Shown here in pieces: positions 1 through 64,000 of a DNA stretch of 64,000 bases (position 1 is the stretch's first letter; every line of letters begins with the position of its first letter). The notes under the pieces are model-generated. The model had not been told where the DNA came from. It did no database searches and saw nothing but the letters and a program-made list of their open reading frames with translations. This DNA is from Atribacter laminatus (GTDB lineage: Bacteria > Atribacterota > Atribacteria > Atribacterales > Atribacteraceae). The stretch is taken from contig NZ_CP065383.1 of assembly GCF_015775515.1 (NCBI RefSeq), forward strand, positions 1 to 64,000, written 5' to 3'. Position numbers and translations under genes: made by a program.

Positions 1-55
1 ACTGCTTCCTATTTTAGGTATGCCTTTTTAAAATTTGAAAAAAGATTGATTTAGA

Positions 56-1027
56 TTAAGCTTTTCCGTCGCTCCCTAAAAGTTCACACTTGGCAATATA
101 CATTTTGGTAAGCTCATCACGGGCTGGACCCAAATATTTGCGTGGATCAAATTCTTTGGGATGTTCACTCATATACTTTCTAATCATGGCTGTCATAACC
201 AAACGACCATCTGAATCGATATTTACTTTACAAACTGCCGACTTAACTGCTTTTTTAATTTGTTCTTCCGGTACTCCAGCGGTATTTTCTAATTGTCCAC
301 CGAACTGGTTAATGATATCAACATATTTCGGCAACACCGAAGAAGCTCCATGAAGAACGATGGGAAAACCGGGGAGTCGTCGTTCTACTTCTTCGAGGAT
401 GTCAAAACGCAGAGGAGGAACAGATTCACCAGGTTTCACTTTAAATTTATAAGCTCCATGAGACGTTCCAATCGATATCGCCAAACTGTCGACACCGGTT
501 TTGGTAACGAAGTCTTCAACTTCCTCAGGTCGAGTATAATGAGTCACTTCTGATGATACATGTTCCTCAATACCAGCCAGGACTCCCAACTCTCCTTCAA
601 CTGTTACATTGTGAGCATGGGCATATTCAACGACTTTTTTGGTTAAGTCAACATTTTCATCATAGGGAAGAGAAGAACCGTCAATCATGACATTGGAAAA
701 TCCAAAATCAACACAACTTTTCGCCAGTTCGTAAGAATCACCGTGGTCAAGATTGAGAGCAATGGGAATATTGCTTCCTGCTTCGCGTGCCATCGCCACT
801 GCCCCAGGTACCATATACCTGAGCAAGGTCTGATTGGCATATTGACGGGCTCCTTTTGATATTTGAAGAATTACCGGTGAATTACATTCTACACAGGCAT
901 TGATGATCGCTTGCAATTGTTCCATGTTATTAAAATTGTAAGCTGGTACGGCATAACCGCCCTTCATCGCCTTCCCAAACATTTCTCGACTATTCACTAA
1001 CCCTAATTCTTTAAAACTCACTGCCAT
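56..1027 (-). CDS. fba: Class II fructose-bisphosphate aldolase
   Basis: This 323-residue protein is a zinc-dependent class II aldolase that interconverts fructose-1,6-bisphosphate with dihydroxyacetone phosphate and glyceraldehyde-3-phosphate in cytoplasmic glycolysis/gluconeogenesis. The sequence shows LDHGD at residues 93-97 (catalytic Asp94 and zinc ligand His95), VEGELG at 143-148, GTSHGAYK around His190, VLHGASS with His226, and KVNIDSDGR around Asn269 for phosphate binding. The start is supported by a strong AGGAGG site 8 bases upstream. It may act on a related ketose bisphosphate such as tagatose-bisphosphate, since the family is broad. It stands alone, with the GGDEF/HD-GYP gene upstream on the same strand and 283 bases between them. 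Confidence 0.93.
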   Translation of the reverse strand: MAVSFKELGLVNSREMFGKAMKGGYAVPAYNFNNMEQLQAIINACVECNSPVILQISKGARQYANQTLLRYMVPGAVAMAREAGSNIPIALNLDHGDSYELAKSCVDFGFSNVMIDGSSLPYDENVDLTKKVVEYAHAHNVTVEGELGVLAGIEEHVSSEVTHYTRPEEVEDFVTKTGVDSLAISIGTSHGAYKFKVKPGESVPPLRFDILEEVERRLPGFPIVLHGASSVLPKYVDIINQFGGQLENTAGVPEEQIKKAVKSAVCKVNIDSDGRLVMTAMIRKYMSEHPKEFDPRKYLGPARDELTKMYIAKCELLGSDGKA

Positions 1028-1310
1028 ATTATTTTCCTCCTGTTTTATGAGATTAGGTTCAGATTAAATGCGGAAGTACGATTAGAATATCAAATGCAGA
1101 AATCGTTCTGGTGATTTTATCATCATACTACCGTTTACCCTATTGTATTCTTGGTGCCAAGCACAAAAAGAATACCTATATATAACCTGAATCAAAAAAA
1201 CGGACGTCAAACCGCTTGAATAATCTGGCACCCTTATATAACTGTCGGGTATTTTACCACGTAGTTGGTTTAAAAAAAAGATATTGATTTTTTATTCTTG
1301 CTGTATATCT

Positions 1311-3083
1311 TCATACCTTTTCGTTGATTATGATTTCAATAAAAATATTCGCTAATGTTGGATCAAACTGGGTTCCGGATGCCCTTTTAATTTCTTCAAT
1401 AGCTTCCTCATTGCTCATTTTTTGTTTATAAGCACGACCAGATATCATGACGTCATACGCATCTACAATTGAAAGAATCCGGGATGACAAGGGTATGTCC
1501 TCTCCCTTTAACCCTCGAGGATATCCGGTCCCATCCCATCTTTCATGATGAGTGAGAATACCTTTGGCAATAAAGGCCAGGTCTGGGGATGATTGGGCAA
1601 TTCTATATCCGACTTCCGGATGTTGTTTTATCAATCTCCATTCGTCCAAAGAAAGTTCTGACGCTTTAGTTAATATTGATTGAGGTATCACCACTTTCCC
1701 AATATCATGAAGCACGGCCAATAAACGAAGCTCACTTTTTAACGATCCTGGTAAATTCATCTTTTCACACATCTGGTCACACAAGGTTTGTAATCTCAGG
1801 GCGTGCAATTCAGTTTCTTCGCTTACTTCGATTAAGGTTCTCTCCAGGGTCGATATGACCGCCGACCGATTGCTTTGCTCGCTCATTAATTTCTGTTGAT
1901 ACATATTATCTTCAGCATGTTTGAGAATTAAATGGATGTCTTGTTGAATGAAGGTTTTTGTCTCACACCCTAAAGCAATGCTGGGTGGGATTGGTCCAAA
2001 TTGAGTTTGACTGATTTTATTACTAATCCTTTCAATAATACCTTCCGCTTCCTGGGTGGTTGTATTCGGAAGAAGAATGACAAATTCATCTCCCCCATAA
2101 CGGGCAACGGTATCCGCTTGCCTACAGGACTCTTTTAAACTATTGGCAGCAATTTTTAATAGCCTATCACCTTCATCATGGCCAAAAGCATCGTTCACTA
2201 ATTTAAGCCCATTCATATCTCCCATAATAACGCTAATCGGTAAATACCTTAAATTATCGTATTTTTCCAATTCGTTCTCAAAGTAGGCTCGGTTATAAAT
2301 CCCGGTAAGTGAATCATGGAAAGTTAAATACCTAATTTTTTCTTCGACTTTTTTTCGCTCGGTTATATCCCGCACAACACAATTTCCATATACTTTCCCA
2401 TCTCTCTTTATGGAATTACAGTGACATTCAGTAACCACCCGCTGACCCTGCTTTGTTATAAATACCATCTCGAATAATTGTTCACTTTCGGTCTGGTACA
2501 GCTTACTCAAAAAATACCGCATCTTTTTGGCATAATCTGGGCTGATTAATTGGTCACAGGTCAGCGTGAGAAACTCTTCTTTTTCATACCCTAGCATCTT
2601 CCCCACAATGGTGTTGGTGTTTAAAATCTTGACGTAACCATAGATATCGGTTATCTCAAAAACGAATAAACCATCCACGATGGTATCAAATAGCTGGTGG
2701 TACTTTATTCCTTTCCGTTCAAGGGAATCAAGCATTTTTGCCAGGTTTGTTTTTTGACTCCGAACCACGTCAAGCAATCTTCCTAAAGAAATACCGATAA
2801 AAAGATAAAGGAAGGTTCCCATGATCATAAAAGAAGAATCAATTTGTCGAGGGCTTTTTGCTATAAAATATCCCAGGGTTATTATCGAATAAGCTGCCGC
2901 CACTACTCCTCCCTTTAACCCCCATATCATTGTGAACAAAAAAATCAAGAGGGTTCCCATAATCCCTCTTTCAGGAATGCCAACATAGCTGGATAAAAAG
3001 GGGATTAAAACGGCGTAGGATATAACTGCAATAATTACCATTAATCTTTTATTCTTGCGGAATTTTGCAAAAAAAATCTCCAT
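1311..3083 (-). CDS. Membrane GGDEF/HD-GYP cyclic-di-GMP protein, paralog 1
   Basis: This 590-residue protein probably both makes and breaks cyclic di-GMP. About four membrane segments lie in residues 13-104. A PAS-like sensor spans 125-245. The GGDEF domain has YGGDEF at 329-334 with an intact RxxD inhibitory site (RQAD, 321-324). The HD-GYP domain has LHDIGK at 458-463 and HHERWDGTGYP at 512-522. Catalytic residues look intact in both domains, so a bifunctional enzyme is plausible but which activity dominates cannot be read from sequence. No ribosome site precedes the ATG, and a sigma-28-like promoter lies only 9 bases upstream. Positions 1766-2401 read as identical to 12632-13267 in paralog 2. 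Confidence 0.92.
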   Translation of the reverse strand: MEIFFAKFRKNKRLMVIIAVISYAVLIPFLSSYVGIPERGIMGTLLIFLFTMIWGLKGGVVAAAYSIITLGYFIAKSPRQIDSSFMIMGTFLYLFIGISLGRLLDVVRSQKTNLAKMLDSLERKGIKYHQLFDTIVDGLFVFEITDIYGYVKILNTNTIVGKMLGYEKEEFLTLTCDQLISPDYAKKMRYFLSKLYQTESEQLFEMVFITKQGQRVVTECHCNSIKRDGKVYGNCVVRDITERKKVEEKIRYLTFHDSLTGIYNRAYFENELEKYDNLRYLPISVIMGDMNGLKLVNDAFGHDEGDRLLKIAANSLKESCRQADTVARYGGDEFVILLPNTTTQEAEGIIERISNKISQTQFGPIPPSIALGCETKTFIQQDIHLILKHAEDNMYQQKLMSEQSNRSAVISTLERTLIEVSEETELHALRLQTLCDQMCEKMNLPGSLKSELRLLAVLHDIGKVVIPQSILTKASELSLDEWRLIKQHPEVGYRIAQSSPDLAFIAKGILTHHERWDGTGYPRGLKGEDIPLSSRILSIVDAYDVMISGRAYKQKMSNEEAIEEIKRASGTQFDPTLANIFIEIIINEKV

Positions 3084-3092
3084 AATAGTGAT

Positions 3093-3119
3093 TTATCGTC
3101 AAATAGACTGATTTCTTTA
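3093..3119 (-). promoter_or_regulatory. Sigma-28 (SigD/FliA)-type promoter of GGDEF/HD-GYP paralog 1
   Basis: On the minus strand a TAAA box is followed by exactly 15 bases and then GACGATAA, one base off the flagellar-sigma -10 consensus GCCGATAA. Nine bases separate the -10 from the ATG, so the mRNA would be nearly leaderless. The same arrangement precedes the other two paralogs. Confidence 0.6.
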
Positions 3120-3241
3120 GAAAAATCAAAATATTTCTCAAAATGAAGTTCTAATCCTTCTATTCGAAAATACTCAAAATGGATAAGTAAATTTCCATAC
3201 CGACCTCTGCCTATTTTAATCATCAAAATTCTTATGAATTT

Positions 3242-3270
3242 TCCACAAAACTGAAAAACCATTCTATGAT
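3242..3270 (+). promoter_or_regulatory. Promoter of small-ORF copy 1
   Basis: TCCACA at 3242-3247, a 17-base spacer and TATGAT at 3265-3270 form a housekeeping-type promoter. An AGGAGG site follows at 3277-3282. The same boxes with the same spacing precede the related ORF at 58130. Confidence 0.5.
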
Positions 3271-3290
3271 GTTCATAGGAGGTAAACTTC

Positions 3291-3487
3291 ATGCCCGAAC
3301 TCACACACATTCAAAACTATATCGCCCGAATTCAGGCTGATCTTTATTGGATTGAAAGAACCATTGAAAAATTACATCCCCCCAGGATATTAATTCCATA
3401 AAGGTCATTCACCGGTTTGCCAATGCAGGCTATTTATCAGCGCAGGCCGTAAGCGATCTCACGAAGGAAATGATTGAGGAGAAATAA
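3291..3487 (+). pseudogene. Frameshifted member of a small helical protein family (copy 1)
   Basis: The reading frame opens with MPELT and matches the intact ORF at 58130 (RIQADLYWIERTIEK), then loses frame at about 3371-3384, where it has two bases more than that copy, and stops at TAA. Downstream in another frame the remaining family motif (ANAGYLSAQA, SDL) is still readable up to 3487. Promoter and ribosome site are well preserved, so a 35-40 residue truncated peptide could still be made. It lies divergently from GGDEF/HD-GYP paralog 1, as the intact copy does from paralog 3. Function is unknown. Confidence 0.7.
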
Positions 3488-3493
3488 AAAAAT

Positions 3494-3515
3494 CCCCCGG
3501 TTTTTACACCGGGGG
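3494..3515. terminator. Bidirectional terminator hairpin
   Basis: CCCCCGGT at 3494-3501 pairs with ACCGGGGG at 3508-3515. A run of A on the left side becomes a U-tract for minus-strand transcripts, so it ends the minus-strand 30-residue ORF well. It also closes the plus-strand small ORF, with a poorer U-tract. A diverged copy lies at about 58331-58352. Confidence 0.6.
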
Positions 3516-3599
3516 TTGTATAGTATTTATGAAGCCACCCTCGGCAGAGGGAGCCAGTCTCCACCGAGGATGAAGGAGGATTGCAACGAGAGTCAAGCG

Positions 3600-3692
3600 T
3601 TAGAACTTGATCATTTTGAATCGATATAACAGAATCAAAATTATTGCTGGTACAAATATTAACCAGAACGCAAGACTACGGGTTGTCTTCAT
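3600..3692 (-). CDS. 30-residue predicted single-pass membrane peptide
   Basis: A GGAGGT site precedes an ATG opening a 30-codon frame. It has a basic N-terminus (MKTTRS), a hydrophobic segment of about 18 residues and a basic tail (YRFKMIKF). Its ATG overlaps the stop of the upstream broken coiled-coil ORF in an ATGA arrangement, which suggests translational coupling. A decayed copy at about 58440-58540 has ATC in place of the start and a TAA after the Trp codon. It could be a small regulator or the remnant of a mobile-element gene, and no function is assignable. Confidence 0.4.
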   Translation of the reverse strand: MKTTRSLAFWLIFVPAIILILLYRFKMIKF

Positions 3693-3905
3693 TTTTCTTT
3701 TACCTCCGATTCTATAAGTTCATTGCCCTGGTAAAATCTGGCTTCCAATTCCTTCGCTTTCTCTAACATCGCTTTCTGAACGCCGATTTTCTCTTGATAC
3801 GCCACTCGTGCAGCGGCTTAAGCTTCAGGCGGTGGTACATCATCCCACCCCGCTTCATCCATTTTTTGAATGATGAGTTCGATCGCTTTCTTCAGCTTCT
3901 CCGCT
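3689..3905 (-). pseudogene. Broken coiled-coil ORF
   Basis: The minus strand encodes a lysine- and glutamate-rich helical sequence (AEKLKKAIELIIQKMDEAGW, then VAYQEKIGVQKAM) interrupted by a TAA at 3818-3820 and ending in TGA at 3689-3691. A hydrophobic stretch precedes it in a different frame at about 3905-3990, as if a membrane-anchored coiled-coil protein had suffered a nonsense change and a frameshift. It overlaps the 30-residue ORF by 4 bases. It sits against the recombinase tail at 4006, so both may derive from one lost integrated element. Confidence 0.45.
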
Positions 3906-4005
3906 CCAGCCCAAGTAAAAAAATAAAACACAAATAAAAACCAAATATTATAATTACAAGAGTCACAAATATTATCTTCGCCAGGATAAAGTTGAAGAAA
4001 TCGTC

Positions 4006-4512
4006 ATGGAATCGGTGAAAACCACCCTCTTGAGCAAAGCGTATATCAAATCTTTGCAGAACTTCCTTCAATCCTTCAATGAAAATCATACTGTATCGAT
4101 CAAGCAATACGACAAGGAACTCCTTCAGGTTGAGAAAAAAATCGGGAATATCCGGATGGCCATCGAGGATGGCATGTATTCAAGGGAACTTAAAGAACGG
4201 ATGGAAGAATTAGAATTACAAAAGCAATCTATCATCAAGGAAATCGAAAGTATTCAGCGGACCAAGGAAAAGCTCGCGTACGGTGAAGACGAAATACGGG
4301 AGCAATTGGCTTCATTGAGAGAAGATTTGGACGATGAAGATTCATCGGTCAGGAAAAACACGGCAAAAATTATCATCAGCAGGATTGAAGCGAATCGCGA
4401 AAAAGAGCTTAAAGTCTACATAAACACACTTCAAGCGTACGGTTTAGGTGGTGCCGGGAGCCCGCAGGGTTCAAAACCGTACGTTTTAATGATAAAAGCC
4501 CATGCTTCTTGA
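4006..4512 (+). pseudogene. C-terminal fragment of a large serine recombinase
   Basis: The 168 residues consist of a long charged coiled coil (KQYDKELLQVEKKIGNIRMA, SRELKERMEELELQKQSIIK) followed by a basic segment. This matches the C-terminal coiled-coil region of large serine recombinases. The catalytic resolvase domain with its serine and the zinc ribbon are absent: upstream sequence in frame is AT-rich and unrecognisable. It is probably a relic of an integrated element. The identification rests on coiled-coil composition and domain order known for the family, so an unrelated coiled-coil protein is possible. Confidence 0.5.
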
Positions 4513-4589
4513 GTTTTTTGACTCATTTTTTAATTAGAGATGGTTTCACAATAGGGTACGGTTTTTTCCCTGAAAGGAGGGCATCATTC

Positions 4590-4763
4590 ATGGTAAAAAA
4601 AATTTTAGAATCTTACCTTCCCCGGATCCAGGCCAACGTGTACTGGATTGAGAAAGCTTTGGAAAAAGGAGCGGAGAGCGAGTATGAGAAAGTTATCATC
4701 AATAAGCTGGCAAATATCGGGTATCTGGCAAGTCAGGCGATCAGCGATTTGACGGAAGATTAA
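4590..4763 (+). CDS. Small helical protein of a repeated local family (copy 2, intact)
   Basis: The 57-residue frame starts at the ATG that follows a GGAGG site by 9 bases. A longer frame opening at 4509 lacks such a site. The sequence predicts two helices joined by an acidic loop, with the family pattern RIQA-x-x-YWIE near the N-terminus and LANIGYL-x-x-QAISDL near the C-terminus. It is followed in the opposite orientation by an ISL3-type N-terminal fragment, and this pair is repeated at 49783-50385. The function is unknown. The retained frame and ribosome site argue that it is translated. Confidence 0.55.
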   Translation: MVKKILESYLPRIQANVYWIEKALEKGAESEYEKVIINKLANIGYLASQAISDLTED

Positions 4764-4851
4764 AATTGAGAAAAAAAAGATCCTCATACATTATAGGAAT
4801 AAAAGATTGATATAAAGTTACAACAAAAAGGACCCTGATTGTAAAAACCAG

Positions 4852-5103
4852 TCATGAGAATTTCTTTTTTAGAGATGAGAGAAAAAATAATATTATTGAA
4901 TTGGGAAAACTAAAATCTCTCCCCTTTCGTTCGTGATAGGAATGAATACTTTTCACTTTGTGCTGACAGTGGTGACAGACTGGGTCATAGCGTTCATCTG
5001 GGTGAATTGTCATAGTGACCATTTGTTTTTCTTGATCAAAGGACTGTTTCATTACCTTGACTCGACAAAAATCAAAGAATGGATTAAGCCGTATCTGGGA
5101 CAT
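4852..5103 (-). pseudogene. N-terminal zinc-finger fragment of ISL3-family transposase
   Basis: The 83 residues start at an ATG after an AGGAGG site and contain a Cys-x2-Cys zinc-binding motif (DPVCHHCQHKVKSIHSYHER) as found at the N-terminus of ISL3-family transposases. The rest of that roughly 400-residue protein is missing. The same truncated unit exists at 49984-50385 with an equivalent end point, so it was duplicated after truncation or deleted twice at the same point. It could persist as a small DNA-binding protein, but no evidence shows this. Confidence 0.6.
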
Positions 5104-5265
5104 CGCTTTGCCTCCTCTAGACTATTTTTGGTGATGCAAATACTGTATCCAGAAAAGCAAGCGGTGTCCATTTTTATTTGACTTTTTTATTAAGTATTTG
5201 GGAGAAGAACCTAAAATAAAAAAACAGCAAAATTTAATAGAACCAAAAAAAGTGAGAAAGATAAT

Positions 5266-6132
5266 CTATCCTTTTACCGCACCCGCCGATAAGCCCTTAA
5301 TAATATGCTTTTGTGCAATAATAAAGAATATTAAGCCAGGTGTTATTGCTAATATCTGCGTAGCAGAAAGAGCATTCCAAAGAATTCCTTCTTCACCAAT
5401 AAAAAAGTAAACACCAACAGTAATTGGATGTAAAGATTGGTCATTTAAAATAATGAAAGGAAACATAAATTCAGCCCATGCCCAAAGAAAAGATATAATC
5501 GCAATAGCAGAAATCCCTGGGGCTAGAATTGGTACGGCTATTTTATACAATATCTTCATCCTGCTACAACCATCAATAGAAGCAGCGTCAATTAATTCTT
5601 TTGGAAATGCTTCAAATAAACTTTTTAACATCCACACACAAAGTGGATATATTATTGCAACGATAAATATAACAACTCCAGGTCGGGTATTTATAAGCCC
5701 GATCTTTGAATACATGATAACAAAGGGGAGCCATAAAGCCTGCGGTGGTATTAGTCGTGTTGCAAAAAAAGAAAAAAGGATTTTCCTACTACCTCGAAAT
5801 GGAAATTGAGTCAATCCATAAATAGTAACGGTTGCCGATAAGGTAACTATAATAGACGCTGATAGAGAATAAATCACGGAATTTAAAATATAGGTTGGAA
5901 CGGGTGCAGTTAAAAGAGAAAATTCATAACCAGAAAGACTTGGATCTACCGGGAATAATGTTGGAGGCCATGAATAAATTTCTTGTGTTGTTTTAATTGA
6001 GGTAATAAAAGACCAATAAAAAGGAAACAATAAAAAAACAAAAATTGCGATAAGTACAATATAAGGCGTGTTTCTATATTCTAGAATCCCATTAATCACT
6101 CTTCTTATTCCAAATTTTTCATTACCGTACAT
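5266..6132 (-). CDS. Sugar ABC transporter permease, MalG type
   Basis: This 288-residue inner-membrane protein has six predicted membrane segments and the cytoplasmic EAA loop (ELIDAASIDGCSRMKILYKI) that docks the ATPase. It forms a CUT1-type importer with the MalF-type permease directly upstream and the binding protein at 7089. No ATPase gene is present in the cluster, so a shared MsmX-like ATPase elsewhere is expected. The start shares one base with the stop of the upstream permease, giving translational coupling. The two enolase-superfamily genes in the operon suggest a sugar acid or its glycoside as substrate. Confidence 0.9.
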   Translation of the reverse strand: MYGNEKFGIRRVINGILEYRNTPYIVLIAIFVFLLFPFYWSFITSIKTTQEIYSWPPTLFPVDPSLSGYEFSLLTAPVPTYILNSVIYSLSASIIVTLSATVTIYGLTQFPFRGSRKILFSFFATRLIPPQALWLPFVIMYSKIGLINTRPGVVIFIVAIIYPLCVWMLKSLFEAFPKELIDAASIDGCSRMKILYKIAVPILAPGISAIAIISFLWAWAEFMFPFIILNDQSLHPITVGVYFFIGEEGILWNALSATQILAITPGLIFFIIAQKHIIKGLSAGAVKG

Positions 6133-7004
6133 TATATGTTCGACCCCTTCCTAAGAAAGTACGACAATACAAAATATGAAGGTATTATTATAGTAATTGT
6201 TAGCAAAATACTAATGGCACCTGCTCTTCCAAAATTTAAAAATCGATAAACATAGTCCCAGAGTAGTTGACCTGCATGATAGGTTGCTTTTCCAGGACCA
6301 CCACCGGTTAGTGATACAAATACATCAGGGGTTCGAAATGTGTACATCCAAATTATCAGTAGAGCAATCACTATATTTTGTTTATTTAGAGACAAAGAAA
6401 TATACCAAAATCTTTGGATAGCATCTGCACCATCAATCTTTGCTGCTTCATATAATTCATCAGATATACTTTCTAATCCGGCTAACAATAAAACAGTCAT
6501 AAAAGGTATATAGGACCAAGTAGTGGTCATTATCCCACAAAACATTGCAAGCGCCGGATTTACAAGAAAACCAATATTTTCATTAGTTAATCCAAACAGA
6601 ATTAGTAAGTAATTTAAAATGCCTGTTTCTTTACTAAAAATCCATCTCCACATAAAGCCTGATACTATCAAAGGTGCAGCCCAAGGAAGAATAGATAAAG
6701 TCCTAAAAATTGATTTTGCTCTTCGAATACCACGTAAAGAATGTGCAACCATTAAACTAAACAACAAAGTAAAACCTGCAGATCCAAGACTATATAATGT
6801 AGATATTTTCCAACTATTATAAAAATCTTTTGAATTTAATGCCCATTTATAGTTAGCTATGCCGTTATATGTAATCGGGGTAATAAAATCATAACGAAGC
6901 AGGCTAATGTATAAGTTATATATTACAGGATATAATATTAGCGCAACGATGATCAACAATCCGGGTAAACTACAATATATTCCAAATTTTTTATTAGATA
7001 TCAC
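6132..7004 (-). CDS. Sugar ABC transporter permease, MalF type
   Basis: This 290-residue polytopic membrane protein carries the EAA motif (SDELYEAAKIDGADAIQRFW) and about six membrane spans, the first near residues 10-30. The start is GTG, preceded by GGAGG 10 bases upstream. It pairs with the MalG-type subunit, overlapping it by one base, and follows the binding-protein gene after an 84-base gap that holds a strong hairpin. That hairpin probably lowers permease expression relative to the binding protein. Confidence 0.9.
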   Translation of the reverse strand: MISNKKFGIYCSLPGLLIIVALILYPVIYNLYISLLRYDFITPITYNGIANYKWALNSKDFYNSWKISTLYSLGSAGFTLLFSLMVAHSLRGIRRAKSIFRTLSILPWAAPLIVSGFMWRWIFSKETGILNYLLILFGLTNENIGFLVNPALAMFCGIMTTTWSYIPFMTVLLLAGLESISDELYEAAKIDGADAIQRFWYISLSLNKQNIVIALLIIWMYTFRTPDVFVSLTGGGPGKATYHAGQLLWDYVYRFLNFGRAGAISILLTITIIIPSYFVLSYFLRKGSNI

Positions 7005-7035
7005 AGAACAATACCTCCTCTGTTAATTCTGTTTT

Positions 7036-7072
7036 GGCTAAACGGCTCTTGATTTTTAAAAGCCGTTTAGCC
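7036..7072 (-). promoter_or_regulatory. Intercistronic hairpin between binding protein and permeases
   Basis: Two 12-base arms (7036-7047 and 7061-7072) pair perfectly around a 13-base loop. No U-tract follows on the minus strand, so it is more likely a 3'-stabilising or partial-readthrough structure than a full terminator. Such hairpins commonly keep the binding-protein mRNA in excess over the permease mRNA. Confidence 0.65.
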
Positions 7073-7088
7073 ATTTTTTATTATTTAT

Positions 7089-8561
7089 TTAACGTGGAAG
7101 CTGTTCTGCATAATCTTGAATAGCTTGAATTGCATCATCAATTGTTGTTTGCCCGGTCACAACTTGTGCAAATTGTGATTTTACTTCGGTACCCAATTGT
7201 GGGAACCCAGGAAGTAATTGCTCAGTTTTACCATATTTCATCAATGTTGCACGAATATTCAAATAGGGTATTTCTTCGATATGAGCAGGATGAGGATTAC
7301 CAATCTCTTCAGCTACTGAGTCAGCTAAATTCCAGTTGACTTTACTTGGTAGAGTTGGGTCATCATAAAGCGATAACATATAAGCCTCGTTTCCTTCAAC
7401 AATTAATTCATTTGTTTGTGCTTCTTTACTTCTCAAGAAATCTAAAAATAACATTGCTGCTGCCTGGTGATTATCTGGAGCATACTTATTAATAACACCA
7501 GAATTACCATTTAGCCATCCAACTCTACCTTCTTCTGGATCGCCTGGTGCCCATTTTGGTGGAGCCATAATTGCCCAATCATCAAATACTTCCGGGAATT
7601 CGGTCATATACTTCATGGTATATGAAGTCATAATACCAGCACCGAAAGCTGCTTGGCCAATACCAAATACTCTTCCTCTATCAATAAAATTATAGTTAAG
7701 GACTTCTTGGCTAGCTATATCTTCAAGTATGAAATTTGCCCAATAAGAAAATGCATTTTTCCATTCCTCGCTGAGCATATTTGGTTCATTACCCAAATAC
7801 CAGCTTCCACCTTGGCTGTAAAGAGTTCCTTGGAAAGAATCTATCCAATTTTCAAGAATTCCTGAGAAAACCATTCCATAGTATGACTCTCCTAATTCCT
7901 GTTTTGCCCACGTCCTACATTTTTTGGCAGCGGTATAAATATCTTGCCAATTATCCGGTACAGCTATACCACTTTTTTCCAACCAAGAAGGCCGATAAAA
8001 CACAACTCCCATACCCAATGCAGTTTCTTGAGAAGCCCACCAATGACCGTTTCTGAAATGAAGGTCCTTTAATGCAGGAGTAAAAAGATCTTGTACATCT
8101 TGGGGATACAAAAAGTCAATAGGAGTTAACCATTCTTCTCGAGCAAACGTACTCAACTCACGAACTGGACTCCCTACCAACAATAACGGAACACTTCCGT
8201 CTTGCGCTAAAAGTGTTGCTAAAGATTTTGCGTGTTCAAGCTCTGAAGGAACAGGTACAGCTTTAACTTTTAAACCTGTCAATTCTTCAAACAATTTAAT
8301 ATTCATTGCAGTTGCAATATCACCCGCTAAGCCTCCAGAATTGTAATAAACTAGCTCATCTACTCCTTTAATTGCATTTTCCCAGCCTTCAGGCAGAATG
8401 TATTTATCACCTGATATTCTTTCTGCCATAGAGACAGGTCCATTCCAATTAATAGTTTCCCAAGCTTTTTCTCCGAACGCTGCAAAACTAAATAAACTTA
8501 TGATCAAAGTAACAAAAGCTATTTTTAAAAATATTCCCCTTTTACTTTTTAAATAACTCAT
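7089..8561 (-). CDS. Extracellular sugar-binding protein of ABC importer
   Basis: This 490-residue family-1 solute-binding protein begins with a signal sequence (MSYLKSKRG, hydrophobic to about residue 30, AAFGEKAWE) and is exported to capture the substrate. A GGAGG site supports the start. It has typical binding-protein features: an N-terminal lobe ending in the LTGLKVKAVPVP stretch, a Trp/Tyr-rich cleft and a C-terminal helical region. No clear lipobox Cys is seen. It is the first transport gene after the enolase-superfamily enzyme (26-base gap), so transport and catabolism are co-expressed. Substrate identity is inferred only as a carbohydrate. Confidence 0.9.
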   Translation of the reverse strand: MSYLKSKRGIFLKIAFVTLIISLFSFAAFGEKAWETINWNGPVSMAERISGDKYILPEGWENAIKGVDELVYYNSGGLAGDIATAMNIKLFEELTGLKVKAVPVPSELEHAKSLATLLAQDGSVPLLLVGSPVRELSTFAREEWLTPIDFLYPQDVQDLFTPALKDLHFRNGHWWASQETALGMGVVFYRPSWLEKSGIAVPDNWQDIYTAAKKCRTWAKQELGESYYGMVFSGILENWIDSFQGTLYSQGGSWYLGNEPNMLSEEWKNAFSYWANFILEDIASQEVLNYNFIDRGRVFGIGQAAFGAGIMTSYTMKYMTEFPEVFDDWAIMAPPKWAPGDPEEGRVGWLNGNSGVINKYAPDNHQAAAMLFLDFLRSKEAQTNELIVEGNEAYMLSLYDDPTLPSKVNWNLADSVAEEIGNPHPAHIEEIPYLNIRATLMKYGKTEQLLPGFPQLGTEVKSQFAQVVTGQTTIDDAIQAIQDYAEQLPR

Positions 8562-8586
8562 TATTTTTACCTCCTTTTTTTAATTA

Positions 8587-9735
8587 TTAATAATTTTCTA
8601 ATGTATATTTTTTAATTGCTTTTTGATCTAATTCAAAACCTAAACCTGGTTGGCTTGGAGCATGAATAAAACCATCTTTATCAGGAACAATTGGATTTAA
8701 AATCATTTTTTGAGTTAACTCTACTTTCCAGGATTCATAATCGTAGGGATATTCAAAGTATGGTGAATATTCATCAGGAACGGTCAAGGCTACTTGTAAG
8801 TTACTAAATAGGTTTAAGCCACTGCCCCAAGTGTGAGGCATAAAGAGTTTTCCATGAGCCATCGTTAGTGCGGCAATATTTTTAATTTGAAATAAATCTT
8901 CAGATAAACTTGCATCAGGTTGTATAACATCATAGCAATTCTTTTCCAGTAAAATCTTAAATTCATGCAAGCCCATATTACATTCTCCACCAGCAATATA
9001 CATGTCTATTTCGCCATTCAACTTTGCTAAATTATCAAAATCATACATAGGAAGAGGCTCTTCTAAATAAAACACCTTGAGTTTTTCCAATTCTTGCGCT
9101 GTTTCTAATGCTCTTTTATAATCCCAATGAGGATGAGGAAGAGGAGTTGGGAACTTTAAAGCTTGGTTTGCGTCTACAAGGATATCCATCTTGTTTTCAA
9201 CTACTTTTTTAGCACTTTGAACTAAATCAATATCCTCGCTAATTTTCATACCATGCAGTCGTAGTTTTACTGCTTTGAAACCATCGCTCTGATACCGATT
9301 CATCACCTCCTTCGTTTGCTCTGGAGTCCTTGGTTCCGCGGGTGCTGCATAAGCAAGAACTTTATCCCTTTCTGCACCCCATAGTTTATAAAGTGGTTGG
9401 TTAGCGGCTTTACCAATAATATCCCACAAAGCTTGCGATAAAGCCCAAGGTGGAGCACCAAATGGTTTCATTAAAGAAAAAGGCCTCAAGTAACTTTCCA
9501 CAAAAAAAGGGTTTTTACCCATTAAAAACTCTTTATATAAGGCTTTTATTGAAGTTGCAACCTGATTATCACCAACCAGGTTCGAAGTGCCATAACCCGT
9601 TATTCCTTCATCAGTATTAATTTCAATAAGAGTAAAACCATATTCTTTAATATTTTTTCCTGGCATCCATGCAAAATGGATTACTTTATCCAATGGTATT
9701 TTAATAATATGAATTTTTATATCAGTTATTTGCAA
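8587..9735 (-). CDS. Enolase-superfamily sugar-acid dehydratase (mandelate racemase/muconate lactonizing family)
   Basis: The 382 residues show the capping domain (1-130) and barrel of the mandelate racemase group. KAVKLRL at 154-160 supplies the Lys base, DANQ at 188-191 and Glu225 (YLEEPLP) and Glu251 (AGGE) are metal ligands, and His301 (MPHTWGSG) is the second base. Such enzymes abstract the proton alpha to a carboxylate and usually dehydrate sugar acids. It lies between the GntR regulator and the binding protein. The exact substrate cannot be told, and it is clearly distinct from the paralog at 10548. Confidence 0.85.
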   Translation of the reverse strand: MQITDIKIHIIKIPLDKVIHFAWMPGKNIKEYGFTLIEINTDEGITGYGTSNLVGDNQVATSIKALYKEFLMGKNPFFVESYLRPFSLMKPFGAPPWALSQALWDIIGKAANQPLYKLWGAERDKVLAYAAPAEPRTPEQTKEVMNRYQSDGFKAVKLRLHGMKISEDIDLVQSAKKVVENKMDILVDANQALKFPTPLPHPHWDYKRALETAQELEKLKVFYLEEPLPMYDFDNLAKLNGEIDMYIAGGECNMGLHEFKILLEKNCYDVIQPDASLSEDLFQIKNIAALTMAHGKLFMPHTWGSGLNLFSNLQVALTVPDEYSPYFEYPYDYESWKVELTQKMILNPIVPDKDGFIHAPSQPGLGFELDQKAIKKYTLENY

Positions 9736-9749
9736 GTAACTAATCCCTC

Positions 9750-10548
9750 CTAATTCTCTTTTTCTTCCTTTAAATTCATCTCATAGAGCTCATACAATGC
9801 TTTCTCTTGTAAGTTAAGATGTTCCTCCATATATTTCTTAGCCATCTTTGAGTCTTTTGCTAAAACTGAATTGTATAAATTTTCATGAAAATAAATTGAA
9901 TCTCTTAGATATTCGGGAATTTTTCTAGTCATCTTTATTAAGTGTAAAAGTAGATTGAATAAGGAATTAATGAATTTTTCGGCAATCACATTTTTTGAAG
10001 CGCGGGCTAAGGCAATGTGGAACATAACGTCAAGTTGACCACAGGCATCGATATCTAAATTCTTAACTGCACATTTTTCTTTCGTAAGAATATCATTTAA
10101 AGACTCTAGATCTTCATCAGTACGTCTTACTGCACTTAAACTTACTACTTGGCTCTCAAAAATTTTCCTAATTTCAGTAAGTTGAAATAGTATTTCTGGA
10201 CTAGATAAATCTTCCATGCTAATATTTTTTATCAAACAAGTCCAAAAATGGACTTGTTTGATAACTTGTAACAAAGGTACCACTTCCATGTATAATCTTA
10301 ATGTAACCAGTGGCGCTCAGTGTCCCTAGAGCCTGTCGAATTGTTGGAACGCTTACTCCAAAATTCTTTGCTAAAAGTCTTTCTGATGGTAATTTATCCC
10401 CTGGTTTAAATTGACCATTAATGATTCGTTCTCTAATTTGATCAGCTATTTCTTCGTAAACTTTTTTCTTGTTTATGACAACATCAGAAAGGTCAAAATC
10501 AACTACATTATTTTGTTTTTCTAATTTATTTCCAATTAACCGATCCAT
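9750..10548 (-). pseudogene. FadR-type GntR regulator, frameshifted
   Basis: The N-terminal part is a GntR winged helix (YEEIADQIRERIINGQF, GDKLPSERLLAKNFGVSVPT, HGSGTFV). The C-terminal part is an all-helical FCD ligand domain (ILFQLTEIRKIFESQVVSLS onward). They lie in different frames. The shift falls in a run of six A (minus strand) at 10225-10230, and five A would restore a continuous protein of about 265 residues (DKNISMEDL across the joint). The ATG at 10548 overlaps the TGA of the upstream enzyme (TGATG), so coupling sets the start. It is probably the local repressor of the operon. It is a slippage mutation, a sequencing error or possibly ribosomal slippage. Confidence 0.75.
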
Positions 10549-11714
10549 CAAGATATCTCTACACAATCAAATTTTTGAACAAATGAATCATTTAGTTCTA
10601 CTCCTAAACCAGGCTTATTGGGAATCGAAAAGTAGCTATCTTTAGCGCAAGGTTCAAAAGATTCTTTTACGATATTTAATCGGTCATCTTTTCTGTGCCA
10701 GTATGGAAACCATTCTTGTATGATGAAATTTGTTGTACACGCATCAAAATTAACAGAGACCGCGGTGGCAACTGGACTTCCACAGTTATGTGGTTGGACA
10801 TGGAGATTATAGGTTTCAGCATACGATGCAATTTTTTTTGCTTCACTTAGACCACCGGCTAAGTTAATATCCGGTTGGAGAATATCAACAGCTTGTTTTT
10901 CTATATATTGTCTAAATCCATATCTGGTGTATAGTCGCTCTCCTGCAGCAATCGGAATGTTAACGTTTTCCGATACCTTTTTCATACAATCAATATTTAA
11001 AGCGTCAACCGGTTCTTCATAAAAGAAAGGTTTGAACTCTTCTAATTGCTTACCAATCTGGATTGCGGCTGTAGTTCCTAAATTACCATGTACTTCAATT
11101 AAAATATCAACATCATCACCAACTGCATTACGAACTGCTTTTACACGCTCAACTGCAAGTTTAGCTCTTTGTGAATCAATATTCCTTGGTGGATAATCCC
11201 ATTCTTTACTTTCACTAGTTGCAAATGGATCAAATTTAAGAGCATTGAAACCATCTGCTTTTACTTTTGAAGCTGCTTCTGCATATTCTTCAGGATGCAC
11301 TAAACCACTATACCAATCATTTGCATAGACTCTGATCTTGTCTCTCACCTTTCCTCCCAACAACTCATAAACGGGAACACCCAACATTTTCCCTTTTATA
11401 TCCCAAAGAGCTTCGTCTATAGCGCTTATCCCTCCAAAAATTACAGGACCACCACCTTGTCCCCAAAATGTTCTTCTAAAAAGCTTATCCCACATTAGTT
11501 CAATTTGGTTTGGATCAAACCCAATAAGATATGCTGAAGAAAAATCCCTTAGAATACCAAAAGCGGCTTTTGAGGCATTACCATAGGCTAAACCAACCTC
11601 ACCTAAACCATATATTCCTTCATCGGTTTCAATTTTAATAATGATTGGATTCCATTGACTATGAAAATCTTTTCCCAAGTTAATATCATAGATAATCGCT
11701 TTTGATATTTTCAT
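10548..11714 (-). CDS. Enolase-superfamily dehydratase, galactonate dehydratase-like
   Basis: This enzyme of 388 residues starts at the ATG with GGAGGA 5 bases upstream, a little inside the longest frame. Residues match the mandelate racemase group: ALKFDPF with Lys160 and Asp162, IEVHG with Glu207 and His209, YEEP (Glu233), AGER (Glu259) and PHN (His309). The EVHG/PHN pattern resembles D-galactonate or gluconate dehydratases, but the substrate is inferred. It is the first gene of the operon, transcribed from the promoter at 11777-11805, and its stop overlaps the GntR start. Confidence 0.85.
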   Translation of the reverse strand: MKISKAIIYDINLGKDFHSQWNPIIIKIETDEGIYGLGEVGLAYGNASKAAFGILRDFSSAYLIGFDPNQIELMWDKLFRRTFWGQGGGPVIFGGISAIDEALWDIKGKMLGVPVYELLGGKVRDKIRVYANDWYSGLVHPEEYAEAASKVKADGFNALKFDPFATSESKEWDYPPRNIDSQRAKLAVERVKAVRNAVGDDVDILIEVHGNLGTTAAIQIGKQLEEFKPFFYEEPVDALNIDCMKKVSENVNIPIAAGERLYTRYGFRQYIEKQAVDILQPDINLAGGLSEAKKIASYAETYNLHVQPHNCGSPVATAVSVNFDACTTNFIIQEWFPYWHRKDDRLNIVKESFEPCAKDSYFSIPNKPGLGVELNDSFVQKFDCVEIS

Positions 11715-11745
11715 ATTTTCCTCCAATGAGTTCAATTTGTTATAT

Positions 11746-11772
11746 TGTGTAATTGACTAATTGAGTAACACA
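11746..11772 (-). promoter_or_regulatory. Candidate operator of the sugar-acid operon
   Basis: TGTGT at 11746-11750 and ACACA at 11768-11772 form the ends of an imperfect inverted repeat with AT-rich centre. It lies just downstream of the -10 box, where a repressor would block transcription. The likely ligand is the GntR protein encoded in the operon. Confidence 0.35.
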
Positions 11773-11776
11773 GATA

Positions 11777-11805
11777 ATACTACAACGTTAAAAAAATTTT
11801 GTCAA
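11777..11805 (-). promoter_or_regulatory. Promoter of the sugar-acid operon
   Basis: On the minus strand a perfect TTGACA (11800-11805) is separated by 17 bases from TAGTAT (11777-11782). The start codon of the first enzyme is 62 bases further on, giving a leader that contains the candidate operator. Confidence 0.6.
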
Positions 11806-12065
11806 CAATTAAATTGATTTTTTGTCATTATTCTGTGATATTGACACCCTGAAATTATTCTTTTGAAAATCTCTGTAGGAGATGAACCTATTAATAAAAA
11901 CCAAAAGAAACCGAGGGTATCCCATTTATCAATAATTCATTCACTAAAAATTGTTCTAATGATATATATTTTCATTACTATTACTAAGTAACTAAAAAAA
12001 CATAATTGTTACCAATTTTTGATTTGTTTCCTTCAAGATCTAATTATTCTGTAATAATTAAAAAA

Positions 12066-12094
12066 AATAACCCGGGTCATCAGCCCGGGTTATT
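12066..12094 (-). terminator. Rho-independent terminator of GGDEF/HD-GYP paralog 2
   Basis: An 11-base perfect stem (12066-12076 with 12084-12094) around a 7-base loop is followed on the minus strand by a run of T. A similar hairpin lies downstream of paralog 3 at about 56043-56070. A second weaker hairpin lies between it and each gene, with wobble pairs conserving its stem. Confidence 0.75.
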
Positions 12095-12179
12095 TGGGGT
12101 AGTTACCTCGGAAGCGATCTTTCAAATCACTCCCTGGCAAAGACTAAATCTTTCTATTGTTCTCTTTGTGAAACAACAG

Positions 12180-13949
12180 CTACGTTTCATTACTCACGAT
12201 CTCAATAAAGACCTTGGCAAGTTCCGGATCAAACTGGGTTCCAGCTCCCTTTTTGATTTCTTCCATGGCTTCTTCTTTACTCATTTTTGGCTTGTAAGCC
12301 CGTCCCGAAATCATGACGTCATAAGCATCAGCGATGGAAAGAATCCGAGCAGATAACGGGATATCTTCTCCTTTTAAACCCCGGGGATAGCCGGTCCCAT
12401 CCCATCTTTCATGGTGGGAGAGAATCCCTTCAGAAATTATGGCCAGATCAGGAGATGACTGGGCGATTCGATATCCTATTTCTGTGTGTTGTTTTATTAA
12501 CTTCCACTCATCCAGGGTGAGTTCTTCGGCTTTGGTTAAAATGGTTTGAGGGATAGCAACTTTCCCGATATCATGGAGAACCGCCAGTAATCGCAGTTCG
12601 TTTCGCAGTGAGCTCGAGAGATCTAACTTCACACACATCTGGTCACACAAGGTTTGTAATCTCAGGGCGTGCAATTCAGTTTCTTCGCTTACTTCGATTA
12701 AGGTTCTCTCCAGGGTCGATATGACCGCCGACCGATTGCTTTGCTCGCTCATTAATTTCTGTTGATACATATTATCTTCAGCATGTTTGAGAATTAAATG
12801 GATGTCTTGTTGAATGAAGGTTTTTGTCTCACACCCTAAAGCAATGCTGGGTGGGATTGGTCCAAATTGAGTTTGACTGATTTTATTACTAATCCTTTCA
12901 ATAATACCTTCCGCTTCCTGGGTGGTTGTATTCGGAAGAAGAATGACAAATTCATCTCCCCCATAACGGGCAACGGTATCCGCTTGCCTACAGGACTCTT
13001 TTAAACTATTGGCAGCAATTTTTAATAGCCTATCACCTTCATCATGGCCAAAAGCATCGTTCACTAATTTAAGCCCATTCATATCTCCCATAATAACGCT
13101 AATCGGTAAATACCTTAAATTATCGTATTTTTCCAATTCGTTCTCAAAGTAGGCTCGGTTATAAATCCCGGTAAGTGAATCATGGAAAGTTAAATACCTA
13201 ATTTTTTCTTCGACTTTTTTTCGCTCGGTTATATCCCGCACAACACAATTTCCATATACTTTCCCATTTTTTCTAATCGAATTGCAGTGACATTCAGTGG
13301 CAATTTTTTGACCCTGTTTGGTGATAAATACAGTTTCGAACAGAAGCTCTTGATCGGCATGAAAAAGCTTGCCAAAAATATATTTCATTTTTTTCGAATA
13401 ATTCTTATCAATTAAATCAAAACAAGTAAGTCTCAGTATCTCCTCTTTTTCATACCCTAACAACCTGCAAGCGACTGTGTTGACATCAATGATATGTACC
13501 TGCCCGTAGATATCGTTAATGTCAAAAACAAACAAACCATCAACGATAGTATCAAATAGGTTATGATAATTGGTTTCCTTCTGTTCAAGAGATTTAAGCA
13601 GGTTGGAAACATCGGCTTTTTGTCCACGAACAACATCTAATAATCTTCCTAAGGCTATACCAATAAAAAGATAGAGGACGGTTCCCAAAACCAGGAAGGA
13701 ATTATCAATTTGATGAGGACTGTTGGCTATATAATATCCTAGATTGATAATTGAATAAACAGCACCAATAATCCCTCCCTTTAATCCCCACATCATAGTG
13801 AATAAAAAAATTAAAAATGTACCTAGAATTCCCCTTTCCGGAATACCAGTAGAATAAGGAATAAAGAGAATAAGGACAGCGAATGTTATTATTGCAGTAA
13901 TCATTAATATACGTTTATGCTTGTTCCATGCTGCTTTTAGTGAATCCAT
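12180..13949 (-). CDS. Membrane GGDEF/HD-GYP cyclic-di-GMP protein, paralog 2
   Basis: This 589-residue paralog has about four N-terminal membrane spans, a PAS-like domain, GGDEF (intact YGGDEF with RQAD inhibitory site) and HD-GYP (LHDIGK, HHERWDGTGYP). Its central 636 bases (12632-13267), covering the GGDEF domain and the linker, read as identical to paralog 1, while the flanks on both sides are diverged in DNA and protein. This indicates recent gene conversion. The membrane and PAS parts differ, so input signals are probably distinct while output domains are kept uniform. The promoter is a perfect sigma-28 type. Confidence 0.92.
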   Translation of the reverse strand: MDSLKAAWNKHKRILMITAIITFAVLILFIPYSTGIPERGILGTFLIFLFTMMWGLKGGIIGAVYSIINLGYYIANSPHQIDNSFLVLGTVLYLFIGIALGRLLDVVRGQKADVSNLLKSLEQKETNYHNLFDTIVDGLFVFDINDIYGQVHIIDVNTVACRLLGYEKEEILRLTCFDLIDKNYSKKMKYIFGKLFHADQELLFETVFITKQGQKIATECHCNSIRKNGKVYGNCVVRDITERKKVEEKIRYLTFHDSLTGIYNRAYFENELEKYDNLRYLPISVIMGDMNGLKLVNDAFGHDEGDRLLKIAANSLKESCRQADTVARYGGDEFVILLPNTTTQEAEGIIERISNKISQTQFGPIPPSIALGCETKTFIQQDIHLILKHAEDNMYQQKLMSEQSNRSAVISTLERTLIEVSEETELHALRLQTLCDQMCVKLDLSSSLRNELRLLAVLHDIGKVAIPQTILTKAEELTLDEWKLIKQHTEIGYRIAQSSPDLAIISEGILSHHERWDGTGYPRGLKGEDIPLSARILSIADAYDVMISGRAYKPKMSKEEAMEEIKKGAGTQFDPELAKVFIEIVSNET

Positions 13950-13958
13950 AATGGTTTA

Positions 13959-13985
13959 TTATCGGCAACCAAGCCATTTTCTTTA
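13959..13985 (-). promoter_or_regulatory. Sigma-28-type promoter of GGDEF/HD-GYP paralog 2
   Basis: TAAA, a 15-base spacer and GCCGATAA match the flagellar sigma factor consensus exactly. Nine bases lie between the -10 and the ATG, with no ribosome site, so the transcript would be nearly leaderless. Confidence 0.7.
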
Positions 13986-14180
13986 GGAAAACAGCTATAA
14001 ATAATAAAAAAATGAGAATTTAAATGGGCATGAAAATGACCTTCGGTATTTATAAAATAGTTCTCAATTGAGAGAGAAATATACGAGTTACATAAATTAA
14101 TATAGGGAGAAATTAGAAATTTTTAAAAGAAACGAGTTTTGAATGATAAAATACGTCATTTATCCTTAAATTTTTTTCTA

Positions 14181-14561
14181 TTATTTCTCGGTTTTTTTCT
14201 TCCAATCCCCTATCTTAGGCAATTTTTCCATAATCTCTGGGAACTTTTCAATCAGCTGATCTATTACCCCTGGCTTACTTAAGGAAAATAGTTGAATCTG
14301 GCCTTCTTTAATGACTATCACCGCCGAGGGTTTTGCTTTCGCTCCGATACCGATTCCCTCGCTTGAATTCTGTGGTTTTTTCTCATCAACCCCACTCCGT
14401 GATCCCGTCCCCATTCCAAAAGTTATTTCAATAATGGGAATCAAGGTCATATCACCTACTTGAATTTCTTTCCCAATAATTGTTCTTGAAGTTAAAAAAT
14501 CCTGTAATTTCCCAAATAATGTTTCCAATCCTTTATTCATCGTTTCACTCATTTTACTCAT
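14181..14561 (-). CDS. GerW/YtfJ-family sporulation-associated protein
   Basis: This 126-residue protein matches the GerW (YtfJ) family: an N-terminal helix (MNKGLETLFGKLQDFL), the TIIGKEIQVGDMTLIPIIEI segment, a glycine-rich loop (FGMGTGSRSG, GIGIGAKAKP) and the AVIVIKEG strand. In Bacillus the family is linked to spore germination, although homologs occur in lineages not known to sporulate. The DUF2953 protein just upstream is the same neighbour as YtfI in Bacillus, which supports the call. Confidence 0.88.
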   Translation of the reverse strand: MSKMSETMNKGLETLFGKLQDFLTSRTIIGKEIQVGDMTLIPIIEITFGMGTGSRSGVDEKKPQNSSEGIGIGAKAKPSAVIVIKEGQIQLFSLSKPGVIDQLIEKFPEIMEKLPKIGDWKKKTEK

Positions 14562-14573
14562 ACCTCCTAATTC

Positions 14574-15221
14574 CTACTTTTTTCTTATTTTTTTTATCGT
14601 TTGCCGAACACCTCGAGAAAAATAAAATTGAAGAAAATAATATATTAAAACAGCTAAAATTATTCTTCCTTTAAAGATTACCTTTCCTTGAATTATTTCT
14701 TTATCAAATACTGGTTGTATTTTTACACTATCGTTATCGGGTATGTATGGTAATACCATAGCAAAAAAGCCTGTCAGTATTCCGGTATCAGCTGGATCTT
14801 GAAAACCATAGAGGAGACAACATTGATATTTTATCGGTAAAATATGTTTAAATGATCTTCGTATTAATATGACTGATTGTTCTAAGAAAGATTGGTTGAA
14901 TAAACTAAAATACTTCGTATAATCCTTCTCTTTTTTTTCTTGTTTTTCTAGATCCTTGGCTTTACTTCTTTTTCTCTTTTCAAAATGGGTGATAGGAACA
15001 CGCAACCCAAAAATAATGATACTATTATCTATCTTCTGATTTTCTTCTTTATTGATGACTATAGAAAAAATTTTCCAAAGCCAACTCATGCTAAAAGAAA
15101 AAAAATAGCGTTCTTTTTTTATTCCATTCAATGAAAAATATCCGGGGGTGAAAAGTATCATTAAAAAAAATGCCAGTATAAATATTAAAAAATATTTCAA
15201 TATGAGTAGAAATATACCCAT
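14574..15221 (-). CDS. DUF2953 membrane protein (YtfI-like)
   Basis: The 215 residues have a hydrophobic N-terminal anchor (3-25), a charged middle (KRKRSKAKDLEKQEKKEKDY) and a domain with CCLLYGFQDPADTGILTGFF, the hallmark of DUF2953, plus a C-terminal hydrophobic segment. The function is unknown. It is conserved next to ytfJ/gerW in spore-forming lineages, as here, with only 12 bases between the two genes. Confidence 0.82.
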   Translation of the reverse strand: MGIFLLILKYFLIFILAFFLMILFTPGYFSLNGIKKERYFFSFSMSWLWKIFSIVINKEENQKIDNSIIIFGLRVPITHFEKRKRSKAKDLEKQEKKEKDYTKYFSLFNQSFLEQSVILIRRSFKHILPIKYQCCLLYGFQDPADTGILTGFFAMVLPYIPDNDSVKIQPVFDKEIIQGKVIFKGRIILAVLIYYFLQFYFSRGVRQTIKKIRKK

Positions 15222-15510
15222 AATTGTTAACCTCTTTTTGTTCTTTTTCTCAGCACAACGAGTTAAGTTAAATAGTTTTAAATAATCATCCCTTTCACGA
15301 AAATACAGGGATTATTCCTTTTCAAGTGAAAAATCATCTTACTCAACTACCGCTCCCATGACAATACATTCCTTAATCACAGGATACAGTTCAAGAATTT
15401 TTTCTTATGTTACATTCTTTAGAGAAGATTTTGGCGGGAAAAAAGTGTTTCCTAAACTATTTCGTCTATATATTTATTATACGCCATTTTTTTTGAAAAA
15501 ATGTTTTTCT

Positions 15511-15518
15511 TTAATTAA
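15511..15518 (+). repeat. 8-bp target duplication, left, of IS4-family copy 1
   Basis: TTAATTAA occurs directly before the left end and again at 17031-17038 directly after the right end. This fixes the element boundaries. Confidence 0.85.
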
Positions 15519-17030
15519 CTCAACTTTCGCACTAAAATAAATGCTGAAAAACCTTGATTTTAAAGGGTTTTTTAATGAAAACACCCCTCCTTTCTGGTAG
15601 AATTGACTTAAGGAAAAAAACCAATCACCACAAAGAGAGAGGTGTCTTCATGACTATCCTACCAGAAAATTTGAAAAATGAAAGGACCTTGTTACCCATG
15701 TTTTCCTCCTTTATGAAGGAGTTTAAAGTGAACCAACTGTTTCGAAAATGCCATATGAACAAAAAGAAAGGGTTCCCAGTCAAAGACGTCTTTCAGATGA
15801 TCTTTCTCCTAGTCTTTACTCAGAAAAACGTTGCTGGTCTTCTCCAATCTCGACATCCCCTTTTCCAAGGAAAGAAAGACACTCTTTACCGTTTCCTCCA
15901 CAAGACCAGTGGGAGCTGGCGAAAATTGCTCTTTCTTTTGAGTACCAAAGTAGTCTCTGAAGCGCTCCTTCCTTTTACCAGTTTGAAACGCTACACCTGG
16001 GTGGTGGATGATTCCCCCTATGAACGGCCTCGGAGCTTGAAAGTTGAAGGGCTCTCTCGATTCTATGATCACGCCCAAGGACGGTTCAGTCGGGGTTTCA
16101 GAATGCTCACTTTAGGACTCACCGATGGTGCTACATTCATTCCCTTTGCTTTTTCATTGTTAAGTTCTCACCGCAAAGAAAACCAGCTCTGTCCCATGGA
16201 TGCCTCCGTTGATGGGCGGAGCAAAAGAGCTCACCTTCGGAAAGAATCCCAAGAAAAAACTCCAGAAGTCTTCTTCAACCTACTGGATGGAGCCTTAAAA
16301 CACTGTCCTTTGGTCTCAACTATTCTTTTTGATAGTTGGTTCAGTTTTCCAGCCCTCATCCGCAAATGTGCTCTTCGCGGATTATCAGTGGTGTGCATGC
16401 TCAAAAACACCCCAAAAATTTACTATTCTTTTGGTGGAAAAGTTCTTTCTCTTTCCTCTCTTTTCACCAGAATTCAGAAAAGACCACACGGCAATATCAT
16501 TGGATCGGGTGTCGTGAATCTCAATCTCACTGGGAAACCACTTTTAGCTCGGATTGTCTTTGTCCGAAGTGAAAAACAAAAATCTCAATGGTTGGCACTG
16601 CTTTCAACTGATCTGTCTCTTTCTGAAGACGAGATCGTCACCCTCTATGGGAAACGCTGGGATATCGAGGTTTTCTTCAAGATGGTGAAATCGGTCTTGA
16701 AACTCACTCGGGAATTTCAGGTTCGATCCTATGATGCTCTGGTATCCCATACCAGTATCGTCTTTATCCGCTATATCATGCTCGCGGTTATTGCCCGGAG
16801 AAACACCGATCCCCGAACCTTTGGCGAGCTTTTCTATGCCTGCTATGATGAAATTCAGGATATCACTCTTATGGAAGCACTCACTCTTCTTCTTGAGCTC
16901 CTGAAGACGACCATCAAACAGATTCTTGTCCTTTCAGAAGAAAAAGTCAAAGAGCTACTCATCTATTTTGTAAATAGTCTTCCAGCATGGTTGAGAGAAA
17001 AAGTGCTATTATTGAACTGCGAAAGTTGAG
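15519..17030 (+). mobile_element. IS4-family insertion sequence, copy 1 (1512 bp)
   Basis: Terminal inverted repeats CTCAACTTTCGCA and TGCGAAAGTTGAG bound a 1512-bp element with 8-bp target duplications. Copy 2 at 44772-46283 is in the opposite orientation and has the same length. Relics occur at 52071-52127 and about 58650-59180. Confidence 0.93.
15650..17029 (+). CDS. IS4-family DDE transposase
   Basis: This transposase of 459 residues most likely starts at the ATG at 15650 (MTILPENLK), which aligns with conserved coding sequence. A longer frame opens at 15554 inside the left end. The DDE_Tnp_1 catalytic fold is shown by WVVDDSPYERP (first Asp), FDSWFSF (second Asp) and YGKRWDIEVFFKMVKSVL, the Y-(2)-R-(3)-E-(6)-K signature of IS4 elements. 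The stop codon lies at the very right end of the element, within the inverted repeat. It differs from copy 2 by five residues, all in one 40-residue stretch. Confidence 0.92.
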   Translation: MTILPENLKNERTLLPMFSSFMKEFKVNQLFRKCHMNKKKGFPVKDVFQMIFLLVFTQKNVAGLLQSRHPLFQGKKDTLYRFLHKTSGSWRKLLFLLSTKVVSEALLPFTSLKRYTWVVDDSPYERPRSLKVEGLSRFYDHAQGRFSRGFRMLTLGLTDGATFIPFAFSLLSSHRKENQLCPMDASVDGRSKRAHLRKESQEKTPEVFFNLLDGALKHCPLVSTILFDSWFSFPALIRKCALRGLSVVCMLKNTPKIYYSFGGKVLSLSSLFTRIQKRPHGNIIGSGVVNLNLTGKPLLARIVFVRSEKQKSQWLALLSTDLSLSEDEIVTLYGKRWDIEVFFKMVKSVLKLTREFQVRSYDALVSHTSIVFIRYIMLAVIARRNTDPRTFGELFYACYDEIQDITLMEALTLLLELLKTTIKQILVLSEEKVKELLIYFVNSLPAWLREKVLLLNCES

Positions 17031-17330
17031 TTAATTAAATCAAACGAGAAGAATAATTTAAATCTTCTCGACACTGCGCTGAGAGAGAACAGTTGAATGA
17101 GTAGCGAGAAAGGTATGTTAAAATGGAGCAATCCTATCTATAAAAACAGACAAAATGGTAAGCATCGAGAATACTAAGAAAGAAGAAAAAACTCTTATAA
17201 ACGGTTCTGAAAACGGCTTCGGCACTTAAACCAAGAAGAAAATGATACAACTCATTATCCAAGAAGTGTGACTTAAAGAAGACAAATCGCTCTATATCAA
17301 ACTTTTTAGCGGTAACTTATGTAAAACGAC

Positions 17331-17416
17331 TGGTGCCGGGAGCGGGATTTGAACCCGCACGGGTTTACCCATACGCCCCTCAAACGTACGTGTCTGCCAA
17401 GTTCCACCATCCCGGC
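17331..17416 (-). tRNA. tRNA-Leu (anticodon GAG)
   Basis: The minus strand folds as a class II tRNA: the acceptor GCCGGGA pairs with TCCCGGC, the anticodon stem TACGT/GCGTA encloses TTGAGGG (anticodon GAG), a long variable arm (TGGGTAAACCCG) follows, and the T loop is GGTTCAAATCC. The 3' CCA is encoded. Confidence 0.95.
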
Positions 17417-17452
17417 ATGCGTGAGAAATTATAGCAAGGAATAAGACCTCAG

Positions 17453-18640
17453 TCAACGGAAAGGGATAAAAATTCGTATAGTTGTTCCACTGTCACTTTC
17501 CGACTGAACGGCTATCCGTCCTCCTCCCCGACGGACAGATTCCTTAACCAAATAGAGACCCATTCCTTGGCTCTTCCCACCGTTATAAGAAGAATATCCC
17601 AGAGGTTTAAAAATCAAATCTTTCATTTCTTCAGGAATTCCAGGGCCATTATCGGCAACTTCAAAAACCATTGAATTGTGTTGAATACGAAGAAAAATCG
17701 ACAGAAAACCATCAGGCCGGTTAAAACGAATGGCATTAGAAATTAAATTGGAAGCTACGATATATAAATCTCCTTGGGAAAAACCCAACTCCCGTTCTCT
17801 ATGCTCCTCAACTTCTTCGAAATTCGTTTGAACCCTAACTTGCCGGTCTTCAATTTCAGTTTGCCAAGACCGAAGGACTTGTTGAATCATATCCATGAAG
17901 TCTTGAATTTTAATTGGATTATTGGTTTCATTGGGCCGAGCTAAATGTCGAAGTTGAGCAGTTGTTTTTTCTAAACGCTCAACTTGAAAATCAATTTTTT
18001 GACAAATCTTCATTAATTCAGGTTCTTGAATTTCTTCCAACAATAACTGAGCATATCCTTTCAAGACCGTTAAGGGCGTTTTCATCTCGTGCCAAATGGC
18101 ATGAGTTAGATATTTTTTTTCTTTCTCCTCCACTTCCTGGGCTTCAAGGTCGGTTAGAATAAAAAAACAATGAGCATCTCCAGCAATTCTCCGAATATTA
18201 ATTTGCATGGTTCCTATCTCAACAGTTTGAGAATCTTCAGTCATTTTTGTTAAGAGCGAACCGAAAACCGGAAATTCATGGATTGATACTTCTCTTCCCT
18301 CATAGTTCTTTAGTCCGGTAAAACGAGCAAATGTGAAGTTATATTGAAAGACATCACGGTGATAATCCCAATAGGCTATAGCCAGAGATAAATGATCAAA
18401 AACCTGAAGATTGGTTTTTATCAATTGAATTAACTGATTTTGAAGTCGCTGACGTTCCTGAATTAAGTCTAAAATTAGATCTTGGTAATTTTGGTAGTTT
18501 CTTCTTAAACCCGATTTTTTTTTCAAAACAAGTAATGCTTCTCTTCTTTTTTTAACCAGTTCATATATAAAAAAACCAATGATAAAAGAGACAAAAGAAA
18601 TAGCAATAATAATGGAAAGAAAATTTAAACTGGCAATCAC
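17453..18640 (-). CDS. Membrane sensor histidine kinase (PhoR-like)
   Basis: The 395-residue kinase has one N-terminal membrane span (about 5-27), a coiled-coil linker, a PAS-like region (80-165), the dimerisation box with phospho-acceptor His184 (IWHEMKTPL) and the ATPase domain. The latter has an N-box at 298-304 (NLISNAI), DNGPGIP at 330-336 and GMGLYLV at 359-365. It lacks a second span, so sensing is probably cytoplasmic or membrane-linked. It lies 67 bases downstream of a PstS-type gene on the same strand, which suggests phosphate-related signalling. No response regulator is adjacent. Confidence 0.85.
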   Translation of the reverse strand: MIASLNFLSIIIAISFVSFIIGFFIYELVKKRREALLVLKKKSGLRRNYQNYQDLILDLIQERQRLQNQLIQLIKTNLQVFDHLSLAIAYWDYHRDVFQYNFTFARFTGLKNYEGREVSIHEFPVFGSLLTKMTEDSQTVEIGTMQINIRRIAGDAHCFFILTDLEAQEVEEKEKKYLTHAIWHEMKTPLTVLKGYAQLLLEEIQEPELMKICQKIDFQVERLEKTTAQLRHLARPNETNNPIKIQDFMDMIQQVLRSWQTEIEDRQVRVQTNFEEVEEHRERELGFSQGDLYIVASNLISNAIRFNRPDGFLSIFLRIQHNSMVFEVADNGPGIPEEMKDLIFKPLGYSSYNGGKSQGMGLYLVKESVRRGGGRIAVQSESDSGTTIRIFIPFR

Positions 18641-18707
18641 GACGAAACAGCACGCTCCCTGTTATTTTTTATTCATCTGCTTTTCGAGCCGATAATGAAT
18701 TGAATCA

Positions 18708-19526
18708 TTATTTTATAGGAATAAAACCTTCTTCTGCAACAATCCTTTGCCCTTTATCACTGAAAATATAATTAATAAATTCTTGAGATACCCCTGCGGG
18801 AACCCTTGCTGTGTAGAGGAAAAGACCTCTGCTTAAAGGATAACTTCCGCTAATAACATTATCCCGGGTAGGTTCAACATTATCCAAAGTTAAGGCTTTT
18901 ACCTGGGGAGTAAGATAACCAAAACCAACATAACCAATAGCATTCAAATTCCTGGAGACTTCATCAAGGATAGGACGATTCGAAGTTAATCTTAAAACTT
19001 GAGGTGCCATTTCCTCGTTGTCTAAAATATGATCGTTAAAGATTTCAAAAGTTCCGGAATTGGTATCTCGGGAGATGGCAACTAAAGGTCGATCATATCC
19101 TCCCAAATCCTCCCAATTATGAACAAACCCGGTATAAATTTTTTTAAGCGTATTGCTATCAAGCCGGTCAATTGGGTTGTTTTTTGCATGAACGATGATA
19201 GCAATAGCATCATAAGCAATGGTATATTCTTGAACATCCAACCCCTTATCCTGGGCTTTTTGCAATTCATTTTCCTTTATTTTACGAGAAGACATGGCAA
19301 TATCAGCAATTTGATCTATAAGTGCTGCAATTCCCACTCCCGATCCTCCACCACTGATAGTAACTTCGTATTCCGGGTAATCATTCATAAATTCCTCAGC
19401 CATAATTTGTATAATGGGAAGCACGGTTGTCGAACCTTGAATATTCATTTTTTCTTTTGCCGAAGAAAAGCCTACTATAAGGAAAAAAAGTAAGATGATA
19501 ATCGAAAAAAGCCTCAATTTAAACAT
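18708..19526 (-). CDS. Phosphate-binding protein, PstS type (copy 1)
   Basis: The 272 residues include a signal peptide (hydrophobic 6-20, ending FSSAKEK), then the PstS fold: GSTTVLPI, SGGGSGVGIAALID, DIAMSSRKI, RDTNSGTFEIF and IGYVGFGY, motifs that wrap the phosphate. It binds phosphate outside the cell. No pstCAB is adjacent. The similar protein at 36847 has the same length and motifs. It is transcribed divergently from the sugar isomerase gene at 19638, with 111 bases between the starts. Confidence 0.9.
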   Translation of the reverse strand: MFKLRLFSIIILLFFLIVGFSSAKEKMNIQGSTTVLPIIQIMAEEFMNDYPEYEVTISGGGSGVGIAALIDQIADIAMSSRKIKENELQKAQDKGLDVQEYTIAYDAIAIIVHAKNNPIDRLDSNTLKKIYTGFVHNWEDLGGYDRPLVAISRDTNSGTFEIFNDHILDNEEMAPQVLRLTSNRPILDEVSRNLNAIGYVGFGYLTPQVKALTLDNVEPTRDNVISGSYPLSRGLFLYTARVPAGVSQEFINYIFSDKGQRIVAEEGFIPIK

Positions 19527-19637
19527 AAAAAAACCAACCTCCCTTCATGATTATATAGAAAAATGTGATAGTATTAATGATAATAATAAAAAAATAAATC
19601 ACAATCATTATTATAATGTAAAAAGGGGGTTTGTAGT

Positions 19638-21047
19638 ATGAAGCAAACATTAGGGCTAGTCGTTGGAAGCCGAGGTTTTTTCCCTGAATGGTTAGTCAAA
19701 GAAGGCCGAGAAGTTGTCCTATCTCAGCTTAAAAAATTGGGTTATGATGTAGTTGTTCTTTCGCCCGAAGATACCAAACATGGTGCGGTTCAAACCTGGG
19801 AAGATGCTCAGAAATGCGCTGCTCTCTTTGATGAAAACCGGAAAAAAATATCGGGGATTGTTGTTACACTTCCAAATTTCGGTGAAGAAAAGGCCATTGC
19901 CGATGCTATTCGTCATTCCGGGTTGAATGTACCGATATTGATTCACGCCTTTCCCGACAAAACCTCAGCTCTTGATGTCGAAAGCCGTCGAGATAGTTTT
20001 TGTGGTAAGTTATCAATCTGCAATAATTTAAGACAGTACAATATTCCTTTTACTCTCACCAGTGAGCATACTGAGGCTCCAGATTCGGTAATTTTTAAGG
20101 AAGATATTGCGGCTTTTGCTGGAGTATCGAGAATTGTTAGTGGGTTCAAAAATTTAAAAGCAGGTGCCATAGGTGCTCGGCCAAACGCTTTTAATACTGT
20201 TCGTTTTTCAGAAAAAATACTTGAGAATTCTGGTATTTCGGTTGAAGTTATCGATCTTTCAGAAGTTATCGCTCGCGCAGAGAAATTAAAAGATTCCGAT
20301 AAAAAAGTTGTTAACAAAGTTAAAGACATCCATAACTACATCAATACTTCAGGAATCCCCGATGCTCCACTGGTTAAAATGGCAAAGCTTTGGTTGGTCA
20401 TAAACGAATGGATTAAAGAAACCGGTATAAAACTTTTTGCTTTTCAATGTTGGTCCTCTATCCAAGAAAATTTTGGAATCATGCCTTGTGCGGTGATGAG
20501 TATGTTTAGCGAAAATATGATACCGGCTGCTTGTGAAGTGGATTTAATCGGAGGGTTGGCAATGTATGCTCTCCAGCTTGCTTCCCAAAAACCATCAGCC
20601 TTGGTTGACTGGAATAATAATGTTGATGATGACCCCGACAAAGCCATTCTATTCCACTGCAGTAATTATCCAAAATCCTGCTTAGAAGATTTTCGCATGG
20701 GATTCGGTGATATAATCTCCACTTCTGCAGTATCAAAAGAACAAGCCTATGGAACCTGTTATGGCACCATTCCGACTGGACCAGTTACCATTGCTCGTCT
20801 TGCTACTGATGATATCACCGGTTCCATCACTGGTTACCTTGCCGAAGGAAACATTACCGCTGACAAGTTCCCCACCTTTGGAGGAATTGGTGTTGTCGAA
20901 ATCGAAGATCTGCAAGACCTCTTGGCGTTTCTCTGTGAAAACGGCTTTGAGCATCATGCCGCCATCAACCTGGCTCATTCTGCTAACATTCTGTATGAAG
21001 CTTTTGATAAGTATCTGGGCTTTGATACTTATTGGCACAACGCTTAA
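19638..21047 (+). CDS. L-fucose/L-arabinose isomerase-family protein
   Basis: The 469-residue protein belongs to the fucose isomerase-like superfamily: an N-terminal Rossmann-type domain (LGLVVGSRGFFPEW), a central segment with GAIGARPNAFNTVRF, metal-region FQCWSSIQENFGIMPCAVMS and CEVDLIGGLAM, and a C-terminal domain with CYGTIPTGPVTIARL. Enzymes of this group interconvert aldoses and ketoses with Mn2+. A GGGGG site precedes the ATG. The exact sugar is unknown, and a sulfosugar or deoxysugar is possible. It is followed by a strong terminator and is convergent with the sugar ABC cluster at 21505-25707. Confidence 0.75.
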   Translation: MKQTLGLVVGSRGFFPEWLVKEGREVVLSQLKKLGYDVVVLSPEDTKHGAVQTWEDAQKCAALFDENRKKISGIVVTLPNFGEEKAIADAIRHSGLNVPILIHAFPDKTSALDVESRRDSFCGKLSICNNLRQYNIPFTLTSEHTEAPDSVIFKEDIAAFAGVSRIVSGFKNLKAGAIGARPNAFNTVRFSEKILENSGISVEVIDLSEVIARAEKLKDSDKKVVNKVKDIHNYINTSGIPDAPLVKMAKLWLVINEWIKETGIKLFAFQCWSSIQENFGIMPCAVMSMFSENMIPAACEVDLIGGLAMYALQLASQKPSALVDWNNNVDDDPDKAILFHCSNYPKSCLEDFRMGFGDIISTSAVSKEQAYGTCYGTIPTGPVTIARLATDDITGSITGYLAEGNITADKFPTFGGIGVVEIEDLQDLLAFLCENGFEHHAAINLAHSANILYEAFDKYLGFDTYWHNA

Positions 21048-21078
21048 TTTCATTTCTCAGAATAGATTTTATTGCCAA

Positions 21079-21115
21079 ACCAAAAAAGGGAAGTCATTTG
21101 ACCTCCCTTTTTTGG
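21079..21115 (+). terminator. Rho-independent terminator of the isomerase gene
   Basis: ACCAAAAAAGGGA pairs with TCCCTTTTTTGGT around a short loop, with extra AGTCA/TGAC pairing containing a mismatch. It has U-rich arms on either strand and lies 32 bases after the stop. Confidence 0.85.
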
Positions 21116-21504
21116 TATTCATCTTCTATTTCTTAATTCTAAAAATTCATCTATAATCTTGATATATCAAGCTCCTTCCAAAGATTTTTAAAATAGACGT
21201 CATCCTGAGCGGTGTTTTCCCGCTTGAGGATCTCATCTTTTTTTTCTTTAATCCTTTAATTCTTTTCTTTTTCCCCATCGCACCCTCTGCATTTCTTGCA
21301 TCCTTTTAATGTAGCGGCATGCCATGGCATGCCGAACCTTGGACATTCACCCTCATCCTCACCTTCTCCCATCAAGGCAGAAGGAATTATCTATTTCTTT
21401 ACTCATTTTTTCCTTCGCCCCTTTGTGGGAGAGGGTCAGGGTGAGGGGGCAACTATATTTATGGTTATCTGAAACCACAACGTGGCACGAGGATCAATTC
21501 TAAT
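21116..21504. other. Gene-free stretch with dispersed intergenic repeats
   Basis: No gene is seen here. The stretch holds several low-copy repeats. The first (about 21198-21242) contains a CATCCTGAGC box and a GAGGATCTCATC box, shared with 59225-59275. The second (about 21348-21450) is an imperfect inverted repeat made of CACCCTCATCCTCACC on one arm and GAGAGGGTCAGGGTGAGGGG on the other, with relics at 44430-44620. The third (about 21480-21510), GTGGCACGAGGATCAAT, resembles 61313-61340. Confidence 0.5.
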
Positions 21505-21675
21505 CTATCCAAAAATTATCACCCAGGCCGTAAATACCAATGTTCCTACTGTCGCAATTGATAAAGGAGCATAGGCTTCAATAAAACGAACCCAGAACAA
21601 ATGAACAGCAAACATGATAACGATACTTAAAAATATTCGATCCCATAAGTTGGTTTTAAAAGGGAATATTCTCAT
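21505..21675 (-). CDS. Small membrane protein of a sugar ABC operon
   Basis: The frame starts at the ATG preceded by AGGTGG, giving 56 residues with two membrane segments (about 10-28 and 34-55). It follows the MalG-type permease by 10 bases. Comparable small two-span proteins occur in some CUT1 sugar operons, where a role as an accessory permease subunit has been suggested. Here that is inference from position alone. Confidence 0.6.
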   Translation of the reverse strand: MRIFPFKTNLWDRIFLSIVIMFAVHLFWVRFIEAYAPLSIATVGTLVFTAWVIIFG

Positions 21676-21685
21676 ATTTTTCCAC

Positions 21686-22519
21686 CTAATCCTTAACCGC
21701 ACCGAAAGTAAGACCAGCAACTATATGCCTTTGAGCAATTCCAATGAAAATGACCGCAGGAATCAAACAAACCATAGAAACCGCTGCCATTTCTCCCCAG
21801 TTGGTCCCAATAACGGTAACAAAAGAAGCCAAACCAGTTGTAATCGTTCGAGCATTCACACTGGTAAGAATTGATGCAAATAGATATTCATTCCAAGCAA
21901 ATATCCAGGTCAGGATTGCAGTTGTCATGATTCCTGGGCGAGCCAGGGGGAGTATCACTTTAGTTAAAACCCCCCAGAAGGTACAGCCATCAATATAGGC
22001 TGCTTCATCCATTTCTTTGGGGATTGCATCCATCATCCCCTTTAAAAGCCAGATGGCAAAAGGAAGATTAAAAATACAATAAAGAAGAATAATACCAATT
22101 TGGGTATCTCTTAAACCTAAACGGGTGAATATTAAAAAATAGGGCACAATAAAAACTGCCGGTGGAGCCATTCGGTTGGTGATCGTCCAGAAAAAAATAT
22201 TGCTCGATCCTGGAACTCGAAATCGAGAAAAAGCATAAGTGGAAAGGACTGCAAAAGTTACCACTAAAAGCGTATTTCCACTGGCAATAATGAGGGAATT
22301 AAGTAGATATTTCCCAAAAACATCATGTAAAAAAGGCCTAATATAATTAACCGCATAAAAGCTGGTTTGAAAAAGCTTAGGGCCAGCGAATATTTCCACT
22401 TTGGTGCGAGCTGATACCACAAAAAGCCAATAAATCGGGAAAAGCGTTGCAATGGCTATCAAAATAGAAATCAAATATATGAAAAAAAGTCGGGTGGTTT
22501 TCTTGGTTGAAGCTTTCAT
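21686..22519 (-). CDS. Sugar ABC transporter permease, MalG type
   Basis: The 277-residue protein has six predicted spans and the EAA loop [20 protein letters not shown]. The ATG directly follows the stop of the partner permease (TAAATG), so the pair is translationally coupled. It forms the second CUT1-type importer in the window, again with no ATPase gene nearby. Confidence 0.9.
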
Positions 22520-23389
22520 TTAGCCACTCTCCTGTGAAACATTAATAAAGGTTATAAGGAGCCAACAAACCACAATGGTTAAATAAAGCAAAAAAAGCGA
22601 CATTGCTGAGCTGTAGCCGTAATTCATTGACTGGAGAACCTCACGAACCACATGGATGCTGACATAGCGGGTTGCAGTCCCTGGTCCGCCGCTGGTAAGC
22701 ATCCACACTTCATCGAAAACCCGGAAAGTATCCATAATCCTGATAAAGAGAGTAGTAAAAAGAACCGGGCGCAATAGGGGCAAGGTAATATAACGGAGAG
22801 TTTGCGATTTAGTAGCCCCATCAACCAATGCTGCCTCAAAAGGTTGCTTGGGAAGTGACGATAAACCTGCCATAAAGGTAAGAGTAACAAAAGGAGTCCA
22901 ATGCCAGATATCCATCAATATCGTAGCTATAAAAGCTTGATTGGCATTGTTGCCGATATTAAAATCAATGCCAATATTTCGTAAATAAACGGCTAAGGGA
23001 CCAAAATCGGGATTGGTCATGAGGACCCATATCGCTCCAATGCTTATGGGAGCCATAGCCAAAGGAAGAGTCATGATAGTTCGAAATATTCCCTTCCCTT
23101 TATATTCATAAGTGAGAAGATTGGCAAAAGCCAAACCAAGAGGAAGCTCAATGGCTACACAAATAATAACGTAGGTAAGCCCCAGTCGTAAGGACTTTAA
23201 AAAATCCGGATCAAATACCAGTTTCCGAAAATTATTAAAACCGGTATAGACCATTCCTACCTTCGAAAACACATTATATTTATAAACACTTAAATACAAA
23301 ATATAAATTATTGGAACGACTCCGAGAAAAATCAATAAAATAAGGGTGGGGGTCAAAAGACCCCACACCTGTTTCTGTTTTTCTCTCAC
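22520..23389 (-). CDS. Sugar ABC transporter permease, MalF type
   Basis: This 289-residue polytopic permease starts at GTG behind a GGAGG site. The EAA loop is KQPFEAALVDGATKSQTLRY. It lies 15 bases after the binding-protein gene and immediately before the partner permease. The substrate is an uncertain sugar, possibly a polyol, given the dehydrogenase gene upstream in the same cluster. Confidence 0.9.
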   Translation of the reverse strand: MREKQKQVWGLLTPTLILLIFLGVVPIIYILYLSVYKYNVFSKVGMVYTGFNNFRKLVFDPDFLKSLRLGLTYVIICVAIELPLGLAFANLLTYEYKGKGIFRTIMTLPLAMAPISIGAIWVLMTNPDFGPLAVYLRNIGIDFNIGNNANQAFIATILMDIWHWTPFVTLTFMAGLSSLPKQPFEAALVDGATKSQTLRYITLPLLRPVLFTTLFIRIMDTFRVFDEVWMLTSGGPGTATRYVSIHVVREVLQSMNYGYSSAMSLFLLYLTIVVCWLLITFINVSQESG

Positions 23390-23404
23390 TGGATCCTCCG
23401 GCTA

Positions 23405-24832
23405 TTAGTAACCCAGTTCTTCCATGAGCTCGTCGGTTTCTTTGGCTAAATTGTCGAGCGCTTCTTCGGGAGAAACTTCACCGGCTACTGCCTTGGATAC
23501 CCACTTGAGATAAAGGTCATTTAACGGTCTATGCATTGGCAGCGCAGGAGCACCCCTGAAGAGTGGGCCTTGTTCTTTGAGGAAGGTGAAATAATTACCC
23601 ATCTGTGGATCTAATTCTTTGACAATAGGATCTTCAAAAGTGGAATTTCTCACTACTCTGGTTCCCAGTTTGGCAAATTCACCCTGCCACTCTTTACGAG
23701 CAACCCACTGAGCGAACAACCAAGCAGCTTCTTTGTTCTTTGAACTATGAGGGATACCCAATGCTCCACCATCATAGTATCCAATATAACCTGCACCTGA
23801 TTTGGCATCGGCTAAAGCCTTTTCGGTGACTGGGGGCAATGCAACGCTAATTTTTCCAGCCACTTCCGACTGGGCCGGATCTGACCACCAACCGAGATTT
23901 TCAAGGTAGATAATCCCCTGGGCTACTTTACCGGCGCCAAAGGTTGCAGCAGTTTCATCCCAGGTATAGGTTTTAACTCCAGGAGGTGCATATTGCAGCA
24001 TATCTACATACCATTTAAAGGCAGCCTTGGCTTCATCGCTATCAACTAAACCTCCATTGGCCTTGGTTGCACGCATATTTTCAAGATTTATACCCCAATT
24101 GTATATTCCCATTGCCGGCCAAAGAGTTTCAACAACTTCATAGGCAACACAAGGATGGGTCTTCGCTTGGGCAATATGACCAAAGAGTTCAATCCCTTTT
24201 TCTTTCCCATACTCGGTAAAGAATATCGCGATGTTGGTATAGTCATCCCAATTGGTCGGAACGGCTAAATCTTTGTTGTATTTTGCTTTATAGGCAGCTT
24301 GAATTTCAGGGTCTCCAAAGAGATCAGTTCGGTAAACGTAAGACTTTAAAAACGCTTCGAAAGGAATACCATATATATTCCCCTCGTCATCCTTAAAGTT
24401 ATCGATGAAACTGGTAAAATCAGCTAAATCAAAATCCGGATCGGTAATAGCTGGATTATTAATAAAAGGAGTAAGGTTGGTTAACCAGTTTTGAGGAAGA
24501 TATGAATAAACGATATCCTGTTCGACATAGACAAAATCATAAATACCCGATCCAGTCTGCATGTCCTGAATGGCTTTGTTGTACATTTCATCCCAGGAAG
24601 TTACTTCAAATACCACTTTAATCCCGGTCAGTTCTTCAAACTGAGGTGCGGCAACTTCCATCGCTGCCTTAGATGGCGGAGTGCTTTCTGAAACTCCCTT
24701 AATGGTTACTCCCTTATAGGGTTCGCCTGCCTTCTTCCACCAATCGGGATTAGTAACCATGGTTTCGGCAAAAGCTGTGGTGAAAAGAGTTAACACTAAC
24801 AAGCTAACAAATAATACTAATGCTTTTTTCAA
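23405..24832 (-). CDS. Extracellular sugar-binding protein of ABC importer
   Basis: The 475-residue solute-binding protein has a signal peptide (KKALVLFVSLLVLTLFTTAF, cleavage near AFAE) and starts at TTG after GGAGGG. The family pattern includes PQFEELTGIKVVFEV and LPMHRPLNDLYLKW. It is the presumed ligand capture component for the permeases that follow. A cre-like operator lies 29-42 bases upstream of the start, so catabolite-type or LacI-family control is likely. Confidence 0.9.
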   Translation of the reverse strand: MKKALVLFVSLLVLTLFTTAFAETMVTNPDWWKKAGEPYKGVTIKGVSESTPPSKAAMEVAAPQFEELTGIKVVFEVTSWDEMYNKAIQDMQTGSGIYDFVYVEQDIVYSYLPQNWLTNLTPFINNPAITDPDFDLADFTSFIDNFKDDEGNIYGIPFEAFLKSYVYRTDLFGDPEIQAAYKAKYNKDLAVPTNWDDYTNIAIFFTEYGKEKGIELFGHIAQAKTHPCVAYEVVETLWPAMGIYNWGINLENMRATKANGGLVDSDEAKAAFKWYVDMLQYAPPGVKTYTWDETAATFGAGKVAQGIIYLENLGWWSDPAQSEVAGKISVALPPVTEKALADAKSGAGYIGYYDGGALGIPHSSKNKEAAWLFAQWVARKEWQGEFAKLGTRVVRNSTFEDPIVKELDPQMGNYFTFLKEQGPLFRGAPALPMHRPLNDLYLKWVSKAVAGEVSPEEALDNLAKETDELMEELGY

Positions 24833-24860
24833 TTAATTTCCCTCCTTTAAAAATATTTCT

Positions 24861-24874
24861 TGATAACGTTTGCA
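24861..24874 (-). promoter_or_regulatory. LacI-family/cre-like operator upstream of the binding protein
   Basis: On the minus strand TGCAAACGTTATCA fits the TG-N-AA-N-CG-N-T-N-N-CA form of LacI-family and CcpA sites, with a central AACGTT palindrome. No regulator gene is adjacent. Confidence 0.45.
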
Positions 24875-24930
24875 CAACTTTACAAAAACAAACTTCTTTT
24901 CATTTTTTGGAAAAAATCACCTCCCTTAAT

Positions 24931-25707
24931 TTACCAGATAGTATATCCTCCGTCCATCACCACTACACTTCCGGTGACAAACGACGCAGCGTTTGAAGCC
25001 AGGAACACACAGGGTCCCTTCATTTCTTCTGGCTTTCCAAAACGACCAAAAGGAACCAGCTTGGTCCAGGCTTCTGCATATTCAGGGTACTGAAGGAGAA
25101 GATCAGCAACCAGTTGAGTCTTCATGTAACCAGGAGCGATGCTATTCACTCTTACTCCATAAGGAGCCCATTCTGCTGCCAAAGATTTGGTTAGCATGAT
25201 CACTCCACCCTTAGAAGTATTGTAGTGGGATTGGCATTGAGGAGTATTCACAATAAGGCCAGACATGGATGAGATGGTAATAATGCTCCCCTTCTTTTTC
25301 TCGATCATTCTTCTGCCAACTGATTGACAGCAAAAAAATGTTCCATTTAAATTAATATCCATTACCCGCTTCCAATCGGATTCGGGCATTTCTGCTGCCG
25401 GAACCCATTGACCCACACCGGCTGAAGTAACCAGGATGTCGATTTTCTGAAAATTTTTGATGACCTCATCCACCATATTTTCAACTAATGATTTTTGAGT
25501 CACATCGACATGAACAGCCATGGTTTCAATGCCATATTTCTCAAGGGATTGAGCAACTTTTTTGGCATTATCCAAATTTAAATCAGCTATAATCACATGG
25601 GCGCCGGCTTCAGCTAAACCAATCGCCATTTGTTCACCCAAACCTTGAGCGCCTCCGGTAACAACAGCTACTTCATCTTTTAGGCTAAAAAGTGATTGTG
25701 CAGTCAC
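24931..25707 (-). CDS. SDR-family sugar or polyol dehydrogenase
   Basis: The gene starts at GTG 7 bases after AGGAGG. A longer frame runs through the tRNA-Pro gene and is excluded. The 258 residues give a short-chain dehydrogenase: the NAD(P) motif TGGAQGLG at 17-24, NAG-equivalent TSAGVG at 94-99, catalytic Ser in TISSMSG (144-150), Tyr162 and Lys166 in YNTSK, and the C-terminal VNSIAPGYMKTQL. It is closest in form to gluconate 5-dehydrogenase-type enzymes. It is the first gene of the sugar importer cluster, 60 bases from the tRNA. Confidence 0.85.
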   Translation of the reverse strand: MTAQSLFSLKDEVAVVTGGAQGLGEQMAIGLAEAGAHVIIADLNLDNAKKVAQSLEKYGIETMAVHVDVTQKSLVENMVDEVIKNFQKIDILVTSAGVGQWVPAAEMPESDWKRVMDINLNGTFFCCQSVGRRMIEKKKGSIITISSMSGLIVNTPQCQSHYNTSKGGVIMLTKSLAAEWAPYGVRVNSIAPGYMKTQLVADLLLQYPEYAEAWTKLVPFGRFGKPEEMKGPCVFLASNAASFVTGSVVVMDGGYTIW

Positions 25708-25765
25708 AAATAAATCCTCCTTGTGTGGATGTGTTCTGTTTTTGGTTGCTTTAAAAATGAAGATT

Positions 25766-25842
25766 TGGTCGGGGAGAGCGGATTTGAACCGCCGACCACT
25801 CGCACCCCAAGCGAGTGCGCTCCCATGCTGCGCTACTCCCCG
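25766..25842 (-). tRNA. tRNA-Pro (anticodon GGG)
   Basis: The minus strand gives a full cloverleaf: acceptor CGGGGAG/CTCCCCG, D arm GCGCAGCATGGGAGCGC, anticodon stem ACTCGC/GCGAGT with loop TTGGGGT, and T arm GGCGGTTCAAATCCGC. The 3' CCA is encoded. It is upstream of, and may be cotranscribed with, the SDR gene. Confidence 0.95.
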
Positions 25843-25955
25843 ATACTCCATCCCCTCATTCGGCTATGTTATATCAAACCATTTACTCTGTCAACAGAAC
25901 AAATTGAATCATTTTAAGCTCTGAAAAGTGCCTAATTTTTCTCCTACAAATGATA

Positions 25956-26681
25956 TTAGAGGCTCTCGGTTGAGAGAAGGTCATAAAGAAATTTTTGAGG
26001 AAGTCCAGAGTTTGGATAAATTTTTTTGAGGGAGTCCAAATCATATTCGCACCTCATAAAATCAATCTTGGGAGTCTGGTTCTCCTCAATATTGAGAAGA
26101 ACCCATCCGGCTCTCCAGTCTCCATCTTTAGGGCGCCCTACGCTTCCATCATTGATAAACCAAATATCCTGGACCTTGCGAGAAAAAGGGCGATGGGTAT
26201 GTCCACAAACTAAAAGATCCGCCGATTCTTTTGACATCACATGGAGCAGGTTCTTATCGGATCGATCGGGAAAAAGATATTCATTGATTCGGCGTGGACT
26301 GCCATGAACAAAAAGCAATTGAAAGGATCCATAGGTTAATTGATAGCGGGGGAGAAGATTTCTTAAATATATTTTGTTCTCCGAGGTGGTCATTTTTTTT
26401 GTCCATTCAATAGAAATAGCTCCCAATGTTCTTTCTTCATCGGTTTTATACGCACACCCACAATCATCCAGGTCATTTCCAACTCCCTGGTCATAGTTTC
26501 CCATAATAACTGGGATATTGAGTGAGCTTATGATTGAGATAACCTCGTTTGGGAAAGGTGCGTATCCTACTAAATCACCTAAACATACCATTTCATCCGG
26601 TTGGTGATTTTCAATATCTTGCAATACGGCTTTCAGCGCCGGAAGATTCGAATGGATATCAGAGAAAACCGCAATTTTCAT
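25956..26681 (-). CDS. Calcineurin-like metallophosphoesterase (YfcE/MJ0936 type)
   Basis: The start is the ATG behind GGGAGGA, giving 241 residues. The five metallophosphoesterase motifs are present in order: FSDIH, GDLVGY, GNYDQ, VHGSP and GHTHRPF, coordinating two metals. The family hydrolyses phosphodiesters or phosphomonoesters, and the substrate here is unknown. It lies 106 bases downstream of the redox lipoprotein gene on the same strand. Confidence 0.88.
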   Translation of the reverse strand: MKIAVFSDIHSNLPALKAVLQDIENHQPDEMVCLGDLVGYAPFPNEVISIISSLNIPVIMGNYDQGVGNDLDDCGCAYKTDEERTLGAISIEWTKKMTTSENKIYLRNLLPRYQLTYGSFQLLFVHGSPRRINEYLFPDRSDKNLLHVMSKESADLLVCGHTHRPFSRKVQDIWFINDGSVGRPKDGDWRAGWVLLNIEENQTPKIDFMRCEYDLDSLKKIYPNSGLPQKFLYDLLSTESL

Positions 26682-26787
26682 AATATCCTCCCTTGTCATT
26701 AAAAAAAGTAAAAAAACTATAGAGAAATTCTAACATCTATATCTGTCCCAGTTAATAAAGAAGTTACAGTTATAAATTTGCTCATTT

Positions 26788-27282
26788 TTATAAAATCTCA
26801 TTAATGTATTGTTCCAGTCCGCTTTCCGAAAGAGATTGAGCAATTTGACGAGTGATTTTCCCCTGACGATTGATAAAAACATTATGAGGGACACTCCACA
26901 CGCTATAAAGATCTGATACCGTTTCATCTTCATCATCCTGAAGAACCAGGTATTGAACCCCCTGAGATTGGACGAATTCAGCGATACCGGCCCGAATACC
27001 AATCCCGATAACCATTAGCTCTTCACTGTCAGCGTATTTTTGATGAACTGAATTCAAGTGAGGAACTTCACTTTTACAGGCAGGACAATTGGACATAAAA
27101 AAGCAAAGAACAATGGGCTTTCCTAAGTGATCACTCAAAGTAAAAGATTGACCGCTTAAATCCAACAGAGTAAAATCCTTTTCCATTCCCGGAGTTGGAG
27201 TCGGAGGATTGGGAATACAACCGGTAACCATAAATATCATAATTATACTACTCAGCAGAATAATAAAGAGTTGTCTTTTCAT
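26788..27282 (-). CDS. TlpA-like thioredoxin-fold lipoprotein
   Basis: The 164-residue protein is exported with a lipobox (MVTGC, Cys22) and has a thioredoxin/AhpC-TSA fold of TlpA type: FTLLDLSGQSFTLSDHLGKP, active site NCPAC with Cys66 and Cys69, and cis-Pro SVPHNVFI. It probably reduces disulfides on the outer face of the membrane, fed by the membrane electron carrier encoded at 27873. It lies 11 bases after the SNase-like gene. Confidence 0.88.
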   Translation of the reverse strand: MKRQLFIILLSSIIMIFMVTGCIPNPPTPTPGMEKDFTLLDLSGQSFTLSDHLGKPIVLCFFMSNCPACKSEVPHLNSVHQKYADSEELMVIGIGIRAGIAEFVQSQGVQYLVLQDDEDETVSDLYSVWSVPHNVFINRQGKITRQIAQSLSESGLEQYINEIL

Positions 27283-27293
27283 GTTTCATCCTC

Positions 27294-27851
27294 CTATCGT
27301 TCACAACTGGGACAATCGTCCCCAGAACTACCTGATGGTTTTGCTTGAATAATTTCTTTTTCAGCCCATAATCCTTTTTTTTCTTGTTGCACTTGCTCTT
27401 GTAGATAAAGAAGGTGGTTGACTACGTTTCTGCCTGCGGTTTCGGTGTCAACTACGGCTAATCCTTCTCGGATAAGATCTTCATTGATAATAAGAAGCTC
27501 ATCTTCATTATCACCACAGGAACAATATGAATAAAGATACCCAACCCAAATAGCTTCATCTTTGGTGTGTCCTAAAGCAAATCCGAATGACAGCCCAGGT
27601 CGCTTTATTAATTCACGAAGATAATCCTTGAGTTGTCGGGCCGTTAAGGCTTGGGATAAAGGTGGTTTAATTCCTGCCAACTTGATGCGGACCTGAGAAT
27701 TACCTTTTGAACAACAGGCTTCAGCAACGACTATATTGGGTCGAGGTGCTCGAATAATAGTCACCGGGATGAGTCCGTCCTGAGCAAAACTCAACTCACC
27801 AAAAGTCACAATAATGAATAAAAAAAATATAAACATAATTTTCCACTTCAA
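27294..27851 (-). CDS. Secreted Cys-rich SNase-like domain protein
   Basis: The 185-residue protein has a signal peptide (about 1-24, FAQDG). A thermonuclease-like fold is suggested by VRIKLAGIKPPLSQALTARQ, IINEDLIREGLAVVD and YLQEQVQQEKKGLWAE. The catalytic Arg/Glu signature of staphylococcal nuclease is not clear, so activity is doubtful. Unusual cysteine pairs (EACCSKG, YCSCGD, CPSC) suggest metal binding or thiol chemistry, consistent with its position between two thiol-redox genes. Confidence 0.6.
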   Translation of the reverse strand: MKWKIMFIFFLFIIVTFGELSFAQDGLIPVTIIRAPRPNIVVAEACCSKGNSQVRIKLAGIKPPLSQALTARQLKDYLRELIKRPGLSFGFALGHTKDEAIWVGYLYSYCSCGDNEDELLIINEDLIREGLAVVDTETAGRNVVNHLLYLQEQVQQEKKGLWAEKEIIQAKPSGSSGDDCPSCER

Positions 27852-27872
27852 TTGATATAACCTCCTTTTCTC

Positions 27873-29528
27873 TTAGGACAGAGCACTTTGCCAAAGTAAA
27901 ATACTTAAAACAATAAACAAACATCCCATGGCTAACTTGGAAAAGAGAATGTTTTTCCGACCAAAATTGACCAAGGCTTTCGATTGACTGCCGTAGTAGA
28001 CCCCAAAAAAAACCACCAGCAGAGGAATAATAAAAAAGGTATTATAGAGGAGCAAAAAGAAAAAAGCTCGAAGTGAAGTGCTTTCTCTGGCTATATACAT
28101 AATAGTGGGTAGGTAAATTTGGCCGGTACAACCCGCCTCCAATAATGAGATGACAAAACCGCTGAAAATAGCAGCCACGATTAGTTTCTTTTCCGAGAAG
28201 CTTTTTTTTAAATATTTATTGATTTTAATTCGAAACGATTTGGGAAGTCCCATTGAAAATTCAGTTTCTTTTTTATCTTTTCGATATTGGATAGCATCTT
28301 TGATACTCAGAATGGCAAAGATGATAAGGACTGAAGCCATCACTCCATAAATCACTCGGGATATGATCTGATAAGCTGAAAGAGTTTGCCAAACGTGAAA
28401 AATCCCTAGTCCCATTAAGAAATAAGTAAAAAAAACTGAAAGACTGTACGCTATTCCAATCTCAAAAATTCGCCGACGAGTATGCCCGATAGCCATTAAT
28501 AAATTCACCATAAAAATGATGGTGGCAAAAGCACAGGGGTTGAGGCCATCTAAAACTCCCGCTCCTGCCACCACCCATGGGGTGAACCCTTTAAAACGAT
28601 TGAAAATAAGATCTTCGATCTTCCCAGTGAATTCAGTTTGTATTCCTTTTCTTTCTTCAGCAGAAAGAACCAGGGTTTTCTGTATTAATTCTTCGACTTG
28701 TTCGTTGATGGTTTTTTCATCTTCAGAAGCGATATACCCAGCATCGGAAAAAATCTCGACTGAGGTTTTATGCTCCACCTCCCAGGTTTCTTCCAAAAGT
28801 ACCATTTTTTCATAATGCGCTGCAATAACATAATCTAAATATACAACTTTGATTTGATCTTGATACTTTTCAAAGACAGGAGGAGTCACATCATTTTTTA
28901 AATGACGGCAGATCGGACAGCGTGAAGAAAAGAAGAAATAAATAACTGGTTTTTCGGGTATATCAATGTTTTGAATAAAGTTTTCGGATATTTCATCACG
29001 GATAATCCACTCGGTTTTTTCTTGAAATACTGTAAACTGATCTCTGATAAATTGAGCATTCTTTTCAGTTATAACCATGAGGATCTGATCCGGATTTTCT
29101 TTCTCAATATTTTCCCGAACCAAATTAACAAAAGATAAATCAGGTGAATCGTTCGTCCAATTCAATATTCCTAAAACATGTTCATTTTCTACATAAAAAA
29201 ATGAAGGTAAAACTCTTAAATCTCCTTCTTCTATGTTCCAATCGGAAACAACTACCAGAAAACCATCAATTTTCATTGAGGATAAGGTTTTCAAGTCTTC
29301 AAGGTAAGGAAGGATCACAACATTATCCGGTTTATCAAGAGCTGTTTTCCAGTTATCACTCGTTATAGAGTGCATACCCAGATCAATGAACAATTTAGGC
29401 TTTACTTGATCAAACTCATCTAATGGAATTCCCCGTCCAAAGACGGTGGTTTCAAAAGCATAGGCTATGTTCAACCCAAGTAAAAAAACCAATAAAAAAC
29501 CTAAAAGAAAAATGAAGCCCTTCTTCAT
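27873..29528 (-). CDS. DsbD-like membrane disulfide reductase (thioredoxin domain plus CcdA domain)
   Basis: The 551-residue protein starts with a signal sequence, then an extracytoplasmic region with a thioredoxin active site (SSRCPICRH, Cys204 and Cys207). A CcdA-type membrane domain follows, with GLNPCAF (Cys332) and LEAGCTGQIYLP (Cys467), the two cysteines that shuttle electrons across the membrane. It resembles DsbD in a reordered layout (Trx domain before membrane domain). It heads the 26.8-29.5 kb cluster and should supply electrons to the lipoprotein at 26788. Confidence 0.85.
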   Translation of the reverse strand: MKKGFIFLLGFLLVFLLGLNIAYAFETTVFGRGIPLDEFDQVKPKLFIDLGMHSITSDNWKTALDKPDNVVILPYLEDLKTLSSMKIDGFLVVVSDWNIEEGDLRVLPSFFYVENEHVLGILNWTNDSPDLSFVNLVRENIEKENPDQILMVITEKNAQFIRDQFTVFQEKTEWIIRDEISENFIQNIDIPEKPVIYFFFSSRCPICRHLKNDVTPPVFEKYQDQIKVVYLDYVIAAHYEKMVLLEETWEVEHKTSVEIFSDAGYIASEDEKTINEQVEELIQKTLVLSAEERKGIQTEFTGKIEDLIFNRFKGFTPWVVAGAGVLDGLNPCAFATIIFMVNLLMAIGHTRRRIFEIGIAYSLSVFFTYFLMGLGIFHVWQTLSAYQIISRVIYGVMASVLIIFAILSIKDAIQYRKDKKETEFSMGLPKSFRIKINKYLKKSFSEKKLIVAAIFSGFVISLLEAGCTGQIYLPTIMYIARESTSLRAFFFLLLYNTFFIIPLLVVFFGVYYGSQSKALVNFGRKNILFSKLAMGCLFIVLSILLWQSALS

Positions 29529-29686
29529 ACTTCAACACCTCCATTAAAAAATGGTAATACTATCACCGTCTTCGTCTCATGGGAAACTCATTTCTTTTTC
29601 ATGGAGAACTCTCAGTTGTTGAAGAGAATATCAACCGAGCATTCAGGTGGTTATAGTTCATAGCTATAGTACTCAAATCATTCAGT

Positions 29687-30091
29687 TTATGCACAGGGAA
29701 GTACCAACACTGGAATTTTTGACCGTTGGGTTACCGATTGAGCTGTGCTTCCAATAATCAGTTCACCGATGGTCCCCTTCTCTCTTTTGGGGATGACTAT
29801 AAGTGAAGCCTTTTCTTCCTCGGCAAAATGAACGATTTCAGGAGATGGATTACCGATGGTTACAACCGTTTTAGTAGATATGCCAAGATTTTCAAACCGT
29901 TTTCTTTCCTCTTTGAGCTTTGTTTCATCATGAATCCGGAATGCTTCCATGCTCATGCCAGCGGTTCGAAAATCGACTACATGAGCCAGGACCACCTCCT
30001 TCACCCCCAAACATCGAAATTCTTCCACACAGTGAATGAACTGCTTAGAAGGAGCTGAAAAATCGGTGGAAACTAAAACTTTCTCGAACAT
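29687..30091 (-). CDS. Universal stress protein (UspA family)
   Basis: The ATG at 30091 follows GAAGGTG at the right distance, giving 134 residues. The domain has the VLVSTDFS start and an ATP-binding GSTAQSVTQRSKIPVLV segment near the C-terminus. It is the last gene of the arsR-acr3-usp cluster, 14 bases after acr3. Its role may be stress signalling linked to arsenite or to membrane energisation. Confidence 0.85.
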   Translation of the reverse strand: MFEKVLVSTDFSAPSKQFIHCVEEFRCLGVKEVVLAHVVDFRTAGMSMEAFRIHDETKLKEERKRFENLGISTKTVVTIGNPSPEIVHFAEEEKASLIVIPKREKGTIGELIIGSTAQSVTQRSKIPVLVLPCA

Positions 30092-30105
30092 AGTTATCAC
30101 CTTCT

Positions 30106-31194
30106 TTATTGTTCATTTGAAGGCACAAAGGCTGGTTTAACAGCTTCTATAGCTTTCGGAAACCAGTGCTGGGTTCGGTTGGCAATATAGACCAAGCTGA
30201 GCATAATCGGCACTTCTACTAGAACTCCGACTACGGTTGCGAGAGCAGCACCAGAGCTCAACCCAAAGAGAGAAATAGCAACTGCAACAGCCAGTTCAAA
30301 AAAGTTACTGGCACCAATAAGACCCGCTGGGGCAGCTACTGCATATTCCAATTTCCATTTTTTAGCCCATAGATATCCAATAAAGAAAACAACGTAAGTC
30401 TGAATAGTCAGAGGAATGGCAATTAACAGGATGTGAAGGGGCTGTTTGAGAATAACATCACCCTGGTAAGAAAAAAGAAGAATTAAAGTGAGTAAAAGCC
30501 CGATGATAGTCCACGGTTTCAAACTGGGAAGAAAATTGGCTTCAAACCATTCCAATCCCTTTTTCTCAACGAGTTTTTTACGGGTGTAATAGCCTAAGGT
30601 GAGCGGTATCACCACAAACAACACCACCGAAAGGAGTACCGTATCATAAGGGATTTGTATTTGGGCTACACCAAGCTGAAAAATAACTATGGGAGCATAA
30701 AGAAACAGAATGATGATATCATTAATAGCCACCTGTACCAGAGTATAAGCCGGATCGCCTTTAGTTAGATAGCTCCAGACGAAGACCATAGCGGTACAAG
30801 GAGCTGCCCCAAGAAGGATAGCTCCGGCGACATATTGACTTCCCAGGACAGGACCAATGTAGGGAGCAAAGATATATTTTAAGAAAAGCCAAGAAAACAT
30901 GAGCATTGTAAAAGGTTTGATGGCCCAGTTAACAATAAGGGTTATAACCAGCCCTTTGGGTTTTTTTATTGATCTCTTGATACTGGCGAAATCGACCTGC
31001 AACATTATTGGATAAATCATCAGCCAAATGAGTATGGCAACTGGGATCGATACCCGACTGACTTCTAGTTTGGACATTGCCTTAGGAAAAACGGGTATCC
31101 ACTGCCCTATCATAACCCCTAATAGAATACAGAGAGCAACCCACAGAGTAAGATATTTTTCAAAAATACCTAAAGAACGGTCCTTTTCTTTCAT
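30106..31194 (-). CDS. acr3: Arsenite efflux transporter Acr3
   Basis: This 362-residue transporter has ten predicted spans. LLGAAPCTAMVFVWS contains the conserved substrate Cys (Cys133), and the C-terminal ASNFFELAVAVAISLFG is typical of the family. It extrudes arsenite using the membrane potential. It is regulated by the ArsR encoded just upstream (60-base gap). The arsenic role is firm from family knowledge. Confidence 0.92.
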   Translation of the reverse strand: MKEKDRSLGIFEKYLTLWVALCILLGVMIGQWIPVFPKAMSKLEVSRVSIPVAILIWLMIYPIMLQVDFASIKRSIKKPKGLVITLIVNWAIKPFTMLMFSWLFLKYIFAPYIGPVLGSQYVAGAILLGAAPCTAMVFVWSYLTKGDPAYTLVQVAINDIIILFLYAPIVIFQLGVAQIQIPYDTVLLSVVLFVVIPLTLGYYTRKKLVEKKGLEWFEANFLPSLKPWTIIGLLLTLILLFSYQGDVILKQPLHILLIAIPLTIQTYVVFFIGYLWAKKWKLEYAVAAPAGLIGASNFFELAVAVAISLFGLSSGAALATVVGVLVEVPIMLSLVYIANRTQHWFPKAIEAVKPAFVPSNEQ

Positions 31195-31254
31195 TAATGA
31201 TTCTCTCCCTTTTCAACCTGTGATTACCCAAACGATAAGTTTAATGAATTACTT

Positions 31255-31623
31255 TTAATCGATTGCTTTGCTCAATTTTTTTAATTGTTCATAGCTCATT
31301 CCATTCTTTTTGTGCTCAATGTATTTTTTTTGGTCTTTTTTGAAGGGATTTATTTGGTTCGACTGTCCATTGAAAATATTATTGAGAAATGGGTATTTTC
31401 TGATAGTTTCCCTATCAACCCGATAATTAACCCATTGTGATTTTTTCTCTCGTTGGATAAGACTGACGCTAAATAGCTTATTAAGATGTCTTGATACATT
31501 TGATTGGCCCATTCCTAAGATGGTTTCAATTTCACAAACACATAACTCTTCTTGGTTTAAAAGGTGCAATATTCGAAGACGATTTTCATCGGCAATCGCT
31601 TTTAAAATCTGAACTAACTTCAC
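31255..31623 (-). CDS. arsR: ArsR-family arsenite-responsive repressor
   Basis: The gene starts at GTG behind GGAGGA and encodes 122 residues. The winged helix includes LCVCEIE (Cys28, Cys30), matching the arsenite-binding box, followed by recognition helix SNVSRHLNKL. It binds As(III), dissociates from DNA and de-represses acr3. A 38-base perfect palindrome 14-51 bases upstream is the presumed operator. Confidence 0.9.
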   Translation of the reverse strand: MKLVQILKAIADENRLRILHLLNQEELCVCEIETILGMGQSNVSRHLNKLFSVSLIQREKKSQWVNYRVDRETIRKYPFLNNIFNGQSNQINPFKKDQKKYIEHKKNGMSYEQLKKLSKAID

Positions 31624-31636
31624 TTTTTTCCTCCAA

Positions 31637-31674
31637 TTTTTATATGATTATATTTAAATATAATCATATAAAAA
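31637..31674 (-). promoter_or_regulatory. Operator palindrome of arsR
   Basis: Positions 31637-31674 form a 38-base perfect inverted repeat, AT-rich, containing ATGATTATATTT on one arm. It includes a perfect -10 box TATAAT (minus strand, 31647-31652). A related half-site (TAATCATATAA) recurs at 31712-31722. Confidence 0.6.
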
Positions 31675-31736
31675 AACTTAGCTTTTCTCTTCCATTTCAA
31701 CTTTAATCATATAATTTTTTCTTGATGGTTACTCAA

Positions 31737-32333
31737 TTAACTGAGATCAAAAATATCTGTGTCCTTTAGAATCTGCACCTTGCCCACAAGAATCATTTTC
31801 TCGCCTGTCAAATTTTCCCCATAACGATCTATGAGTTGACTGGTAGCAATATTTTGCATTTTTGGGTCACAGACTACCTCAATCAGTATTTTACCCTTCT
31901 CATTGGGAAAACCTGGAGTGATTCGAAAGGAGGCAGTAAAAGAACCATTCTGGACTTCAATGGTTTTGTGGAGGTTGAAGGTTGTTTCAGGATTGGTTTT
32001 GAGTGTTACAACGGGACGAGTTCCGGAAGGTAAATCGGTAATTCCATTTATTCGGTACCGGTCATCTTTAATAGTAAATTGCGTGATGTTCAGAACTGAA
32101 TAATCGACCATTGTAATTTTTGACGAATTGGAACTTTTTTTGATTCCAGAAGGGGAGTTCGTATCCGGAGATGATGGGTTTGATGGAATGGTCGGTTGGC
32201 TGATATCGGGAATGGAATTATCGACTGGCGGAGTTTGGCCGCAACTACAGGCTTTGTCTTCTGCGTTACTCCAGGCGCTGAATATAAAAATACCGACAAA
32301 AAGAATAAGAACAATCAAGATCGTTTTTTTCAC
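31737..32333 (-). CDS. Secreted protein with proline/serine linker, unknown function
   Basis: The 198 residues have a signal peptide (about 1-24), a short Cys motif just after it (KACSCGQ), a low-complexity Pro/Ser linker (residues 35-70) and a beta-rich domain of about 120 residues. No known domain is recognised. The linker suggests a surface-anchored or pilin-like domain held away from the membrane. It is the last gene of the redox/permease operon, 21 bases after ccdA. Confidence 0.6.
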   Translation of the reverse strand: MKKTILIVLILFVGIFIFSAWSNAEDKACSCGQTPPVDNSIPDISQPTIPSNPSSPDTNSPSGIKKSSNSSKITMVDYSVLNITQFTIKDDRYRINGITDLPSGTRPVVTLKTNPETTFNLHKTIEVQNGSFTASFRITPGFPNEKGKILIEVVCDPKMQNIATSQLIDRYGENLTGEKMILVGKVQILKDTDIFDLS

Positions 32334-32354
32334 TCTTTATCTCTCCTTAATATA

Positions 32355-33056
32355 TTAGGGTGCAGTATAAATAAGATATAAACCACCAAAAAGAACTAAA
32401 ACTCCACAGACTTTCTTTACGATATTCGCTGCCATTGAGGTTTCATTCCAGCGCAGATATTTTTGAACACTTTGAGTAAAGGTTCCGGCTAAAACAATCA
32501 CCGAACAATGCCCTATTCCATACGTAATGAGAAGCCCAGCGGCCAGCAAGGGAGTGGTTTCTCCCACCCGGAATGTTGCTCCCAAAACCGGTGCCATATA
32601 AGCAAAGGTACAGGGTCCCAAGGCTATCCCAAAGAAAAAACCGAGGAGAAAGGCTGCCATTGTTCCCGTTCCCCTGGTTTTTTTAACTTGAGCTGGTCCT
32701 CCAAAATTGAGGGGGATGACATCGAGCAGGGAAAGGCCAACAATGAAAAAGATGACGGCAACAATATAATTTCCATATCCCCCAATATCTCCTGCCATTC
32801 GCCCCAAGCTGGCTGTGATAATACCGATGATAGCAATAGTGGAAAGAATGCCGAGGGAGAACCAGGTGCTAATCCAAAACGCCCGATTCAGGGTTAATTT
32901 CCCCTGCTGAGTGATAAAGCCGACAATAAGGGGAATACTAGCGAGATGGCAGGGACTTAAAAGAATGCTTAATATTCCCCAAGTCAATGCTGCAATCAGG
33001 GCAATCGTTGCACTCCCTTCAATGGCGCTGGTCAGGGTAGTAAACAGTTCACCCAT
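32355..33056 (-). CDS. ccdA: CcdA-type membrane electron carrier
   Basis: The 233-residue protein has six predicted spans and the two redox cysteines of CcdA: LLSPCHLA (Cys36) and LGPCTFAY (Cys149). It moves electrons from cytoplasmic thioredoxin to extracytoplasmic thiol proteins. It lies three bases after the thioredoxin gene at 33060, so the two are co-expressed and are likely partners. Conventional targets are cytochrome c maturation or sporulation proteins. None is visible here, and the operon context suggests other substrates. Confidence 0.88.
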   Translation of the reverse strand: MGELFTTLTSAIEGSATIALIAALTWGILSILLSPCHLASIPLIVGFITQQGKLTLNRAFWISTWFSLGILSTIAIIGIITASLGRMAGDIGGYGNYIVAVIFFIVGLSLLDVIPLNFGGPAQVKKTRGTGTMAAFLLGFFFGIALGPCTFAYMAPVLGATFRVGETTPLLAAGLLITYGIGHCSVIVLAGTFTQSVQKYLRWNETSMAANIVKKVCGVLVLFGGLYLIYTAP

Positions 33057-33059
33057 GGG

Positions 33060-33989
33060 TTATCTGACCCCCAGCTCGGTAAGCTTATTAAGAATCTCTT
33101 CTTTCGAGAAAAATCCGGTATGGCGAAAAACTTCTTTGCCTTCTCGGTCGAAAAAAACCTGGGTTGGAATTCCCGAGATTTGGTAGCGAGCGGAAAGAAC
33201 TTGATAAATCCGGACATCGGTGAATAGGATGGTGCATTTTCCCTTCAGGCTGGTTTGAAGCTCTTCAAGAATTGGTGCCATCATATCACAGGGAACACAG
33301 CCACTGGCACCAAAATCAATTATGACTGGAAGTCCACTCCGGCGCGCTTGATCCACCGGATTATCAAAGGCAGTTTCTGATTGTCCCTTTACCCAGATAG
33401 TATTGACTTCAATTTCTAGTTTTTGGCTTAAATTTCCAACATAGGTATTAATAAACTCTTGTTTCTTCTGGCCAACGAGATACTGAACAACAAACTCGCG
33501 GACATCACTAAATGGAGTATCTCCAAACATGTCATAATTGAGATCATAAAAAGCTTGGGCTTCTTGGTCAGAAACAGTTAGGTCTGGAGGTACCAAACTT
33601 TCCAGATAGAGTCGAAAGAGTTCATCCTCGTTGGGGTTATTCGATCGGATATTCTGGTTTGACATCCATTTTTTTGCTTCCTGAAGAAGAATAGGATAAA
33701 GAGCAGCTTGCTCCAGAACGTAGAAGGCGTTTCTTTTTAACTGTTCCTTGAGTTCAGGTTCTGATTGAGCAATTTTTTCATCAACTTGTTTTTGATTGAT
33801 GGTGATGTCTCCAGCTTTCAAAAGAATATCCTCAGGGAGGGTTGTTAATCGTGCATATCGGAGGGGACCTGAGCTCAGACCCAGGTAGACCTCTTCGATA
33901 GTAGGACCTTTTTCTTCAGAGAAAACCGTCAATGAAAAAATAAAACAGCAGGCTATAACCAATATAAGAATTCCTGGAATCTTGTTCAT
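33060..33989 (-). CDS. Exported thioredoxin with N-terminal SurA-like region
   Basis: The 309-residue protein has a signal peptide (1-24), a helical region of about 170 residues resembling the SurA/PrsA N-terminal chaperone-type domain (KAGDITINQKQVDEKI, PPDLTVSDQEAQAFYD), and a C-terminal thioredoxin domain with active site GCVPCDMM (Cys231, Cys234) and cis-Pro GIPTQVFF. The fusion is unusual. It probably carries electrons received from CcdA to a substrate bound by the helical domain. The stop abuts ccdA. Confidence 0.75.
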   Translation of the reverse strand: MNKIPGILILVIACCFIFSLTVFSEEKGPTIEEVYLGLSSGPLRYARLTTLPEDILLKAGDITINQKQVDEKIAQSEPELKEQLKRNAFYVLEQAALYPILLQEAKKWMSNQNIRSNNPNEDELFRLYLESLVPPDLTVSDQEAQAFYDLNYDMFGDTPFSDVREFVVQYLVGQKKQEFINTYVGNLSQKLEIEVNTIWVKGQSETAFDNPVDQARRSGLPVIIDFGASGCVPCDMMAPILEELQTSLKGKCTILFTDVRIYQVLSARYQISGIPTQVFFDREGKEVFRHTGFFSKEEILNKLTELGVR

Positions 33990-34451
33990 TTAATCCTCCT
34001 TATTTAAACTCATCTTTAATTCTTCAAATTTTTTAAGGATTTGGTCTTTGGGGATAAAGCCGATGTGCCGAAACACTTCTTTTCCTTGAGCATCAAAAAT
34101 AATTTGAGTTGGGATTGACGATATCGCATACTGCTGAGATTGTTTTGGATCTTTCCAGACATCAATAAAATCAACCTGAAGCTGCCCGGAATATTCACGG
34201 CGGAGTTCTTCGAGAATCGGCTGCATCATTTTACAAGGAACGCATTGATCGGCTCCCAATTCCAAGAAACGCGGTAGATTTGTCTCATTCGCTCCTGAAG
34301 CCTGGATTAATTCTTCGGCTAGTTCAGTTTCAATGGTTTGCATGGTTTGAGTTTTTTGACCTATGGCACGATTTTCCTTCAGATAAAAGGTTACGATCAC
34401 CGCTAAAATAAGAAGAGCGACAATAGTCATCTTCCCAAAAAGTGATTTCAT
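33990..34451 (-). CDS. Membrane-anchored thioredoxin
   Basis: The 153-residue protein has an N-terminal anchor (7-24) and a thioredoxin domain with active site QCVPCKMM (Cys70, Cys73) and SIPTQIIF. It overlaps the preceding gene by 4 bases (ATGA). It is a second extracytoplasmic thioredoxin beside that at 33060, with near-identical C-terminal helices (EGKEVFRHTGF against QGKEVFRHIGF), so the two domains appear duplicated. Confidence 0.88.
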   Translation of the reverse strand: MKSLFGKMTIVALLILAVIVTFYLKENRAIGQKTQTMQTIETELAEELIQASGANETNLPRFLELGADQCVPCKMMQPILEELRREYSGQLQVDFIDVWKDPKQSQQYAISSIPTQIIFDAQGKEVFRHIGFIPKDQILKKFEELKMSLNKED

Positions 34452-34792
34452 AGTTTCCCCTCCTCAGTTTTAAACTCAATGGTTGCTGAAGCAGGAAGAG
34501 CCAGATGAGTGACAACTTGCATGACTTTGTAAATACCGGATGGAACAATACAACCACTGCAGCATCCTTTTAGGGTTTTTTGTACTGCTTGATGGATCAT
34601 GCCCTTAAATCCTTGTCCAATTTCGGTATAGGCATCAACTTCAGGGATAAATTCATTCAACATCTGAATCGTTTCACAGGGACTTATGATTTTCAGTTGA
34701 ACCATTTGCTCATCGCTTGATTGAGCTTCTACCATCGTAATAAACCCACATATTCCAGCGTTGATTTTTGCCTGAATTTTTTGCATATTCAT
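34448..34792 (-). CDS. Cys-rich conserved protein, unknown
   Basis: This protein of 114 residues overlaps the ferredoxin gene upstream and the thioredoxin gene downstream by 4 bases each (ATGA). It has cysteines in three groups (AGICGF, ISPCE and KGCCSGCIVP), a set suited to binding a metal, a metalloid or an Fe-S cluster. No signal peptide is present, so it should be cytoplasmic. I do not recognise the family. The translational coupling implies a stoichiometric role with its neighbours. Confidence 0.7.
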   Translation of the reverse strand: MNMQKIQAKINAGICGFITMVEAQSSDEQMVQLKIISPCETIQMLNEFIPEVDAYTEIGQGFKGMIHQAVQKTLKGCCSGCIVPSGIYKVMQVVTHLALPASATIEFKTEEGKL

Positions 34793-35037
34793 CCCCGGTA
34801 CTGTCTTAAAATTGAAAGTGGGGGAAAATGAATTGCTTCGCTAGAGCACTGAGGATAACAGCCGGTACACCCCACAATACATTCATAGGGATGAGCTACG
34901 ATGGGTCGACTTTCGGCTTGATTCCATTCGTAAACTCCATGAGAACAGAATTTATAACAGGTTTGGCATCCGGTACACTGCTCAAAATCTACTGAGGGAT
35001 ACCAGGGAATTTCTTCTCGTTTTGCTTTGAACTGCAT
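34789..35037 (-). CDS. Two-cluster 4Fe-4S ferredoxin
   Basis: The ATG at 35037 follows AGGGAG by 6 bases, and an upstream GTG is less well placed. The 82-residue protein binds two clusters: Cys21-x2-Cys24-x2-Cys27-x3-Cys31 and Cys53-x3-Cys57-x2-Cys60-x3-Cys64. The wider Cys53/57 spacing is atypical for simple ferredoxins. It is a cytoplasmic electron carrier, placed between a mini-thioredoxin and the Cys-rich protein in the operon, so it probably supplies electrons to the thiol chain. Confidence 0.82.
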   Translation of the reverse strand: MQFKAKREEIPWYPSVDFEQCTGCQTCYKFCSHGVYEWNQAESRPIVAHPYECIVGCTGCYPQCSSEAIHFPPLSILRQYRG

Positions 35038-35053
35038 AACAATCTCCCTCACC

Positions 35054-35290
35054 CTATTGTAATTGAAACCATTCTTTAAACTGAGCTTCAGTGGGAGTTT
35101 TTCCCTCGCTCTTTTTTACTCCGTCGATGAATACCGCTGGGGGCATAAGAACCTTGGCTTCCAAAAGTTTTTCGAGGTCGTCAATGTATTCAATTTCAGC
35201 TTCAAGGTTGTTTTTCTCGATAAAGGATTTGAGATTTTGATAGAGAAGGTTGCATTTTTTGCAACCAGCGCCTAAGACTTGAACTTTCAT
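35054..35290 (-). CDS. Mini-thioredoxin (TM0996/MTH895 family)
   Basis: The ATG at 35290 lies 8 bases after AGGAG, giving 78 residues. The short redox-active disulfide protein has the GAGCKKCNLL active site (Cys10, Cys13) and MPPAVFIDG cis-Pro. Small proteins of this type frequently sit beside permeases of the kind at 35306. It is probably the cytoplasmic thiol partner of that permease or of the Fe-S protein. Confidence 0.85.
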   Translation of the reverse strand: MKVQVLGAGCKKCNLLYQNLKSFIEKNNLEAEIEYIDDLEKLLEAKVLMPPAVFIDGVKKSEGKTPTEAQFKEWFQLQ

Positions 35291-35305
35291 TGTATTCACT
35301 CCTTT

Positions 35306-36319
35306 TTAAAAGATGAGTTCATAGACTGAACCGGCGAGAGCAGAAAACAGAATGACTAAGATGATATAGGTCATTCCTCGTTTTAAACCCATGATCCGGT
35401 TGATGAGGATCATACTGGGGAGGCTTAAAGCCGGACCGGCAAGGAGAAAAGCGATAGCCGAACCGGAACTCATTCCCATTTCGATGAGACTCCTGGTAAT
35501 CGGGACTTCGGTGAGAGTGCTGAAATAGAGAATAGCACTAATAACAGAAGAGAGGATATTCGATATAAAGCTTTCTGCTCCAAACAATTTCACAATGACC
35601 GAAGCTGGCACGAAGACTTTAAGCGCAGATGCAACAAATACTCCTACAATCAGAATAGGAAAGATTAGTTTAAAGAGACTCCAGGATTCTCGGTACCAGT
35701 TTAAACGTTGCTCTTTTGTAAATAAGAGATACCCTATCCCGAACGCTGCCACCATTAAAATTCCTTTATATAAGTTGGGACCTACCATATAAATTGCCAC
35801 TAAAACGAATATGACCAGCAAGCCTTTCCAGGGAATGCTGGCTTTCGGAGGATTCTCGGTCATGTCTTGGGTGGTCTCACGGACCCGGGCTTTTCCAAAG
35901 AGGAAATCCATAATCAACCCAACTCCAAAAGCTAAAATCACCGCTGAAAGTGACCGAGCCCAACCGATGGTTCCCAACATGGCCGCTGAAATAAAGATGG
36001 CAGCAGTATTGATGGCTGGTCCGGAATAGAGAAAGCTGGTGGCTGGACCGATTCCTGCTCCAATTTTGTACATGGAGGTAAACATCGGGAGGATCGAACA
36101 GGAACAGACCGCTAAGATGGCACCGGCAACTGAGGCAACGCTGATGGCGATCCATTTATTAGCACCCGGGCCAAAAAATCGCAAAATGCTTTCCTTATCA
36201 AGTAAGGCTGCAATTGCTCCTGAAATCAGAAAAGCCGGCATGATTCCCAGCAGAAGATGCAAGGGATCGAGATAGGTTAGAATGGTGTTGAGTCCTTCCC
36301 GTAAAGCAGTTTCCCACAT
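35306..36319 (-). CDS. Permease of the DUF318/ArsP type
   Basis: The 337-residue membrane protein has about eight spans in two halves. Each half has a conserved core: SGAIAALLDKESILRFFGPG and VCSCSILP (Cys72, Cys74) in the first, and KLFGAESFISNILSSVISAI and FSTLTEVPITRSLIE in the second. This family includes ArsP, which exports trivalent organoarsenicals. Substrates of other members are unknown. The CSC motif suggests thiol-dependent metalloid handling. An ArsR gene adjoins it directly upstream. Confidence 0.8.
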   Translation of the reverse strand: MWETALREGLNTILTYLDPLHLLLGIMPAFLISGAIAALLDKESILRFFGPGANKWIAISVASVAGAILAVCSCSILPMFTSMYKIGAGIGPATSFLYSGPAINTAAIFISAAMLGTIGWARSLSAVILAFGVGLIMDFLFGKARVRETTQDMTENPPKASIPWKGLLVIFVLVAIYMVGPNLYKGILMVAAFGIGYLLFTKEQRLNWYRESWSLFKLIFPILIVGVFVASALKVFVPASVIVKLFGAESFISNILSSVISAILYFSTLTEVPITRSLIEMGMSSGSAIAFLLAGPALSLPSMILINRIMGLKRGMTYIILVILFSALAGSVYELIF

Positions 36320-36604
36320 TTAAACCCGCTCCCTTTCATTCTTAACCATATCTTCAGCCAATTCAATGATTTCCATGATGCGTTCATCCTTGATATGAAG
36401 AATTTTCATGACTCCCCTCTGTTCAATCTCAACCAGACCAGCTAAAACCAGCTCCCGGACATGACGGGAAATCGTGGTTTTGTCGATGGGCATGCTTTTT
36501 TCAAACTCACACTGACAAAGTGGTTCCTTTGCAATCTTCTTTAATATCTCAATTCGCCAGGGAGAAGAAAGGGCTTTGAATACCTGATCAATCATACCTA
36601 TCAC
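36320..36604 (-). CDS. ArsR-family metalloid-type repressor (second)
   Basis: The 94-residue winged-helix protein has LCQCEFE (Cys30, Cys32) at the helix 3 metal site and recognition helix TTISRHVREL. It heads the redox/permease operon, ending where the permease gene starts. Its likely operator is the triple TTACAATA repeat. The ligand could be a trivalent metalloid, but with only this Cys pair the identity is unknown. Confidence 0.85.
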   Translation of the reverse strand: MIGMIDQVFKALSSPWRIEILKKIAKEPLCQCEFEKSMPIDKTTISRHVRELVLAGLVEIEQRGVMKILHIKDERIMEIIELAEDMVKNERERV

Positions 36605-36629
36605 CTGCTTATTTCTTTATTGCATTATT

Positions 36630-36653
36630 TTACAATATTACAATATTACAATA
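36630..36653 (-). promoter_or_regulatory. Triple TTACAATA operator repeat
   Basis: Three perfect tandem copies of TTACAATA (plus strand) lie 26-49 bases upstream of the arsR start. They overlap the -10 and spacer of the promoter at 36635-36663. It is a probable operator for the ArsR protein. Confidence 0.5.
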
Positions 36654-36663
36654 ATTTTGTCTA
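36635..36663 (-). promoter_or_regulatory. Promoter of the redox/permease operon
   Basis: On the minus strand TAGACA (36658-36663), a 17-base spacer and TAATAT (36635-36640) precede the arsR start. The operator repeats overlap this promoter, as expected for repression by occlusion. Confidence 0.55.
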
Positions 36664-36794
36664 TATTGGAATTGGATTTTATGAAAAAAATGAGGAGAGA
36701 AGATGAGGGTGAAAAAACATATGGTAACACAATTTTATTAGCTATCCAGTCGATTATAGGAAAAAGTGTATCGTTGCCAGGTATATTGGCAATG

Positions 36795-36838
36795 ACCGGC
36801 TGGTTAGATATGTTTTCGATTCTTCTTAACCAGCCGGT
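36795..36838 (-). terminator. Terminator-like hairpin after PstS copy 2
   Basis: Arms at 36795-36806 and 36827-36838 pair over 12 bases. No strong U-tract follows on the minus strand, so it may be a partial terminator or a 3' stabiliser. It lies 9 bases after the PstS stop. Confidence 0.5.
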
Positions 36839-36846
36839 TAGGTTCC

Positions 36847-37665
36847 CTATTTAATACGGATGAAACCTTCTTCTTCAACAATAGTCTGACCTTCTTCGCT
36901 AAAGAAGTAATCAATAAAATCCTTGGTGACTCCCTGGGGAATATCGGGAGTATACAGATAAAGCCCACGACTGATGGAATAGCTCCCGTTAAGAGCATTC
37001 TCCTTGGTAGGTTCAACTCCGTCTAAAAGAAGCCCCTTGACTTGATCAGTTACATATCCCAGCCCAACATACCCAATAGCTTCGGGATTATTCCCAACTT
37101 CATCCAGAATTGCCCGATTAGAGGCAAGCATTAAAACAGTTGGTGCCAATTGATCTTTTTTCAAGATATGTTCATTGAATACTTCGAAGGTTCCAGAGTT
37201 GGTATCACGGGAAATAACCACTATCGGTTTATCTTCTCCGTTGAGGTCTTTCCAGTTGGTGATTGCTCCGGTATAGATCTGCTTCAGGGTGTGACTGTCG
37301 ATTTGGTTCATCATGGTATTGGCAGGGCTCACAATGACCGTGATGGCATCCTTGGCTATTTCAAATTCCTGGACAGAGAGACCTTTGGCAACAGCTTTAT
37401 CCAATTCTTCGGCTTTAATCTTTCTTGATGACATGGCAACGTTAGCTATTTTGTCAATTAGGGCAGCAATACCTACTCCAGATCCACCACCACTTACTGT
37501 AATATCGACTTCGGGATTCTGATTCATGAACTCTTCAGCAATAATTTGCATAATGGGAAGAACAGTGGTTGAGCCAGAAACATTCAACTTTTCTGCTGAA
37601 AAAGCAGAAAAAGCAAAAGAAAAAACCGCCAGAAATATAAAAATAAACCTAATCATTTTTTTCAT
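36847..37665 (-). CDS. Phosphate-binding protein, PstS type (copy 2)
   Basis: The 272-residue paralog of the protein at 18708 has a signal peptide (hydrophobic 6-22, ending FSAEKLN), GSTTVLPIMQI, SGGGSGVGIAALID, VAMSSRKI, RDTNSGTFEVF and IGYVGLGY. It is a single gene with no pst permeases around it. The upstream 300 bases carry no gene but have an AT-rich region with TTTAACAATTT-like repeats that could be PhoP binding sites. Confidence 0.9.
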   Translation of the reverse strand: MKKMIRFIFIFLAVFSFAFSAFSAEKLNVSGSTTVLPIMQIIAEEFMNQNPEVDITVSGGGSGVGIAALIDKIANVAMSSRKIKAEELDKAVAKGLSVQEFEIAKDAITVIVSPANTMMNQIDSHTLKQIYTGAITNWKDLNGEDKPIVVISRDTNSGTFEVFNEHILKKDQLAPTVLMLASNRAILDEVGNNPEAIGYVGLGYVTDQVKGLLLDGVEPTKENALNGSYSISRGLYLYTPDIPQGVTKDFIDYFFSEEGQTIVEEEGFIRIK

Positions 37666-37982
37666 TTTTAATAACCTCCTCTATGTGAATTCATATTGAA
37701 GAAATTGTAGTTTTAAATTGTTAAAGAAGTATTGAGGAAATATTAAAGTTTTTTAATATTTTAAAGAGACCGCAACATTCTTAAAATGTCGTTCCTTGAT
37801 GTTATATCTTTAATTAAGAAAGTATCTTTAAAGGCTCGATTGAATCAATTTGTTGAAAATAGTTATGGTAATTTAAGAAGGGAACGAACATAAAAAGAAT
37901 CTAAAAAGGAGGATTACCTGAAACAGGGAGAGAAGTTTTTCCCAATTCATTTAAAATTACAAAAAATTGATTTTTAAAAAAC
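37666..37982. other. Gene-free region upstream of PstS copy 2
   Basis: No gene is seen. The first 60 bases hold repeats resembling TT-A-A-C-A Pho boxes on the minus strand, but the match is loose. The rest is AT-rich sequence downstream of trpF, with no convincing terminator. Confidence 0.3.
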
Positions 37983-38603
37983 TTACACCATATTCAACCT
38001 TTTAAAAAGTAAATGAACTTTTTGGGCATCTTTTTCCCCGGGAGATGATTCAACTCCACTGTTCACATCAATTCCAAAAGGTGTGGTGATATCGAGACAT
38101 TTTTGAATATTATCCGGTGAAAGGCCACCAGAGATAAGAAAAGGTTGCTTGAAACGTTCAATTCCCTTAAGAAGCTTCCATGAAAATGGTTGACCGGTTC
38201 CACCATTTTTTCCAGGAACAAAAGTGTCAAAAAGAAAATAGTCGGATACCGATTGATAATGTTCTATTTGAACTAAATCCAATTTATTACCAATTCGAAA
38301 AGCCCGAATAACTCCTCTCCCTAATTTAGCGCAAAAAGAGGGCTCTTCATTCCCATGAAGCTGGACCATTGAAAATCCACAATATTCCCTTATTTGCTTT
38401 ACTGTCTGAATACTTTGATCCTGAAAAACTCCAACCGGAATGATTCGGTTTGGAAGATAAGAAATAAGTTTTTTGGCGAAATCCGGCTTTACATATCGTG
38501 GGCTTGTTTCTACCTGGATAAATCCTAAAGCCCAAACCGGATAGTTGATAAGAGCGAATATATCCTTAAGACGGGTTATTCCGCAAATTTTTACTTGAGG
38601 CAT
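37983..38603 (-). CDS. trpF: Phosphoribosylanthranilate isomerase
   Basis: The 206-residue TIM-barrel enzyme converts phosphoribosylanthranilate to CdRP in tryptophan synthesis. KICGITR at 5-11, the VGVFQ strand, QLHGNE and SGGLSPDN are all present. The start overlaps trpC by 38 bases. It is the last trp gene here, as trpB and trpA do not follow. Confidence 0.93.
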   Translation of the reverse strand: MPQVKICGITRLKDIFALINYPVWALGFIQVETSPRYVKPDFAKKLISYLPNRIIPVGVFQDQSIQTVKQIREYCGFSMVQLHGNEEPSFCAKLGRGVIRAFRIGNKLDLVQIEHYQSVSDYFLFDTFVPGKNGGTGQPFSWKLLKGIERFKQPFLISGGLSPDNIQKCLDITTPFGIDVNSGVESSPGEKDAQKVHLLFKRLNMV

Positions 38604-39387
38604 GTTTTTTAACTCCTTTTAACTCGCGAAGAGCTTCTCCTGGTTGAGAATGGAAAAGTAAATATTCACCAATTAAAAAATGGTTAATACCCAGGTCCAT
38701 AAACTGTTGAAGATCTTCCCGACTTCGAATTCCGCTTTCACAAACGATCGTAATTTGATCTGGTATCTTAGGCAAAAGAGATTCAGTGGTATGAAGCGAA
38801 ACCTCTAAGGAAGTAAGATTGCGATTGTTGATTCCAATAAAATTAGCTCGGGCTTCTATTGCCTTTTCAAGATCCTGCTGGTCATGTATTTCAACCAAAG
38901 GAATAATGTTTAGCTGTTCACAGAGGTGAATAAATTTTCGGATTTTTGATAAAGAAAGAATCTTTACAATTATGAGAAGAGCTCCAACTCCAAAGTAGGC
39001 TGATTGATAAATTTGAAAATCATTTATAACAAAATCTTTACGAAGAACTGGAAGATGAGTATTCTGAATAACCATTTTAAGCAAAGTAGTGTTCCCTTTG
39101 AAATATTTTTCTTCAGTCACGACCGATAAAGCTGACGCTCCTGCTTTTTGATATTCGGATAAATAATAAGGAACCGCTTCGGGACTGATAATCGATCCTC
39201 GAGATGGAGACCCTAATTTAATTTCAGCAATGATTACTGGTTCATTTTTTAGATTAAAAAGGTTTACCCATGGATTTGATTGGTACCTGGCTGTTGCTAT
39301 AATAGCTTCGATTTCTCTAAAATTATAGGGTTGAACTCTTTTTAAGCTTTGCTTTTTTTCGGATACAATTTGTTCTAATATATTCAT
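38566..39387 (-). CDS. trpC: Indole-3-glycerol-phosphate synthase
   Basis: The 273-residue TIM-barrel enzyme converts CdRP to indole-glycerol phosphate. Motifs are KLGSPSRG, VLRKDFVI, ALLIIVKIL, GINNRNL and SGIRSREDL. A GGAG site supports the ATG. It sits 15 bases after trpD and overlaps trpF, in standard operon order. Confidence 0.93.
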   Translation of the reverse strand: MNILEQIVSEKKQSLKRVQPYNFREIEAIIATARYQSNPWVNLFNLKNEPVIIAEIKLGSPSRGSIISPEAVPYYLSEYQKAGASALSVVTEEKYFKGNTTLLKMVIQNTHLPVLRKDFVINDFQIYQSAYFGVGALLIIVKILSLSKIRKFIHLCEQLNIIPLVEIHDQQDLEKAIEARANFIGINNRNLTSLEVSLHTTESLLPKIPDQITIVCESGIRSREDLQQFMDLGINHFLIGEYLLFHSQPGEALRELKGVKKHASSKNLRNNPS

Positions 39388-39402
39388 TTTCCTTCTCCTT
39401 TT

Positions 39403-40443
39403 TTAGTCGTTGAAAGATTGATTGAAAATAATGAGATTTTGTATCTTTTTATAGGCTTCCCCGGATCGAATAAGATCTTCAATATTTCGATATATTTCAC
39501 CAAGATTTTTCTCAGGATATAACAGCCAAACTAAAAATGCAGTATTCAAGATAACAGCTCTTCCCAATGTCTCCTTGGTTTTTTCCCCTTGAAGAAGTTC
39601 ATGAAAAAGGTGGACATTTTTTTCTGGATTTCCACCAAATAGACCGTTTATTGAATTCACTTTGAGACCTACCTGTTCAGGTGAAAAATCCCAGGTCTGT
39701 ATTTTCCCCTTCTCAATAAGAGCCATCTTGGTAATTCCACAGATGCTCACTTCATCAATACCTGGCTCGCCCCAAAACACTAATCCTCTTTGAATGTTTA
39801 AATGAAGGAGCGTTTGAGCAACCAAATCGACCAGGTTCGACTTGCATACTCCAATAACCTTATGGGTTATCGGAGCTGGGTTGGTTAGTGGACCCAGAAG
39901 ATTAAATATAGTTGGAATGCCTAGCTCCTTTCTCACCTGTTGAACTGCTTTCATGGCTGGATGATAGAGAGGAGCATAGAGAAAAGCAAAACCGGTCAGA
40001 TCAAAAAATCTTTTCATCTTATCAGCTGGAAAATTAATTTGAAATCCAAGAGCTTCTAAAAAATCGGCACTCCCACAATTGCTGGTAACCGATCGGTTGC
40101 CATGTTTAATGACTTTTAGTCCCATAGCATAAGCTAAAAGCGCTGACGCTGTTGATATGTTAAAGGTTCTTTTCCCATCGCCACCAGTGCCACAATTGTC
40201 TATCACCGTTATTTTTTGTGTAATCGGAAACGGAGTAGCTTTTGCTCTCATAGCAGAAGCAAATCCAGCAATTTCCTGTGGTGTTTCACCTTTTTGACTG
40301 TAAGCGAAAAGAATTGCTCCAATTTGAGAGGCAGAAAATTGATTTTCCATCAAATTCATCATCAACCGATAGGACTCTTCAAAATCATAATGCTGTTTTT
40401 CCATTAAATAATTGAGGATTTTTGGAGTTTCAGGATTTAACAT
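39403..40443 (-). CDS. trpD: Anthranilate phosphoribosyltransferase
   Basis: The 346-residue enzyme joins anthranilate to PRPP. DNCGTGGDGKRTFNIST (PRPP loop) and KHGNRSVTSNCGSADFLEALG match the family well. Its start overlaps the end of the trpG frame by 14 bases, so it was originally coupled to it. Confidence 0.93.
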   Translation of the reverse strand: MLNPETPKILNYLMEKQHYDFEESYRLMMNLMENQFSASQIGAILFAYSQKGETPQEIAGFASAMRAKATPFPITQKITVIDNCGTGGDGKRTFNISTASALLAYAMGLKVIKHGNRSVTSNCGSADFLEALGFQINFPADKMKRFFDLTGFAFLYAPLYHPAMKAVQQVRKELGIPTIFNLLGPLTNPAPITHKVIGVCKSNLVDLVAQTLLHLNIQRGLVFWGEPGIDEVSICGITKMALIEKGKIQTWDFSPEQVGLKVNSINGLFGGNPEKNVHLFHELLQGEKTKETLGRAVILNTAFLVWLLYPEKNLGEIYRNIEDLIRSGEAYKKIQNLIIFNQSFND

Positions 40444-41012
40444 ATTGTATCTCCAAAAAATTGCTTAATATCATTTTTCCAAATGGAGTGAGAATTGACT
40501 CTGGATGAAATTGAACACCAAACACTAGGAAAATATTATGTTCCAAGGCCATGATTTCATGTTCACTTGACCAGGCGGTTACTCGTAATGAAGGAGGAAT
40601 GCTTTCGGTTTGAACAATTAAAGAATGATAGCGACCAACTTCAATTTCTTCAGGAAGACCTTGAAACAATCGGGAAGAAGCGAGGTGAATCGAAGATTTT
40701 TTTCCGTGACAAGGTTTCTTCGCTTTAACTATTCGCGCTCCAAAAACGTACCCAATACATTGATGGCCAAAGACACACCCCTAATATAGGAATATTAGGT
40801 GCAAAACGACTAATAACATCATTACAAATCCCCACATCAGTAGGGTCCTTGGGACCTGGAGAAATCACGATACGATCCGGTTTTAAAGTTTGAATTTTCT
40901 CCAGGGTTATCTCATCGTTACGACAAACCATAAAATCATCTTGAGTAATTTCTCCGAAATACTGAACCAGATTAAAGGTAAACGAATCGTAATTATCGAG
41001 GATTAAAATCAT
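40430..41012 (-). pseudogene. trpG: Anthranilate synthase component II, frameshifted
   Basis: The glutamine amidotransferase is split. The N-terminal part ([20 protein letters not shown] to PILGVCL) and the C-terminal part (GYVFGARIV to FGVQFHPES) are in different frames. One extra T (minus strand) in the TTT at 40769-40771 accounts for it. Deleting it restores GVCLGHQCIG, in which the nucleophile Cys is kept, and a product of about 193 residues. If real, anthranilate synthase would rely on ammonia alone. A sequencing error is a strong alternative. The start overlaps trpE by 4 bases. Confidence 0.88.
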
Positions 41013-42424
41013 TTTGATCCCTCCCCTTCAGCCATCTTCAAAGCTCGAATCATAGCTTCGGCTTTGTTCCGAGTTTCTTCATATTCACTCATCGGATCTG
41101 AATCATAAACAATACCCGCTCCAGCTTGAACACTTGTTATACCTTCTTTAAAAAAGAGACTTCGAATTATAATGCAAGTGTCCATATTTCCATTATCTCC
41201 TACATACCCCAAAGCCCCGGCATAAGGACCACGTGCGTATGGTTCTAAAGATTCAATAATTTGCATCGCTCTGACTTTGGGAGCACCACTCACTGTTCCA
41301 GCGGGAAAACAAGCTTGTAAAGCCTTCCAAGGCGAACAGTTATCTTTCATTCGACCAGAAACCTGAGAAACGATGTGATAGACATGGGAATATCTTTCCA
41401 CGTTCATGAATTCTTCAACCTGTACAGTTCCGGGAAGACAGATTTTCCCAATATCATTCCGACCAAGATCAAGCAGCATGATATGTTCAGCGTTTTCTTT
41501 TTCATCATTGAGAAGTTCTTGAACAATTTCTGTTTCAGGTCGTAACTGTGAACGTTTTCTGGTTCCGGCAATCGGTTTAGTGGTTAACTTCCCCTTATCA
41601 AGCTTGACCAGCATTTCTGGAGATGATCCAGCGATTTGAAAATCTCCGGCATCGAGATAAAACATATAAGGTGAAGGATTTAACGATCGAAGACAACGAT
41701 AAGCCAAAAAGGGGTCACCTTGAAAAGCGGCAGAGAATTTTTGTGAAACAACTGTTTGCGAAACATGCCCTTCTTCGATTAATTTTTTGACCTGTTCAAC
41801 AGCTTCAAGAAAATCTCTCTGAGAAAAATTCGATTGGATTTCTCCTTTGAGTTGAAAAGAGGTATTTACATTATCTCGTTTTTCCTCCAGTGAGTTAAAT
41901 ATATCATCCATCCAGGTTTTGGCTTGAAGATATAACTCTCTCTTCCCAGCAGGAACCACCTGAACTGCCCCTACAGTATGGCGAAGGTGATCGATATACA
42001 GGAAGCGATGGACTGTAAGAAAATAGGCTAGTGGATAGTCAAGAGGTTTTTGTGGAACGGTCTTTTCCCAAGTTTTTACCGCATCGTAACTTAAAAAACC
42101 AACTGCCCCACCAAGGAAGGGAATCTCTGGTTGAGGATAAATACGTTTTTGCGGATACTTCTCTTCCAATGAGTCTATCAAATTATCTTTAAAACTTAAT
42201 CGAATTTCCTCTTCAGGATCGATGATGAGAAAAGAGAACCTTCCCCATACCTCTCCTCTTTCTGCGCTTTCCAATAGAAGCACTGGTTTACAATCTCGAA
42301 ATGATTCAAATAATGAAATAGGTGTCAATCGATCAAGCAGTTTTTCACGATAGATTGGAATTGAGTCATACCCCTCTTGGGATAAGCTCATAAAGGTTTC
42401 TTGGTCCGGTTGTTGTCTCGCCAT
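41009..42424 (-). CDS. trpE: Anthranilate synthase component I
   Basis: The 471-residue chorismate-binding enzyme makes anthranilate. N-terminal LLLESAERG resembles the LLES feedback site for tryptophan. The catalytic domain has [39 protein letters not shown] and [11 protein letters not shown]. The GGAGG site 9 bases upstream supports the start. A T-box leader controls it. Confidence 0.94.
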
Positions 42425-42441
42425 AAAAGAATGCCTCCAAT

Positions 42442-42715
42442 AAAAAAGCCTTCATCCCTTAAAGAGACGAAGGCTTTATCCGCGGTGCCACTCTTTTTAA
42501 CGGTATACAAATACCGTTCACTCATCCAGGTACAGGATTTCTCCGATACCCTGCTTCACATACCGGTGAAGTACCGTTTCCACCTACTTGCTTAAGCTTT
42601 CGAGGAACTGCTCCGAGGCCCATTCATTTTCTTCATGCCACCAGGCTCCCACCTCGTCCCTGGCTCTCTCTGGACATGATCGAAAAACTACTCTTCCTCA
42701 TCATCGCATTATTTA
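42442..42715 (-). promoter_or_regulatory. T-box riboswitch leader of the trp operon
   Basis: The minus strand carries the conserved T-box core AGAGTGGCACCGCGG (42480-42494) and a terminator hairpin with U-tract (42442-42477). A long Stem I region lies upstream with a candidate Trp specifier codon UGG at 42620-42622. Uncharged tRNA-Trp would stabilise the antiterminator and switch on trpEGDCF. The specifier assignment is inferred. Confidence 0.88.
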
Positions 42716-42751
42716 TTTAATTTGAAGTATCAAAACATATGAATTATATTT

Positions 42752-42757
42752 TGTCAA
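42752..42757 (-). promoter_or_regulatory. -35 box of the trp promoter
   Basis: TTGACA on the minus strand is followed 17 bases later by a weak -10 (TTTGAT). It overlaps by one base the left copy of the direct repeat flanking the IS at 42775. The IS therefore lies immediately upstream of the trp promoter without disrupting it. Confidence 0.5.
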
Positions 42758-42774
42758 TACCTTAAATAGTAACT
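42757..42774 (+). repeat. 18-bp direct repeat, left of IS at 42775
   Basis: ATACCTTAAATAGTAACT here recurs perfectly at 44313-44330 on the other side of the element. It is long for a typical DDE target duplication, so another origin of the repeat is possible. Confidence 0.7.
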
Positions 42775-44312
42775 GTCATTTAAGTTTTAAAAGTGCACTA
42801 AATTAAAATTTAAAAGTGCACTAAATTGTAATGGGTAGATCATTATTACCATATAAATATTTCGTCGTCGGCTGGTGGAAACTGTGGGCAACTCGTTTTA
42901 AGAGTTGTCCAAGCGATGGGGATAATGATCCTTTCTATTATCCCCATCAGCGTCAGTATCCACCAGAGCCTCCTATGATATAGACTTCTTTTTAAGAAGA
43001 AGGAGGTCGAAATCCATGGGACAACAACTTCATAAGCGATTTTCCACTGAAATGGTTCAATCCTATTTGGAACGATATCTTGATAAGACCCTTGAGCTTT
43101 CTTATCTTTTAGATATCCTCGGTATTAAAAGAAGACGGTTTTTCCAGCTCCTCAACCGGTATCAGACTGATCCGAAACATTTTTCTCTGGTGTTTCCCAG
43201 GGAAAAACCACCTCGAACCCTTGCTCCCGAGATTGAAATCAACATCTTTAACGAACTGGCTCTGGAAAAAGTCCTGATCGTGAATCCCGACCTTCCCATT
43301 CGAACCTACAACTATAGTTACATACAAGATGAACTCTTTCGGAAATACCAGCAAAAAGTATCTCTTCCCACCATCATTAACCGGGCGAAAAAACATGGCT
43401 TTTTTCAAGAAAAACCACCCAAAAAAACTCATGACCGGGAAGTCCTCACCCACTATATCGGAGAACTCATCCAACATGATTCCTCCCATCACCGCTTTTC
43501 ACCCAGTGCCGAAGACAAGTGGTATCTTATCACCAGCTTAGATGATTATAGTCGGATGATTGTCTTTGCCCAGTTCGTCTTAAGGGAGACCAGCTGGAAC
43601 CATATCCAAGCTTTAGAAACCGTCTGGCTGCGCTACGGCTTTCCTTATTCTTATTATGTCGACAATCACTCGATCTTTCGTTTTGTTCAAACCCGGGATA
43701 GTTTCTGGAGAAAACATCAACGTCTCACTGATGAAATCAATCCCCAGTGGAAACAGGTCTTAGATGAATGCCGGGTCAAGATCGCCTATGCTCTTTCACC
43801 CCAAGCCAAAGGCAAAATTGAAAGACCTTTTCAGTGGTTGCAGGATCGCATTGTTCGGACCTGTTATCGGGAAAACGCCACTACCATTGAAGAGGGACAA
43901 CAGATCCTCAATAATGAAATGAATCGCTATAATTATCATCAGGTTCATAGTACTACCGGAGAAATACCAGCGCTCCGGATGGCAAAAGCTTTCGAGCAAG
44001 GAAAATCACTTTTTCGAGAATTTACTCTTCCGGTTCCTTTCCAATCTACCAAAGATATCTTCTGCTTACGAGCGGAACGGGTGGTGAATCCCTACCGGAA
44101 GATCTCCTTTCAAAATGTTGAATTCAAGGTTCCCGGGGTTCCGATCCGGGAAAAGGTTCAGCTCCGTATTGTCCCAGATGACGAAATGAACCTTGCTGAA
44201 ATTCGTTTTTGGTATAAATCCCAGTTGGTGGGAATAGAAAAGATAAAATGTTCGGAATTAAAATTAGTGCAATTTTAAAACTTAAAAGGTGCAATTTTAA
44301 ATTTTAGCTAAC
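42775..44312 (+). mobile_element. DDE integrase-core insertion sequence upstream of trp
   Basis: The element is about 1.54 kb. Its ends carry tandem copies of a TTTAAAA-N-TGCAC motif, two at 42787-42826 and two inverted at about 44263-44303, as transposase-binding sites. One transposase gene lies inside. The 18-bp direct repeats flank it. Confidence 0.75.
43016..44278 (+). CDS. Transposase with integrase catalytic core (IS481/IS3-like)
   Basis: The 420-residue protein has an N-terminal HTH-type region, then the rve integrase core with Asp155 (IQHDSSHH), Asp216 (YYVDNHS) and Glu269 (AKGKIERPF). A C-terminal beta domain (VNPYRKISFQNVEFKVPG) completes it. The start has an AAGGAGG site. It is the only gene of the IS. 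The exact IS family cannot be fixed from sequence alone. Confidence 0.85.
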   Translation: MGQQLHKRFSTEMVQSYLERYLDKTLELSYLLDILGIKRRRFFQLLNRYQTDPKHFSLVFPREKPPRTLAPEIEINIFNELALEKVLIVNPDLPIRTYNYSYIQDELFRKYQQKVSLPTIINRAKKHGFFQEKPPKKTHDREVLTHYIGELIQHDSSHHRFSPSAEDKWYLITSLDDYSRMIVFAQFVLRETSWNHIQALETVWLRYGFPYSYYVDNHSIFRFVQTRDSFWRKHQRLTDEINPQWKQVLDECRVKIAYALSPQAKGKIERPFQWLQDRIVRTCYRENATTIEEGQQILNNEMNRYNYHQVHSTTGEIPALRMAKAFEQGKSLFREFTLPVPFQSTKDIFCLRAERVVNPYRKISFQNVEFKVPGVPIREKVQLRIVPDDEMNLAEIRFWYKSQLVGIEKIKCSELKLVQF

Positions 44313-44330
44313 ATACCTTAAATAGTAACT

Positions 44331-44763
44331 TTTTTAAAATAATCTTGATGTATTATTTTTATCAATACCTCAATAAAAACCAGCTTCTATTCTGTAAATA
44401 TTGTGAGGAGTGAGTTGTTAGTAGTAAATTGAAAGAATTTCGCTCTCACCTCTACCTTCTCCCATTTTTCCAGTTTTCCTTTTCCCGGGCGAAAAAGGAT
44501 TAAAGTGAGGGAGGAACTTAGATCTTTCATTATTGCCTTAATTTTAAAACACTAAACCTGGTTTTCAATCAGAACTTACACCTTCATCCTCATTTTCTCC
44601 TATGCTACTTTTTATTCTTACCTGGAGCTCAAAAGTGGCATGAAAGTCCTCCCTGATTTGAAAATTTTCAATTTTTCTGTTACCAGAATGAATAAAATTT
44701 CATAATAAAAATACTATTCATAATCATTGAAAAACGGCAAAAAAATAACAAAAACGGTTTTAC
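44331..44763. other. Gene-free stretch between two insertion sequences
   Basis: No gene is seen. Two patches (44436-44520 and 44580-44615) are decayed copies of the CCTCATCCTCACCTTCTCCC repeat also found at 21348-21450. The rest is AT-rich. Confidence 0.4.
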
Positions 44764-44771
44764 TTAAAGAT
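44764..44771 (+). repeat. 8-bp target duplication of IS4-family copy 2, left
   Basis: TTAAAGAT here recurs at 46284-46291. It differs from the TTAATTAA flanking copy 1, which shows independent insertion, with a possible TTAA preference. Confidence 0.85.
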
Positions 44772-46283
44772 CTCAACTTTCGCAGTTCAATAATAGCACT
44801 TTTTCTCTCAACCATGCTGGAAGACTATTTACAAAATAGATGAGTAGCTCTTTGACTTTTTCTTCTGAAAGGACAAGAATCTGTTTGATGGTCGTCTTCA
44901 GGAGCTCAAGAAGAAGAGTGAGTGCTTCCATAAGAGTGATATCCTGAATTTCATCATAGCAGGCATAGAAAAGCTCGCCAAAGGTTCGGGGATCGGTGTT
45001 TCTCCGGGCAATAACCGCGAGCATGATATAGCGGATAAAGACGATACTGGTATGGGATACCAGAGCATCATAGGATCGAACCTGAAATTCCCGAGTGAGT
45101 TTCAAGACCGATTTCACCATCTTGAAGAAAACCTCGATATCCCAGCGTTTCCCATAGAGGGTGACGATCTCGTCTTCAGAAAGAGACAGATCAGTTGAAA
45201 GCAGTGCCAACCATTGAGATTTTTGTTTTTCACTTCGGACAAAGACAATCCGAGCTAAAAGTGGTTTCCCAGTGAGATTGAGATTCACGACACCCGATCC
45301 AATGATATTGCCGTGTGGTCTTTTCTGAATTCTGGTGAAAAGAGAGGAAAGAGAAAGAACTTTTCCACCAAAAGAATAGTAAATTTTTGGGGTGTTTTTG
45401 AGCATGCACACCACTGATAATCCGCGAAGAGCACATTTGCGGATGAGGGCTGGAAAACTGAACCAACTATCAAAGAGAATAGTTGAGACCAAAGGACAGT
45501 GTTTCAAGGCTCCATCCAGGAGGTTGAAGAAGACATCTGGAGCTTTTTCTTGGGATTCTTTCCGAAGACGAGCTCTTTTGTTTCGTCCATCAACGGAGGC
45601 ATCCATGGGACAGAGCTGGTTTTCTTTTTGGTGAGAACTTAACAATGAAAAAGCAAAGGGAATGAATGTAGCACCATCGGTGAGTCCTAAAGTGAGCATT
45701 CTGAAACCCCGACTGAACCGTCCTTGGGCGTGATCATAGAATCGAGAGAGCCCTTCAACTTTCAAGCTCCGAGGCCGTTCATAGGGGGAATCATCCACCA
45801 CCCAGGTGTAGCGTTTCAAACTGGTAAAAGGAAGGAGCGCTTCAGAGACTACTTTGGTACTCAAAAGAAAGAGCAATTTTCGCCAGCTCCCACTGGTCTT
45901 GTGGAGGAAACGGTAAAGAGTGTCTTTCTTTCCTTGGAAAAGGGGATGTCGAGATTGGAGAAGACCAGCAACGTTTTTCTGAGTAAAGACTAGGAGAAAG
46001 ATCATCTGAAAGACGTCTTTGACTGGGAACCCTTTCTTTTTGTTCATATGGCATTTTCGAAACAGTTGGTTCACTTTAAACTCCTTCATAAAGGAGGAAA
46101 ACATGGGTAACAAGGTCCTTTCATTTTTCAAATTTTCTGGTAGGATAGTCATGAAGACACCTCTCTCTTTGTGGTGATTGGTTTTTTTCCTTAAGTCAAT
46201 TCTACCAGAAAGGAGGGGTGTTTTCATTAAAAAACCCTTTAAAATCAAGGTTTTTCAGCATTTATTTTAGTGCGAAAGTTGAG
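44772..46283 (-). mobile_element. IS4-family insertion sequence, copy 2 (1512 bp)
   Basis: This copy has the same length and terminal inverted repeats as copy 1, but is inverted. About a dozen base differences cluster within the interval equivalent to 16171-16327 of copy 1. The remainder that I compared is identical. Confidence 0.93.
44773..46152 (-). CDS. IS4-family DDE transposase (copy 2)
   Basis: The 459-residue protein is encoded on the minus strand from the ATG equivalent to that of copy 1. It carries the same DDE motifs (VVDDSPYERP, FDSWFSF, YGKRWDIEVFFK). It differs from copy 1 at five positions in a 40-residue stretch (for example SSHQKEN for SSHRKEN). It probably remains active. 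The element separates the other IS from trpB2. Confidence 0.92.
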   Translation of the reverse strand: MTILPENLKNERTLLPMFSSFMKEFKVNQLFRKCHMNKKKGFPVKDVFQMIFLLVFTQKNVAGLLQSRHPLFQGKKDTLYRFLHKTSGSWRKLLFLLSTKVVSEALLPFTSLKRYTWVVDDSPYERPRSLKVEGLSRFYDHAQGRFSRGFRMLTLGLTDGATFIPFAFSLLSSHQKENQLCPMDASVDGRNKRARLRKESQEKAPDVFFNLLDGALKHCPLVSTILFDSWFSFPALIRKCALRGLSVVCMLKNTPKIYYSFGGKVLSLSSLFTRIQKRPHGNIIGSGVVNLNLTGKPLLARIVFVRSEKQKSQWLALLSTDLSLSEDEIVTLYGKRWDIEVFFKMVKSVLKLTREFQVRSYDALVSHTSIVFIRYIMLAVIARRNTDPRTFGELFYACYDEIQDITLMEALTLLLELLKTTIKQILVLSEEKVKELLIYFVNSLPAWLREKVLLLNCES

Positions 46284-46417
46284 TTAAAGATATTAAAATA
46301 AGAAAAAAATTTGATACAATGAATCATCGAATCAACAAATTAGGATTCTTTTAGTACCAACATTGTTAAAAATCCGTTGATTCCAAAAGTTCAAATTCTA
46401 ATTAAGGAGGGAGAAAC

Positions 46418-47785
46418 ATGGAAAGATCAATGTGGTTTCTTGATCAAAAAGATATGCCAACACAATGGTACAACATTCAGGCTGATTTACCTGAGCCACT
46501 ACCGCCTGTCTTGCATCCAGCCACTGGCAAACCAGTAACATCTCAGGACCTCGCACCTCTATTTCCTATGGAGCTTATCAAACAGGAGGTCAGCACTGAA
46601 AGATGGATTGACATTCCACAAGAAGTCCAGGATGTTTACCGAACCTGGAGACCAACTGTTTTGTATCGAGCTCGTCGTTTGGAAAAAGCCCTCGATACTC
46701 CAGCCAAGATCTTCTACAAGTATGAGGGTACCAGCCAAGCAGGAAGTCACAAGCCAAACACCGCCGTCGCCCAAGCTTATTACAATAAAAAAGAAGGCAT
46801 TAAACGTATCACCACTGAAACCGGAGCTGGACAATGGGGGAGTGCCTTAGCAATGGGTTGTGCCTTCTTTGGTATTGAATGTAAAGTCTATATGGTCAGA
46901 GTGAGTTACGATCAGAAGCCCTATCGTCGGATCTTGATGGAAACCTGGGGAGCCAAATGCGTTCCAAGCCCAAGCCCGGATACGAAAGTCGGCAGAGACA
47001 TGTTGGCCAAGTGGCCGGATTGTCCTGGCAGCCTCGGCTTAGCTATTAGTGAAGCAGTAGAAGATGCGGTTAACCGTGATGATACCCATTATTCTCTGGG
47101 AAGCGTTCTCAACCATGTCCTCCTCCATCAAACCATCATTGGAGAGGAAACCAGGAAGCAGATGGAAATGGCAGATGCCTATCCTGATATTATCGTTGGT
47201 TGTATCGGAGGTGGATCCAACTTTGCCGGACAGTTTCTGCCATGGATCCGAGATAAAATAAGCGGTAAGAAAAAGGACCTTCGCATTATATGCGTCGAAC
47301 CAGAGTCTTGCCCAACTGTAACCAAAGGCCTATATGCTTATGACTATGGGGATGTGGCCGGTTTTACCCCATTACTCAAGATGTATACCTTGGGACACAA
47401 CTTCATCCCCCCACCAATACATGCCGGAGGATTACGTTATCATGGAATGGCACCAATCATTTGTCATCTTCATCGGTTGGGATTCGTCGAGGCTCAAGCG
47501 GTGCACCAGACTGCCATTTTCGACGCAGGAATTATGTTTGCCCGTACCGAGGGTATTATTTCCGGCCCAGAACCATGTCATGACCTCAAGGTAGCAATTG
47601 ATGAAGCCCTAAAATGCAAGGAATCGGGGGAAGCTAAAACCATTCTCATCGCTCACAGCGGGCATGGCCACTTTGATCTTGCTGCTTACGATGCCTACCT
47701 CTCGGGTAAATTAGTAGATCTTGCCTATCCTGAAGAAGAAGTGAGAAAAGCCATGGTCGAACTTCCCAAAGTCGCAACTGAATAA
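46418..47785 (+). CDS. trpB2: TrpB2-type PLP enzyme (tryptophan synthase beta-like)
   Basis: The 455-residue fold-type II enzyme has the PLP lysine in [23 protein letters not shown], and the phosphate-binding [11 protein letters not shown]. The N-terminal [13 protein letters not shown] extension and overall length mark the TrpB2 group, which typically acts without TrpA, using free indole and serine. It is placed just beyond the IS near the trp operon, which lacks trpB/A. A GGAGGG site precedes the ATG. Confidence 0.9.
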
Positions 47786-47850
47786 ACTGCCAAAGAAAAT
47801 TTATGGACACAGTTTAAGAAATAATGTAAAAAATCAATCGCTGACATGAA

Positions 47851-47890
47851 AAAAACCAAGCATCGTGTTTGTCCACGATGCTTGGTTTTT
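47851..47890 (+). terminator. Rho-independent terminator of trpB2
   Basis: AACCAAGCATCGTG pairs perfectly with CACGATGCTTGGTT around a 6-base loop and is followed by TTT. It lies 66 bases after the stop. Confidence 0.85.
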
Positions 47891-48073
47891 AACTTATATG
47901 AGGTTGCATCGTGTTTTTTTTAAAGATAATGAATCCTCTTGATCCTATAAAATTTTAAATATAATTTGAAAATCAGAATTAAACCTACTAAACTAAGAAC
48001 TCTTTTAGCCTTCAAATGCTATCCTCTACTAGGCAATTCAATCTGTTTTTATAAGAAATACACTTTATCTGGA

Positions 48074-48634
48074 TTACTTTTTTCTAAAAAAGAAATTCCA
48101 CATTGGAATTTTTTCTGCATACTTTCGATACCGATCGCCGAATTTTTTTATATTGTAATTCAATTCCATTCGCGCTGATATCCAAAAAAAGAATATTTCT
48201 ATTCCTCCAAGGACTAAAGAAAATATTGATTGGAAAAGGAAAATGAGAGCTAACGACCAAAGAGCCATTCCTAAGGTCATGGGTTGACGAATGATACCAT
48301 ATATCCCTTGATCAACAAACTGGGTTGTTCCGTATCGGTCCGAACCTATTGGGTTTCCCTTGGATTTGAGCATCGTCATTGACGTGAATACGAAATATAT
48401 CGACGGAGCAAAGAAAACATAGCCAATAATTTTGAATAATTCAATGTCACCATGTTTCCATACCTGTAAAGGACCAAGCGTAATTTCAGTGATCAATAAG
48501 GTAAAAATGAGTCCAAACCCAGTGTGAATGAAAAATTCGTTCCATATCTTTTTCTTAAATCCTTGGTAAATAAACTTGCCATTGATTATCCAGATAAAAA
48601 ATATTAAAACTAAACACAGGATAATATTAAACAT
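48074..48634 (-). CDS. Isoprenylcysteine methyltransferase-like membrane protein
   Basis: The 186-residue membrane protein has about five spans and a C-terminal motif resembling the ICMT/PEMT class: GIYGIIRQPMTLGMALWSLA, then FGDRYRKYAEKIPMWNFF. These enzymes methylate small lipophilic substrates with SAM. The target is unknown. It is followed (transcriptionally preceded) by a soluble methyltransferase gene at 48682 on the same strand. Confidence 0.75.
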   Translation of the reverse strand: MFNIILCLVLIFFIWIINGKFIYQGFKKKIWNEFFIHTGFGLIFTLLITEITLGPLQVWKHGDIELFKIIGYVFFAPSIYFVFTSMTMLKSKGNPIGSDRYGTTQFVDQGIYGIIRQPMTLGMALWSLALIFLFQSIFSLVLGGIEIFFFWISARMELNYNIKKFGDRYRKYAEKIPMWNFFFRKK

Positions 48635-48681
48635 TCAAATAACACCTCTTTTAGAGAGAAAAGAAGTTTTTAAGATAAATT

Positions 48682-49344
48682 TTATTTTACTTTCCGACCG
48701 ATAACTGATAATCCAATAGGATCCTTTTTTACTGAAGTTGGTTGGAGTTGAGATTCTTGCAGGATATCAATAATTTCTTTAAGGGTATAAGAGGCCTGGA
48801 TTGAGGTGATTAACCCTGGAATTATTTCTTTTGGCTTGGTCGACCAGATCAGAAACCATCTCAATAGCAGATTCATATCTCTCCTTAAATCACCTATGAA
48901 ATAGAGGCCTCCCGGTTTGAGTACTCGGTTAATTTCATTGAATACTTTTTGGGGTTCTTCCCATTCATGGAGTGATCCACTACTGAAAACAGCATCATAC
49001 ATTTCGTCCTCAAAGGGCATACTCAAAGCGTTTCCCAATACGTAGGATACTCTTTGATACAGCCCATACTCTTGAGCATTTTTTTCCGCAAGCTGAATCA
49101 TATCGGGGCTTACATCAAGAGCCATAAGCTGGGTATTTGAAGTCTTTTTGAGCCACTCTAACCCTAAATAACCTGGTCCTGGCCCAACTTCTAAGGCTAA
49201 TCCTTTGTCGATTCCAGATTTGATGATTTGAGAGGTTTCCATCCACCCTTTATCTCGCAGCCGTTTCATCATTTGGTCATAAACAGTTACGTTGAGTTCT
49301 CCTTGAATTCCCTGATTTGTCTCAATAATTCTCGTTTTAGTCAA
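48682..49344 (-). CDS. Class I SAM-dependent methyltransferase
   Basis: TTG at 49344 is the likely start (GGAGGG lies 9 bases upstream). An upstream ATG overlaps the -10 region and has no ribosome site. The 220 residues show motif I LEVGPGPGYLG, LALD-equivalent LMALDVSPDM, and FSSGSLHEWEEP with the VLKPGGLYFIGDL segment. The substrate is unknown. It may act with the membrane methyltransferase downstream. Confidence 0.82.
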   Translation of the reverse strand: MTKTRIIETNQGIQGELNVTVYDQMMKRLRDKGWMETSQIIKSGIDKGLALEVGPGPGYLGLEWLKKTSNTQLMALDVSPDMIQLAEKNAQEYGLYQRVSYVLGNALSMPFEDEMYDAVFSSGSLHEWEEPQKVFNEINRVLKPGGLYFIGDLRRDMNLLLRWFLIWSTKPKEIIPGLITSIQASYTLKEIIDILQESQLQPTSVKKDPIGLSVIGRKVK

Positions 49345-49374
49345 TTTAGAGTTCCCTCCTTCTTTTATGACCAT

Positions 49375-49380
49375 ATTATA
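49375..49380 (-). promoter_or_regulatory. -10 box of the methyltransferase gene
   Basis: A perfect TATAAT on the minus strand lies 31 bases before the TTG start, and its position excludes the upstream ATG as start. A clear -35 box is not seen. Confidence 0.45.
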
Positions 49381-49450
49381 CTCAATAGTCTTGGGTCACT
49401 TTAGATTTTCTTAGGAAAATAGTTACGTTTTCTCCTTTCATGAGCTTCAA

Positions 49451-49694
49451 TCAGCCTAAGCCTATCTTCCCACCGGCAAAGGTTTGAATGACTTTTTTCA
49501 TCTCCAGGGATAAGAGAACTTTGTAAAAGCGGCCGGAATCCCAGCCAGTTTTGGTTAATAGTTCTTCAATATAACAACCAGAAATATCACCATCCATATA
49601 AAAAAAGACCGGATAATCGGCTTCGATAGCGGATGATTTGAGAGGTGGAACAAGTACAGGTTTTCTTGGTATCACCCAGGAAGCCACAGGGACA
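49451..49694 (-). pseudogene. Chimeric relic of dprA 3' end joined to internal comM
   Basis: Positions about 49460-49590 match the 3' end of dprA (near 61366-61494) almost exactly. Positions 49590-49694 match an internal part of comM (62824-62930). In the parent region these segments are 1.3 kb apart in the same order, so one duplication followed by internal deletion explains the chimera. A frame still reads the DprA winged-helix tail (EELLTKTGWDSGRFYKVLLS) but has no proper start of its own. Confidence 0.85.
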
Positions 49695-49782
49695 CCCGTG
49701 TGGTTAAAAATGCGAATGAATAAAACCGTTTTGTTGTGCGGGTTAGCACATGGTACATAATACAAAATAGGAGGAAACATCT

Positions 49783-49962
49783 TATGATACAAAAAATCTT
49801 ACAGTCTTACCTTTCCCGGATCCAGGCGAACGCCTACTGAATTGAGAAAGCTTTGGAAAAAGGAACGGAGAGCGAGTATGAGAAAGTTATTATTAATAAG
49901 TTGGCAAATATCGGGTATCTGGCAGATCAAGCGATTAGTGATTTGACGGAAGATCAAAATTA
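49783..49962 (+). pseudogene. Small helical protein family, copy 3 with in-frame UGA
   Basis: The frame aligns with the copy at 4590 throughout (MIQKILQSYLSRIQANAY, IEKALEKG, KVIINKLANIGYL), but the conserved Trp codon TGG is TGA at the position after AY. The reading frame resumes perfectly afterwards. A GGAGG site precedes the ATG. It is followed by an ISL3 fragment, as at 4590. Confidence 0.7.
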
Positions 49963-49983
49963 AGAAAAAAAGATCCTCATTCA

Positions 49984-50313
49984 TTATAGGAATAAAAGAT
50001 TGCTAAAAAAATACAACAAAAAGGACCCAGATTGTAAAAACAGTCTTGAAAATTTCTTTTTAAGAGTAGAAAGAAAAAATGATATTTTTGAACTGGGGAA
50101 ATTGAGATCTCTCAGCTTTCGTTCGTGATAGGAATGAACTTCTTTCATTTTGTTCTGACAGCAGCGGCAGACTGGGTCATAGCGATTATCAGAGTGGATG
50201 GTCACAGTGACCAGTCGTTTTTCTTGATAAAAGGTTTGGTTGATTACCTTCACTCGACAAAAATCAAAGAATGGATTAAGCTGTATCTGGGACATCGCTT
50301 TGCCTCCTCTGGG
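49984..50313 (-). pseudogene. N-terminal zinc-finger fragment of ISL3-family transposase, copy 2
   Basis: This counterpart of 4852-5103 has MSQIQLNPFFDFCRVKV starting behind AGGAGG (ATG at about 50295), the zinc motif DPVCRCCQNK and the same early break. The extension past KKKFS runs on in a different sequence and is not conserved. It lies inverted relative to the small ORF at 49783. Confidence 0.55.
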
Positions 50314-50436
50314 TTGGTTTTGCTGATACAAATCCTGTATCCAGAAAAGCAAGCGGTGTCTATTTTTATTTAACTTTTCAATCAAGTATTTTGGAGAAGT
50401 ACCAAAAAGAAATAATATTTTAAGGAGGGAGTCCTA

Positions 50437-51972
50437 ATGATATTAAAGCACCTGATAACAATAGCCTTCGTTGTATTCATCATGACTATCATCATCTGCT
50501 TAGGAACCATCGCGTCCGCTGAAGTTAGACAAGAAGTCCTTGATTCCATTTCAACGCCAAACAGAGTGGAAACAAGTATCGGAACGCTCGAGTTCTTAGA
50601 TGGTGCTCCAAGTCAGGAAACCGCTCAAAAAGTGTACGATTTCCTCGACACCATGCGAGGGGTAGATACCTTCCTAAAAGGCATGCCCGGCGCCTCAGTC
50701 GGTGCCATGATCAAAGGGATTCACGAAGTCGGCGCCGTAGAGGCCCACCAAGTGTTGATCTTTGACAAGCTCTTGGATTCCCCTCCCTGTTTCTAACCGG
50801 CAATGCCGCTACCATTTATGCTGCAATCACCCTGGATCTAGAACGGGATGGTCCCACAGTGTTGGAAACACCACCCGGTACGCTCGGAGTGTTCAATGAT
50901 GCTTGGGGGGGGTACTTGCAGGATATTGGATTTTTTGGTCCAGATCAGGGAAAAGGGGGGAAGTATCTTGTACTCCCTCCTGATTACCAGAGTGAGATTC
51001 CCGATGGCTACTTCGTGGTACCGTCCAAAACTTATCGGGTCTTGTCATATATACGAGCTTTTATTGCCGAGGGACTCGAAGCGGTAACTCAATACATCAA
51101 AGACCAACTGCGCATATATCCTTTGTGCCAAAAAGACAATCCACCGGAGATGGAATTCATCAGCGGGTCAGGAAAATCGTTCAATACCATTTTCCCTAAC
51201 GATTACACCTTCTACGAACATTTGCATCGGGTAATAGATGGAGAACATATCGGGATACTCGATCCCGAAACCCGCGGCTTTTTTGCCTCCATCGGAATTG
51301 AAAAAGGGAAACCTTTCGCACCCGATGATCGGATGAAACAGATCCTCACCGATGCCATTAAAATCGCCAATGCAACCGCCCGATCAATTGTCTGGTTTCC
51401 TCGAACTAAAGGGACCATGCAGGGTATTCAAATTTATCCCGACACCGACAGTGCCTGGCAAATGTTATACGTGGATAAGAATGTGTTCTTTAACGGTCAA
51501 GATGGGCAGACCATGAATTATGATGCTTGGGCCATGTTCTACTATCCTTACGTCGGAGTGACTCCAGCACAGGCGGTGGGCTTACCAGGAAGGGGATCGG
51601 ATTACGCTATCGCCTATATCGATTCAGAGAAAAACCCCTTTGATGGTTCGAAGACTTACCAATTACACCTGCCCCCCGATCCACCGGTTGAAAATTTCTG
51701 GGATCTAACCCTCTATGACAACCAGACCCGTTCCATGCTTCAAACCAGTCAGGCGTTCCCCACGGTTGGCAGCCAGACTGAAGGGCTTCAGAAGAATGAT
51801 GATGGCTCCTACGACATCTACTTCGGTCCCGATCCCCCCCGCAGGGTATGAACATAATTGGCTGGAGACCATTCCCGGCAAAGGCTGGTTTGTGATGTTG
51901 CGCATGTATGGTCCGCTCGAAGCCTGGATCAATAAGGAATGGCGTCCAAGCGAAATCGAGCTGGTCAAGTAG
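50437..51972 (+). pseudogene. DUF1254/DUF1214 secreted protein, two frameshifts
   Basis: The protein of about 511 residues is assembled from three frames. The first carries a signal peptide (hydrophobic 6-24, ending IASAEV) and the DUF1254 start. It breaks after LLDSP near 50778-50786, where one base is missing. The second covers AATIYAAITLDLERDG to FGPDPP. It breaks at the C7 run 51834-51840, where one C is extra, and the third ends with WRPSEIELVK. AGGAGG precedes the ATG. Function is unknown. Its higher GC than its surroundings hints at acquisition. The frameshifts could be assembly errors. Confidence 0.8.
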
Positions 51973-52010
51973 ACTCAGGTCGAAATAATCAGGTTTCTTA
52001 ATAGATAAAT

Positions 52011-52047
52011 AGATAGAACTTCCTTCGAAGAAGTTCTATCTATTTTT
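52011..52047 (+). terminator. Rho-independent terminator after the DUF1254 gene
   Basis: A 12-base stem (52011-52022 with 52030-52041) around a 7-base loop is followed by a U-tract. Confidence 0.75.
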
Positions 52048-52070
52048 ACCCAATAATTTTTATCATTACT

Positions 52071-52127
52071 CAACTTTCGCACCAAAATAAATGGTGAAAA
52101 ATGTTGATTTTAAAGGGATATTAATAT
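52071..52127 (+). mobile_element. Solo left end of the IS4-family element (relic)
   Basis: CTCAACTTTCGCA and about 45 further bases match the left end of the 1512-bp element with scattered differences, then homology stops. The transposase and right end are absent, so it is a deletion relic or a single-ended remnant beside the lipoate genes. Confidence 0.75.
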
Positions 52128-52142
52128 TTTAATTGCCTGTTT

Positions 52143-53123
52143 CTAACAGATAATACTAATCAGCTCTTCATAGCCGATTTTATAAAAGGCTTTTTTCAAA
52201 TCATACTGATCTAAAGCAGCCTTTATGCTTTCTTTATCGTACCTGCAACCAACTAAAGCACCGCAGATTACAGAAGCATCTATGGAACCGAAGAAATCCC
52301 CATAAACATTACAGCTTTCAATGATACCCTTATTTACGTCGAGTTTGAACTCCATTTTACCGCCGTCAAAATATCCTGTTCTGGTGATATTAAATTTTGG
52401 TGATTGGCCATAATTCCAATCCCAGCTTTCAAACTTTTCTTTAGCGATTTCATTTATTCTGTTTATATCCTTTTCATTCAGTTTGTATTCATGATTCGAA
52501 TTGTTCATAATACTCTGCACCATGAGCTTCTTAAATTCCAATCCGTCAATAGGTATAGCCAAATGCTCAGAAATGTTGGTAACCCTGTCACGAACTGATT
52601 TTATGCTTTTGGAGATGATTTTATGTTCATCCACGGTTATGGACCTCACCATCTGCTCAAAATCGGTATCAAAAAGCAATGAGCCGTGATGCAGCGTATA
52701 TCCGCTCTTCATGCATTGTGCATTACCCAAAAACTTTTTATTTTCTATGACAAGATCATTCCTACTGTTAAATTCTGCTTTTACACCTATTTTATTAAGT
52801 GCCAAGATTATTGGATGTATGTATTTAGCAAAATCAATCTGATCAGCTTCGCCTTTTGTTATAAAGCTGAACTGCCATCCACCCATGTCTGTATAAATCG
52901 TTCCACCTCCGGTGATTCTTCTGACAACATTGATTTGATGTTCTTTCACATATTTCTCATTGATTTCCTCAATTGTGTTCTGATATTTTCCTATCATAAG
53001 AGTAGGTTCAGTTCTCCAGAATATGAATATTTGATCTTCCGGAAGCTGTTTCTCTGTTATGAGATAATATTCCAGTGCAAAACTAAAATATGGGTTTGTC
53101 GAAGTATTTTCAATATAAATCAT
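52143..53123 (-). CDS. lplA: Lipoate-protein ligase A
   Basis: The 326-residue enzyme attaches exogenous lipoate to lipoyl domains. FWRTEPTLMIGKYQNT, VRRITGGGTIYTD (68-78) and the GNAQCMKSGYTLHHGSLLFD stretch are family hallmarks. It ends the cluster of a lipoyl domain, LipA and this ligase, two bases after lipA. It could act on the small lipoyl protein at 53975. Confidence 0.88.
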   Translation of the reverse strand: MIYIENTSTNPYFSFALEYYLITEKQLPEDQIFIFWRTEPTLMIGKYQNTIEEINEKYVKEHQINVVRRITGGGTIYTDMGGWQFSFITKGEADQIDFAKYIHPIILALNKIGVKAEFNSRNDLVIENKKFLGNAQCMKSGYTLHHGSLLFDTDFEQMVRSITVDEHKIISKSIKSVRDRVTNISEHLAIPIDGLEFKKLMVQSIMNNSNHEYKLNEKDINRINEIAKEKFESWDWNYGQSPKFNITRTGYFDGGKMEFKLDVNKGIIESCNVYGDFFGSIDASVICGALVGCRYDKESIKAALDQYDLKKAFYKIGYEELISIIC

Positions 53124-53124
53124 T

Positions 53125-53991
53125 CTATCTTTCCTTTCCCATGTTTATAGCTTCTCCCGCGTTGTAAGAGCTTCTCACCAGAGGACTGCTAGCAATATAT
53201 TTAAAGCCTTTTCCCTCTCCTACTCTTTTATATTCAACAAACTTTTCCGGTTTCACATATTCCTTCATTTCAATATGCAGCTTTGAAGGACGCAGATATT
53301 GACCTATTGTAAAAATATCACACCCAGCCTTCAAACTGTCATCCATAACCTCATAAACCTGCTCATCTGTTTCTCCTAGCCCAACCATAATACCAGTTTT
53401 GGTAAGAATATGATGAGCTTTATCCTTAACATATTTTAGTACATACATAGAGCGATCATAATCTGCCTCCGGGCGGACCTTGCTGTATAACGATTTCACG
53501 GTTTCGATGTTATGGTTGATAACTTCTGGATTTGCTTTGATTACAATGTCCAGATGTGCAACAATACCTTTTAGATCAGGAATAAGCACTTCTATAGTCG
53601 TAGCCAGATTTAATTCCCTGACAGCCTGAATGGTCTTTGCGAAATGAGCTGCTCCCCCATCTTCCAAATCATCCCTGGTTACGCTTGTTATTACAACATG
53701 CTTCAAACCAAGCTTTTTTACCACCTCGGCTAAATGCTGTGGTTCATTAGGATCAACTGCCTCAACGCAGCCTTTTGAAACATTGCAGAATCTGCAATGC
53801 CTTGTACAAATACTACCTAAAATCATAAATGTAGCAGTATTCTTTTTATAACATTCCCCAAGATTAGGGCAGTTAGCTTCTTTGCAAACCGTATTCAATT
53901 TAAGATTTGCCATCAGATTACTTATTTCATCTACAGCGCCTTTATTATAACTGACTTTCAGCCAATCTGGTCTTTTATCCATTTTCTCCAT
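53125..53991 (-). CDS. lipA: Lipoyl synthase
   Basis: The ATG at 53991 follows GGAG by 6 bases, giving 288 residues. This radical-SAM enzyme inserts sulfur into octanoyl groups. CKEANCPNLGEC (Cys36, 41, 47) binds the auxiliary cluster, CTRHCRFC (Cys62, 66, 69) the radical-SAM cluster, and the C-terminal RSSY serine is present. It overlaps the lipoyl-domain gene by 17 bases. Confidence 0.93.
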   Translation of the reverse strand: MEKMDKRPDWLKVSYNKGAVDEISNLMANLKLNTVCKEANCPNLGECYKKNTATFMILGSICTRHCRFCNVSKGCVEAVDPNEPQHLAEVVKKLGLKHVVITSVTRDDLEDGGAAHFAKTIQAVRELNLATTIEVLIPDLKGIVAHLDIVIKANPEVINHNIETVKSLYSKVRPEADYDRSMYVLKYVKDKAHHILTKTGIMVGLGETDEQVYEVMDDSLKAGCDIFTIGQYLRPSKLHIEMKEYVKPEKFVEYKRVGEGKGFKYIASSPLVRSSYNAGEAINMGKER

Positions 53992-54235
53992 CTTGCTCTC
54001 CGCATTCAAGTACTGCTACTACTTCATTTATACCTACTTCATCGCCCTCTTCAAAAAAAACTTCCTCTAACGTTCCATTTACCATACTTTCAATCTCGAT
54101 GACTACCTTATCAGTTTCCACTTCAAAAATCACTTCGCCTTTTTCAATGGTTTCTCCGGGTTGTTTATTCCATGCCACAAGAACTCCCATTTCCATATTA
54201 GCGCTAAGTTTTGGCATCTTAATCATTTTTTTCAA
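53975..54235 (-). CDS. Stand-alone lipoyl domain protein
   Basis: The 86-residue protein is one lipoyl domain: MIKMPKLSANMEMGVLVAWN, ETDKV with Lys43 as the modified residue, and GTLEEVFFEEGDEV. It resembles E2 lipoyl domains but no E2 catalytic domain is present, so it serves an oxo-acid dehydrogenase elsewhere, or another function. It overlaps lipA, so synthesis, ligation and target are co-expressed. Confidence 0.85.
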   Translation of the reverse strand: MKKMIKMPKLSANMEMGVLVAWNKQPGETIEKGEVIFEVETDKVVIEIESMVNGTLEEVFFEEGDEVGINEVVAVLECGEQDGENG

Positions 54236-54784
54236 CTCATTTTCCTCCTTTAATTAACTCTCTTTTTCTCTTATTATCTTCGTTTTTCTTAAATTTTCAC
54301 TTTGATCTGATGAGTGTATTTCTCTAGGAATAGTTTAATACCCGATCGCTGAGTGTTTCCGTGCATGGGGAACAAATCGATGTTGGTTTATATCTTGGCC
54401 ATTTGGATCCCACATTAGCTCCAGGCGAAAAACCTCCAATGTCTTACGGCATCTTTGAGCCTAATTCCTTCGTCCTATCTATCCTTGAGATGGAACGTCA
54501 GTCATGCTCATAAACTAGGCAAACTGCCCTAATAATAAATTTTAAACTGACTGCCACGGCTCTCCTCTTTCTTAGTACTGCCTTTTATTGCTGTTCATTG
54601 CTGTAACACCGTATGTTTATCCTATGCGGCAATTGGACAACTGCACCACACAGCTCTTCAGATTACTTAAGGTGCCTTAAGCTACAAATTAATGTCGCTC
54701 AATTTTAAAATTCTTGTGGGTTATCTACTCAAAACTTTTAGTTTCATAAAGGAGATTATATACTATAGTAGCATTTTAGATTGG
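54236..54784. other. Gene-poor stretch with a possible coding relic
   Basis: From about 54340 to 54513 (plus strand) an open frame of about 55 codons reads well as protein (HGEQIDVGLYLGHLDPTLAP, then EPNSFVLSILEMER) but has no start or ribosome site and is cut on the left by a stop. It is probably the C-terminus of a lost gene. The rest holds nothing recognisable. Confidence 0.3.
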
Positions 54785-55762
54785 TTAGTTTCGCAGCTTC
54801 TCGCTTAGCCAAAGAATAGCATTCTCATCAAAAACTGAATTCCAAATAATTAAGTTTTCCTGGTTAAAGATTTTTCTTCCCCAGAACTGTTCAATCTCCT
54901 TTTTCTTTTTACACGCATCAGGACTTACAATAAAAATCCGCTTCTTTTTCCATAACGGATCTTTCAAGAATCCGTTCAGAACCAACTGTAGGTGACTATC
55001 TTCAGGACGTAGGCCACACCCGATGATAATTATATTCGTAGCGATTTTGGCAAATTGGATTGCATCTAACAGTAGATATTGAAGCTCCAATGCAAACTGT
55101 TTGATGAATGACGGGGCAATTACATACGGGCTAGAATCCAACCCTCCCCAAAGTTGTTGGTTTTTTCCTGACCTGGGAAACAATGTAGAGTTGATCTCAA
55201 CGTCTACATACATCGACTCTGGTTTTTTGAAAAATGAAGCCTCACGAAAATTCTCAGAGCCATGAATCTTGAGAATTTGAATATTCCTTTGATTCTCAGG
55301 TAACGAATCATCATTCATATTTTTAATAATGTGATAACCACCTCTCGGACTCCATACCTCGTAATAATCAAGAAATCCTTCGAGAAAACAGTCGTAGTTT
55401 AGAGAAATTATAACGTCATTGTCCGAAAGGATATGAATAAACGGTAATAACCATCTAACTTTATCCAGAAATTTGGCATCAATCTGAAATCTAAAACGAC
55501 TAAAATATTTTGCAATTTGTTCGTTAATGTCTTTCCGGTCATTTTCCGTAAAGCAACCAGTTTCATTATGAAGATCGAGATCGAATCGGGTTAAAAGTAT
55601 TTCGATATCTGACAAACCATATTCTGACCAAATCCTCCCAAGTGGAGAATTATCTGGTTCTGGACCTACAACCTTTTCCAGGAAATCTTTATTCAATGGC
55701 GCATTATCGCAAATCGCTTTTGTAAAGCCTGCACCAATGATAAATAAATTTGAAATAGCCAC
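54785..55762 (-). CDS. SIR2-like domain protein, stand-alone
   Basis: The 325 residues show the SIR2-like fold: GAGF at 10-13 (nucleotide-binding glycine motif), SLNYDCFLE at 120-128, KIHGS at 165-169 with the candidate catalytic His167, and GCGLRPEDSHL at 248-258. Such domains in anti-phage proteins (ThsA, DSR-type) hydrolyse NAD+. It has no recognisable sensor or second domain, so how it would be triggered is unclear. It is flanked by gene-poor DNA and relics. NAD depletion is inferred. Confidence 0.72.
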   Translation of the reverse strand: MAISNLFIIGAGFTKAICDNAPLNKDFLEKVVGPEPDNSPLGRIWSEYGLSDIEILLTRFDLDLHNETGCFTENDRKDINEQIAKYFSRFRFQIDAKFLDKVRWLLPFIHILSDNDVIISLNYDCFLEGFLDYYEVWSPRGGYHIIKNMNDDSLPENQRNIQILKIHGSENFREASFFKKPESMYVDVEINSTLFPRSGKNQQLWGGLDSSPYVIAPSFIKQFALELQYLLLDAIQFAKIATNIIIIGCGLRPEDSHLQLVLNGFLKDPLWKKKRIFIVSPDACKKKKEIEQFWGRKIFNQENLIIWNSVFDENAILWLSEKLRN

Positions 55763-56040
55763 GACCTCCCTGCTTATCTAACCCTTTGGTTTAGTGGCGA
55801 TATAATCCATTGCTTAAAATAGTAATTATTAGATAAGCTATTTTTTTATATAATAGCATAATTCTCTTTTTACACTTTATAGTTCGAATTGAATCACTTT
55901 AAATTTTGATAAGCCCCTATCTATCGTTACCACGATAAAATAGTAATTTTTTATTTTTAGTCATCTGCGATAATTTATTGAAGTTTTTAATCTCCTAAAC
56001 AAAGAACTTACTAGATGATCCTTTGCAGCTACAGAAATAA
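55763..56040. other. AT-rich gene-free region upstream of SIR2-like gene
   Basis: No gene, repeat or clear promoter is seen. The stretch lies between the SIR2-like gene and the terminators of GGDEF/HD-GYP paralog 3. Confidence 0.3.
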
Positions 56041-56042
56041 TT

Positions 56043-56070
56043 AACCCGGGTACGATGACCCGGGTTATGG
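56043..56070 (-). terminator. Terminator hairpin of GGDEF/HD-GYP paralog 3
   Basis: AACCCGGGT pairs with ACCCGGGTT around a short loop. A second hairpin with GGGAGTGAT/ATCACTCCC arms lies between it and the gene at about 56081-56107. Both are counterparts of those after paralog 2. Confidence 0.6.
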
Positions 56071-56153
56071 GGTAATTGCATCGGGAGTGATCCAACGAAT
56101 CACTCCCTAGCAAAGAATAAATCTTTCTACTGCTCTATAATTTGAAAAAACTG

Positions 56154-57923
56154 CTACGTTTCATTGGTAACGATCTCTAGAAAGACCCTGGTAAGCTCTG
56201 GATCAAACTGTGTACCAGCTCCCCTTTTAATTTCTTCAATAGCCTCTTCTTTGCTCATTTTTTGTTTATAAGCACGACCAGAAATCATGACGTCATAGGC
56301 ATCAACAATAGCAAGAATCCGGGATGATAGTGGAATGTCCTCTTTTTTTAACCCCCGAGGATATCCGGTTCCATCCCACCTTTCATGATGGGCAAGAATA
56401 CCTTTGGCAATAAAGGCTAGGTCAGGAGATGATTGGGTGATTCGATACCCAACTTCCGGGTGCTGTCGAATGAGTTTCCACTCATCCAAAGAAAGCTCTG
56501 AATCCTTGGTTAAAATTGTTTGTGGTATGGCAACTTTCCCGATATCATGGAGAACGGCCAGCAAGCGAAGTTCGCTTCGTAACGAGCCGGTTAAATTTAA
56601 TTTTTCGCACATCTTTTCACATAATGTTTGAAGTCTTACAGCGTGTAATTCGGTCTCTTCGCTCACCTCGATTAACGTCCTTTCCAGGGTGGCAATGACC
56701 GCCGATCGGTTACTTTGCTCGCTTATTAATTTCTGTTGATACATTTTATCTTCAGCTTGTTTGAGAATTAAATGAATATCTTGATTGTCGGTTATTTTCG
56801 TTTCAGATCCCAAAGCAATGCTGAGAGGGATTGGTTCTACCTGAGCATCACTAATGTTTATATTAATCCTGTCGATTATATTCTCGGCTTCCTGGTTGGA
56901 GGTATTGGGAAGGAGAATGACAAATTCATCTCCTCCATAGCGAGCAACGGTATCTCCCTGCCGGCAGGATACTTTTAAACATTTCGCAGTAATTTTAAGC
57001 ATTCTATCTCCTTCATCGTGGCCAAACGCATCATTCACCAATTTAAGGCCATTCATATCTCCAATAATAATGCTCATCGGTAAGTATCTCGGATTATCGT
57101 ATTTTTCCAGTTCATTTTCAAAATAGGCTCGATTGTATATACCGGTCAATGAATCATGAAAGGTTAAATATTTTATCTTTTCCTCGACTTTTTTTCTTTC
57201 GGTGATATCCCGCACAACACAATTTCCATATACTTTTCCATTTTTCCGATATGAATTACAATGACATTCAGTAACCATTTTATGACCATTCTTTGCTATA
57301 AAAGTGGTTTCAAAAAGGAGCTCGCTTTCAGCATGGTAAAGCTTGCTGAAAATATACTTCATCCTCTCCTGGTAGTTTTTATCGATTAATTCGTAGAAAG
57401 GTACTTTAAAAAGCTCTTCTCTCTCATACCCGAACATGTCACAGACGATTGAGTTTGCACTTAATATTTTTATCTCACCATAGACATCGCTTATCTCAAA
57501 AACGAATAATCCATCAACAATCGAATCAAATAAATAACGGTATTTTATTTCTTTCTGTTCAAGGGATTCCAGCAATTTAACAAGGTGAGCTTTTTGGTCT
57601 CGAGTTACATCCAACAATCGTCCCAAGGCAATACCGATGAAAAGATACAGGAATGTTCCCAGAATCATAAAAGAAGGATCAATTGTCCTGGGGCTTTTTG
57701 ATATATAGAGTCCCAAGTTTATGATTGAGTAAGTTGCAGCGATCAAGCCTCCCGTTAACCCCCATACCATGGTTGATAAAAAAATTAAAATGGTTCCCAT
57801 GATCCCTCTCTCGGGAATACCAAAATTAACAGATAAAAAGGGGATTAAGACTCCATAGGAGACAACTACGATAATGAATAATAACTTTTTATTTTTGTTC
57901 AAAATTCTAAAAAATGGGCCCAT
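56154..57923 (-). CDS. Membrane GGDEF/HD-GYP cyclic-di-GMP protein, paralog 3
   Basis: This protein of 589 residues has the same layout as the other two: about four spans, PAS-like domain, GGDEF with RQGD inhibitory site, and HD-GYP with LHDIGK and HHERWDGTGYP. It is diverged over its full length and did not take part in the conversion seen between paralogs 1 and 2. A sigma-28-type promoter lies 7 bases from the ATG, and a small ORF diverges from it at 58130. Confidence 0.92.
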   Translation of the reverse strand: MGPFFRILNKNKKLLFIIVVVSYGVLIPFLSVNFGIPERGIMGTILIFLSTMVWGLTGGLIAATYSIINLGLYISKSPRTIDPSFMILGTFLYLFIGIALGRLLDVTRDQKAHLVKLLESLEQKEIKYRYLFDSIVDGLFVFEISDVYGEIKILSANSIVCDMFGYEREELFKVPFYELIDKNYQERMKYIFSKLYHAESELLFETTFIAKNGHKMVTECHCNSYRKNGKVYGNCVVRDITERKKVEEKIKYLTFHDSLTGIYNRAYFENELEKYDNPRYLPMSIIIGDMNGLKLVNDAFGHDEGDRMLKITAKCLKVSCRQGDTVARYGGDEFVILLPNTSNQEAENIIDRININISDAQVEPIPLSIALGSETKITDNQDIHLILKQAEDKMYQQKLISEQSNRSAVIATLERTLIEVSEETELHAVRLQTLCEKMCEKLNLTGSLRSELRLLAVLHDIGKVAIPQTILTKDSELSLDEWKLIRQHPEVGYRITQSSPDLAFIAKGILAHHERWDGTGYPRGLKKEDIPLSSRILAIVDAYDVMISGRAYKQKMSKEEAIEEIKRGAGTQFDPELTRVFLEIVTNET

Positions 57924-57930
57924 AGAGTAA

Positions 57931-57957
57931 ATATCGTCAAAAAAACCAATTTTATTA
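57931..57957 (-). promoter_or_regulatory. Sigma-28-type promoter of GGDEF/HD-GYP paralog 3
   Basis: TAAT, a 15-base spacer and GACGATAT on the minus strand resemble the SigD form of the consensus. The -35 has one mismatch, the -10 one. Only 7 bases separate the -10 from the ATG. Confidence 0.5.
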
Positions 57958-58080
57958 GTAAAATGAAGCTATTTTTAATAACAAAATTTAGTTTCTCATA
58001 TTCTTAAAAATAAAATACTGTCCATTAAATTCCCAACTATTCTTAACCCAGCACCCCTGCAAAAATATTTTTGCGTATTT

Positions 58081-58109
58081 TCCACAAAACCAAAAAACCA
58101 TTCTATGAT
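58081..58109 (+). promoter_or_regulatory. Promoter of small-ORF copy 4
   Basis: TCCACA at 58081-58086, a 17-base spacer and TATGAT at 58104-58109, followed by AGGAGG at 58116-58121. It is the same as at 3242-3270. Confidence 0.5.
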
Positions 58110-58129
58110 GTTTTTAGGAGGTAAAATTT

Positions 58130-58324
58130 ATGCCAGAACTCACTCAAACCCAAAATTATGTTGCTCGCATAAAGGCTGATCTTTATTGGATTGAAAGAAC
58201 CATTGAAAAATCACAACTTAATGATATTGATTCCATAAAAGTCATTCACCGGCTTGCCAATGCAGGCTATTTATCAGCGCAAGCCATAAGTGATCTCAGC
58301 AAAGAAATGATTGGGAAGAAATAA
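58130..58324 (+). CDS. Small helical protein of a repeated local family (copy 4, intact)
   Basis: The 64-residue frame has a strong ribosome site and promoter. It shares the family pattern RIKADLYWIERTIEK and IKVIHRLANAGYL, QAISDLSKEM. Two helices with a charged loop are predicted. It is divergent from GGDEF/HD-GYP paralog 3. The function is unknown. An adaptor or antitoxin-like helical protein is possible but nothing in the sequence decides this. Confidence 0.6.
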   Translation: MPELTQTQNYVARIKADLYWIERTIEKSQLNDIDSIKVIHRLANAGYLSAQAISDLSKEMIGKK

Positions 58325-58330
58325 AAAAAT

Positions 58331-58352
58331 CCCCCGGTTTTTACACCGGAGG
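58331..58352. terminator. Terminator hairpin after small-ORF copy 4
   Basis: It is a counterpart of the hairpin at 3494-3515, with one mismatch in the right arm. The A-run on the left makes it act mainly on minus-strand transcripts. Confidence 0.45.
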
Positions 58353-58649
58353 TTATATAGTATCTATAAAGCCACCCTCGGCAGAGGGAGCCCGTCTCCA
58401 CCAAGGGCGAAGGAGGATTGCAACGAGAATTAATCGTTAGAATTTTATCACTTTGAATCCTACCAACAGAATTAAAGTTATTGCTGGTACAAATTATAAC
58501 CAGAACGCAAGACTACGGGTTGTTTTGATTTGAATTATTCCTTTTTTAGTATTTAACATGTTTCCTTGTTTCATAGTTTTTTATATTTATAATATTTTAT
58601 TGACTTACTAAACCAACTTTTGAATTAAAATCTCTGTTAAAATCCATTA

Positions 58650-59180
58650 TTTCAAAGAATTTATGAATGGAAACACCTTTCTTTCTAGCCAAATTAGCAT
58701 AGAAAAAAAGTAGATCTCATAAAGAGCAATATCTTCAATAGTCCTTCTTAAACTTTATAATGGAGCTTTGCAATAATGTCAGTTGGTTCATACCCTCTTT
58801 GATTGCTGGTTTAGTTTCCCACCCTTATCTTGAAATTTGCTGTTTGTTAATTATCATTCGTTAATATAATCAAAAACACACCAAATATTTACTATTCTTT
58901 GAGCGTAAGTCCCTTTCTCTTTTAACTCTTTTCAACCAAATTCAGAAAAAACCACAAAGGAATATCATTGGTTTAGACTTGAAAAACTTCATTTCCAAAA
59001 GGTAAACCTTGGTCTGTTCGGATTATCTTCTTCTGGAGTGAAAAACGAATTTTTCAATGATTGGCTTGTTTTCGGTCGATCTTATTCTTTTTTGGGACCA
59101 TAATCATCACCCAATATAGAAGGTGATGGAAGTGAGGCCTCCTTCAAAATGGTAAATTCTATCCTGAAAATACCATCTTA
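58650..59180 (+). mobile_element. Decayed copy of the IS4-family element
   Basis: Positions 58650-58730 resemble the left part of the 1512-bp element (GGAAACACCTTTCTTTCTAG region) and 58868-59170 resemble its internal sequence (TTTACTATTCTTT, AATATCATTGG). Many substitutions and deletions are present and no frame survives. Confidence 0.7.
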
Positions 59181-59404
59181 TAAATTCCCCCATTGAGGGG
59201 GGATAAAGGGGGGTGTGCCTTTAATCGGTCATCCTGAGCCCTCGCTTTTTGAGGGCGTGAGGATCTCATCTTTTAAGTTTTTTCTTCATAAATACTTTAA
59301 ATGATGAGATTCTTACGTCGTCCGGCAAAAACACCGGACTCCTCAGAATGACTAAGTGGATGGTAGAGATTGCCACGTCGCACAAGACGCTCCTCGCAAT
59401 CAGG
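59181..59404. repeat. Gene-free stretch with repeats left of IS1182-type element
   Basis: A CATCCTGAGC...GAGGATCTCATC repeat (59225-59275) recurs at 21198-21242. It is followed by sequence with CTCCGGTG-type arms (TCCGGCAAAAACACCGGACT). No gene is present. Confidence 0.45.
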
Positions 59405-61147
59405 CTGTGTCACATCTGTCACTATTTAGCCGTAATCTTTCGTAGATTCAAAAAATTTCAGATAAAAGTTAAGCTAAGAATAGATCTCGGCTGGTATTAG
59501 ACTCGATCTTAGCTAATTCTGGTTGGTTTTTATCCGATACCCCCTAAAGAGGTGGGATATTTCCCTCCTATCTCTTTCAAGAGACTCACTAAGGTGGTTA
59601 CCCCGAGGAGGGTGATCATCCGAACCAGGTTAAAACAGGTCCCAAAGAGTGACGCTTCGGCTTTGACTCCTGGCAGGCCTCTTAAGAGGAAGGCATTCAC
59701 ACCTAAGTTACGTTTGATATGTCCAAAGGGAAGCTCGACTTTGGCTTTTCTTTTTCGGTAAATTGCTTGGGACTCAGGCTCTTTATACTGGGCCTCGAAC
59801 TTTTCTCTGAGTTCTTCATTCGCCAGTCGGATGACTTTCCTCCCGTGTTGAGAGGAAGTACAAACCCCATAATGGGGACAAGCTAAACAGATTTTCTTGG
59901 CTGAGATCAGATAGTGTTTATGACCGTTTTTTTTATTCTTATTAAGATGAGAAAAGGTGAGTGTGTGTCCTTCGGGGCAGATATAGCAATCATGGATCTT
60001 ATCATAGCTAAACTGGTCTTTGGCAAAAGGAGACGGTATTTTTTCTGAGGCCTGTCTTTGGGAGGGAACGACGACTTTGATCCCTTGCTGGTCAATTTTC
60101 GCTAATTCCGTGGTCGAGGCATAACCGGAATCAGCACAGGCGACCTGGCACTTATGCTCTAAGAGTGCATTGGCTTGGTTGATCTGTCGGCTGAACTGAT
60201 TGAGATCGTTATTCTCACTGACGACATCAGCGGAGAGAATCAGACCGTGCTTTTCATCAACGACACTTTGGACGCTGTAGCCGGCGTGAGTTCCAGCAAG
60301 ACTATTGATCCGGGTACAGTCCGGATCAGTGGTGTTCAGGGATGTTTGCTTTTTGGTTTCCAGTTCTTTTAAGATACCCTGGACTTTGGTCTTTAAGACG
60401 TCTTGGTCTTGTAATTCCTGATCCATTTTGACCAAAGAGCCACACCCCTTTTCAGCCTCATCGACCGTCTCACACTGGTTGAGGATATCAGCAATCCGCT
60501 GATCGATCGCTTTGAGGACTTTGTGGGCTTTTTTCTTATCCCAGCTCTTTTTGATGGAGGCATTGGCTTTGAATTTGCTGCCATCGACAAAGAGGGTGTT
60601 GCCTTCGATCAGATTGAGCTGGATACACATCTTCGCACACTGTTTTAAGACCTCGGCTAACTGAGAGCGGTTTTTTCTTCTGAATTCAGCAATGGTCTTA
60701 TGGTCGGGTGTGAGCCCTGAGGTCAGCCAGATAAAGGAGAGGTTATGATGGTTCGCTCGTTCCAATTTTCGGGAACTCCGGATCCCATAGGCATAGCCAT
60801 AGACCACAAGTTTCAACATCACCTTGGGGTGGTATTGGGGGTTCCCGGCTTGGTGGGGATCCAGGTTCAATCCCAACTTTTCAAGATCGAGTGCTTCGAC
60901 AAAGGCATCATAGGCTCTGACCGGATCATCGAGAGGAATGTAGTCTTCGATACTCGACGGGAAGAGTTGGAGTTGGTTTCTATTCGCATATCGATATGCC
61001 ATGATCGGGGTATCCTTTCTTGACTCTCATACTTTTATCTTACCCTTTTATTGTACCATATTATGGGCTAAATGCCTTGTAGAATAAGGATTTTATTGAG
61101 TTTTTAGTTATTATTTTTGTTCAAAAAAACCGATAATTGTGACACAG
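59405..61147 (-). mobile_element. IS1182-family insertion sequence (about 1743 bp)
   Basis: Ends CTGTGTCACA (59405-59414) and TGTGACACAG (61138-61147) are perfect 10-bp inverted repeats. No matching target duplication is visible. It lies within the intergenic repeats. Confidence 0.75.
59530..61002 (-). CDS. IS1182-family transposase
   Basis: The 490-residue transposase has the N-terminal DUF772 domain (NLSFIWLTSGLTPDHKTIAE), the catalytic DDE domain with FVDGSKFKANAS and CADSGYAST, and a zinc-rich insertion (CYICPEGHTL, KICLACPHYGVC). The glutamate motif lies in the KAKVELPFGHIKRNLG stretch. It appears intact. Confidence 0.9.
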   Translation of the reverse strand: MAYRYANRNQLQLFPSSIEDYIPLDDPVRAYDAFVEALDLEKLGLNLDPHQAGNPQYHPKVMLKLVVYGYAYGIRSSRKLERANHHNLSFIWLTSGLTPDHKTIAEFRRKNRSQLAEVLKQCAKMCIQLNLIEGNTLFVDGSKFKANASIKKSWDKKKAHKVLKAIDQRIADILNQCETVDEAEKGCGSLVKMDQELQDQDVLKTKVQGILKELETKKQTSLNTTDPDCTRINSLAGTHAGYSVQSVVDEKHGLILSADVVSENNDLNQFSRQINQANALLEHKCQVACADSGYASTTELAKIDQQGIKVVVPSQRQASEKIPSPFAKDQFSYDKIHDCYICPEGHTLTFSHLNKNKKNGHKHYLISAKKICLACPHYGVCTSSQHGRKVIRLANEELREKFEAQYKEPESQAIYRKRKAKVELPFGHIKRNLGVNAFLLRGLPGVKAEASLFGTCFNLVRMITLLGVTTLVSLLKEIGGKYPTSLGGIG

Positions 61148-61356
61148 TCTGAATGACGGATTTAGATAGGTATATTCATCTTCATCTGGTGCTGCTATGC
61201 AGCATGAGGGTCTATCCTGTAAACGAACAAGGATACCAGCTTACGACGTAAGATTGAAAAGATTAAAAAACTGAAACTGATTAGGATAGATCCTCTCCAT
61301 TTTCATCGTTATGTGGCGTCACACAAGTGACACGAGGGTCAATCCTGTATTTTACA

Positions 61357-62445
61357 TCAAACCAATCCTATCTTCCCACCGGCAAAGGTTTGAATGACTT
61401 TTTTCATCTCCAGGGATAAGAGAACTTTGTAAAAGCGGCCGGAATCCCAGCCAGTTTTGGTTAAAAGTTCTTCAAGATAACAACCGGAAATATCCAGAAA
61501 ATTGAGGAGTTCTTTTTCGTCTTCATCCAAATCGGGGAGTGCTGTTTTTTTCTTCATTTTTGAGTGGGGTGAGGCTAGAAATCCCAATTCCTCAACAATA
61601 TCGGCGACATTGTGGACTAAGCGCGCCCCTTGGTTGATGAGTTGGTGGGTGCCTTCGCTCTGGTAGGAAAAGATTGATCCTGGGACGGACATCACTTCTC
61701 TCCCCTGTTCCAGGGCAAAGTTAACGGTAATCATTGCTCCACTTTTTAAAGGAGCTTCAACCACCACCACTCCCAAAGAAAGACCGCTAATGAGTCGGTT
61801 TCGGACCGGAAAACTTTCCTTTTGTGGTCCAAAACCGGGAACAAATTCGCTGATCAAGGCACCCTTTTGATGAAGAATTCGCTCGGCTAATCCTCGGTTC
61901 GAGCCTGGATAGACGATATCAACTCCAGTTCCTAAAACGGCAACGGTTTTTCCCTCTCCCTCCAGGGCACCATAATGGGCTTCTCCATCAATTCCCAGAG
62001 CTAAACCACTCACAACTATCCAGCCCTCTTCAGCCAGAGAGCGAGCCAAGTACCTGGCAACTTTTTTCCCATAGGTAGTCGCTCGTCGGGTTCCAACCAT
62101 AGCAATCCATTTTTTAGAGGAACGAAAATCAAAATCTCCTCGTTGATAAAGGAGATAGGGCGGATAGGTTATATCTCTCAATAAAGCCGGATATCGTTCA
62201 TCGGAAATGGGGAGGATGTGGATTCCCCGCTTGAGGATTTTTTGGAAAACCTCTTCCGGCTGAAGTGACAGTTTAACCGGAAGAATTTCTTCAACGATTT
62301 TTTCTCCGAGACAGTGGATGAGGTCTTTGGGGGATGCCTTCCAGGCGTCACTTGCTGATCCAAAAGTCTCGATTATTTTCTGAAAACGAACCGGACCGAT
62401 ACCTGGTAAATGATTAAACGCCACCCAGAAAGGAAGGTCTTTCAT
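61357..62445 (-). CDS. dprA: DNA processing protein A (DprA)
   Basis: The 362-residue protein loads RecA onto incoming single-stranded DNA. It has an N-terminal helix-hairpin-helix-type region (LPGIGPVRFQKIIETFG), the Rossmann fold (VGTRRATTYG, SGLALGIDGEAH, GTGVDIVYP, RNRLISGLS) and a C-terminal winged helix (EELLTKTGWDSGRFY). It follows comM by 2 bases. Confidence 0.92.
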   Translation of the reverse strand: MKDLPFWVAFNHLPGIGPVRFQKIIETFGSASDAWKASPKDLIHCLGEKIVEEILPVKLSLQPEEVFQKILKRGIHILPISDERYPALLRDITYPPYLLYQRGDFDFRSSKKWIAMVGTRRATTYGKKVARYLARSLAEEGWIVVSGLALGIDGEAHYGALEGEGKTVAVLGTGVDIVYPGSNRGLAERILHQKGALISEFVPGFGPQKESFPVRNRLISGLSLGVVVVEAPLKSGAMITVNFALEQGREVMSVPGSIFSYQSEGTHQLINQGARLVHNVADIVEELGFLASPHSKMKKKTALPDLDEDEKELLNFLDISGCYLEELLTKTGWDSGRFYKVLLSLEMKKVIQTFAGGKIGLV

Positions 62446-62447
62446 CT

Positions 62448-63980
62448 TTAAAACTCCAGATATTTTCGATCCAGGGTTCGATACTGAATGGCTTCGGCAA
62501 CGTGCTCAATATCAATTTTTTCTGAGCGGTCAAGGTCGGCGATGGTCCGGGCAACTTTTAAAATCCGATGATAGGCTCGAGCACTCAAGGCCAAGCTTTC
62601 AATGGACTTTTCAAGAAGATCGTGAGCTTCTCGGCTACAGACACAGAACTTTTTCATATGCCGGACTTTCATCTCTCCATTGAGATGAATTCCCTCTTTT
62701 TGATACCTTTCTCTTTGGATAAGCCGAACTTGCTCAACTCTTTTTCTCACCACTTCTGAATTTTCACCAGTGGCATTCGAGGAAAGATCGGAAAAATCCA
62801 ATCGGGGAATCTCGACTTGGAGGTCCATCCGGTCTAAAAAAGGACCGGATAACCGGCTCCGATAGCGGATGATTTGAGAGGTGGAACAAGTACAGGTTTT
62901 CTTGGTATCACCTAGGAAGCCACAGGGACATGGATTACATGAGGCGACCAGAGTGAATTTAGCCGGATAGGTGGTGGTCATGCTAGCTCGGGAGATGGTT
63001 ATCTTCCCTTCCTCAAGGGGTTCCCGCAGTGCTTCCAATACATTTCTCTTAAACTCCAGAACTTCATCCAAAAAGAGTACTCCATGATGAGAAAGACTGA
63101 TTTCTCCAGGGCGCGGCCATTGACCGCCACCGATAAGAGCCACATCGGAAATGGTATGGTGGGGAGATCGAAAAGGTCGGCTAATAACCAAGGGTCGGTC
63201 ACCGGATATCAGACCGGCAACGCTATGAATCTTTGTTACTTCGATTGCTTCTTCTAAGGATAATAAGGGGAGTAATCCAGGTAACCTTCTGGATAACATG
63301 GTCTTCCCTGATCCTGGTGGACCGACAAAGAGAAGGTGATGGCCACCGGCAGCTGAAATTTCTAAGGCTCGCTTTCCGTGGCGCTGCCCTTTAACCTCTG
63401 ATAAATCATCATCACGGTTGGTATGGTGAAATAAACTTTGAGGATCGATAGTAACTGGATTTTTAGCTTGATTTCCATTAAGAAAATCCGCCAGTTGGTT
63501 GATGTCACGAAAACCATATACCTCAACTTTGCCAGCAATAGCCCCTTCGCGAGCATTGGCATTGGCAACAAATAAACGATAGGAACTGGCTTCTTTTGAA
63601 AGAGCATGAGCGATCGGTAGAATTCCGTGGACTGGTCGTATTTCACCGGAAAGAGATAACTCGCCAACTACTATGGTTCGATCGGAATTAAAACGTGTCT
63701 GATCGGTAGCGGTTAATATTCCCAAAGCAATAGCCAAATCAAAATCACTTCCGGTTTTTCGAAGCGATGCCGGTGCCAGGTTAACGGTTACCCGACGAGC
63801 TGGAAAAATAAAACCAGTATTTTTTAAAGCACTGCGAACTCTTTCTCGTGCCTCCTGAACTGCTGTGTCAGGTAGCCCAACAATGTTAAAGGAAGGCATA
63901 CCTGGACCAACATCAATTTCGGCTTCAACTATCGTCGCATCGATTCCAATGGCAGTCGCACTTAAGATTTTCGCTAACAA
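62448..63980 (-). CDS. comM: ComM/YifB Mg-chelatase-like AAA+ ATPase
   Basis: The gene starts at TTG with AAGGGGG upstream, giving 510 residues. The N-terminal domain (GIDATIVEAEIDVGPGMPSF) precedes the Walker A GPPGSGKT, Walker B VLFLDEVLEF, a zinc motif ([18 protein letters not shown]) and the C-terminal Mg-chelatase domain. ComM is a helicase for branch migration in natural transformation. A conserved pair with dprA. Confidence 0.9.
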   Translation of the reverse strand: MLAKILSATAIGIDATIVEAEIDVGPGMPSFNIVGLPDTAVQEARERVRSALKNTGFIFPARRVTVNLAPASLRKTGSDFDLAIALGILTATDQTRFNSDRTIVVGELSLSGEIRPVHGILPIAHALSKEASSYRLFVANANAREGAIAGKVEVYGFRDINQLADFLNGNQAKNPVTIDPQSLFHHTNRDDDLSEVKGQRHGKRALEISAAGGHHLLFVGPPGSGKTMLSRRLPGLLPLLSLEEAIEVTKIHSVAGLISGDRPLVISRPFRSPHHTISDVALIGGGQWPRPGEISLSHHGVLFLDEVLEFKRNVLEALREPLEEGKITISRASMTTTYPAKFTLVASCNPCPCGFLGDTKKTCTCSTSQIIRYRSRLSGPFLDRMDLQVEIPRLDFSDLSSNATGENSEVVRKRVEQVRLIQRERYQKEGIHLNGEMKVRHMKKFCVCSREAHDLLEKSIESLALSARAYHRILKVARTIADLDRSEKIDIEHVAEAIQYRTLDRKYLEF

Positions 63981-64000
63981 TTCGCATCCCCCTTCACTGG

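Follow-up and report, generated by a model that had tools for sequence, protein, structure and literature searches.

We have found that the nine genes lying between positions 31737 and 36604 of the window (the whole stretch of 64,000 nucleotides of Atribacter laminatus DNA that was analyzed) belong to an arsenic-resistance island whose type is known in broad outline. Its genuinely new component is the DUF6951 protein (PF22263), which an earlier note on this DNA had seen as a "Cys-rich protein" and left unnamed. An arsenic function of the unit is very probable, and the explanation that best accounts for the whole, an arsenic island with a thiol relay and with DUF6951 handling arsenic, has in our estimate a probability of about 0.6. 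The earlier description as a "metalloid or thiol system" was right in its metalloid-type character and in the coupling of thiol and redox genes to a permease, but the system is not an undefined one: it is an arsenic operon.

All nine ORFs announced for this block were recovered at their positions on the minus strand (Table 1). In the order of transcription they are separated by 0, 6, 1, -4, -4, 0, 3 and 21 bases, so that the overlaps of 4 bases, said to occur between several genes, are real and exactly two, between the ferredoxin and DUF6951 genes and between the latter and the first thioredoxin gene. The view of the nine genes as one functional unit is borne out by the conservation of their order in genomes of the same genus and in another phylum. 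Rfam detected no RNA regulator inside the island, the sole match being a tRNA at its edge. A reading as a defence system was discarded, since the ArsR protein gave merely weak matches to Csa3.

Table 1. Genes and putative operator sites of the island, with the evidence for each assignment.
Feature	Position	Strand	Evidence
ArsR/SmtB repressor (gene 1)	36320-36604	minus	NF033788, 58.8 bits, over cut-off
ArsP-type (DUF318, PF03773) permease	35306-36319	minus	221.8 bits, over gathering score 32.3
Mini-thioredoxin, MTH895/ArsE family ("redox-active disulfide protein 2")	35054-35299	minus	TIGR00412, 74.9 bits, over cut-off
2[4Fe-4S] ferredoxin	34789-35052	minus	Fer4 families
DUF6951 protein, CC branch	34448-34792	minus	PF22263, 94.5 bits, over cut-off
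Membrane-anchored exported thioredoxin, CVPC	33990-34451	minus	PF00085; N-terminal hydrophobic anchor
Exported two-domain thioredoxin, CVPC	33060-33989	minus	PF00085 at residues 204-304
CcdA/DsbD-TM putative thiol-electron carrier	32355-33056	minus	PF02683 DsbD_TM, 44.2 bits, over cut-off
Secreted linker protein (gene 9)	31737-32333	minus	no family; signal peptide
Second ArsR, ELCVCE motif (C28, C30)	31255-31623	minus	NF033788, 89.3 bits
Putative ACR3 arsenite efflux transporter	30106-31194	minus	TIGR00832, 413.4 bits, cut-off 282.8
Universal stress protein (Usp)	29687-30100	minus	PF00582, 84.2 bits
Fusion of exported thioredoxin-like and DsbD-like membrane domains	27873-29528	minus	weak PF13462, PF02683
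TlpA/ResA-like exported thiol-disulfide oxidoreductase	26788-27282	minus	NF002854, 76.1 bits, below cut-off 170
Car1-like metallophosphoesterase, candidate arsenate reductase (Cys74, Cys76)	25956-26681	minus	TIGR00040
Operator-like box upstream of first ArsR	36617-36644		ATTGTAATATTGTAAAATAATGCAATAA on the minus strand; inverted-repeat character
Perfect palindrome, 38 bp, two 19-nt arms, before second ArsR	31637-31674		

Past the ninth gene, in the region from 31623 to 25956 that lies beyond the block described before, the window carries a second ArsR with its palindrome, ACR3 and a Car1-like gene. Cys74 and Cys76 are reported to be essential in the arsenate reductase Car1 (PMC12124457). The Car1-like gene is found directly after ACR3 in genome G001, of the same genus, and in locus L006, and after the permease and mini-thioredoxin genes in G018 and G021. 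Usp also adjoins ACR3 in three Armatimonadota (L240, L251, L264), and relatives of the thioredoxin-DsbD fusion are located beside ArsR, Usp and ferredoxin in G003. The first ArsR contains the pair C30-x-C32 (PLCQCEFE), equivalent to the ELCVC-type pair by which ArsR senses As(III)/Sb(III), so that both ArsR proteins carry a CxC arsenic-sensing pair. Six sequences, taken from genomes of the genus and from a different family of the same order, show the box upstream of the first one largely conserved. The palindrome is, judging from its sequence, probably the operator of the second.

The survey of other genomes that had been proposed showed that the gene set does recur, several Armatimonadota included. 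In two genomes of the genus, G001 and G004, ACR3 is found at most some 90 nt after the ninth gene, i.e., directly after a linker protein 86% identical to that of the window, and is followed in turn by a metallophosphoesterase with the two cysteines of Car1; in G001 ArsR and ArsM (NF008823, 315 bits, over cut-off) adjoin ACR3. G007, from another genus of the same family, has the two-domain thioredoxin and CcdA followed by ArsR, ArsD (NF033727) and ArsA (TIGR04291, 786 bits). Four Armatimonadota (L252, L253, L259, L263) have ArsR, permease, mini-thioredoxin, DUF6951, the two thioredoxins (trx153 and trx309) and CcdA in the order of the window, with ACR3 after these genes in L252, L253 and L263; L251 has additionally ferredoxin, a second ArsR, ACR3 and Usp. 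Scattering of the genes in relatives had been named as an observation that would speak against a common system. The set is indeed patchy (three of the six genomes of the genus) and its parts are modular, but where present they stand in arsenic neighbourhoods.

These neighbourhoods also bear on the idea that the island serves mainly another thiophilic metal (Cu, Zn, Hg, Cd) or general disulfide stress, the ars genes being mere neighbours of the kind that resistance islands collect together. CcdA and thioredoxin have general roles, and the permease does score with the models of the SO_0444 Cu/Zn efflux transporter (NF033936, 114.1 bits against a cut-off of 300) and of SaoE of the SAO system (NF040736, 111.3 bits against 325), although both scores are far too low for either assignment. 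Given the arsenic-sensing pair in both ArsR proteins, the presence of ACR3 within the unit in G001 and G004 and the recurrence of arsenic-specific genes beside the unit in other phyla, we consider this idea highly improbable.

Regarding the permease itself, the CSC motif to which attention had been drawn is real (C72-S-C74), but all 15 related permeases that were compared have it unchanged, and it is therefore a feature of the family, with nothing special about it. TsoR, too, was tried as a family name for the proteins of the block and scored below its cut-off. The mini-thioredoxin has the active-site motif C13-K-K-C16, the smaller exported thioredoxin its CVPC at residues 70-73, CcdA the membrane residues Cys36 and Cys149, and the linker protein C29-x-C31 after the signal peptide. 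As ArsG of arsEFG, CcdA reached 51.7 bits (NF040495, cut-off 200). The N-terminal domain of the 309-aa thioredoxin, of ~180 residues, is 39% conserved in Armatimonadota L011; it had no Pfam match, and a SurA-like nature found no support there. The ferredoxin has eight Cys for two clusters, the second motif being C-x3-C-x2-C-x3-C; it was rejected as HgcB (NF040864, 31.7 bits, cut-off 99), and the eight cluster ligands are all the Cys it has. Its relatives adjoin the permease and mini-thioredoxin genes in the spirochaete L012 and in Atribacterota L126. The usual electron source of CcdA-type relays is a cytoplasmic thioredoxin. The suggestion that the ferredoxin supplies the external thiol relay found no support, and it is the DUF6951 gene that the ferredoxin gene overlaps.

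The DUF6951 protein of the window has the cysteines C15, C39, C77, C78 and C81. Three positions before C81 there is a Cys in all 15 sequences of what we call the CC branch and a His in all 67 others, and the branch carries besides one extra Cys (Cys77 in the window). It survives the removal of the signature columns (SH-aLRT 95). We found ars genes nearby in 9 of 13 CC-branch loci against 3 of 67 others (p = 6e-7, Fisher, with kinship partly removed), and, for a second set drawn from two phyla, in 16 of 21 against 2 of 14 (p = 5e-4, same test, kinship again partly removed). The examined stretch had no ars gene in 4/13 and 5/21 of the CC-branch loci, respectively; ars genes occur at a few His-type loci as well. 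DUF6951 is directly beside ArsM in L007, L011 and L013. In L248, with ArsM directly downstream, the DUF6951 gene shows an in-frame UGA exactly at C39 and the genome has a tRNA-Sec; the in-frame UGA of L279, beside an inserted palindromic stretch and off any conserved Cys, was rejected as Sec. For the genome scan to rely on the motifs N[AP]G[IV]CGF and C.VP..I, artificial rows that varied elsewhere were included in the query alignment; tblastn with the actual protein of the window confirmed every match. The choice of motifs may bias the relatives seen, a bias of which the later searches with PF22263 are free. The family also occurs in Methanosarcina and many anaerobes, while plasmids and IMG/VR yielded no member.

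The AlphaFold2 model of DUF6951 (pLDDT 93.3) retrieved IscU as top match in Foldseek (probability 0.96-1.00 for most top matches, TM 0.46-0.57, E 0.016-0.07) and also SufE/CsdE, so an IscU/SufE fold is predicted. The three invariant cysteines fall at the ligand positions of IscU, in the same loops as C35, C62 and C106 of a control model: C15 precedes strand 2 by three residues and C39 precedes a helix by one, matching C35 and C62, and C81 is two residues ahead of the last helix, near whose start C106 is located. At the sequence level PF01592 (IscU/NifU-N) had no match in 48 members at E up to 10, and the profile-profile comparison was not significant (hhalign probability 0.2%); homology with IscU is therefore suggested by the model only. 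No relative was found by sequence among solved structures.

The IscU shape and the shared cysteine positions would also suit an Fe-S scaffold or repair protein that holds a transient cluster on the three cysteines, receives electrons from the ferredoxin, and mends clusters damaged by As(III) or matures one pathway enzyme. In the ISC pathway a ferredoxin is the partner of IscU, and here the ferredoxin gene overlaps that of DUF6951 and in L012 directly precedes it. We regard this scaffold role as unlikely, considering that the loci are without cysteine desulfurase, HscA/HscB or cluster carrier, that DUF6951 has Phe (C15-G-F17) where IscU has an Asp two residues after the first ligand Cys (C35-G-D37 in the control), that the genome already encodes a separate NifU/IscU, and that most CC-branch loci have no adjacent ferredoxin. 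The Foldseek matches to SufE/CsdE, and the candidate Sec in place of Cys39 in one member, which fits a reactive, redox-active residue, could also indicate a SufE/IscU-like persulfide acceptor supplying sulfide for thiolated arsenicals that are then extruded. This is less probable still: neither desulfurase nor rhodanese genes appear in the loci, and SufE has one catalytic Cys against the three invariant ones of DUF6951.

The predicted IscU shape together with the replacement of His by cysteines makes the CC-branch DUF6951 a strong candidate for a new arsenic-handling protein. That it binds As(III) and transfers it has, in our view, somewhat less than an even chance. A little more tentative is the full proposal of a new arsenic-resistance family, in which the Cys3His site of an IscU-fold scaffold turned into an all-cysteine one (at least one member having Sec) and binds trivalent arsenic, or an arsenic-exchangeable cluster, for delivery to ArsM, ArsP or ACR3; some lineages would have a ferredoxin dedicated to this task.

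For the arsenic island as a whole we infer the following steps of transport, redox and binding. The nine genes would be the upstream half of what is normally one long operon, presumably in the order arsR, arsP, mini-thioredoxin, ferredoxin, DUF6951, two thioredoxins, ccdA, linker, acr3 and the car1-like gene. As(III)-type ligands would make ArsR leave its operator. The Car1-like enzyme would reduce As(V), and ACR3 would extrude As(III). The ArsP-type permease may extrude trivalent arsenicals, probably methylated or other organic ones; no ArsM over cut-off was found in the window genome, and a methylated substrate would therefore have to come from other organisms. Thiol electrons would pass through the membrane by way of CcdA and reach the exported CVPC thioredoxins. 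These could maintain the thiols outside the cytoplasm in a reduced, arsenic-free state, with the mini-thioredoxin serving the permease from the cytoplasmic side. The site of DUF6951 (Cys15/Cys39/Cys81), all-cysteine through the change of His to Cys78 and the added Cys77, may bind As(III), or a cluster exchanged against As(III), and might hand the arsenic to the permease, to ACR3 or, where it occurs, to ArsM, in the way that ArsD supplies ArsA. The ferredoxin with the overlapping gene would be its likely redox partner in two lineages, although few lineages show this pairing.

The ars operons are among the best-studied resistance operons, and yet in uncultured anaerobes of several phyla they are accompanied by DUF6951, a domain of unknown function. 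The His to Cys-Cys signature is sharp and the predicted fold suggests soft-metal chemistry. If the proposal is true, there would be one more ars gene family with a testable chemistry for DUF6951, and a Fe-S scaffold fold would have been recruited for metalloid detoxification, tying the evolution of these scaffolds to arsenic. Mutants could readily be made at the His/Cys switch and at Cys39, where the UGA occurs.

The combination of redox genes and permease, which the earlier note did not recognise as a described system, is not new, because the core of permease, mini-thioredoxin, thioredoxin and CcdA was reported in ars operons in 2010 (PMC2963123). As in those operons, where ArsP is common, CcdA, thioredoxin and a TIGR00412-type mini-thioredoxin lie here beside arsR and an arsenic transporter gene; unlike in that report, which names neither DUF6951 nor ferredoxin, both are present, and of the two exported thioredoxins with CVPC one bears a new N-terminal domain. 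The anaerobic arsM operons of P. dentum IIB4 and T. petrolearius IIB7 (PMC12124457) share ArsR, ArsP, ACR3, a thioredoxin-family protein and a Car1-like metallophosphoesterase, whereas DUF6951 and ferredoxin are not among their listed genes. The methylarsenite efflux permease ArsP (Chen et al., 2015), as presented in the papers that cite it (PMC9213503, PMC9144182), resembles the window in its PF03773 permease, ars operon and ArsR, and differs in its setting, the genome studied here being without ArsM over cut-off and the substrate putative. With arsEFG (Chen, Zhang and Rosen, 2019), as cited in PMC9144182, the island has in common the ArsE-family mini-thioredoxin (TIGR00412) and a DsbD_TM membrane protein with a weak ArsG score, far below the cut-off; the permease here is of the ArsP type. 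The SAO/Tso selenoprotein operons (Haft and co-workers, PMC13188914) are similar in ArsR-type regulators, the DUF318-like permease SaoE, thioredoxin/DsbD pieces and the organometal theme, but their models stay below cut-off and the window has no selenoprotein, the one candidate Sec member of the CC branch being elsewhere. DUF6951 itself is comparable to IscU/NifU-N and SufE in predicted fold, in three invariant Cys that match topologically and in the C-G after the first ligand, and departs from them in having no sequence-level similarity, no Asp after C-G and no N-terminal helix. From the metallochaperone ArsD it is set apart by another predicted fold, by an NCBIfam search without a match to ArsD (NF033727) and by loci mostly without ArsA, but the two would be functional analogues, both small, three-thiol, cytoplasmic proteins encoded beside arsenic transporters.

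All nine genes were confirmed on the minus strand at the stated coordinates; the gaps between successive ORFs measure 0, 6, 1, -4, -4, 0, 3 and 21 bases. The unit forms the end part of a more extensive arsenic island. Curated models assigned them to ArsR, an ArsP_1 permease, a mini-thioredoxin of TIGR00412 (ArsE/MTH895), a two-cluster ferredoxin, DUF6951, two thioredoxins and a DsbD_TM/CcdA protein, and gave no family match for the ninth, a secreted protein. The CSC motif of the permease, pointed out in the earlier note, is real but not distinctive of the unit, since it is invariant in 15/15 related permeases and therefore a feature of the family. Directly downstream there is a second ArsR gene preceded by a perfect 38-bp palindrome, and in the same stretch an ACR3 (TIGR00832, 413 bits vs. 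a cut-off of 283). Both ArsR proteins carry a CxC As-sensing pair. The two cysteines of the metallophosphoesterase match by residue number the pair reported to be indispensable to Car1, an arsenate reductase (PMC12124457), and in four relatives its gene is tied to ACR3 or ArsP. As to the PstS-like pair, phosphate uptake bears on arsenate entry.

Features of the window and of loci from other genomes
Feature	Location	Strand	Remark
Nine-gene unit	31737-36604	-	
Exported thioredoxin of the unit	33060-33989	-	fused to conserved N-terminal domain (residues 24-205), shared with Armatimonadota, no Pfam match
Usp			downstream stretch, among ACR3 and Trx-DsbD neighbours
Exported Trx-DsbD fusion			downstream stretch
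Nuclease-like protein			downstream stretch
TlpA-like protein			downstream stretch
YfcE-type metallophosphoesterase	25956-26681		Cys74/Cys76 as in Car1
Transposase gene	15554-17029	+	flanks island-bearing region
Transposase gene	44773-46248	-	nearly identical to the former, inverted, other flank
PstS-like phosphate-binding protein	18708-19526		
PstS-like phosphate-binding protein	36847-37665		paralogue, directly upstream of arsenic operon
tRNA gene	25769-25842	-	overlaps start of SDR ORF
SDR ORF	24931-25851		start mechanically extended; from the tRNA overlap, true start further downstream
ArsD of G007	L120:2325-2936	-	then weak AhpD-like domain, one ORF
DF family (seleno)protein (NF049942)	L008:7579-7977	+	directly ahead of Cys-type DUF6951 gene, no ars genes nearby
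In-frame UGA in DUF6951 gene	L248:3060-3062	-	Armatimonadota G267

Two genomes of the same genus have the order ArsR, permease, mini-thioredoxin, ferredoxin, DUF6951, two thioredoxins, (CcdA), linker protein, ACR3 and metallophosphoesterase (one of these genomes has its permease and DUF6951 genes on two contigs whose ends are compatible with this order). The second ArsR is missing there between linker and ACR3, so that ACR3 is part of the operon. In G001, of the same genus, ArsR and an ArsM over the cut-off come next, and G007, of another genus of the family, has ArsR, ArsD and ArsA behind the two-domain thioredoxin and CcdA. Presence is patchy (3/6 genomes of the genus), as expected for a resistance island. 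Given the ACR3, ArsM, ArsD and ArsA neighbours, the Car1-like cysteine pair and the CxC pairs, arsenic is with high probability the substrate class.

Genes of this set, for which the earlier note had proposed a survey, recur together in Armatimonadota and in the spirochaete locus L012, which has ArsR, ACR3, permease, mini-thioredoxin, ferredoxin (47%) and DUF6951. Four Armatimonadota loci (L252, L253, L259, L263) share the order ArsR, permease, mini-thioredoxin, DUF6951, Trx153, the two-domain Trx309 and CcdA, followed by ACR3 in L252, L253 and L263; most of this arrangement is also present in L256 and L265, and L251 additionally has ferredoxin, second ArsR, ACR3 and Usp, like the window. A DGC protein is often found ahead of DUF6951 (PF08859 in the L014 homologue). 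Such recurrence across phyla is not chance.

Motif scan and tblastn gave 171 DUF6951 relatives in the genome collection, 80 of them kept for analysis. C15, C39 and C81 are invariant in 82/82 aligned sequences, and the position -3 from C81 is His in 67/67 relatives outside one branch and Cys in its 15/15 members, where a further Cys precedes it (GCCxxCxVP). This Cys-type branch is a single clade (SH-aLRT 99; 95 with the motif columns removed) found in Atribacterota, Armatimonadota, Spirochaetota, Latescibacterota, Lentisphaerota, Planctomycetota and one deltaproteobacterial genome. The fetched surroundings contained ars genes at 9/13 branch loci vs. 3/67 others (p = 6e-7), and a second set, retrieved with the PF22263 family from 291 Armatimonadota and 393 Spirochaetota genomes and judged at unchanged thresholds, gave 16/21 Cys-type vs. 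2/14 His-type (p = 5e-4), both p-values being strictly too small because the loci are mutually related, and phylum being partly confounded with type in the second set (Cys-type nearly all Armatimonadota, His-type largely Spirochaetota).

In L248 the UGA falls exactly at the C39 codon of a Cys-type gene that is otherwise intact, with an ArsM-like gene downstream and ArsP, ACR3 and ArsR-like genes upstream. A hairpin can form 3' of the UGA, and the same genome encodes a tRNA-Sec that exceeds the gathering score (72 bits). This single case, which may be a sequencing error, is a candidate selenoprotein.

The AlphaFold2 model of DUF6951 (pLDDT 93.3) had IscU as best PDB matches in Foldseek (most of the twelve highest-ranking had a probability of 0.96-1.00; TM 0.46-0.57, E 0.016-0.09). 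We modelled as control the IscU domain of the window genome (pLDDT 94.6), where C35 lies 3 residues ahead of strand 2 and C62 one ahead of a helix. C15 and C39 are at identical distances, C81 and C106 are both located around the start of the last long helix, and the spacings in the window protein are 24 and 42 vs. 25-27 and 44 in IscU. The models thus support the view that DUF6951 works with an IscU-like three-cysteine site. Membership in IscU is unsupported, with no significant link by sequence profiles and the IscU aspartate missing. An Fe-S scaffold working with the ferredoxin appears unlikely; the ferredoxin is a candidate partner, but members of its family also occur in the phylum at loci without DUF6951, next to permease and mini-thioredoxin or to ArsR and thioredoxin-like genes, so that an exclusive tie to DUF6951 is unsupported. 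SufE/CsdE, of the same fold, came after IscU among the matches, and a persulfide acceptor would be quite improbable. An As(III)-binding carrier is the reading that we prefer, with a probability of about 0.45.

The gene set, its order, the arsenic neighbourhood, the cysteine pattern and the predicted fold are the observations from which we infer how the unit could work. As(III) would release ArsR, the Car1-like protein would reduce As(V), ACR3 and ArsP would carry out export, and thiol electrons would pass via CcdA to the exported CVPC thioredoxins. As the window genome has no ArsM over the cut-off, the substrate here is likely As(III), or methylarsenite produced by neighbouring organisms.

The earlier note had taken the association of redox proteins and permease for a possibly undescribed system. 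This idea is of a known kind: ars operons with a permease, mini-thioredoxin, thioredoxin and CcdA were reported in 2010 (PMC2963123), and ArsP, an exporter of trivalent organoarsenicals (as cited in PMC9213503 and PMC9144182), and arsEFG (as cited in PMC9144182) are among the earlier descriptions. Neither a full-text literature search for DUF6951 nor these papers placed it in ars operons. The Cys-type branch is the part worth experiments, and the unit is an arsenic operon whose general type is known but which contains one unrecognised component, DUF6951.
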